Shown: positions 1-25,015 of the stretch, piece after piece
How the letters are laid out: every line of letters starts with the position of its first letter
Position numbering within the stretch: position 1 is the stretch's first letter
Virus record (IMG/VR): IMGVR_UViG_3300048079_000215
Coordinates: 1 to 25,015 of that record
DNA from: a virus
Strand: one strand, 5' to 3'
DNA length: 25,015 bases
Program-made: the position numbers and the translations under genes
The notes under the pieces: generated by a model
Database searches by the model: none
Told to the model about the DNA's origin: nothing
The model's input: only the letters and a program-made list of their open reading frames with translations

Positions 1-351
1 TTAGAATTCTTCGCTTGCCCACCCTCCGCCCTCTTTCTTGGATCTGGCCTTGATCGCAACGAAACGCATGGGATAGAGATCAGCGGCGATTTTAATCTTG
101 GCGCGCGCGTCGTCCTGCCAAAATCCCTTCACCTCGTGCATTTCAAGCGCGCCGTCCGCCAGCATGACGGCGAAGTCCGGTGTGTAGAACGTGTTGTCAG
201 CCAGCCGCAGTTTGACACCCTCGAACTTGAACCACGCTACCTCCCCAGCATAGCGCCGCGCGTCGAGGGTGGCGGCGTATGCGGCCTCGGTCTTGTTCAT
301 CGTACCGACCTTGAGTCGGCCCAGCGCTTGGAGCGCGCGCTGAGCGGTCAT
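1..351 (-). CDS. DUF1064-type phage nuclease (PD-(D/E)XK-like)
   Basis: The 116-aa protein has the layout I associate with the phage DUF1064 family: an NKTEAAYAATL helix near residue 19, then TPDF (about residues 57-60), then a HEVKG strand (about 72-76) followed by a basic helix. The D...E-x-K spacing is that of PD-(D/E)XK nucleases related to T7 endonuclease I and Holliday-junction resolvases, so a role in resolving or trimming branched replication intermediates is inferred. It is the last gene of the leftward operon in the window. Its start overlaps the stop of the upstream gene by 4 nt (ATGA), which suggests translational coupling. The ORF is complete; its TAA lies at bases 1-3. The family call is from motif memory, and the activity is inference. 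Confidence 0.75.
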   Translation of the reverse strand: MTAQRALQALGRLKVGTMNKTEAAYAATLDARRYAGEVAWFKFEGVKLRLADNTFYTPDFAVMLADGALEMHEVKGFWQDDARAKIKIAADLYPMRFVAIKARSKKEGGGWASEEF

Positions 352-602
352 TGGCGCGCCTCGATCGACGATGCCACGGCGCTGGCGAGTTTATGCAACC
401 GGGCGTTGAACCAACGGCGCACCGCGTACGACCGCAACACGCTGATCACCGTGTATATCATCCCCAAAACAAAGTTGGCGCCAGGCGTGATGTGGAAGCC
501 AAACAGCGGGAAGATAAACATATTGGCCGTGAAGTTGATGCCGAAACCGATCACTACGTTGATGATTGCCTCGATGAAGGAGCCGAGTCGAGTTTGCGTC
601 AT
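348..602 (-). CDS. small phage inner-membrane protein, unknown function
   Basis: The 84-aa protein has two hydrophobic stretches, about residues 9-31 (from FIEAIINVVIGFGINFTANM) and about 34-57 (around ITPGANFVLGMIYTVISVL), then a basic tail containing RRWFNARL. This predicts two membrane helices with a cytoplasmic positively charged C terminus. Small two-helix proteins like this are common among phage replication genes and have no known function. Start and stop are each shared by 4-nt ATGA overlaps with the neighbouring genes, so it is a bona fide member of the operon. I do not recognise a named family with certainty. Confidence 0.8.
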   Translation of the reverse strand: MTQTRLGSFIEAIINVVIGFGINFTANMFIFPLFGFHITPGANFVLGMIYTVISVLRSYAVRRWFNARLHKLASAVASSIEARQ

Positions 603-1072
603 TTCGGCATCCCGGTGAAATTGATGGTGTAGTGAGCCGGGTTGCGGTCAGCGTATCGATCGATGATGTCGGCAGCGCCAGCATTCAGGGCCGGATAGAA
701 CGGCAGCGCGCGCGGCGGCCGGTCGTCCGTGAACTTCCCCTGCATCATGGCATCGCGCAGCACCACCAGCGACGTGATGGCCTTGGTCACGTGCGACATG
801 CCCGAATCTGGATCGAGGTCTTCGCCCTCCCACCACGCCATCAGGTGCCGCATCACTCCGTCGTAGTAGACGGATCCGCTCACGCCGACCACCCGGTAAT
901 TGTGCCGGCCATACTTGCTGGCGCTCTCCAGCATCGCCACTCCGATCTCAGCCAGCACTGTCGCCGGCACCGTCGACATCGGCGCCTTGCGCACGCCGAC
1001 CAGGTCTTTCGGGTTGCTCGGCTTGTCGCCCTCCGTGTGGTCGAGGGACAGCGTCTCATGCGAATCGATCAT
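599..1072 (-). CDS. dATP/dGTP diphosphohydrolase-like protein (MazZ/DUF5664 type)
   Basis: The 157-aa protein begins its conserved part with KPSNPKDLVGVRKAP (about residues 17-31). An ESASKYGRHNYR helix, YDGVMRHLMAWWEGED and an SHVTKAITSLVVLRDA helix follow. These are hallmarks of the phage dATP/dGTP diphosphohydrolase N-terminal family (all-alpha NTP pyrophosphatase type); acidic residues such as the E and D of WWEGEDLD would bind Mg2+. In phages with 2-aminoadenine DNA this enzyme removes dATP and makes dGMP for PurZ. No purZ is visible in this window, so here it may only adjust nucleotide pools. The start has a good Shine-Dalgarno (AAGGATGA) formed by the end of the upstream gene. Family assignment is strong; substrate is inferred. 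Confidence 0.75.
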   Translation of the reverse strand: MIDSHETLSLDHTEGDKPSNPKDLVGVRKAPMSTVPATVLAEIGVAMLESASKYGRHNYRVVGVSGSVYYDGVMRHLMAWWEGEDLDPDSGMSHVTKAITSLVVLRDAMMQGKFTDDRPPRALPFYPALNAGAADIIDRYADRNPAHYTINFTGMPK

Positions 1073-1073
1073 T

Positions 1074-1331
1074 TCATCCTTTCATTGCGGTTTGGACTTG
1101 CAACTGTTCTTGTTTGACCTGGCGCCTCTCGACCCAGCGTTCGCGCAGCGCCATGTCCTTCGCTCGAATGAACAGCACGCATGCACGGTCATTCCAGGCA
1201 GCGAACGGCCCGTGCGATGGGCTGTCATCCCCGTGACCCCGGCAGTACCCCAGCCCTTGCTTGAGCTTCTCGGGGTAACCCTCTGTCTTGAGGCGGTCGC
1301 AGCGCGCGCATATCTCGACGTCGCCACCCAT
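1074..1331 (-). CDS. small Cys/His-rich phage protein, unknown function
   Basis: The protein is 85 aa from the ATG at 1331, which overlaps the upstream TGA by one base (TGATG); a TTG one codon earlier is a less likely start. Near the N terminus CARC (about residues 8-11) and YCRGHGDD (about 28-35) could form a CxxC...C-x2-H zinc site. The middle (HGPFAAWNDRACVLFIRAKDM) looks like a compact alpha/beta core. It sits between the replication-like protein and the diphosphohydrolase. No family is recognised; zinc binding is inferred only from the Cys/His pattern. Confidence 0.65.
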   Translation of the reverse strand: MGGDVEICARCDRLKTEGYPEKLKQGLGYCRGHGDDSPSHGPFAAWNDRACVLFIRAKDMALRERWVERRQVKQEQLQVQTAMKG

Positions 1332-2002
1332 CAAGCTGCTCTAGCTGACGGCAGGTCGCGGCGCACGAGATCCTTGAGCGAGCCGATGCCCTCCGGCTTT
1401 GGAGCGCGCCGCTCCGGCTGGGGTGGCGTGGCCACGGTCGGCATGATCGTCGTGAACGTAGGTGGCGCAGCGGCCTGCTTGAGCGCGGGGTCCAGCGCCA
1501 GCTCGATTCGAGCCTTGAATTGCCCCATGTATTCGCCAGAGCGCGGTGAGAGGCCCAGCTCAGCACCCTTGGCCAGAATCGTTGCATCGGTCGCCCACCA
1601 GTTGCCGCCGGCTGGCTTCTTCTGGACTTCCGGCGGCGTCCAGTCGGCGGCGAAGTGCTCGTCCGGGCCAAAGAACGTCTCAGGTAACTTAAGGTGCTGA
1701 CCTGTGGCCTGGATGTAGTTGGCGTAAGCGCATGCGCCGGCAAGCATCGCTCCGGCGGTGGTGCCGGCCTTTATGCGCGCGGACCACGCCCGAAATGTCG
1801 CGCGCTTGTTGGCTCCAGGGCGCGACGGGTAGGCTTGCCATGCTTCCTCGAACAATGCCGGATAATCGTTGCGCTTCATCTTGGGCGTCGCCGCGGCGCG
1901 CAACGCTTCCAGTTCGTTCAGCAGCTCCTCGACGGTTGAAGACTTGAGCAGGACAGTCTCCGATTTCGCGGCCCGCTCGCGCAGTGGTGAGTAGTCACGC
2001 AT
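1331..2002 (-). CDS. phage replication-associated-like protein
   Basis: The 223-aa protein contains FEEAWQAYPSRPGANKRATFRAW (about residues 51-73), then a helix around AGACAYANYIQATG, then LKLPETFFGPDEHFAADW. This pattern (F..AWxxYP...K..A...W...A..YA.Y......PxTFFG...W) is familiar from the C-terminal module of many phage replication proteins of the O/helicase-loader type, where it follows a DNA-binding domain. No winged helix is present here: the N-terminal 45 residues are a charged helix (MRDYSPLRERAAKSE...). A Pro/Ala-rich linker leads to a basic tail (GSLKDLVRRDLP). Its start overlaps the antirepressor stop by 8 nt. A replication-initiation or helicase-loading role is inferred. Confidence 0.6.
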   Translation of the reverse strand: MRDYSPLRERAAKSETVLLKSSTVEELLNELEALRAAATPKMKRNDYPALFEEAWQAYPSRPGANKRATFRAWSARIKAGTTAGAMLAGACAYANYIQATGQHLKLPETFFGPDEHFAADWTPPEVQKKPAGGNWWATDATILAKGAELGLSPRSGEYMGQFKARIELALDPALKQAAAPPTFTTIMPTVATPPQPERRAPKPEGIGSLKDLVRRDLPSARAA

Positions 2003-2711
2003 GGGCCACCTCCCCCTGACGCTGCCGCAGCGCGACCTGGTGCTTTGCCCACTCGCCCGCCACCCAGGTCACTCCCTTCGGGGTGAAGCGCGCCGAGTTA
2101 AACGCGTGCCCGGAGTCGGCAGTGCCGGCCTTCACGCAGAATCTGCCCGCGTCGATGTGCTGTGCGTGCGGCGTGAGCTCGGTGCCGAGCCGGTAGAGGA
2201 TCTTCTGGTCGATCAGGAATTCCCGGAACAGATTCTCCTTAGCACCTAGCAGCTTGGCCACCTGGCGGAAGCCCTTCGTTCCGGTCGAGTCGGCGTAACG
2301 CTCGACGAACTCGACGGCCGGCGCTGCAGCGGCGAGCTGCGCGGCCTGTGCGTCGATGACATCCTGCTGCTCTGCGGCCAAGCGCAGCGCCGCGGCGAAG
2401 GATTGCGGCACGGCCGGCGCCGGTGCCCGCGCTTCCAACTCTTGCCAGCGGTCTACCAGGCGCGCTGTGAACTCTGGCGACAGCTGCGCCACGACCACGT
2501 AAGAGTCGCGCTTGCCGATACGGTACTGGCCAACCGTGCGAGGGCCCGGGCCGTCGTTCATGACTTCCTCATTTTGAGGGAGTGTGATCGCGCCGCGCGA
2601 CGCCAGAGTTTCAATTGTCCGCAGCACGTTGTCGTGCCGCTTCTCCACCAGGTCGGCGATCTCGCGGCTCGACATCGTCACGTCGCTGCCACCGGTGGTC
2701 TGTAAATTCAG
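1995..2711 (-). CDS. Rha-type phage regulatory protein with KilAC-like antirepressor domain
   Basis: The N terminus carries the Rha signature: MSSREIADLVEKRHDNVLRTIE (starting about residue 13 from the 2711 start), a DNA-binding module found in phage regulatory proteins; YRIGKRDSYVVVAQLSPEF(T)ARLVDRWQELE ends it. An Ala/Gln-rich coiled linker (about 110-135) leads to a KilAC-type C-terminal domain with FVERYADSTGTKGFRQVAKLLGAKENLFREFLIDQKILYR and FTPKGVTWVAGEW. Such fusions act as antirepressors or lytic switch regulators. I prefer the start at MLNLQTTGG (2711); an ATG at 2723 (MGSMLN) is also possible. A 30-43 nt gap separates it from the upstream gene. Confidence 0.85.
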   Translation of the reverse strand: MNLQTTGGSDVTMSSREIADLVEKRHDNVLRTIETLASRGAITLPQNEEVMNDGPGPRTVGQYRIGKRDSYVVVAQLSPEFTARLVDRWQELEARAPAPAVPQSFAAALRLAAEQQDVIDAQAAQLAAAAPAVEFVERYADSTGTKGFRQVAKLLGAKENLFREFLIDQKILYRLGTELTPHAQHIDAGRFCVKAGTADSGHAFNSARFTPKGVTWVAGEWAKHQVALRQRQGEVAHA

Positions 2712-2753
2712 CATGCTTCCCATGATGTTTCCTTTCTATCCGTTGGCGCCGCG

Positions 2754-3239
2754 TCAGGCGGCTTCTCTGTACACGTGGCCCTCGTCGACGCGCTGGAACA
2801 CCAGTTGGAGCGCAGCGATGGTTTCGGCGCGCGTAGCGGCTTCCAACTGGGCATCGTGGATCGTGAGTGCCGTTTCGATATCTCGCATGGCATCGCCGTC
2901 GAGCCGGAAGTTGCCGCTCTTGGCGCTGCGCACTTTGGCGCGGAAGGCACCGTCGAGCGCGCGGATGATCGCCGCCTCGTGCTCTGCGCCGATATCAGCC
3001 TCGGCCATGGCCATGGCGATGTTCAGCGCGGTGACGACGCACGACCAGGCTTCTTCCGTCGCAGCGCCGGTGCGCAGCTGCTCAAGGCTGAGCCAGTACG
3101 CAAGGCCCAGGTCGGCCAGCTGATCCTCGGCGAGCGGCGCGGCGTCCTGGCCCCGCGCGACGCACCGTGCGATTGCAGTCAGGCCGCCGGCCAGCGCCAC
3201 CGGGCGCGGGCGGTATTTCTTATTACGCAGCTTTTTCAA
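2754..3239 (-). CDS. conserved phage hypothetical protein
   Basis: The 161-aa protein starts with a very basic peptide (MKKLRNKKYRPRPVA). It continues with helical segments such as LADLGLAYWLSLEQLRTGAATEEAWSCVVTALNIAMAMAEA (about 43-83) and a C-terminal helix (ETIAALQLVFQRVDEGHVYREA). I have seen this arrangement in hypothetical proteins of Burkholderiales phages, but no function is known to me. Its ATG overlaps the methyltransferase stop by 4 nt (ATGA), so the two are translationally coupled. Nothing catalytic is visible; it may be a nucleic-acid-binding accessory protein, judging only from the basic start. Confidence 0.7.
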   Translation of the reverse strand: MKKLRNKKYRPRPVALAGGLTAIARCVARGQDAAPLAEDQLADLGLAYWLSLEQLRTGAATEEAWSCVVTALNIAMAMAEADIGAEHEAAIIRALDGAFRAKVRSAKSGNFRLDGDAMRDIETALTIHDAQLEAATRAETIAALQLVFQRVDEGHVYREAA

Positions 3240-4624
3240 GCGACCTCCTCGAAAAGACTGAGCTGCGGGACCGGCTTCTGAGCTTCTTCAACAGCGGCAG
3301 CGGCGAGACGCATCTCGTACTCAATTCGTGAGCGCGCGATTTCCACGTACTCTGGCGTCATGTCGATGCCGGTGAAACGGAAGCCTTCGCGCATGCACGC
3401 CTTACCGGTCGATCCGCTGCCCATGAAGGGATCCAACACCAGGCCGCCAAATGGCGTCACCAAGCGAACCAGGTAGGCCATGAGCTCGGTGGGCTTCACG
3501 GTTGGATGATGGTTGCCGTTGCGTGCAGTCCAGTCGGCCGTCTCGCAGTCGCGCATGGTGGCGTCCTTGGTCACGGCCGCAGCGCCTTGGCTGGCCAGGC
3601 CCTCATTGCGATCAGCGCGGCTGGCCTTAGCGCAGTAGAAGAAACGCGCCGCGCTGCCGCTGTCGCCCTGGAACGTGCTGCCGGCCTCATCCACGTTGCC
3701 GGCGAACGCGCCGAACGCGTTGCGGAATTTGTCGCCGTTGCGTTTGTGCACTGGCGCCTGCGCCGGGAACAGCGCCACCACCTCGTCGCTGCCGTCGTGG
3801 ATCAGGTTCGCGGGCCAGCGGCCGGCGTCGCTCCCGGTCGGATAGCTCGACGACCGATCCTCATAGCGATGGTCCTGGTTGGCATAGGAGTCGCCAGGCG
3901 CGCCGCGCGAAGTCATGATCTTCAGTGTGGCGCGGCGAGTACTCTCGTCGCCGACCCTGCACCCGTCGATGTTGATCGCGCCAGTCCCGAACTGCAGCAG
4001 GTTCGCCGCCACGGTGAGGCCCTTGGCCAGTGGCTTGCGCGCGACACAGATCGGCTCGTGCGCCGGCTTGAGGGCGGTCCCCCATCCTTCCCACTGCTGG
4101 GCACCGGCGGTCGCGGCGCGTGTCACCTGCGGGACGTACTCGCGGCCGTTGTCCTTGATCCAGCTGCCGGTCGCATCCTGGTCAGCGCCAGGGATCATGC
4201 GCTTGACGGCCCTGCCCTCGCTGATGACCTCGCGCGCGGCGCCTGCTTGCTTGTCGATCGCCTTGCTGATGTTCTGCGACTTCGGGAAGCCCGACCCGTA
4301 CACCCACATGATTTGGTCACGGATATCGAACCCTGCATCCTCGAGCGCCACCGCCATTCGGTGATACGTGCGCGACCCGCTGAAGGCCAGCAAGTGGCCG
4401 CCCGGCTTGAGCACGCGCAGCGCCTCTCTCCACATCTCGACGCTATACGCGATGCCGCTGGCGTCCCAGGCCTTGCCCATGAAACCCAACTCGTACGGCG
4501 GGTCAGTGACGATCGAGTCGACCGAGTTGTCGGCCATAGATAGCATTACCTCGATGCAGTCGCCAGGGTGCAGCGTGAATGGGACTGTCTGGCCAGCATT
4601 ATCGGTTTTCATCATGTCTAGCAT
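3236..4624 (-). CDS. beta-class DNA methyltransferase (N6-adenine or N4-cytosine) with C-terminal clamp-binding motif
   Basis: The protein is 462 aa from the ATG at 4624. I chose this start because GGAGAGG lies just upstream and the ATG overlaps the previous TAG (ATGCTAG); an ATG at 4660 would overlap the upstream gene by 43 nt. Motif IV DPPY (residues 41-44) precedes motif I DPFMGSGSTG (about 398-407), followed by GIDMTPEYVEIA. This is the order of beta-class amino-methyltransferases such as CcrM, M.HinfI and M.PvuII. HHPTVKP marks motif X. A ~150-aa insert (about 150-320) between the two halves is probably target recognition. No restriction partner is adjacent, so it is likely a solitary phage enzyme for self-protection or regulation. 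The last nine residues, QLSLFEEVA, contain an exact consensus sliding-clamp pentapeptide. Confidence 0.92.
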   Translation of the reverse strand: MLDMMKTDNAGQTVPFTLHPGDCIEVMLSMADNSVDSIVTDPPYELGFMGKAWDASGIAYSVEMWREALRVLKPGGHLLAFSGSRTYHRMAVALEDAGFDIRDQIMWVYGSGFPKSQNISKAIDKQAGAAREVISEGRAVKRMIPGADQDATGSWIKDNGREYVPQVTRAATAGAQQWEGWGTALKPAHEPICVARKPLAKGLTVAANLLQFGTGAINIDGCRVGDESTRRATLKIMTSRGAPGDSYANQDHRYEDRSSSYPTGSDAGRWPANLIHDGSDEVVALFPAQAPVHKRNGDKFRNAFGAFAGNVDEAGSTFQGDSGSAARFFYCAKASRADRNEGLASQGAAAVTKDATMRDCETADWTARNGNHHPTVKPTELMAYLVRLVTPFGGLVLDPFMGSGSTGKACMREGFRFTGIDMTPEYVEIARSRIEYEMRLAAAAVEEAQKPVPQLSLFEEVA

Positions 4625-5115
4625 GCTGCCTCTCCTTGCTCTTTTATCATTGCAGCGCACTCAGCTAACAGCGCCAGCTGGGTGCCGTAGCGAGCCTCAA
4701 AGCGCGCCTTGTATGGATGGACGGCGATCAGTGTCGGATTCGTGCCGGTGCCGTCTTGGTGGTGGCCAGCGCACAGCGGCAGAACCAGCAGGTGCGCGCC
4801 CGGCTTCGTGCGGCCGTCGATGTGGTGCACGCTAACGTCTGGGTTGCTCCAGCCGTCGTGACGGCATGCCACGCAGCCCAGGTCGGCGATTGCGCTCATG
4901 AACCGCGCTTCGTCGGCGGTCGGCGGGCGTCCCTTCATCCCGCGCGAGGCCATAGGCTTCGGCAGCTTCGGTTCACGGGCCCGGGCCTTCGTCTGTACTG
5001 CAGCGACGCGCAGCAGGCCAGCGCCAGCTGCGGGTGTCTTGAAGCCGGTTCCGCGCGCCATCGGTGCCTTGCGCGCCAGCGGCTCCCCCTGCTTGAGGAT
5101 CGACCGACGCATCAT
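4618..5115 (-). CDS. Ref-like HNH nuclease (RecA-dependent nuclease family)
   Basis: The protein is 165 aa from the ATG at 5115, which overlaps the TGA of the preceding minus-strand ORF as ATGA. A basic, disordered N terminus (LARKAPMARGTGFK, KARAREPKLPKPMASRGMKGRP) precedes the compact domain CVACRHDGWSNPDVSVHHIDG (from residue 81), RTKPGAHLLVLPLCAGHHQDG. This matches the P1 Ref family: CxxC (C81, C84), the HH of the HNH site (H97, H98) and C115 with HH at 118-119 for zinc and metal. Ref is known to make RecA-filament-directed double-strand cuts and to enhance recombination. The role in this phage is inferred, but it fits a recombination/replication operon. Confidence 0.85.
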   Translation of the reverse strand: MMRRSILKQGEPLARKAPMARGTGFKTPAAGAGLLRVAAVQTKARAREPKLPKPMASRGMKGRPPTADEARFMSAIADLGCVACRHDGWSNPDVSVHHIDGRTKPGAHLLVLPLCAGHHQDGTGTNPTLIAVHPYKARFEARYGTQLALLAECAAMIKEQGEAAC

Positions 5116-5489
5116 GATAGGATTCCCGCACATACAGAGGATTCATGATGATCGAGCACAATCTCCCAGTTACCCCGTACCGCGGCTTCTATATAGGCAT
5201 CCAACCGACTGGGCAAGCTGCCGACGCGCTGAAGGATTCGTACGCTATTTTTGGGCCGGGCGCTCATCCGATGAGCACGCGCACGCTTTTCGAGTATCAC
5301 GGAAGTGATACCAAATACGATAGCGAGCAAGCTGCCCGCGATTCCGCCATGTCGCTTGCAGAAGCGTGGATCGATAAGCGCCTGGAGTAGGTTGGCAATC
5401 ACAGCGTCGCTCAGGTGAGCCTGATATTTGTGCGCGGCGGCACGCGCGGGCTTGAGGGTGCCAGTGCGGGCAATGGGGGTGCGGATCAT
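5112..5489 (-). CDS. putative coupled ORF, antisense to the plus-strand ORF at 5145-5390
   Basis: This 125-aa ORF runs from ATG 5489. It overlaps the upstream stop by 4 nt (GCATGA), and its own TGA overlaps the Ref-like start as ATGA, so it fits the operon's chain of 4-nt overlaps at both ends. The first ~33 codons (MIRTPIARTGTLKPARAAAH...) have GC-rich third positions and lie outside the opposing ORF. The rest, including a hydrophobic stretch SLLAIVFGITSVIL, is antisense to the 81-aa plus-strand ORF, whose sequence looks more protein-like. Either strand, or both, may be translated. No family is recognised. Confidence 0.45.
   Translation of the reverse strand: MIRTPIARTGTLKPARAAAHKYQAHLSDAVIANLLQALIDPRFCKRHGGIAGSLLAIVFGITSVILEKRARAHRMSARPKNSVRILQRVGSLPSRLDAYIEAAVRGNWEIVLDHHESSVCAGILS
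5145..5390 (+). CDS. small hypothetical protein on the opposite strand within the leftward operon
   Basis: The 81-aa ORF starts at ATG ATG with AGAGG five bases upstream. It contains PYRGFYIGIQPTG, YAIFGPGAHP and a C-terminal helix AARDSAMSLAEAWIDKRLE. A strand-rich body closed by a helix in which alternating A/R residues precede WID is typical of small conserved proteins in Burkholderiales phages and plasmids, but I cannot name a family. It is the only plausible plus-strand gene left of 9.8 kb. It lies inside the antisense ORF at 5112-5489 and starts only 29 bases from the divergent Ref-like start, so transcription must come from a promoter inside the Ref-like gene or be antisense to the operon. 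Confidence 0.5.
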   Translation: MMIEHNLPVTPYRGFYIGIQPTGQAADALKDSYAIFGPGAHPMSTRTLFEYHGSDTKYDSEQAARDSAMSLAEAWIDKRLE

Positions 5490-5743
5490 GCGAACGCCCC
5501 CAGCACAAACACCGCGACAATTGCGGCGACCACGATGACCGGCGGCCAGACGCATTGCACAGGCGGATTGACAAACACTTCTGGCCATTTCGTGCGGTCG
5601 AGCGTGAAGTCGTCGTCGCCCCAACCGAGCGATGCTTCTGGAAATACTAGGTGGCCGCCATCTACTTCACGCTCGTAGACTGCTGAGTTGCCGCGCTTGT
5701 CATAGACAATCTGGCCGATTTGAAAACTCGGTTTCATGTTCAT
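5486..5743 (-). CDS. small C-terminally anchored phage membrane protein
   Basis: The protein is 85 aa. The N-terminal ~60 residues form a soluble strand-rich domain (FQIGQIVYDKRGNSAVYEREVDGG, WGDDDFTLDRTKWPEVF). A single hydrophobic C-terminal helix follows (VWPPVIVVAAIVAVFVLGAFA, about 65-85), which suggests a tail-anchored protein with the domain in the cytoplasm. Start and stop are both in 4-nt ATGA overlaps with the neighbouring minus-strand ORFs. Function unknown. Confidence 0.7.
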   Translation of the reverse strand: MNMKPSFQIGQIVYDKRGNSAVYEREVDGGHLVFPEASLGWGDDDFTLDRTKWPEVFVNPPVQCVWPPVIVVAAIVAVFVLGAFA

Positions 5744-6801
5744 GCTGCCTCCAGCATGGCAATCGACATGACCTTATTCGGTGCGCTGTCCCAGCCGCGC
5801 ACCTCGTCGACCGTGAACTTGCCGGCTTGAGACTGGTCGGCCGTGTAACCGCAGAAGCCCGCGCGGTGATAGAGCTGATGCTCGTCATGCCAGACGTTGA
5901 ACAACTGCTGGTAGCCCGGGAACAGGATGTCGCGCAGCTGAGCGGCGCGCTCGAACTTCATCCCTTTGACTGCGCTGGCCATCTCCGCCTCGAGGCGCTT
6001 GCGGCGGCGGTCTGCGTTGCGTTTGACGCGAACATTGCCCGGGTTCTTCACGTAGACCTGGTTGTGCCACACATAGGCTAGGTCGTAGCGGCCGGTCACG
6101 ATCTGCCAGTTGCCGTTCAGGCTGTAGAAAGCGACGCCGCTGATCACACGGCCGTCGCGGTCGATCGCATAGACCGGCGTGCCGTTCTCAAGCTGGTAGC
6201 CGTCAGCTGACTTGTCATTGCCGCTGTTGCTGAAGCGGGCGCGGTCGAGCTCGGGCACGTAGTGGCCGGAAGTGCGGCGAGCGTGCGCCGCGTATTCGAG
6301 GGCGGTGACGCCATTGAACCCCAGTTCTGGCCGCGGTTCGCCGCAGGCGTAACCGGTGAACACGTTGCACAGGTAGTCGCGAATCCGTCGGCGGGTGCGC
6401 TCCATCTCGAGGCGCAGCACGTACGGTATCCGATCTTCTTTGTCAAAATCGTAGCGACCACCGTTGCGGTTTTCTGACTGGGTGACGTCCTGCCACATCT
6501 CGAACTTCATGCAACGCCCGCTCAAGCTGAGCTCGCCCTTCAAGTCACCCTTGCTGCAGGTGCGATGGTTGAGCGCGATCACCTTGTAATGCTCTGTTTT
6601 ATCCCACGGGCCAACGGTCCATCCGACACGGTTCAGGGTCTGAACAATGCGCGCGAACACTTGGCGCTTGAACAAACGCTCCCAAGCCTTTTCTGCTGCG
6701 TAGCCACCCGCTGCGCGAGCGGCGCTGATGCCCTCTTCCCAGATTGAAATGCTGGCGTCGCCGAAGTTGACTGTACCGGTTCGATCGATGCGAGTGCTCA
6801 T
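5740..6801 (-). CDS. phage protein with UVR-like motif, unknown function
   Basis: The 353-aa protein has mixed alpha/beta composition. A segment near residues 266-296 (RRRKRLEAEMASAVKGMKFERAAQLRDILFP) closely follows the UVR motif of UvrB/UvrC, ClpC and McsA (L...M..A......FE.AA.LRD.I). In those proteins the motif forms a helical hairpin for protein-protein contact. The N-terminal half includes ISIWEEGISAARAAGGYAAEKAWERLFKRQVFARIVQTLNRVGW, probably helical, and a strand-rich middle (YDFDKEDRIPYVLRLEMERTRRRIRDYLCNVF). The rest is not recognised. The 4-nt overlaps with both neighbours show it is part of the operon. A link to host UvrA/UvrB or Clp is speculative. Confidence 0.65.
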   Translation of the reverse strand: MSTRIDRTGTVNFGDASISIWEEGISAARAAGGYAAEKAWERLFKRQVFARIVQTLNRVGWTVGPWDKTEHYKVIALNHRTCSKGDLKGELSLSGRCMKFEMWQDVTQSENRNGGRYDFDKEDRIPYVLRLEMERTRRRIRDYLCNVFTGYACGEPRPELGFNGVTALEYAAHARRTSGHYVPELDRARFSNSGNDKSADGYQLENGTPVYAIDRDGRVISGVAFYSLNGNWQIVTGRYDLAYVWHNQVYVKNPGNVRVKRNADRRRKRLEAEMASAVKGMKFERAAQLRDILFPGYQQLFNVWHDEHQLYHRAGFCGYTADQSQAGKFTVDEVRGWDSAPNKVMSIAMLEAA

Positions 6802-7223
6802 ACCCCACCTCCACCAACGGTTTTGAACGAGGTCTCGCTACGCACAGACCAGTCCGGTATGTCCAGGCGCAGGCCACGGCGGTTAGGGATGTACTTTGGG
6901 CTCAGCGCCGGCCGCGCAAAGACGTCTGAATGGCGTGGCGCTGCGACCTGCCCCACGTGCTTGACATGCACGATACCGGCCAGTCGGTCGTAGGAGATGC
7001 GGGCGTACAGGCTGACGGCGATGCGGCCATCCTGCTGTACGGTCAGCCATCCAGTGCGCAGTGCGCGCTGAAGTGCGTCGCCCTTGAGCTTCGCCTCACC
7101 GATGGCATCCAGTGCAGCCTCAAGGTCTTGCTCCTTCATCGGGCCATGTTTGTACAGGTGCTCGCCTGCGGCAAATGCCGCGGTGCCGCGCGTCGGCTGG
7201 CGGTAGTTACTATGCTCAGTCAT
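6798..7223 (-). CDS. phage hypothetical protein with probable winged-helix N terminus
   Basis: The 141-aa protein has a first half (AAFAAGEHLYKHGPMKEQDLEAALDAIGEAKLKGDALQRALRTGWLTVQQDGRIAVSLYAR) that reads as three helices followed by a two-strand wing, the usual winged-helix arrangement. The second half is rich in Pro, Arg and His (QVAAPRHSDVFARPALSPKYIPNRRGLR) and looks extended. It is coupled by 4-nt overlaps to the upstream wHTH-like gene and the downstream UVR-motif gene. No catalytic motif is visible. DNA binding is inferred from the fold pattern only. Confidence 0.6.
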   Translation of the reverse strand: MTEHSNYRQPTRGTAAFAAGEHLYKHGPMKEQDLEAALDAIGEAKLKGDALQRALRTGWLTVQQDGRIAVSLYARISYDRLAGIVHVKHVGQVAAPRHSDVFARPALSPKYIPNRRGLRLDIPDWSVRSETSFKTVGGGGV

Positions 7224-7669
7224 GCCCGTACCTCCGGGTCACGTGCTCCGAACAGCGCAGCCACCAACGGGTCACGCGCGGGCGTCACCAAGCTCAGGCG
7301 CACCGAGTAGTGCACGTCGTCTTCCATGATATGTACGAGGCGGCCGGCACCGATCTTGGCGATGTCGCTAGGGCGCTTCGGGACGCCAGTAGGCCGCGCC
7401 ACTGGTGCCGCAGCGAGTTGAGCCAGATAGGCCTGGGCCTGCTCCGTCGTGATCGCGAGGAAGCACATCGATTCATTGTCAACGCGCGCGGTCGTGATGC
7501 GGCTGCCGAGATCGACCAGGTACTTGCGCACGCCAGACGGGCCCATCTGCAACAGGTTCCCGATCTCGTCGCGGCGCAGCGGACGGATCATAAGTTCAGC
7601 CACCAGCCGGCGCAGGTTATCGATGCGCGCGGCGGTCTGGCCAGGGGTGACGTAACTGGCGCGTGTCAT
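7220..7669 (-). CDS. phage probable helix-turn-helix DNA-binding protein
   Basis: In this 149-aa protein residues about 10-60 (TAARIDNLRRLVAELMIRPLRRDEIGNLLQMGPSGVRKYLVDLGSRI) match the winged-helix pattern: a long helix, then RDEIGNLLQMGPSGVRKYLVDL, whose LLxMxxSGVRKYLxxL is a recognition-helix signature. Strands containing TTARVDNESMCFLAIT would form the wing. The remainder (VPKRPSDIAKIGAGRLVHIMEDDVHYSVRL) is extended and unknown. It is translationally coupled to the sliding-clamp gene upstream (ATGA at 7666-7669). A replication or transcription role is inferred. Confidence 0.65.
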   Translation of the reverse strand: MTRASYVTPGQTAARIDNLRRLVAELMIRPLRRDEIGNLLQMGPSGVRKYLVDLGSRITTARVDNESMCFLAITTEQAQAYLAQLAAAPVARPTGVPKRPSDIAKIGAGRLVHIMEDDVHYSVRLSLVTPARDPLVAALFGARDPEVRA

Positions 7670-8355
7670 GCTGCGCTCCTGGATTGGTTGGCAGCGGCGT
7701 CGACTGCGGCATGGAGTTCAGATACCCACTCCGGAGTGGCCGCTTTGAGAACGTCATCGCGCATTGGCATGAGCACGGCCACAAATTCGGGCTCGACCGG
7801 AAGACGAACTACCGCGCACGAGTTTGCGTCGCCGTTGACATTGAAGAACTGCATTCCGCTGTAACTTCCCCTGCTCCGCTTCGCGATCGTCAACGCGGCT
7901 TTCTCAACCGGCGCCAGCACCGTAGCGCTGTATGTTCCGATGAGTCCAGGTTGCAGCGTTTCCAGCTTTGGGATGACGCGCTCGTAGCGTGGGAAGTTGC
8001 CTTCGATCTCCGGCGCACCGGCCTGGATATAGACCTCGCGGCCCGCGTTGTCGACGACGGCAAGACGATCGCCGATCATGACGATCTCGCGATCATCACT
8101 GAGGCCGGCTGCGCAGGCTTGCTGCATACGCGTGTCGAAGCGAAGAATGACTTCGTGCTCGCAGGTCGCGCGAGGATCACGGATAGCGGCCAAGGCGTGG
8201 CCATTCGTCGCAACGATGATGGCGCCGCCACCCTTGTGTGGGCGCACGTTGATGCCGTTCAGGTAGTAGCGGATATCAGCCTTGGCCATGAAGGGCACAA
8301 TCAGCGGCAGCAGCTTGGCCGCAAGACGCAGGTTGGAGTGCTTGTTTTCGCTCAT
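7666..8355 (-). CDS. phage two-domain DNA polymerase III beta (sliding clamp) homologue
   Basis: The 229-aa protein is clearly related to the second and third domains of DnaN. IRYYLNGINV with IIVATNGHALAAI (about residues 28-58) corresponds to the domain II signature (RYYLNG...VATDGHRLA in E. coli). EGNFPRYERVIPK (about 138-150) corresponds to the domain III entry (DGRFPDYRRVLPK). VAVLMPMR near the C terminus corresponds to the terminal VVMPMR of DnaN. Bacterial clamps are ~366 aa with three domains; this one lacks domain I, so it may be a trimer or may modify the host clamp. The methyltransferase in the same operon ends in QLSLF, a canonical clamp-binding peptide. The start overlaps the upstream stop by 4 nt. 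Confidence 0.82.
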   Translation of the reverse strand: MSENKHSNLRLAAKLLPLIVPFMAKADIRYYLNGINVRPHKGGGAIIVATNGHALAAIRDPRATCEHEVILRFDTRMQQACAAGLSDDREIVMIGDRLAVVDNAGREVYIQAGAPEIEGNFPRYERVIPKLETLQPGLIGTYSATVLAPVEKAALTIAKRSRGSYSGMQFFNVNGDANSCAVVRLPVEPEFVAVLMPMRDDVLKAATPEWVSELHAAVDAAANQSRSAA

Positions 8356-8603
8356 TGCTCACCACCGATCACGGCGCGAGCGGCCGCATTCAGGTCGGAA
8401 TCGGTGAGCACGATGCGGCTGGTGGTGGTGACGTACACAACGTCACCAGCGCGCAGCCAGTCGTTGTCGATCACGAGCTCGACCAGCGACTGAGCATCGG
8501 TTTCGACTTGGTTGACCGAGTACCCTTGCACAGGTGCGAAGCGCCTAGTCGAAGACTGGTCTTCACCGGCGTGCACCGGCGTGATATTTGATTGTGCTAA
8601 CAT
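8352..8603 (-). CDS. small phage hypothetical protein
   Basis: The protein is 83 aa from ATG 8603, chosen because GGAG lies six bases upstream; in-frame ATGs at 8657 and 8627 lie in or next to the terminator hairpin. The N terminus is polar and probably disordered (VHAGEDQSSTRRFAP). The C-terminal ~50 residues have an alpha/beta pattern (ETDAQSLVELVIDNDWLRAGDVVYVTTTSRIVLTDSDLNAAARAVIG). It is the first gene after the hairpin at 8629-8652 and begins the replication segment, coupled by ATGA to the clamp gene. No family is recognised. Confidence 0.65.
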   Translation of the reverse strand: MLAQSNITPVHAGEDQSSTRRFAPVQGYSVNQVETDAQSLVELVIDNDWLRAGDVVYVTTTSRIVLTDSDLNAAARAVIGGEQ

Positions 8604-8628
8604 GCGTTCTCCAAGTAGTTGCTTCATC

Positions 8629-8652
8629 AAAGCCCGGTTGCCTCCGGGCTTT
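8629..8652. terminator. perfect hairpin terminator upstream of the replication segment
   Basis: Arms AAAGCCCGG and CCGGGCTTT (9 bp, perfect) flank the 6-nt loop TTGCCT. The plus-strand side is followed by TTTTCC and the minus side by CTTTG, so it could terminate in either direction with a modest U tract. For leftward transcription it lies between the HTH gene ending at 8694 and the gene starting at 8603, which is where lambda-like phages place tR1. Antitermination control of the replication genes is an inference. Confidence 0.7.
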
Positions 8653-8693
8653 TCCATTTCTGCCGTTCAGCGATCATTCGCTGCGACTTCTCT

Positions 8694-8897
8694 TTACTGC
8701 GCCAACTCGCGAATTTCTTTCACCGGTACGCCTAGGTGCTCGTGGATGCTCAAGATCGTCGACGGGCCCAAGGCCGATCCGGCGCGCATCTTGCTGATTT
8801 GAGCTGGCGAGACTTCCAGCTCACGCGCCAACGCCGCGTCGCTCTTGATCTGGAAGCGCTCGCGCAGCGTGTCCAGCAGCTTTGGTACGTTCGTCAA
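8694..8897 (-). CDS. Cro/C1-type HTH regulator, TTG start
   Basis: The protein is 67 aa from TTG 8897. No in-frame ATG fits: the longer reading upstream overlaps another gene and is Arg-rich noise, whereas GGGAG lies about five bases before TTG ACG AAC. The protein is essentially one helix-turn-helix domain: KLLDTLRERFQIKSDAALARELEVSPAQISKMRAGSALGPSTILSIHEHLGVPVKEIREL. ALARELEVSPAQISKMR is the HTH unit. Small regulators of this kind are common in Burkholderiales prophages. By position, after cro and before the terminator, it may play a CII-like or second-repressor role; that is inferred. Confidence 0.8.
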   Translation of the reverse strand: MTNVPKLLDTLRERFQIKSDAALARELEVSPAQISKMRAGSALGPSTILSIHEHLGVPVKEIRELAQ

Positions 8898-8952
8898 TTC
8901 CGCTCCCTGATGTGATGTTGGTGACGGCGCCGTCCCGCCGCCTGGGTGTTGC

Positions 8953-9141
8953 CTACGTCGACCCTTGCAGGAAGCTTTTCTCCAGCTTCTCCACCGCCTC
9001 CGCCAGCTCGTTTCCGTCCTGGTGATGGCGAGACTGCGCACGCTCTTTTTCTGGCCCCTTAGCGGCAGCCTTGGCGCGTCGGCTCGACACCCACTTGCTC
9101 GCTTTTGCCAGCACCTTGTCTTTCTCCTTCTGATCGTCCAT
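8953..9141 (-). CDS. small basic protein, unknown
   Basis: The protein is 62 aa from ATG 9141, preceded by a strong AAGGAAAGGG Shine-Dalgarno; a GTG at 9174 is an alternative start. Its composition is almost entirely charged and helical: KEKDKVLAKASKWVSSRRAKAAAKGPEKERAQSRHHQDG, then an amphipathic helix ELAEAVEKLEKSFLQ. The Arg/Lys-rich first half would suit an RNA- or DNA-binding peptide, and its place before a terminator hairpin is where lambdoid antiterminators act, but there is no sequence match to any N protein that I recognise. Confidence 0.55.
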   Translation of the reverse strand: MDDQKEKDKVLAKASKWVSSRRAKAAAKGPEKERAQSRHHQDGNELAEAVEKLEKSFLQGST

Positions 9142-9191
9142 CTTGGCCCTTTCCTTATTCACTTTTCGATACACCTAGCACCCGAAACCCT

Positions 9192-9476
9192 TTAAACCCG
9201 CATGAAAGGCTTCGGTGCGCCGCCGCGTGCCCGGCGCGCGCTCGACTGTGGCCAGGTCCGTTGCAGGCCCGTTTTGGGCATACGACCTGCACTCTCCCTG
9301 CGGGTACGATGTGCAGGGTCAAGTTCGCGGATCGAAGCTGCCAGCTGCTGAAGGCCCAAGCCGATCGCAGCGCTCATCGACAGGCCGACCGGATCGAAAA
9401 CGGCCTTGTTGGCCAGATAGACGTCCGGCGAAAGGTAGCCCTTGACCGAGATGGTCTTGGCGTTCGGGTTGTTCAT
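9192..9476 (-). CDS. small phage protein, possible ribbon-helix-helix
   Basis: The 94-aa protein has AGGAG six bases before ATG. The first ~50 residues look like a short strand (AKTISVKGYLSPDVYLANKA) followed by helices (LSMSAAIGLGLQQLAASIREL), which is the outline of a ribbon-helix-helix DNA-binding domain. The C terminus is basic and Pro/Arg-rich (RTRRESAGRMPKTGLQRTWPQSSARRARGG) and probably disordered. It lies directly after cro in the leftward early operon. The fold call is a guess from pattern; no family name is claimed. Confidence 0.6.
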   Translation of the reverse strand: MNNPNAKTISVKGYLSPDVYLANKAVFDPVGLSMSAAIGLGLQQLAASIRELDPAHRTRRESAGRMPKTGLQRTWPQSSARRARGGAPKPFMRV

Positions 9477-9533
9477 GGTTTTCTCCTAGTGATGCGGGTT
9501 ACAGGAATGGTTAAAACGTTATGCAGTCGCGAA

Positions 9534-9833
9534 TTACGCAGGCGGTGCTGGCGCGCCACAAATCAGCACCGTCTCGGCAGTAGGTAGGTTTCGTCCTGCT
9601 CGGATAGGTGCCGGAGACTTGTCCGTCGACCGGCGCTGTGGAGTTACATCGCCAATGCCGAGCGCGGTAAATATCTCTGGCCGCGCAAGGCGGAGAAATT
9701 TCAGCTGATGCTTCGGGATGCCATTGATCCTCCACTGCGATACAGCGGAATCGGTCACATCGCTGAGCTCTGCAACTTTTGATGTCCCGCCCAAGGCATC
9801 AATGATCTCGTCAGGCGTCGGTTTCTTGTCCAT
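9534..9833 (-). CDS. Cro-like repressor
   Basis: In this 99-aa protein residues 7-50 (DEIIDALGGTSKVAELSDVTDSAVSQWRINGIPKHQLKFLRLARPEIF) follow the YdaS/Cro pattern: a helix with ALGGTSKVAEL, then an HTH with VTDSAVSQWRINGIPKHQ. The tail is polar. It is divergent from the CI-like gene across a 70-bp operator region, the standard cI/cro arrangement. The predicted -10 (TAAAGT, 9845-9840 on the minus strand) would start RNA at or within a few bases of the ATG at 9833, and no Shine-Dalgarno is possible there, so cro may be translated from a leaderless mRNA. Confidence 0.85.
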   Translation of the reverse strand: MDKKPTPDEIIDALGGTSKVAELSDVTDSAVSQWRINGIPKHQLKFLRLARPEIFTALGIGDVTPQRRSTDKSPAPIRAGRNLPTAETVLICGAPAPPA

Positions 9834-9839
9834 GACAAT

Positions 9840-9868
9840 ACTTTAGCTTACTAAAGTTAAACATGCAA
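9840..9868 (-). promoter_or_regulatory. cro (leftward early) promoter
   Basis: On the minus strand, TTGCAT (-35, 9868-9863) is separated by 17 nt from TAAAGT (-10, 9845-9840). The -10 is embedded in operator O1 (9841-9856). The rightward early promoter at 16677-16705 has the same spacing and almost the same -10 context (TTTAGTAAGCTAAAGTATT against TTTAGTAGGCTAAAGTATT), which supports both calls. Confidence 0.65.
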
Positions 9869-9903
9869 GCACGCTAAAGCGAAAAACATTTAGAGTGCTA
9901 AAC
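9841..9903. promoter_or_regulatory. operator cluster O1-O3 between cro and cI
   Basis: Three 16-bp sites occur at regular 23-24 bp intervals. O1, 9841-9856, is CTTTAG-CTTA-CTAAAG with perfect arms. O2, 9864-9879, is TGCAAG-CACG-CTAAAG with one good half. O3, 9888-9903, is ATTTAG-AGTG-CTAAAC. O1 overlaps the cro -10. O3 abuts the cI start codon (9904) and would block cI expression. The same motif recurs at 16654-16704. This regular array is the expected binding pattern for CI and Cro dimers. Confidence 0.75.
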
Positions 9904-10581
9904 ATGGATGATCTGGCAACACGACTTAAACAAGCAATGGCAGAGCTCGGGCTCAAGAACAGCGTCGAGCTCGCGACTTTTTGCGACGTATCGCAAGGCC
10001 TTGTGGCGCAGTGGTTCTCAGGAACTACGAGGCTCGGGCCGAAACCACTAAAGGCCTTCGCCCGCACTCATTTCAGCCTGGACTGGCTTACGGACGGGAA
10101 GCTCCCTAAATACCGTCCTGTTGCAGTAGAAGCCCCCTCTGATGTGGAAGACGCGCCCGCAATTATCGGAACACCGCGACTGCTTCCTGTAGCGGGCCGG
10201 GTCCAGGCGGGTGAGGATGGCTTGCTGCACATCGACGATTTCCCGCCTGAACACCCAGAGGGGTACGTGGTCTGGTTCACCTCGTGCGTGGAGGCGTACG
10301 CGCTGCGCGTGCGCGGCGAGAGCATGAGTCCACGGTATCTGCCCGGGGAGTTTGTCGGAGTTGACCCATGTGCAGACGTGTACCCGAGTGACGAAGTAAT
10401 CGTCCTACTGAGCGATGGTCGAAGGATGATCAAGCGGCTGCTCTGGCAAAGAGACGATCAGGCGTGCTTCGAGTCCGTGAACAAAGACTTCCAGAACATC
10501 GTCGTAGACCTTGAGGAAATCACTGCGTTGCACTTAGTGCTAGGACACATCCCGAAATCAGCCTTCCGCCCAAGCGTGTGA
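9904..10581 (+). CDS. cI: CI-like repressor (HTH plus S24/LexA-type self-cleavage domain)
   Basis: The protein is 225 aa from ATG 9904. The upstream ATG at 9895 lies inside O3 and is less likely. The N-terminal HTH covers about residues 5-60 (ATRLKQAMAELGLKNSVELATFCDVSQGLVAQWFSG). The S24 domain includes a cleavage-site candidate A97-G98 (LLPVAGRVQAG), the catalytic serine in GESMSPRYLPGEF (S140) and the lysine in DGRRMIKRLL (K177), so RecA-stimulated autocleavage after DNA damage is expected. It should maintain lysogeny by binding the CTTTAG-N4-CTAAAG operators on both sides of the cargo block. It is divergent from cro. Confidence 0.93.
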   Translation: MDDLATRLKQAMAELGLKNSVELATFCDVSQGLVAQWFSGTTRLGPKPLKAFARTHFSLDWLTDGKLPKYRPVAVEAPSDVEDAPAIIGTPRLLPVAGRVQAGEDGLLHIDDFPPEHPEGYVVWFTSCVEAYALRVRGESMSPRYLPGEFVGVDPCADVYPSDEVIVLLSDGRRMIKRLLWQRDDQACFESVNKDFQNIVVDLEEITALHLVLGHIPKSAFRPSV

Positions 10582-10941
10582 AGCCGCTGCCTGTAGAGCT
10601 AGCGCCAGACTTCGACCTGGTTCGGAAAATCAAACTTCGGCTACGCGCTGGGGTTGAGGGTTTTGAAACCGAGGCTGATATGTCCGCTGGCTCCCCCTGC
10701 CAATCCCATCGAGCGATTTCGAGCAACTCGGGGTGGGGAACGCGGACCTTCTTGAGCTTCAGATGCGCGCTCTGCGAACAGGTCAGCAGAGTGGACGTGC
10801 AAGGGTATCAACATCAGACTGCTGTGCGCGAGCAGCATCCGCTGCAACATCACCTTCACGTCCGGCGCTAAACATGCAGGGCATCTGAAAGAGCTAGCAG
10901 CTCGGGCTGCCAAAGACGCAGCCCGGCCGGTTACTCCTTGA
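10578..10941 (+). pseudogene. possible frameshifted gene coupled to cI
   Basis: A GTG at 10578 overlaps the cI stop as GTGA, the coupling style of this phage. It opens an ORF (PLPVELAPDFDLVRKIKLRLRAG...) that reaches FRCALCEQVSRVD near 10790 and then runs to a stop at 10871 through His/Gln-rich residues. One base out of register, the overlapping frame from about 10800 to the TGA at 10939-10941 encodes a more protein-like tail (GINIRLLCASSIRC, AGHLKELAARAAKDAARP). Joining the two by a single +1 shift near 10795 would give CxxC...CxxxxC, a possible zinc site. It could be a decayed gene, a sequencing error, or simply a 97-aa ORF. No family is recognised. Confidence 0.35.
10903..10925. other. 8-bp hairpin inside the region after cI
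   Basis: CGGGCTGC and GCAGCCCG form a perfect 8-bp stem around a 7-nt loop (CAAAGAC). The following bases (GCCGGTTACTCCTTGATT) give no clean U tract, so it is only a weak terminator candidate for the cI transcript. Confidence 0.35.
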
Positions 10942-10944
10942 TTA

Positions 10945-11010
10945 ATGGCTAACTTTCAGCGCCTGTGTACGAGCCATACTTACGCGAGATTAGCGCTGCA
11001 ATCTTTCTTG
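10945..11010 (+). repeat. cargo element copy R3 (shortened)
   Basis: The sequence begins ATGGCTAACTTT and has CATACT 30 bp later (10975-10980), then TACGCGAG, a short spacer and GCTGCAAT. Compared with R1 (12101) it keeps ATACTTACGCGAG and GCTGCAAT.TT.CTTG but lacks about 13-15 bp between them. The left half matches R2 (13897), including GCCTG and GAGC before the CATACT/TATACT. It points toward the 3' end of the PEP-CTERM gene rather than toward a plus-strand gene. Confidence 0.6.
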
Positions 11011-11050
11011 ACATAGCGGACCACACGAGTTCAGCGACCCGCAATTTTAT

Positions 11051-11821
11051 TTACTGGCGCTTCGATCGTTTTGCACCGTACATGCCAAGCATTGCAATAC
11101 CAAGCAGGGCGATGCTACTCGGTTCAGGCACATCGACCGGCGGCGTATCGGAAAAGGTCCCGGCTTCGATGAATACTCCGGAGTCTAAGTCATCGTCGCC
11201 CACATCACGAATGAAAAACTCAAATGTGTTTAATCCTGTCAAGCCTGTGAGCTGAGCAGTTAGGACGTTCGTAAGCCCATCGTAGCCCGTATTGTAACTG
11301 CCAGAAGTGTTGTCGCGAAAATAGGCCGAGTTGGTATTATTGTTGACATTATTGATTGATACCGCCCCGCCTCCGTTCGGCAAGGTGGCAATATTAACGC
11401 CATTCACACGAAGCTCGAATAGATCGTTAAATGAACTACCGACATACTCGTTGTATTCCTCCGAACCGAAAATATATCGAAAGAAAACGTTCCCGTTGTT
11501 GCTGGAAAAGTCAAATTTCAGCGAGGTTGTCGTACCACTACCGCTACAAGCAGTGGAAGTGCTTGGCGCATTAGCGCAAGCCACATTGCCGGTTGTTAAT
11601 AAAATACCGCTATTAAAACCGAGATTTCCGCCTCCTGTAAAAATTCCGGATGCCGTGCTTGAAGCACCGTTATACGATACGTTACTGATGTTGACACCTG
11701 CTCCAGCAATTGTACTTGCCAAAACAGCCCCATCAGTAGTAGACGTGATTGTAATAGCGCTAGCAGAACTAGCAAGGAATGAGAGTGCCACTGCCGATGC
11801 CAGCTTGATTGTGTTTTTCAT
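11051..11821 (-). CDS. exported choice-of-anchor L-type protein with PEP-CTERM sorting signal
   Basis: The protein is 256 aa from ATG 11821 (MKNTIKLASAVALSFLASSASA); upstream in-frame starts would add residues before a clean signal peptide, which ends at about residue 22 (ASA). The body contains Gly/Asn/Ser-rich beta repeats with GSEEYNEYVGSSFNDLFELRVNG and FEFFIRDVGDDDLDSGVFIEAGTF, the pattern of choice-of-anchor L domains. The C terminus is a textbook PEP-CTERM tail: VPEPSS, a hydrophobic helix (IALLGIAMLGMYG) and a basic end (AKRSKRQ). It would be sorted by exosortase and linked to exopolysaccharide. AT-richer codons and reversed strand mark it as recently acquired cargo in the prophage. 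Confidence 0.9.
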   Translation of the reverse strand: MKNTIKLASAVALSFLASSASAITITSTTDGAVLASTIAGAGVNISNVSYNGASSTASGIFTGGGNLGFNSGILLTTGNVACANAPSTSTACSGSGTTTSLKFDFSSNNGNVFFRYIFGSEEYNEYVGSSFNDLFELRVNGVNIATLPNGGGAVSINNVNNNTNSAYFRDNTSGSYNTGYDGLTNVLTAQLTGLTGLNTFEFFIRDVGDDDLDSGVFIEAGTFSDTPPVDVPEPSSIALLGIAMLGMYGAKRSKRQ

Positions 11822-11885
11822 TTTATCTCTTTCAGGAGTGATTGATAAGTGCAGCAATCGAACATTTAGCAAGATGTGTGCCAGA

Positions 11886-11904
11886 ATTTAATTACTAATT
11901 AAAT
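11886..11904. promoter_or_regulatory. 19-bp palindrome upstream of the PEP-CTERM gene
   Basis: ATTTAATTA-C-TAATTAAAT is a perfect inverted repeat with 9-bp arms around a single central base. It lies 64 bp before the PEP-CTERM start codon in an AT-rich promoter region, suitable for a dimeric regulator. The 11822-12100 gap otherwise holds no ORF that I can support. Confidence 0.4.
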
Positions 11905-12100
11905 CAACAACTTGCATGAAATTATTATAGACTCATCAAACTTATGTAAATACTATCGACAGTATTTTGTTTCAGACCAATACGAAGCGCGTAACAAATT
12001 GGGGTTTAGCCACTTATGTTACCGTAAATACACACTTTTAAATGATGCCTGATTAGACCAGCTCAGCGGTAACAAAAGATATAGCTTCCAAATGTGAGAA

Positions 12101-12170
12101 TTGACTAGATTTATTCGACCGATGCTCAGTTATACTTACGCGAGCGAAACGGCACGCCGAGATGCTGCAA
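12101..12170 (+). repeat. cargo element copy R1 (promoter-like)
   Basis: The 70-bp element starts TTGACTAGATTT. TATACT lies at +30 (12131-12136), then CGCGAGCGAAACGGCACGC (12139-12157) and AGATGC. It aligns without gaps to R2 at 13897-13966, with the last two blocks nearly identical. It ends 13 bp before the ATG of the membrane protein at 12184. TATACT is a good sigma-70 -10, but a consensus -35 at 17 bp is missing, so it may use an activator or another sigma factor. Confidence 0.65.
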
Positions 12171-12183
12171 TATTCCTTGCACA

Positions 12184-12663
12184 ATGGCTCCTTTCAAAAC
12201 AGCATGCACTGCGCTTCTCGTCTTGGCTGCACTGGTGCCCGCATTATTCATGTGGAAATACACTGAGTGGGTGGAAATCCCGAAAGCACGCGCGTCGTTG
12301 GTTGCGCTATTAAAAGACCCAGGCAGCGCGCAGTTTCGTAACGAAAGAATCGATCCGACCGGCGCGCTTTGCGGAGAAATAAATGCAAAAAATTCAATGG
12401 GAGCGTACGTCGGCTTTAAGAAATATTTTTCTTTCGGGTCGGAAGCGAACTTTGTCGAGGGGACCGGCCAGCTAGGAAAGGCGAGCACAGCCGACTACAT
12501 TGAATGGCTTGACCGAAAGACGGAGCTCGTAAAGACTCACGCTCGCTGGCGAAAGGAAGGCGTAGAGATCCCAGATTATTCCGACTCTCAGTTGAATGAT
12601 AAAGTCCGCGATAGCCGATTCGACGCAAAATGGATCGAGTTTTGCGGAATCGATAGAATTTAA
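12184..12663 (+). CDS. small secreted or membrane-anchored cargo protein, unknown
   Basis: The 159-aa protein has an N-terminal hydrophobic helix (TACTALLVLAALVPALFMW, about residues 6-24), a signal anchor or signal peptide. The soluble part has SLVALLKDPGSAQFRN (about 38-53) and ALCGEINAKNSMGAYVGFKKYF (about 61-82). The DPxSAxFRN...CGExNAKNxxGxYxGF pattern recurs in small periplasmic proteins of phages and bacteria that I remember as conserved hypotheticals. A second Cys (FCGID) near the C terminus could form a disulfide. Cargo element R1 lies directly upstream and the next gene starts 17 bp after its stop. Function unknown; surface or exclusion roles are guesses. Confidence 0.75.
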   Translation: MAPFKTACTALLVLAALVPALFMWKYTEWVEIPKARASLVALLKDPGSAQFRNERIDPTGALCGEINAKNSMGAYVGFKKYFSFGSEANFVEGTGQLGKASTADYIEWLDRKTELVKTHARWRKEGVEIPDYSDSQLNDKVRDSRFDAKWIEFCGIDRI

Positions 12664-12680
12664 TATCGAGAAAGCTCTCC

Positions 12681-12917
12681 GTGAAGAAAAGCACTTTAAT
12701 CGCCACCTTCCTTGTAAATCTAGGCGGTGGCCTCGAGCTGGAGCAGGCAGAACACGCCGTAGCCATCACCTTCGCAGAAAAGTACCTAGCAAGTGACTTC
12801 CATGCATGGAATACCGAACTGGATGATCAGTGGTGTGAAAACGTGATCAAGGGCGAGCCGAGTCCTTCGTACGTCAATGTCGAGAATTTCATTCTTCGGC
12901 TTTGGGATATGCGCTGA
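12681..12917 (+). CDS. small cargo protein, unknown (GTG start)
   Basis: The 78-aa ORF starts at GTG AAG AAA AGC shortly after the previous gene, with AGAAAGC upstream as a weak Shine-Dalgarno. It is acidic and helical: LELEQAEHAVAITFAEKYLASDFHAWNTELDDQWCENV, then VNVENFILRLWDM. No family is recognised. Its 3' end overlaps the 3' end of the opposing minus-strand gene by 29 bp (12889-12917). Confidence 0.55.
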   Translation: MKKSTLIATFLVNLGGGLELEQAEHAVAITFAEKYLASDFHAWNTELDDQWCENVIKGEPSPSYVNVENFILRLWDMR

Positions 12918-13155
12918 TGCTTTCGACAGGCCGCGCGCCGATCGCCGGCCCAAGAGCGTGGCTGAAAGATTTCCCCTCAAGCTGCGCCAGCTGCTCCAAG
13001 TCAATCCGAGCCATAACCGAACGGAAGAATGTCAATACGTCCAAAGCACTGGCGCGTTCGAGAGCGAGTAACTCAATTGGATTGCCACTGGCGTCCAATA
13101 CTGCCAAGCGGTAAGGGTGCGCACCGTTAGAGATGTCGAAATGATCTATTTGCAT
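12889..13155 (-). CDS. small cargo protein, unknown
   Basis: The protein is 88 aa from ATG 13155; a TTG at 13167 is an alternative with similar spacing to GAAAG. The N-terminal half is strand-rich (QIDHFDISNGAHPYRLAVLDASGNPIELLALE), followed by a helix (ASALDVLTFFRSVMARIDLEQLAQLEGKSFSHALG). It lies on the strand opposite its cargo neighbours, as is typical of independently acquired single-gene cassettes. No family is recognised. The 13156-13330 gap between this gene and the divergent zinc-ribbon gene must hold both promoters, but no clear hexamers stand out. Confidence 0.6.
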   Translation of the reverse strand: MQIDHFDISNGAHPYRLAVLDASGNPIELLALERASALDVLTFFRSVMARIDLEQLAQLEGKSFSHALGPAIGARPVESISAYPKAEE

Positions 13156-13330
13156 GAGTGCTTTCAAAGTGGAACTCTAATTTAGGGTAGCCGAGGCATC
13201 GACTGATCTTTCAAGTAGCTTACGCGCACGTTCGATGGTTTACAACTTCGGCCGCAACAATTGAAGAGATTTCCCAGGAACATGACGCGTACCATGGAAC
13301 CTCGTTCGATCATTGCTCATAGGTGCATCC

Positions 13331-13867
13331 ATGCCAAAAATTCAATGCCCGACGTGTAAATCACCCATTTCCGGTAGAAAGGCTCATGTCATTTGCCCAT
13401 GGTGCGGGTCGGCGCTGCCTATATTATCTGTGATAAGCCCGTATGACTCAGATGGTAGGTCCAAACCTTGGCTTGTCCGAAAGGAATGGGCAGTAGCATT
13501 AGCTGCTGCGATTTTTGCGGGCTGCCTCATCAAAGTTGGCCTCACCCGAATGAGTTCGGATCAAGAAACGGATGACGCGTGGAGGCCACACGAGGCACTT
13601 GCGACTTGCCTGAGTCAGATACAGTTGCTGTCACCAGCTGGCGAGGTCCCGCCACTACCAGAGGCACAAAATCAGGGTGCTTATCCCGAATTCTATTTTG
13701 CCTGGCCAAAAGACACCCGCTACTACTCCCCCTCTGATAAAGACCTCAATGTTCCCGCTGCAACATGCAAGGGCGATCTTCGCTCCGGTCAAATTGTGGA
13801 ACTGTTTATGAACGGTCAGGACGTAACAACAGTGCTGCAGCTCGACAATTCGTCACACCGACACTGA
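13331..13867 (+). CDS. zinc-ribbon/single-TM cargo protein, paralogue of the gene at 14416
   Basis: The protein is 178 aa from ATG 13331 (MPKIQCPTCK); an in-frame start at 13313 is less likely. CPTC (C6, C9) and CPWC (C22, C25) make a zinc ribbon at the cytoplasmic N terminus. EWAVALAAAIFAGCLIKVGL (about 53-72) is one membrane helix. The extracytoplasmic domain has two Cys and EFYFAWP, VPAATCKGDLRSGQIVELFMNGQDV. The protein at 14416 has the same order of parts with EFYFAW, VPMSASCIGSVSTGEIQHLTVNGKDV. The two genes are therefore diverged paralogues, one of them outside the R2 operon. Function unknown. Confidence 0.78.
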   Translation: MPKIQCPTCKSPISGRKAHVICPWCGSALPILSVISPYDSDGRSKPWLVRKEWAVALAAAIFAGCLIKVGLTRMSSDQETDDAWRPHEALATCLSQIQLLSPAGEVPPLPEAQNQGAYPEFYFAWPKDTRYYSPSDKDLNVPAATCKGDLRSGQIVELFMNGQDVTTVLQLDNSSHRH

Positions 13868-13896
13868 CTTGGCCGTACTCTATATGCCCGTGACTA

Positions 13897-13966
13897 TTGG
13901 CTAGATTTTGGGGCCTGCGGTAGAGCTATACTCGCGCGAGCGAAACGGCACGCTTAGATGCCTCAA
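13897..13966 (+). repeat. cargo element copy R2 (promoter-like)
   Basis: TTGGCTAGATTT, TATACT 30 bp on (13927-13932), then CGCGAGCGAAACGGCACGC and AGATGC align gap-free to R1. It ends 12 bp before the start of the three-gene operon 13979-15890. Conservation is concentrated in the first 12 bp, the -10-like hexamer and the 19 bp after it, as expected for a promoter with a bound regulator. Confidence 0.65.
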
Positions 13967-13978
13967 CTCGAATAACTT

Positions 13979-14413
13979 ATGAAATACGCAGGCATCTTAG
14001 TCCTTGTCATTGGCCTTCTTCTCTGTTTATTCTCTTTGAATATGAACGTTAGCGTTGAGGTCGATTCTCAGAGCTACGGGTACGGAATCACTACTCCATC
14101 AATGCGGGTCGCTAATGCAGATCTGATGGCACAGCGTCAGAATTACCTGATTTTTTCAGGGATTCTCTCAGTAGTCGGAGCGATCCTTGCGGGTTTTGGC
14201 GCAATCGCTCCCAAGGCCATGGAAACGGCCGAGACGCAAGCTGAAATAGTTGAATTGGGAAACGAAGATCGAAGCAATGACGACCGAATCATTTTCAACA
14301 ACGGTGTTTATACCGTTGACGGATACGGCTTCGATCGAATTGAAGGCGCGCGCCTCTTTGCGGCTCAAAATCCCACCAAAGGCAGCACACATTCCCCAGC
14401 GACACAGGCATAG
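13979..14413 (+). CDS. two-helix membrane cargo protein, first gene of the R2 operon
   Basis: The 144-aa protein has hydrophobic helices at about residues 4-22 (AGILVLVIGLLLCLFSL) and about 57-78 (LIFSGILSVVGAILAGFGAI). They are separated by a polar periplasmic loop (VSVEVDSQSYGYGITTPSMRV). A cytoplasmic tail of ~65 residues includes a strand-like segment (DDRIIFNNGVYTVDGYGFDRIEGA). The two-gap spacing to the next gene (stop 14413, start 14416) implies an operon. No family is recognised. Confidence 0.72.
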   Translation: MKYAGILVLVIGLLLCLFSLNMNVSVEVDSQSYGYGITTPSMRVANADLMAQRQNYLIFSGILSVVGAILAGFGAIAPKAMETAETQAEIVELGNEDRSNDDRIIFNNGVYTVDGYGFDRIEGARLFAAQNPTKGSTHSPATQA

Positions 14414-14415
14414 AC

Positions 14416-14937
14416 ATGGCATCTATCCAGTGTTCAGGCTGCAAGGCCCATATCACCGTCCCAGGGCTGATCAACTGTCCGCGGTGCCAGACGTTCTTGG
14501 ACCCGCCTTTCCTACGCGAGCGCGCCGCCGCAGATGCTAAAGCTGCGGCCCGGGCAGCTGCCGCGAGACAGCTTTTAGGGCCGAAAGAATGGCTCGGACT
14601 AGCAGTTCTTGCGGCCGTCATCGTTGGCATGCTTTCGATCGGCTACCGAGTTCTTCAGCCAAGCGAAAGTCAGGCTCAAGATCGGAAGGTGATGTCAGCC
14701 CTCTTCGCATGCCAGCAGCGCATTACCGGACTGGCTGAGTATGGCGAAGCCGACACGCCGCCCTATTCCAAGAATTTCGGCAAGGGCGACGAGTTCTACT
14801 TCGCTTGGCAGCGGGGATCCTTCCACTTCAAGAACGGCTTCGGCGCATCTGTCCCGATGTCGGCTAGCTGCATCGGCTCCGTGTCGACGGGCGAGATTCA
14901 GCATTTGACTGTGAATGGCAAAGACGTCATCTCTTGA
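14416..14937 (+). CDS. zinc-ribbon/single-TM cargo protein, second gene of the R2 operon
   Basis: The 173-aa protein has an N-terminal zinc ribbon with CSGC (C6, C9) and CPRC (C21, C24). An Ala/Arg-rich helix (RERAAADAKAAARAAAARQL) links it to a membrane helix about 59-77 (WLGLAVLAAVIVGMLSIGY). The outer domain carries two Cys and the EFYFAW and GEIQHLTVNGKDV motifs shared with the paralogue at 13331. The stop overlaps the next start (TTGA), so it is coupled to the 318-aa protein. This places a cytoplasmic metal-binding head and an outside domain on one anchor, an arrangement suited to sensing. Function is unknown. Confidence 0.78.
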   Translation: MASIQCSGCKAHITVPGLINCPRCQTFLDPPFLRERAAADAKAAARAAAARQLLGPKEWLGLAVLAAVIVGMLSIGYRVLQPSESQAQDRKVMSALFACQQRITGLAEYGEADTPPYSKNFGKGDEFYFAWQRGSFHFKNGFGASVPMSASCIGSVSTGEIQHLTVNGKDVIS

Positions 14938-15890
14938 CCACGATTTCATCGTCCAACGAACAAGAACAACGAGCTATTGATAAAATGATCGACATGAGCT
15001 CCACGCATTTTTCCATCAAGTATGATGGCCCTGCCCTCGCTACCCATGAGATGGATGTTCATGAGCTGGCGCCCGCACTTATGGCTCTCTCGGAGATGAT
15101 TAAGTCTGCGAACCAAGCGTTATATGGCGATAAAGCAGACGTCAAAGTGCAGGTTAAGGGTTCGTTCAAAGGCGGTTCATTCGGCATTGATCTTACCGCT
15201 GTTCAAACGCTCTACCAACAGATCACGTCTGTACTCGCCGGGCAAGGGCCGACTGCTTTTGCGAACCTAATGACGCTCTTGGCAGCGCTCGGGCTAGTCG
15301 GCGGTGGAGGGCTGCTTGCGCTGCTTGTACAACTCCAGGGCAGGAAACCCATCAGGATTGAGAACCAAGATAACAACACTGTTTTCATCATGACCGATGA
15401 AATTTCGACCGAGCGGATCGAGGTTGACTTGGCGACGGGTAAGCTTTGGAAAGATAAGGCTGTCCGTAAGAGTCTTCAGCAGGTACTGCGCCCCCTTTCA
15501 CAAGAGGGGATCGACACCTTTGCAGCGGGACGTTCTCAGGTGCCAGAGCTTGTCATTACAAGTGCACAGTCACAATGGTTCATATTTGATGAGGCCGCAG
15601 TAGAGCTGACCTCTAGCATCATCGAGCAAGTTTGCCACATCGAGTCAGTCCCCTTTAAAAATGACAACAAGTGGAAGCTCAACAATGGGCAGACCATCTA
15701 CGCGTTCATGGAAGACGCGTCATTTCTTGCGGCCGTAAATGAAGGGACCATCCGGTTTGGCAGCGGTGATCGACTTACGGTCAGCATGAAGGTGGTTCAG
15801 TACGAGAAGAATGGGAAGCTTGAAACATCCTTTCACGTGCTCCAAGTTTTGGACCACCATATCGGCACGCAGCACTCATTATGGCCCTAG
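14934..15890 (+). CDS. 318-aa cargo protein of unknown function with Gly-rich hydrophobic segment
   Basis: The protein starts at TTG 14934, overlapping the upstream TGA, or at ATG 14985 (MIDMSSTHFSIKYDGPAL). The N-terminal domain (FSIKYDGPALATHEMDVHELAPALMALSEMIKSANQALYGD, VKVQVKGSFKGGSFGIDL) matches a widespread family of uncharacterised proteins that I recall from phages and islands. Next comes a hydrophobic Gly-rich stretch at about 110-134 (LMTLLAALGLVGGGGLLALLV), then a basic GRKPI and a mixed alpha/beta C-terminal half with DRLTVSMKVVQYEKNGKLETSFHVLQV. It is the last gene of a three-gene operon with two membrane proteins. A role in superinfection exclusion is my inference from position only. 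Confidence 0.8.
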   Translation: MTTISSSNEQEQRAIDKMIDMSSTHFSIKYDGPALATHEMDVHELAPALMALSEMIKSANQALYGDKADVKVQVKGSFKGGSFGIDLTAVQTLYQQITSVLAGQGPTAFANLMTLLAALGLVGGGGLLALLVQLQGRKPIRIENQDNNTVFIMTDEISTERIEVDLATGKLWKDKAVRKSLQQVLRPLSQEGIDTFAAGRSQVPELVITSAQSQWFIFDEAAVELTSSIIEQVCHIESVPFKNDNKWKLNNGQTIYAFMEDASFLAAVNEGTIRFGSGDRLTVSMKVVQYEKNGKLETSFHVLQVLDHHIGTQHSLWP

Positions 15891-16273
15891 CCGCGCAGCG
15901 CCTCTTTTCTGCGCACATAGTTCCGTCGTGGCCGGCGCAGAACAAAACCGTGCACCGCATGGATGGGTGCCAGACTTTGCTCCTGGCTTGAGCCCAGCTG
16001 AGCCAGTACAACCTCTGACTGCGCAATTTGCAGTCGATTGTCTATTCCTGTCAAGCCGCGGCGAGCTTTGTTCGCGGTCGACCGACTGGCGCGTGCAACG
16101 CGGGCCATGAGGTCTGCAAGCATGACTTTCGTGATCTCGACGTTGCCATAACGGGCCGGCCAGCCTGATACCAGCGGGTATGGGATCCCGAAGGCCTCAG
16201 CCTCTATACGGGTCAGCGACTTTACTTCTCCTCGTCCCTTGAGGTAGACCGCTATGGTCAATTTTTGCGACAT
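15887..16273 (-). CDS. conserved phage hypothetical protein
   Basis: The 128-aa protein has AGGAAAAAGG seven bases before the ATG. Residues 4-75 (KLTIAVYLKGRGEVKSLTRIEAEAFGIPYPLVSGWPARYGNVEIT...ADLMARVARASRSTANKARRGL) resemble a small family I remember from Oxalobacteraceae and other Burkholderiales prophages: a strand-rich start, EAEAFGIPYPL, then a basic helix. The C terminus is basic. The stop overlaps the opposing gene's stop (CTAG, 15887-15890). Three 10-bp direct repeats lie just upstream. Function unknown. Confidence 0.65.
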   Translation of the reverse strand: MSQKLTIAVYLKGRGEVKSLTRIEAEAFGIPYPLVSGWPARYGNVEITKVMLADLMARVARASRSTANKARRGLTGIDNRLQIAQSEVVLAQLGSSQEQSLAPIHAVHGFVLRRPRRNYVRRKEALRG

Positions 16274-16308
16274 TTTCGGGCCTTTTTCCTACGCACCCTC
16301 TATAGGTA

Positions 16309-16339
16309 CTGTTCAGGTTCTGTTCTTGGCTGTTCAGGT
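16309..16339 (+). repeat. three helically phased direct repeats CTGTTCAGGT-like
   Basis: CTGTTCAGGT (16309-16318), CTGTTCTTGG (16320-16329) and CTGTTCAGGT (16330-16339) recur every 10-11 bp, one turn of DNA. They lie 36-66 bp upstream of the minus-strand gene starting at 16273 and immediately before the structured block. A regulator binding one face of the helix would explain the phasing. Confidence 0.5.
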
Positions 16340-16344
16340 AGGTG

Positions 16345-16620
16345 TTTTTAAGTTGTTGGCTTTGCTTTATCCCAGCGGAGCCTCGGTTCCAGAGCGTAGC
16401 CCTCCCTAAAGCGGTCGACGTTTATCGACCTCCGTGGTGGGCTACCGCATCCCATGCTTTCGCCTTCGGACACTTTCGCTTGTTCGCAGACTTCCCAGGC
16501 ATCTCTACCTGTCCCCCGGCGCGCTCTACGATCCACCCACGCGTTGCCCTTCCGGTCGTCCTTGGCACTTGAGCCTGAGCGTCGGCGGTTTCCCCTCCCT
16601 GCCCCAAGCCTGCAGTCGAA
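16345..16620 (+). ncRNA. putative large structured RNA (possible orphan HEARO/omega-RNA-like)
   Basis: This ~275-bp stretch is GC-rich between AT-rich flanks and has no credible ORF. The frames that stay open read as Arg/Pro/Ser-rich noise. It is packed with complementary segments. A closing pair joins GGCTT 16358-16362 with AAGCC 16606-16610. GTAGCCC 16396-16402 pairs with GGGCTAC 16439-16445 and encloses the hairpin GGTCGA (16413-16418)/TCGACC (16425-16430). GCAT/ATGC lies at 16447-16457 and CAGG/CCTG at 16496-16511. The strand is uncertain: plus gives CUUCGG-type loops, minus gives GCGAAAGC GNRA loops. From memory the GGCTACCGCATCC...GCTTTCGCC core recalls HEARO RNAs, the IscB guide RNAs, but no iscB is present. 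Confidence 0.45.
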
Positions 16621-16653
16621 AATTCTTAAGTGACGAAATAATTTTATCACGAA

Positions 16654-16704
16654 CTTTAGCAAACTAAAGAAAGTTCTTGTGCTGTTTTATTTAGTAGGCT
16701 AAAG
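16654..16704. promoter_or_regulatory. second operator pair, OL-like
   Basis: CTTTAG-CAAA-CTAAAG (16654-16669) and ATTTAG-TAGG-CTAAAG (16689-16704) are the same 16-bp operator as O1 and O3 beside cro. They stand in front of the rightward operon, 6.8 kb away. The second site covers the -10 of the promoter at 16677-16705, so repressor binding would shut that operon off. Confidence 0.78.
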
Positions 16705-16705
16705 T
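16677..16705 (+). promoter_or_regulatory. rightward early promoter
   Basis: TTGTGC (16677-16682), a 17-bp spacer and TAAAGT (16700-16705) mirror the cro promoter in spacing and -10 context. The predicted start near 16712 leaves a leader of about 75 nt before the first gene at 16787, unlike the leaderless arrangement at cro. Confidence 0.6.
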
Positions 16706-16786
16706 ATTCATCAACTGCACTAGCTGAGCGCATGCCAGCTGCAAGACCAACACGCTGGGCAGACCGGCGCAACACAGGAGAACAAG

Positions 16787-17077
16787 ATGGACATCACCGG
16801 CATCAGCAAACCAGCACTGCTCGCAGCGCTGTTCAGCGCATCGAAGCAACAAGGCCTGGGCTTCATGGACCAGCGCGGCGCAGCCCCGATGACCGAAGAG
16901 GACGCAGCTGCGGTAATCGAGCAGCAGGGCCTGCACTTCGACTACCTGCGCGGCCGGGTCATGAAGATCGGCATCGATGGCGACACGCTTAATCCTCGCC
17001 TGTATGACCGCGACAACGGTGCAGGCGCCGCCGAGCGCGCAGTTGCGTCCTTGCGTGCTACTGCAAGTGCCGCATGA
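16787..17077 (+). CDS. conserved phage hypothetical protein, first gene of the rightward operon
   Basis: The 96-aa protein has AGGAGA before its ATG. The sequence LLAALFSASKQQGLGFMDQRGAAPMTEEDAAAVIEQQGLHFDYLRGRVMKIGIDG...LYDRDNGAGAAERAV follows a small family often found in early regions of Burkholderiales and enterobacterial phages. Its constant parts are ALxxAS..QGLGF, a helix, FDYLxGRVMK and YDRDNGxGAA. Function is not known. The stop overlaps the next start as ATGA. Confidence 0.75.
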   Translation: MDITGISKPALLAALFSASKQQGLGFMDQRGAAPMTEEDAAAVIEQQGLHFDYLRGRVMKIGIDGDTLNPRLYDRDNGAGAAERAVASLRATASAA

Positions 17078-17550
17078 CCCAGCAGTACGACCAGGATTAC
17101 CTGAAGCAGGCAATCGCCGACGAGCGCGAGATTGCGCGACTTGACCTGCGCGTGCGCACCTCGATGCCCGGCGGCCTGGGTCTCTCGATCGACTCAAACG
17201 TTTACCTGATGACGGGCCGTGTCGGCAGCGGCAGCGGCATTCGCACAAGCGAGATCATGTCGAAGTGGCGGCGCGACCCGCGGGCCGCTGGCGCGCTCGC
17301 CATCAAGCATGCGCTGAACATCAAACACGACCCCGACGAGTACTTGGTGACCGTGGGATACGGCCCTGGCCGACGCGGCGTCACTGAGCACTACGGCTCC
17401 CACCCCAACCGGGACGCCGCGACGATGGCCGCAATCACCCGCGCCACCCTGCAGAAGCTCACCGAAGAACGCGACGAAGCTGCCGCGCTCAACCCTACTC
17501 GCTCGAAGCCGAGCCGTCAGCCCGTCGCGCGGGCCAAATCAAAAACTTGA
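17074..17550 (+). CDS. phage hypothetical protein
   Basis: In this 158-aa protein a charged N-terminal helix (QQYDQDYLKQAIADEREIARLDL) precedes a Gly/Ser-rich segment and KWRRDPRAAGALAIKHALNIKHDPDEYLVTVGYG. A helix (AATMAAITRATLQKLTEERDEAAAL) and a Lys/Arg-rich tail (KPSRQPVARAKSK) end it. The basic tail suggests nucleic-acid contact. It is coupled to the preceding gene by ATGA. No family is recognised. Confidence 0.65.
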   Translation: MTQQYDQDYLKQAIADEREIARLDLRVRTSMPGGLGLSIDSNVYLMTGRVGSGSGIRTSEIMSKWRRDPRAAGALAIKHALNIKHDPDEYLVTVGYGPGRRGVTEHYGSHPNRDAATMAAITRATLQKLTEERDEAAALNPTRSKPSRQPVARAKSKT

Positions 17551-17557
17551 GGTCCCG

Positions 17558-17683
17558 ATGATTCGCTTTTTACTTTTCTTTGGCATGGACTGGGCCGAGC
17601 GCCACTCGGGCGTGATGCTCGCTTTGCTGGCCCTGCTGATCTGCCTGGCCGGCGCAATCGATCCGATCGCGCCACACCTGTAA
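17558..17683 (+). CDS. 41-aa single-helix membrane protein
   Basis: This short ORF (MIRFLLFFGMDWAERHSG, then a hydrophobic helix VMLALLALLICLAGAI, ending IAPHL) has GAGG five bases before its ATG and fills the gap between two operon genes. Codons are GC-rich at third positions. Miniproteins of this type are common in phage early operons, but the function is unknown. Confidence 0.55.
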   Translation: MIRFLLFFGMDWAERHSGVMLALLALLICLAGAIDPIAPHL

Positions 17684-17711
17684 CTGACTTCCCGATAACG
17701 AAGGAACCACG

Positions 17712-18611
17712 ATGTTTTTCCGAAACCTCCAGATCTACCGCCTGCCGGCGCCGTATGCGATGACCGCCGACGCGCTGGCCTGCGCACTCACGATCCAGGC
17801 GTTCACGCCGGCGTCGAGCAGCGAGCTGCTGCGTCAAGGGTGGCAGTCGCCACGCGGCGCCGGCATGCCGCTCGTGCACGCAGTGAACGGCCAGCTCCTC
17901 CTGCAGCTCATTACCGAGAAGAAGGTGCTGCCAGCAAAGGTAATCAACCAGGTCGCCGCGGCGCGCGCCGATGAGATGGAAGAGCAGCAAGGGTTCCGCC
18001 CGGGGAAGAAGGCTATGCGTGAGTTGAAAGAGCGCGTTGCCGACGAGCTGCTGCCACGCGCGTTCCCGATCCGCTCGGCGGTGCTCGTGTGGATCGATCC
18101 GGTCAATGGCTGGCTCGTGGTCGATGCGTCGGGCCCGGCCAAGGCTGACGACGTCGTCAAGCTGCTGCTCAAGGCAGTCGACAAGATGCCGCTGGAATCG
18201 CTACGCGTGCAGCGTTCGCCGGTGGCCGTGATGACTGGCTGGCTCGAAGCCGATGAAGCGCCGTACGGCTTTACGATCGACCAGGATGCGACGCTGCGCG
18301 CTACCGGAGAGAGCCGTGCCCAGGTCGGGTACAAGCGCCACACTCTGGACCCACAGGACACCCGGCGCCACATCGCCGCTGGCAAACAGTGCACGCGCCT
18401 CGCGCTGACGTGGAACGACCGCATCAGCTTCGTACTGGACGAATCGCTGGCTATCAAGAGCATCAAACCGCTGGACGTGCTCAAGGAGGGTGCAATTGGC
18501 GTGCATGACGCCGACGAACGCTTTGACAGCGACTTCGCTCTCATGTCGGGTGAGCTGGCCAAGCTGCTGGCGGACCTGGTCGAAGCGATGGGCGGTGAGG
18601 CGCGAGCATGA
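17712..18611 (+). CDS. rdgC: RdgC-type recombination-associated protein
   Basis: The 299-aa protein is close to the ~303-residue E. coli RdgC. It starts MFFRNLQIYRLP, the near-universal RdgC N terminus. It continues with GWQSPRG, a KKVLPAKVINQVAAARADEMEEQQGFRPGKKAMRELKERVADELLPRAF block (about 70-118) and WIDPVNGWLVVDASGPAKADDVVKLL. RdgC forms a ring dimer on double-stranded DNA and limits RecA filament activity. A phage copy could protect replicating phage DNA or adjust RecA, which also matters for the CI self-cleavage and for the Ref-like nuclease encoded in the other arm. It is coupled to the next gene by ATGA. Confidence 0.93.
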   Translation: MFFRNLQIYRLPAPYAMTADALACALTIQAFTPASSSELLRQGWQSPRGAGMPLVHAVNGQLLLQLITEKKVLPAKVINQVAAARADEMEEQQGFRPGKKAMRELKERVADELLPRAFPIRSAVLVWIDPVNGWLVVDASGPAKADDVVKLLLKAVDKMPLESLRVQRSPVAVMTGWLEADEAPYGFTIDQDATLRATGESRAQVGYKRHTLDPQDTRRHIAAGKQCTRLALTWNDRISFVLDESLAIKSIKPLDVLKEGAIGVHDADERFDSDFALMSGELAKLLADLVEAMGGEARA

Positions 18612-18781
18612 AGCGTCGCGCACGGCGCGCACCTAGCGCCGATTTGCAGACGTGGACGCCAGCCGACCGCACGGCTATCCAGCAGTCTCGCGTCAATGTG
18701 CAGTCTAGCCGCCACCAGCGCGCGGTGGCGATTGAAAAGGCTTTCGCCGCAGCGCGGCCAACGGAACCGAGGAAACCATGA
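18608..18781 (+). CDS. 57-aa basic protein, unknown
   Basis: The ATG overlaps the rdgC stop (ATGA) and the TGA overlaps the next start (ATGA). The sequence MKRRARRAPSADLQTWTPADRTAIQQSRVNVQSS...AVAIEKAFAAARPTEPRKP is highly basic, with Arg clusters at both ends. The double 4-nt coupling supports translation. Nothing points to a specific function; DNA or RNA binding is possible from charge. Confidence 0.6.
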   Translation: MKRRARRAPSADLQTWTPADRTAIQQSRVNVQSSRHQRAVAIEKAFAAARPTEPRKP

Positions 18782-19200
18782 GCGACAGTTTGCAAGTACA
18801 CCCAGTCATTCGCGAGGGCGAGAGCATCATCCCCGCGGCCGATAACCGCGACATGATGCGCCGCCTCGACGACCAATCGCTGCCCAGCGCACCGCTGGAC
18901 TGGGGCAATGACGGCACGCCGCTGCCGCCGTCGAGCATCGTCTACCTTTACCGACCGCACGCAGGCGGCTTCGCCCTATGGTCCGAAATCAGGACCCAAG
19001 AGCGCCTGGCCGAAGTGCAGGCATCGCCCGGCCACTTCGAGCTGCGCGTGCTGTTCACGGTCCCCGTTGAGGATCTGGCGCGCGGCGCGCTTGTGCCGAT
19101 CATGGAAGCGCGCCTGCGCCTGGACCGCATCAAGAAAGCCACCGACCAGGCCATCTCCGGCATGCACGACGTGATTCGCGAACTGGCGGTGAAGCCATGA
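18778..19200 (+). CDS. phage hypothetical protein
   Basis: The 140-aa protein starts in overlap with the small basic gene. The N terminus is polar (SLQVHPVIREGESIIPAADNRDMMRRLDDQ). The middle (SSIVYLYRPHAGGFALWSEIRTQERLAEVQASPGHFELRVLFTVP) is strand-rich, and a C-terminal helix follows (DRIKKATDQAISGMHDVIREL). No family is recognised and no catalytic residues stand out. Its stop is shared with the next gene's ATGA. Confidence 0.65.
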   Translation: MSDSLQVHPVIREGESIIPAADNRDMMRRLDDQSLPSAPLDWGNDGTPLPPSSIVYLYRPHAGGFALWSEIRTQERLAEVQASPGHFELRVLFTVPVEDLARGALVPIMEARLRLDRIKKATDQAISGMHDVIRELAVKP

Positions 19201-19298
19201 GCGAGCACCGCCTGCGGGTCATCAAATGGAAGTGCGCGCTCGTCGTGCTGTATTGCGCCGCATGCGCCTGGGCGATCACCCACGGGTGGGCGCTGTGA
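19197..19298 (+). CDS. 33-aa single-helix membrane protein
   Basis: ATGA overlap with the upstream stop and GTGA overlap with the downstream gene frame this short ORF. After a basic start (MSEHRLRVIKWK) comes one hydrophobic, Cys-containing helix (CALVVLYCAACAWAITHGWAL). Coupling on both sides is the main evidence for translation. Function unknown. Confidence 0.5.
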   Translation: MSEHRLRVIKWKCALVVLYCAACAWAITHGWAL

Positions 19299-19456
19299 CC
19301 TTCGAAGAATTGCGCATCACCTACCAGTGCCCCGAGCAGATGGCCCGCGATCTTTTCGCTCAGGTCGCGCTCGAGCAGGCACTCCGCGCCAAGGCCGAAA
19401 ACAAACTGAACCCGCCGGCACCGCGCCGCGCCCACCGAGACCCAGAGGAAGACTGA
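19295..19456 (+). CDS. 53-aa protein, GTG start, unknown
   Basis: GTG 19295 overlaps the preceding TGA. The sequence begins VTFEELRITYQCPEQMARDLFAQVALEQALRAKAENKL, a helix-turn-helix-like short domain, and ends in a Pro/Arg/Glu tail. TGA and the next ATG share one base (TGATG at 19454-19458). It is probably a small regulator or adaptor, but that rests on shape only. Confidence 0.5.
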   Translation: MTFEELRITYQCPEQMARDLFAQVALEQALRAKAENKLNPPAPRRAHRDPEED

Positions 19457-20556
19457 TGACCATCGCCGAATCCATCCAGCTCAACAAAGAGCAAATTGCC
19501 CGCGCCTTCGGCGTGCCCGCCCATATGCTGGCGGACCCTGATCGCACTGTGGCGCCGCGCTACTGGTCGCTGTGCATGACCAGCGAGAACCACGGCACCG
19601 TCGGCCCGGCCGGCTGCAAATTCAGCCACGCACCCGAGAAGCACGAGCGCGTGCTGGTGGTCGAAGTGCCTGCCGCTGCCGGCGCGCCGACCGACCAGGT
19701 CAACCTGCAGCTCGTTACCAGCGGGGGCGGCCAGGCTGACGTAGATCGCGCGCTGAGGGCTGCGCAGGCTTGGGCGAACGAGGAGTATATGTGCGGGCGT
19801 CGCATGGGCAAGGGTGAACCGGCAATGTCCGATCGAGCCGAGGCCGCCAAAAGCGAGTGTGTTGCGGCGATCCTCGCGCTCGCAGCCCCTGTCGCGGCAC
19901 AAGCCGGTCACGTAGCGGTTCCGGAAGGCTGGAAGCTGGTACCTGTTGAGCCTACCCCCGACATGGTGACGAGCGGCTTCGAATCGGTGCCTGATGAATT
20001 TTTCAGTCCTGGTGAGGACTGGGACACGTATGCCGCTATGACCGGCTGCCAAAAGGCGGCGCACCGGGCGCGGCTGTGCTACGCAGCTATGCTCGCCGCT
20101 GCTCCCGCAGCGCCAGCACAAGCCGCGCCTCTCCCAGTACAGGCAGCGCCGGCGTCGGCCGAACGGATCGAGTGCTGGTCGCACAACGAAGAGGACTTCA
20201 GCGCAAAGTCGTTGGGCGAGCTGATCGATACGCACGAGCTGCAACCGGGCGCGACTGTATGGGCTGGAGAAGCCGTCCATCCTGAGCCGTCGAGCCTGTT
20301 CAGCACCGACTGGGTGATCGAGAACATGGGCGAAGCCGCGTACGATATCGCTGGCGAGCACGGCGGCGAGGACTATCCGAACGTAAGCGATGAGCAGGTG
20401 GCCGAGCTAGAAGCGCTCGTCGTCGGCTGGATCACGAAGTGCGCCCCTCCCACCTTCTGGACTGTCAAGAACGTGCGGCCCTATGTCCTGACCGCCGAAG
20501 ATTGCGAAGATCAGGCATCTACATCAGGCGAGCGCCAGGAAGGCGGTGCAGCGTGA
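19456..20556 (+). CDS. modular phage protein with portal-like N-terminal fragment
   Basis: The protein is 366 aa from ATG 19456, chosen over an in-frame start at 19327 that would overlap the coupled 53-aa gene. The N terminus ESIQLNKEQIARAFGVPAHML (about 5-25) resembles the EQIARAFGVP motif of HK97-type portal proteins, here detached from a portal. A middle module has VAVPEGWKLVPVEPTPDM...YAAMLAAAP, common in phage hypotheticals. A Pro/Ala linker (about 215-235) leads to a C-terminal module with STDWVIENMGEAAYDIAGEHGGEDYPNVSDEQVAELEALV and TVKNVRPYVLTAEDC. It reads as a mosaic of small phage domains. Function unknown. Confidence 0.7.
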   Translation: MTIAESIQLNKEQIARAFGVPAHMLADPDRTVAPRYWSLCMTSENHGTVGPAGCKFSHAPEKHERVLVVEVPAAAGAPTDQVNLQLVTSGGGQADVDRALRAAQAWANEEYMCGRRMGKGEPAMSDRAEAAKSECVAAILALAAPVAAQAGHVAVPEGWKLVPVEPTPDMVTSGFESVPDEFFSPGEDWDTYAAMTGCQKAAHRARLCYAAMLAAAPAAPAQAAPLPVQAAPASAERIECWSHNEEDFSAKSLGELIDTHELQPGATVWAGEAVHPEPSSLFSTDWVIENMGEAAYDIAGEHGGEDYPNVSDEQVAELEALVVGWITKCAPPTFWTVKNVRPYVLTAEDCEDQASTSGERQEGGAA

Positions 20557-20897
20557 GTGCCGTCGCCGAACGTCTGACCAAAGCTGGCCGTCGCTTCGTG
20601 GATGACATGACCCGTTGCCGTGGCATGAGCTGGGTGCGCCTGGGCATGCAAGTCGAAGTCGATGGCCACCTGGGCACCATCAAGGGCATGAACAGCAGCG
20701 CCAACCTCGACGTGGTGTTTGCGAATCAGCTCAAGTGGGGAAAGCAGAAGCACAACTGCCACCCGACCTGGCAGACGCGCTACTTCGACGAAGCGGGTCG
20801 GGTGATCAAGGATTACACCGAGACGGCACGCGCCGTGCGCAGCAACGCCGTGAAGGCGCCGCTTGCGAGCGCCGACCCGACGAACATTCAATATTGA
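20553..20897 (+). CDS. phage hypothetical protein, GTG start
   Basis: The protein is 114 aa from GTG 20553, which overlaps the preceding TGA (GTGA); an upstream start would intrude 114 bp into the previous gene. The core (GMSWVRLGMQVEVDGHLGTIKGMNSSANLDVVFANQLKWGKQKHNCHPTWQTRYFDEAGRVI) reads as a small beta-barrel like those used for DNA or RNA contact, with VEVDGHLGTIKGMN typical of a KOW/SH3-like turn. No family is certain. It is followed seven bases later by the next gene. Confidence 0.65.
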   Translation: MSAVAERLTKAGRRFVDDMTRCRGMSWVRLGMQVEVDGHLGTIKGMNSSANLDVVFANQLKWGKQKHNCHPTWQTRYFDEAGRVIKDYTETARAVRSNAVKAPLASADPTNIQY

Positions 20898-20904
20898 GAG
20901 CGAC

Positions 20905-22005
20905 ATGACCACCACCCCTACCGCGTCCCCTGAACTGCCGGGCCTGGACAATCTGGAAACTCAAGCGCGCGCCGCCGATCAGGATGGCCAGCACATTTAC
21001 ACCAACCCGCGCGATTCCGACAACTGGCGGGCGAACGAGATTTGGCATTACTTAGCATCGCCTGCCGCCGTGCTGGCCCTGATCGCCCTTGCTCGCCGCG
21101 CCCAGCCAGAGGGCGAAGCGCCGCAAGCCGAGCCAGTGGCCAGGGTTATAGCCGGAGAATGGGGCAAGAAAGTTGCATTTCTTGCGAACGGCAAGGACGC
21201 CCCTAAGGTTGGCACCTTGCTGTACACAGAGAGCGGCAAAGAGACCGCGCAACTGAGCATAGGTTTCGCCAACAACGACCAGGGCGTGCACGTCAGCGTC
21301 ATGCAGCAGCACGCCGGCGGCCCCGTCACCTTACTGCACCAGTCCAAAGTGCCAGCCGGCGACAGCTTTGCGCGCTTCGCCGTCGCCGCCCAGCAAACTG
21401 CAGTACCGCATGAATTGAAGTCAAACTCGTTTGTCGCTCAAAATCATGAAGAAATGGCGATCAAAACCCAGCAAGCCGCAGCACCGGGCGCTCTGTACAG
21501 CTATATGGGCGAGAGCGGCCGATACGAACTGCTCGGTCACGCTGTCGGCGCCGGCAAGTGCAAGCTGGTTGAGCCGCTTGCAATCTACCGCGACACCGCG
21601 ACCGACAACTTGTACTTCCGCGACCCTGCCGACTTTGCCGAGCGCATGGTAGCGATCGAAGAAAACACCCCCGAATTCGGGGGAATTAAAACCACCGCCC
21701 CCGGCACACCGGAAGCGCCGACCACGCTCATGCAGGCGCTGACCACTGGCATTCCGCTTCAAGAGCCGGTGCACATAACCAAGGCGCTCCGCGCGCAGCG
21801 TGAAGTTCGCGTGTCACTGGCTGGTGGTACCGGCCCGGGCGCCGCCGCGTTTCTGGTGAACATCCAGATGACGCCATGGACCCACACCAAGGAGACGGCC
21901 GAAGCATTTGCTTATGGCTACAACCGCGCGCTCAAGGAATACCGCGCCGCGCTTTTGGATGTCGCCGCCCAGCTCGACGGCAGCCAGGAAGGGAGCGGAT
22001 CGTGA
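20905..22005 (+). CDS. modular phage protein with DUF1653-like segment
   Basis: The protein is 366 aa from ATG 20905, with GAGAG upstream. The N-terminal part has RANEIWHYLASPAAVLALIALARRAQPEGEAP, then a module EWGKKVAFLANGKDAPKVGTLLYTESGK. The segment YSYMGESGRYELLGHAVGAGKCKLVEPLAIYRDTATDNLYFRDPADFAERM (about 192-242) matches the DUF1653 outline (Y.y.G..YEVLG.A......E.LV.YR.......WVRP...F). A helical C terminus has AEAFAYGYNRALKEYRAAL. Short Pro/Ala-rich joins separate the parts. It resembles its neighbour at 19456 in architecture, not in sequence. Function unknown. Confidence 0.7.
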   Translation: MTTTPTASPELPGLDNLETQARAADQDGQHIYTNPRDSDNWRANEIWHYLASPAAVLALIALARRAQPEGEAPQAEPVARVIAGEWGKKVAFLANGKDAPKVGTLLYTESGKETAQLSIGFANNDQGVHVSVMQQHAGGPVTLLHQSKVPAGDSFARFAVAAQQTAVPHELKSNSFVAQNHEEMAIKTQQAAAPGALYSYMGESGRYELLGHAVGAGKCKLVEPLAIYRDTATDNLYFRDPADFAERMVAIEENTPEFGGIKTTAPGTPEAPTTLMQALTTGIPLQEPVHITKALRAQREVRVSLAGGTGPGAAAFLVNIQMTPWTHTKETAEAFAYGYNRALKEYRAALLDVAAQLDGSQEGSGS

Positions 22006-22391
22006 TCGGGCCGGCGGGAACCTTCGCCGCGCCGACAGCGCGGGTGCAGACCGGTGAATTCTTTTCGGTCGAGCAGGCCAGCCAGCATGCAGCAGAGTGG
22101 TGCGCGAAGCATCCCGCATGGCTAAGGATCTGCGACCTGGGCGATATCGACAGCAACCAGTTCTATGTCCAGTGGCACGAGCTGAGCGCACGTGATCGCA
22201 ACGGCTGGGGTAGCGAGTATGCGTACGAAGAATTCGCGATCAGAAAGAGCAAGGTGGAAATGGGCTTCATCTCGGGGAAGGGGGAATTCTATTCCAATGT
22301 TCTGGACGTTCCCCTGTGGCACAACCTGATGCAGGTGGTGCGCGTAGGGGTCAAGATGGCTCGAGCAATTCGACGCCAGGAAGGGAGCTAA
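22002..22391 (+). CDS. phage hypothetical protein, GTG start
   Basis: The protein is 129 aa from GTG 22002 (GTGA overlap). Recognisable features: EFFSVEQASQHAAEWCAKHPAWLRICDLGD, strands FYVQWHELSARDRNGWGSEYAYEEFAIRKSKVEMGFISGKGEFYSN, and a basic C-terminal helix LMQVVRVGVKMARAIRRQEG. There is no clear family. An in-frame start at 21876 is rejected because it would overlap the preceding coding sequence by 130 bp. Confidence 0.6.
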   Translation: MIGPAGTFAAPTARVQTGEFFSVEQASQHAAEWCAKHPAWLRICDLGDIDSNQFYVQWHELSARDRNGWGSEYAYEEFAIRKSKVEMGFISGKGEFYSNVLDVPLWHNLMQVVRVGVKMARAIRRQEGS

Positions 22392-22395
22392 TCAA

Positions 22396-22884
22396 ATGGC
22401 TGATACCGGACTGAGCACCGCCCAGCGCCAGCTCGCGCACGGCAGAAAATACCCGTACGACGGCGGCAGCGAAGCCGCGCCGGCCATCGACTGGGCACAT
22501 GCAGCGGCGCGCGGCGTGATGGCTGATCTGCTGGATCGTCGTGGGGTCAAGTGGGAATTGGAGAAGGTCGATATCGACGTTCGCGCCGACATCGTGACGG
22601 CGGTTGCGGCGATTGTGCGCGCCGCCGCGCCATTGCCCAGCACCGCGCCCGTCAAGGATCATGTGGTGCGCGAGGTCGTGAACCGGCTGCGCGACACGAC
22701 GCTGGAGTTCCACGCGCACGGCAGCTTGCGCGAGCGTTTGGCGCGCGAACTGGAGCCGCTGCTGGTTGCTTCTCGCCCTGCTGAGGTGGACCCTGCTCAT
22801 CTGCTGCGTGAAGTGCTCGCCGTTGCCGTAAAGCTGCGCACGGACATCGATAAGGCGCTGGAGCGCACTGGTGGTGCACGGTGA
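22396..22884 (+). CDS. phage hypothetical helical protein
   Basis: The 162-aa protein has GGGAG before its ATG. It is largely helical: STAQRQLAHGRKYPYDGG, AIDWAHAAARGVMADLLDRRGVKWELEKVDIDVRADIVTAVAAIVRAAAP (about 31-80), then KDHVVREVVNRLRDTTLEF and LLREVLAVAVKLRTDIDKAL. The AAARGVMADLLDRRGVK...ID...R..IV...A.IV..A pattern is common in short phage-encoded hypotheticals. It is coupled to the next gene by GTGA (22881). Function unknown. Confidence 0.65.
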   Translation: MADTGLSTAQRQLAHGRKYPYDGGSEAAPAIDWAHAAARGVMADLLDRRGVKWELEKVDIDVRADIVTAVAAIVRAAAPLPSTAPVKDHVVREVVNRLRDTTLEFHAHGSLRERLARELEPLLVASRPAEVDPAHLLREVLAVAVKLRTDIDKALERTGGAR

Positions 22885-23081
22885 GCCTGGCCGAGATCAC
22901 ACACACGGCGCGCCGCGATCACCTGTGCGCCTTCTGCGGCATGACCGTGCGGAAGAACGAGCGGTACGTGCGCGCGCAGTCGCCGGGTGGCGCGCAGGCC
23001 AAGAAGGCGTTTCACAGCAACTGCTACACCGGCCTACTGGCCAGTCACAATCAGGAGACAGCGCATGAGCGCAATATTTGA
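22881..23081 (+). CDS. small zinc-finger-like phage protein
   Basis: The protein is 66 aa from GTG 22881. CAFCGMTVRKNERYVRAQ (C16, C19) and KAFHSNC (H44, C47) form a CxxC...HxxC arrangement like a treble-clef or LIM-type zinc site. The basic surface (RRDH, VRKNERYVR, KK) suits nucleic-acid binding. It overlaps the following gene by 17 nt. Metal binding is inferred from the spacing; the partner is unknown. Confidence 0.65.
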   Translation: MSLAEITHTARRDHLCAFCGMTVRKNERYVRAQSPGGAQAKKAFHSNCYTGLLASHNQETAHERNI

Positions 23082-23322
23082 ACTGTCGTTACCATCCGAG
23101 ACCCTAAGCGAAGATGAGATCAAGGACATCTCTGGGTGCTCCCGCTGCAACGACCAGGTCAATTGGTTGAAAAGCAACGGGTGGGTGTTCATTCTGAATC
23201 ACGCGAAGGTGCCGAAGGTGGGCAGGCTGTACGCTCGACTGAAGCTGGCAGGAATCAACCCTGCTTCACTGATGGCGCCCGAGGCGACAGGATGGCAAAT
23301 GGACATGTCCAACGTCCGATAA
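23065..23322 (+). CDS. DUF4224-like protein, probable excisionase/partner of integrase
   Basis: The protein is 85 aa from ATG 23065 with AGGAG upstream. SETLSEDEIKDISGCSRCNDQVNWLKSNGWVFILNHAKVPKVGR (about 10-53) follows the DUF4224 pattern (LsddEi..lTG...p..Q..wL...g..f..n..GrP.v.r). That family is a short winged-helix-like domain found next to phage integrases. Its location 10 bp before the integrase supports a role as excisionase or recombination directionality factor. Position and family fit are good; activity is inferred. Confidence 0.75.
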   Translation: MSAIFELSLPSETLSEDEIKDISGCSRCNDQVNWLKSNGWVFILNHAKVPKVGRLYARLKLAGINPASLMAPEATGWQMDMSNVR

Positions 23323-23332
23323 TAGGTAGACG

Positions 23333-24391
23333 ATGAGACCAAAGACCACCGGCAAAAAGCTGCCGCCGCGCATGCTCGCGCGGAAGAGAAAACTAAAATC
23401 AGGCTTGGTCTGGATCGGCTATTACTACAATGGCCGGGATTTAGACGGAAAGCGGACAGAGATTTCCCTGGGCACTGACCTGGCAGCCGCGAAACGAAAG
23501 TGGGCGGAACTCGAATGCGCGCCGGTGCCGGATGATGCATCGGTAATGCGGTACGTTTTCGACCAGTACGTGCGCGATATCCTGCCGAAGAAGAAGCCGT
23601 CCACGCAGCGCGAGAACAGGCTATGCCTTTCTCAGCTACGGCCGGTATTCGACGCGGCACCAATCGACGAAATCAGGCCGCAGGACATCGCCCGCTATCG
23701 TGACGCCAGGTCGGCGCCGGTGCGCGCCAACCGTGAGATCGCGCTGCTTTCGCACGTGTTCAACATGGCGCGTGAGTGGGGCTTCACGCAGCAAGACAAT
23801 CCCTGCCGCGGCGTCCGTAAGAATAAAGAGGTTCCCCGGGACTATTACGCCGAAGCGGACGTCTGGGATGCTGTGTTCGCTGCCGGCAGCCAGGCGCTGC
23901 GCGACGCGATGGATCTCGCCTACCTGTCGGGGCAGCGGCCGGCTGACGTACTCAAGATGCGCGTAATCGACATCCGGAATGACGAACTGCATGTCTCGCA
24001 GAACAAAACGGGCCACGCCCTGCGTATCCAACTGCATATTGATGGCGCGCCGACGCAGCTGGGCGCATGCGTAGATCGCCTGATGACGCGACCGGTAAAA
24101 TCGATGAGTGGCGTGCTGGTATGCACTGAAGAGGGTAAGGCGCTGACATCGAAGATGCTGCGCGATCGCTTTGATGCAGCGCGCAAGGTAGCCGCCATGG
24201 CGGCTGAGAAATCCCGAAACGAAGATTTAGCAGAACGCATCAAGGCATTCCAGTTCCGCGACATCCGTCCAAAAGCCGCGAGCGAAATCGCAAGCCTCGA
24301 AGACGCAAGCAAGCTACTTGGACACACCGACAAACAGATTACGCAGAAGGTTTATCGACGGGTCGGAGAAGTTGTTAAGCCAACAAAATAA
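23333..24391 (+). CDS. int: tyrosine-family phage integrase
   Basis: The 352-aa protein begins with an N-terminal arm-binding region (RKLKSGLVWIGYYYNGRDLDGKRTEISLGTD), then a core-binding domain (VMRYVFDQYVRDILPKKKPSTQRENRLCLSQL) and the catalytic domain. Active-site residues are R202 (LSGQRPADVL), K225 (SQNKTG), R312 (FRDIRPKAAS), H331 (LLGHT) and Y341 (QKVYRR). The usual H of HxxR is R309 here. It would integrate and excise the phage at attP/attB, which probably lies just downstream (after 24391), because the coding style changes there. It shares a transcript with the DUF4224-like gene. Confidence 0.94.
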   Translation: MRPKTTGKKLPPRMLARKRKLKSGLVWIGYYYNGRDLDGKRTEISLGTDLAAAKRKWAELECAPVPDDASVMRYVFDQYVRDILPKKKPSTQRENRLCLSQLRPVFDAAPIDEIRPQDIARYRDARSAPVRANREIALLSHVFNMAREWGFTQQDNPCRGVRKNKEVPRDYYAEADVWDAVFAAGSQALRDAMDLAYLSGQRPADVLKMRVIDIRNDELHVSQNKTGHALRIQLHIDGAPTQLGACVDRLMTRPVKSMSGVLVCTEEGKALTSKMLRDRFDAARKVAAMAAEKSRNEDLAERIKAFQFRDIRPKAASEIASLEDASKLLGHTDKQITQKVYRRVGEVVKPTK

Positions 24392-24408
24392 CTACACCTG
24401 AACTGGAT

Positions 24409-24792
24409 TTAGGAAACTTCAAAATCCCTTGTCACGTTAGATTTGAAACCCTTTTTACGCATGACTGTAATCACAACGTTTTTCTGAGTTGCAACGCTAT
24501 TCGCAAATTTTTTCTCAACAGCACAAGGCATGTTGATGTGACTAGATTTACAACGAATGTTGAACGTATTCCCATTCTGTAAACTCATCAGTGCCGACAT
24601 GTGTTGACTGATGAACCGATCAAAGATGTCACCTAACTCAACCAGCGTAATTGGTGGCACGTTTCGTAGGTCATTCACGCGGTCGAGTTTGAAATGGACA
24701 GTCAGGGTAAACGTCAAAGTAGAGCTTATGCCCTGCAGTCGATCGTTTAACCTCCGTTCCAAGCCATCGAGATCAGTTTGACTAATGGTCAT
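24409..24792 (-). CDS. unknown protein in AT-richer flank
   Basis: The 127-aa protein has Lys/Asn-rich composition unlike the phage genes. A helical start (DLDGLERRLNDRLQGISSTLTF), then LVELGDIFDRFISQHMSALMSLQNGNTFNIRCKSSHINMPC, and a basic end (VVITVMRKKGFKSNVTRDF). Its start overlaps the stop of the upstream ORF by 11 nt, suggesting a two-gene unit. No family is recognised. The codon-use shift directly after int suggests it lies outside the phage or in another element. Confidence 0.6.
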   Translation of the reverse strand: MTISQTDLDGLERRLNDRLQGISSTLTFTLTVHFKLDRVNDLRNVPPITLVELGDIFDRFISQHMSALMSLQNGNTFNIRCKSSHINMPCAVEKKFANSVATQKNVVITVMRKKGFKSNVTRDFEVS

Positions 24793-25015
24793 TGCTTATA
24801 GTGTTTATCTTCTTGCGAACCAACTCACGCAGTTTGTCATTTAAGACCGCATCAGAATCGGCATAAATAACGCCAAGCACTTTTTGGTCCGCAACTGAAC
24901 CGTAAGTAACGGTGAATTCAACGTTATCAAACGAGTCGACAAACACATAATTATCAGAACTTTGATCATGGAAAGATGCGAAGTTCTGATCCATGGACAT
25001 ATCGATCTGAAACAT
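24782..25015 (-). CDS. unknown protein at the window edge
   Basis: The 77-residue ORF opens at an ATG on the last three bases of the window, so it may start here or be the 3' part of a longer gene. It is acidic and Asp/Ser-rich: MDQNFASFHDQSSDNYVFVDSFDNVEFTVTYG, then DQKVLGVIYADSDAVLNDKLRELVRKKI. No family is recognised. It probably pairs with the overlapping gene at 24409-24792. Confidence 0.5.
   Translation of the reverse strand: MFQIDMSMDQNFASFHDQSSDNYVFVDSFDNVEFTVTYGSVADQKVLGVIYADSDAVLNDKLRELVRKKINTISNDH

Follow-up and report, generated by a model that had tools for sequence, protein, structure and literature searches.

Phages seldom carry large structured RNAs with a conserved fold, and for most of those that they do carry no function is known. 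Phage antiterminator RNAs lie early within early transcripts, and the put type is known from phage HK022. The C4 antisense RNA (RF01695) and isrK (RF01394) are likewise phage RNAs of the early or immunity region. The Betaproteobacteria-1 RNA (RF02932) was reportedly described in a 2017 paper; our literature search located nothing on that motif or on the RNA described here. The window analyzed, that is, the whole stretch of 25,015 nucleotides, is a virus record from IMG/VR and possibly a fragment. The first-pass annotation had pointed in it to a structured block of about 275 bp at 16345–16620, devoid of a credible reading frame, and had read this block as possibly an orphan omega-RNA of an IscB nuclease. 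We found that the block, which separates two genes of a Massilia-type prophage, does encode a structured RNA, on the minus strand. We propose, with a probability of about one half, that it represents a previously undescribed family of phage RNAs with a conserved fold, which would be repressor-controlled, early and trans-acting.

Successive exact-pattern scans of IMG/VR yielded 3, 10, 11, and 26 contigs carrying the block, and genome scans located it in Massilia brevitalea and two more genomes. Thirty close homologues, near-complete and derived from prophages, were aligned over 267 columns. None of the frames on either strand was open in more than 11 of the 30, and 125 of the 161 pairwise indels were one nucleotide long. 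Since one-nucleotide indels prevail and every frame is interrupted, a protein-coding gene was ruled out, in agreement with the earlier description of a block without a credible ORF. Searches for a tRNA or a tmRNA were negative. No copy of the RNA or of the 128-aa ORF next to it was found by blastn and tblastn in 50,697 phage records, or by blastn in 72,556 plasmids. The Rfam scan of both strands that had been advised matched no family: with Rfam 15 there was no match above the gathering score in the whole window and none at E ≤ 10 in the segment 16200–16760, RF02932 included.

The strand was given by the consensus fold of the 30-copy alignment. On the minus strand, RNAalifold gave −60.1 kcal/mol, against −26.7 ± 4.3 for column shuffles, whereas the plus strand, on which the RNA had been placed before, gave −26.4 against −18.9 ± 3.7. 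When the structure was imposed on the alignment, 96.8% of the cells were paired as compared to 34–44% with the partners slid, and both sides of a pair had changed in 64 cells versus 22 ± 3 in shuffles. The minus strand keeps its pairs via G-U at sites that would be A-C mismatches on the plus strand. Folded alone, the window sequence did no better than shuffles on the plus strand (z −0.6) and slightly better on the minus strand (z −1.3); the evidence for the fold is comparative, single-sequence folding being uninformative. On the minus strand, the transcript probably begins near 16634 and extends at least as far as 16363 (Table 1).

The predicted fold comprises the stems P1 to P6 and a pseudoknot. 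The 7-bp helix of the first-pass annotation, now P6, is restored among homologues by compensatory changes, in the series GUAGCCC/GGGUUAC, GGCGCUC/GGGUGCC, GUCACUC/GGGUGAC, and the 6-bp hairpin that it encloses is real. The non-coding nature of the block, this helix and this hairpin thus stood, whereas the strand and the closing pair 16358–16362/16606–16610 did not. The latter is not retained in homologues, and its arm 16606–16610 is part of the local covarying stem P1. The long-range stem P2 is paired in 99.4% of cells, yet it is nearly invariant and so draws little support from covariation. The P4 tetraloop is of the GNRA type in most copies, being GAGA in the window and GAAA, GGAA, or GGGA in kin. 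The pseudoknot, absent from the earlier description, was first spotted when reading the distant homologues, in which the P3 loop (..GUAGA) pairs with UCUGC.. downstream of P4.

Covariation was assessed with an R-scape-like test written for this analysis, combining a G-test with the average-product correction. In the null, the parsimony changes of each column were re-placed randomly on the tree. The alignment, including the distant homologues, was fitted to a model without the pseudoknot. In this home-made test, which is not R-scape and whose tail is extrapolated, which was phylogeny-aware and took in all 31,626 column pairs, the pseudoknot pair 16530–16485 came out on top (E = 0.0038), and the pseudoknot pair 16529–16486 also ranked high. 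The P4 pair 16506–16501 came next (E = 0.021 over all pairs), followed by the P6 pairs 16443–16398 and 16444–16397 (P6 E values of 0.18 and 0.78 over all pairs). The P1 pair 16605–16577 was recovered as well. With the close homologues alone the same pairs came out on top, none of them at E < 0.05 over all pairs, the power being limited by the few substitutions per column. With a covarying fold, no conserved ORF, and a location in phage DNA, the block is a structured non-coding phage RNA of the general kind. The fallback reading of the first-pass annotation, a candidate new RNA class, is strongly supported.

Table 1. Coordinates, within the window, of the RNA, its predicted structural elements, the putative control sites and the neighboring genes.
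Feature	Position	Strand	Remarks
Structured RNA (probable extent)	16363–16634	−	about 272 nt; core modeled 16363–16614; from 30 close homologues, model R1, strand test and pair counts
Stem P1	16573–16609	−	16601–16609 with 16573–16580; cap is a conserved GGGAGGGGAAACCGCC hairpin; compensatory changes in 4 of 8 pairs
Long-range closing stem P2	16372–16565	−	16559–16565 with 16372–16379; predicted
Stem P3	16514–16541	−	16534–16541 with 16514–16521; pseudoknot 5′ arm in its loop
Pseudoknot 5′ arm	16525–16532	−	..UCGUAGA
Pseudoknot 3′ arm	16483–16491	−	UCUGCGA..; same pairs from close homologues alone
Hairpin P4	16496–16511	−	GNRA-type loop
Stem P5	16447–16473	−	16468–16473 with 16447–16452; inner GCGAAAGC hairpin
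Stem P6	16396–16445	−	16439–16445 with 16396–16402; variable hairpin 16413–16430; double changes in 3 pairs
−10 hexamer TAAAAT of the predicted RNA promoter	16641–16646	−	TANNNT position kept across loci
Putative repressor operator TTTAGN4CTAAA, OL-like	16655–16668		nearer the RNA promoter; same layout in kin
Putative repressor operator TTTAGN4CTAAA, OL-like	16690–16703		rightward-promoter side; same layout in kin
Putative repressor operator TTTAGN4CTAAA, OR-like	9842–9855		cI/cro intergenic
Putative repressor operator TTTAGN4CTAAA, OR-like	9889–9902		cI start
CI-like repressor (HTH and S24 peptidase)	9895–10581	+	family matches
128-aa ORF downstream of the RNA	15887–16273	−	conserved in most carriers
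Divergent pL-like operon	16787–24391	+	RdgC 17712–18611; last gene is the integrase, 23333–24391

A covariance model, R1, was built and run on 393 genomes from the family to which Massilia brevitalea belongs. It retrieved nine further members in prophages (L040–L048) scoring 32–52 bits, its E-values being rough; matches below 30 bits (L049–L063, for instance) were left out, except for a leader shared by L018 and L019. In several of the distant relatives the RNA again has cI on one side and, on the other, a RecT operon from which it diverges. A different setting was seen in L065 and L070 (the contexts of L041 and L047), where the RNA follows the helicase and Toprim primase genes of an early replication operon, starting in L065 6 nt past the primase stop codon. 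Downstream of the distant homologue in L041/L065, and on the same strand, a tandem of isrK and C4 antisense RNA is present (2045–2238 of L041), itself located upstream of an antirepressor-like gene.

In the window the RNA is divergent from the recombination–integrase operon and points toward cI. In 26 of 28 loci a TANNNT hexamer was present 31–34 nt ahead of the point where the aligned RNA begins, and it is followed in the loci by a 5′ hairpin of variable sequence, which is weak in the window copy. A consensus scan detected no full sigma-70 site, so that the −35 element is weak. The window has just four perfect copies of the palindrome TTTAGN4CTAAA, two of them just upstream of the RNA and two at cI/cro. 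Given their position and sequence, these sites would be bound by the CI-like protein. Kin carry phage-specific operator sequences in the same arrangement (L003, L004, L008, L021, and L033) or in part of it (L010, L013, and L032), in which two operators precede the RNA, at about −90 and −55, and another one or two are found 1.7–7.5 kb downstream, toward cI. Because the operators at the RNA promoter are seen again solely around the cI/cro intergenic region, the site upstream of the RNA is, by analogy with lambda, the OL-like site of the phage.

The 128-aa protein encoded beyond the RNA has no family in Pfam, PHROGs, NCBIfam, or PADLOC and no fold match in the PDB (best E 2.9). Its N-terminal 70 residues are confidently predicted (pLDDT block means of 86–96), and it has a basic C-terminal motif. 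The linker 16274–16362 between the RNA and this ORF is conserved; on the minus strand it shows GAACAG repeats spaced by about 10–11 nt, and it contains a motif, AGUACCUAUA.AGGG, which recurs in other phage lineages. Tail to tail with the ORF, the two ends lying within 4 bp, is a plus-strand gene (14934–15890) with conflicting labels: PADLOC candidate defense family PDC-S42 (8e-82), NCBIfam “LAPAL motif-containing putative phage structural protein”, and PHROG 3243, a family without a known function. The minus-strand gene 11051–11872, located between cI and the RNA, would encode a secreted protein, an unusual cargo for a prophage, with a C-terminal PEP-CTERM-like sorting signal (VPEPSSIALLGIAMLGMYGAKRSKRQ) recognized by eye. 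A DNA methyltransferase gene is found in a leftward operon (3236–4660, minus strand; phrog_67, 5e-81), and a small PHROG 14518 protein of unknown function (24409–24792, minus strand) adjoins the integrase.

The site of the RNA may be occupied by another RNA. In the Massilia-type prophages L018 and L019 the same site holds RF02932, with the same 5′ leader, a member of the 128-aa ORF family, and the same CI/RdgC surroundings. In a second lineage, L085 possesses RF02932 and L043, L044, L045, and L048 possess the new RNA between homologous DNA on both sides (E down to 4e-31 upstream and 2e-22 downstream). A comparison of L082/L084 with L014, a locus of M. brevitalea CGMCC 1.10731, similarly showed the replacement of the RNA with conserved flanks on both sides. 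The third setting is that found after the primase gene, with RF02932 in L079 and in Acidovorax phage AP1, and the new RNA in L065 and L070. RF02932, which Rfam lists only as an sRNA, was thus observed in phage control regions or early operons at L082/L084, L085, L079, and L098, and this phage setting is possibly unrecorded.

Comparative evidence puts the start of the RNA at the conserved −10 hexamer, beside the two OL-like operators, and its course toward cI, and gives it a conserved fold of several stems with a pseudoknot and GNRA loops. For its control and action we propose the following scheme. In the lysogen the CI-like repressor would silence it, and during early lytic growth or upon induction it would be made together with the pL-like operon; both expectations come from the repressor–operator layout. 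The RNA would then act in trans as a self-contained molecule, most likely through protein binding. Two observations favor action in trans: the fold is conserved while the genes downstream of it differ from phage to phage, and complete RNAs of another family take its place at the same site. A more specific version, which we put forward tentatively, at less than even odds, would make it a novel class of phage effector RNA under repressor control, about 270 nt long and with a pseudoknotted core. It would be swapped as a cassette with Betaproteobacteria-1, both at the OL-like site and within the early replication operon, and its target in trans would be a factor of the host or of the phage during the first minutes of lytic growth.

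Other roles have to be weighed against action in trans. The RNA could be a cis-acting 5′ leader, of the riboswitch or protein-binding type, controlling the 128-aa gene, since in most close carriers this ORF lies only about 90 nt past the RNA with no terminator in between, and the linker is conserved. We consider this unlikely: a different gene stands at that place in L034, the isrK, C4, and antirepressor genes follow in L065, an unrelated 110-aa ORF follows in L066, and no gene-control switch such as a terminator or a sequestered start site is evident. The RNA starts no more than about 30 nt into the predicted transcript, and in L065 and L070 it is located inside an early operon. Both features would suit a put-type processive antiterminator acting in cis, binding the RNA polymerase as it emerges near the promoter so that transcription continues toward cI. 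There is nevertheless little to read through to, as most of the neighboring window genes beyond the 128-aa ORF are on the other strand. Moreover, in L065 and L070 the RNA is in the middle of the operon and not promoter-proximal, its length of about 270 nt compares poorly with the roughly 70 nt of put, and no Rfam match is shared, all of which makes such a function improbable.

High conservation and a position between operons might also be expected of a DNA element (an origin, a cos/pac or a recombination site) or of the relic of a coding gene. The pairs with G-U and the GNRA loops exist on one strand only, and the one-nucleotide indels break the frames, leaving very little room for either. It is just as improbable that the RNA acts as a sponge that titrates CsrA/RsmA, a translation regulator recognizing GGA motifs. 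The window copy has 12 such motifs, which is within the shuffled range (9.3 ± 2.4), and L027 has 8 as compared to 8.5; this candidate was rejected on these counts. The omega-RNA reading with which the first-pass annotation had led is now hardly credible. It drew on no more than a likeness to HEARO RNAs; the HEARO model (RF02033) matched neither strand at E ≤ 10, and none of 17 carrier records, three of them host genomes, contained the IscB N-terminal domain PF14239, a weaker test as the control genomes likewise had none. The guide had been placed just 5′ of 16345, which is not compatible with an RNA encoded on the opposite strand; as both the 5′ and the 3′ flanks are conserved among homologues and not hypervariable, there is no guide.

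The preferred reading, a trans-acting RNA under repressor control, can be set beside the known systems. Like the new RNA, HEARO is a large structured RNA with several hairpins, but it differs by its nuclease gene, its guide, the opposite strand, and the lack of any match in sequence and structure. C4 and isrK are separate RNAs with structures of their own and do not match the block. The put RNA of HK022 is also an early phage RNA near an operator-controlled promoter; it is much shorter and situated on the lytic transcripts themselves, and no match between it and the new RNA was found. The Betaproteobacteria-1 RNA occupies the same genomic site and is swapped with the new RNA among sister phages. 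Judged by eye, its second hairpin has a loop resembling one in the new RNA, and a loop pseudoknot is plausible there, whereas model R1 finds only the shared leader in L018 and L019 and no core match at the other RF02932 loci. It seems that a phage is able to use either RNA. The new RNA brings a testable regulatory logic, with putative CI-type operators at its promoter, and it is linked to an Rfam family of unknown role, so that work on a single Massilia lysogen could bear on the function of both RNA families.
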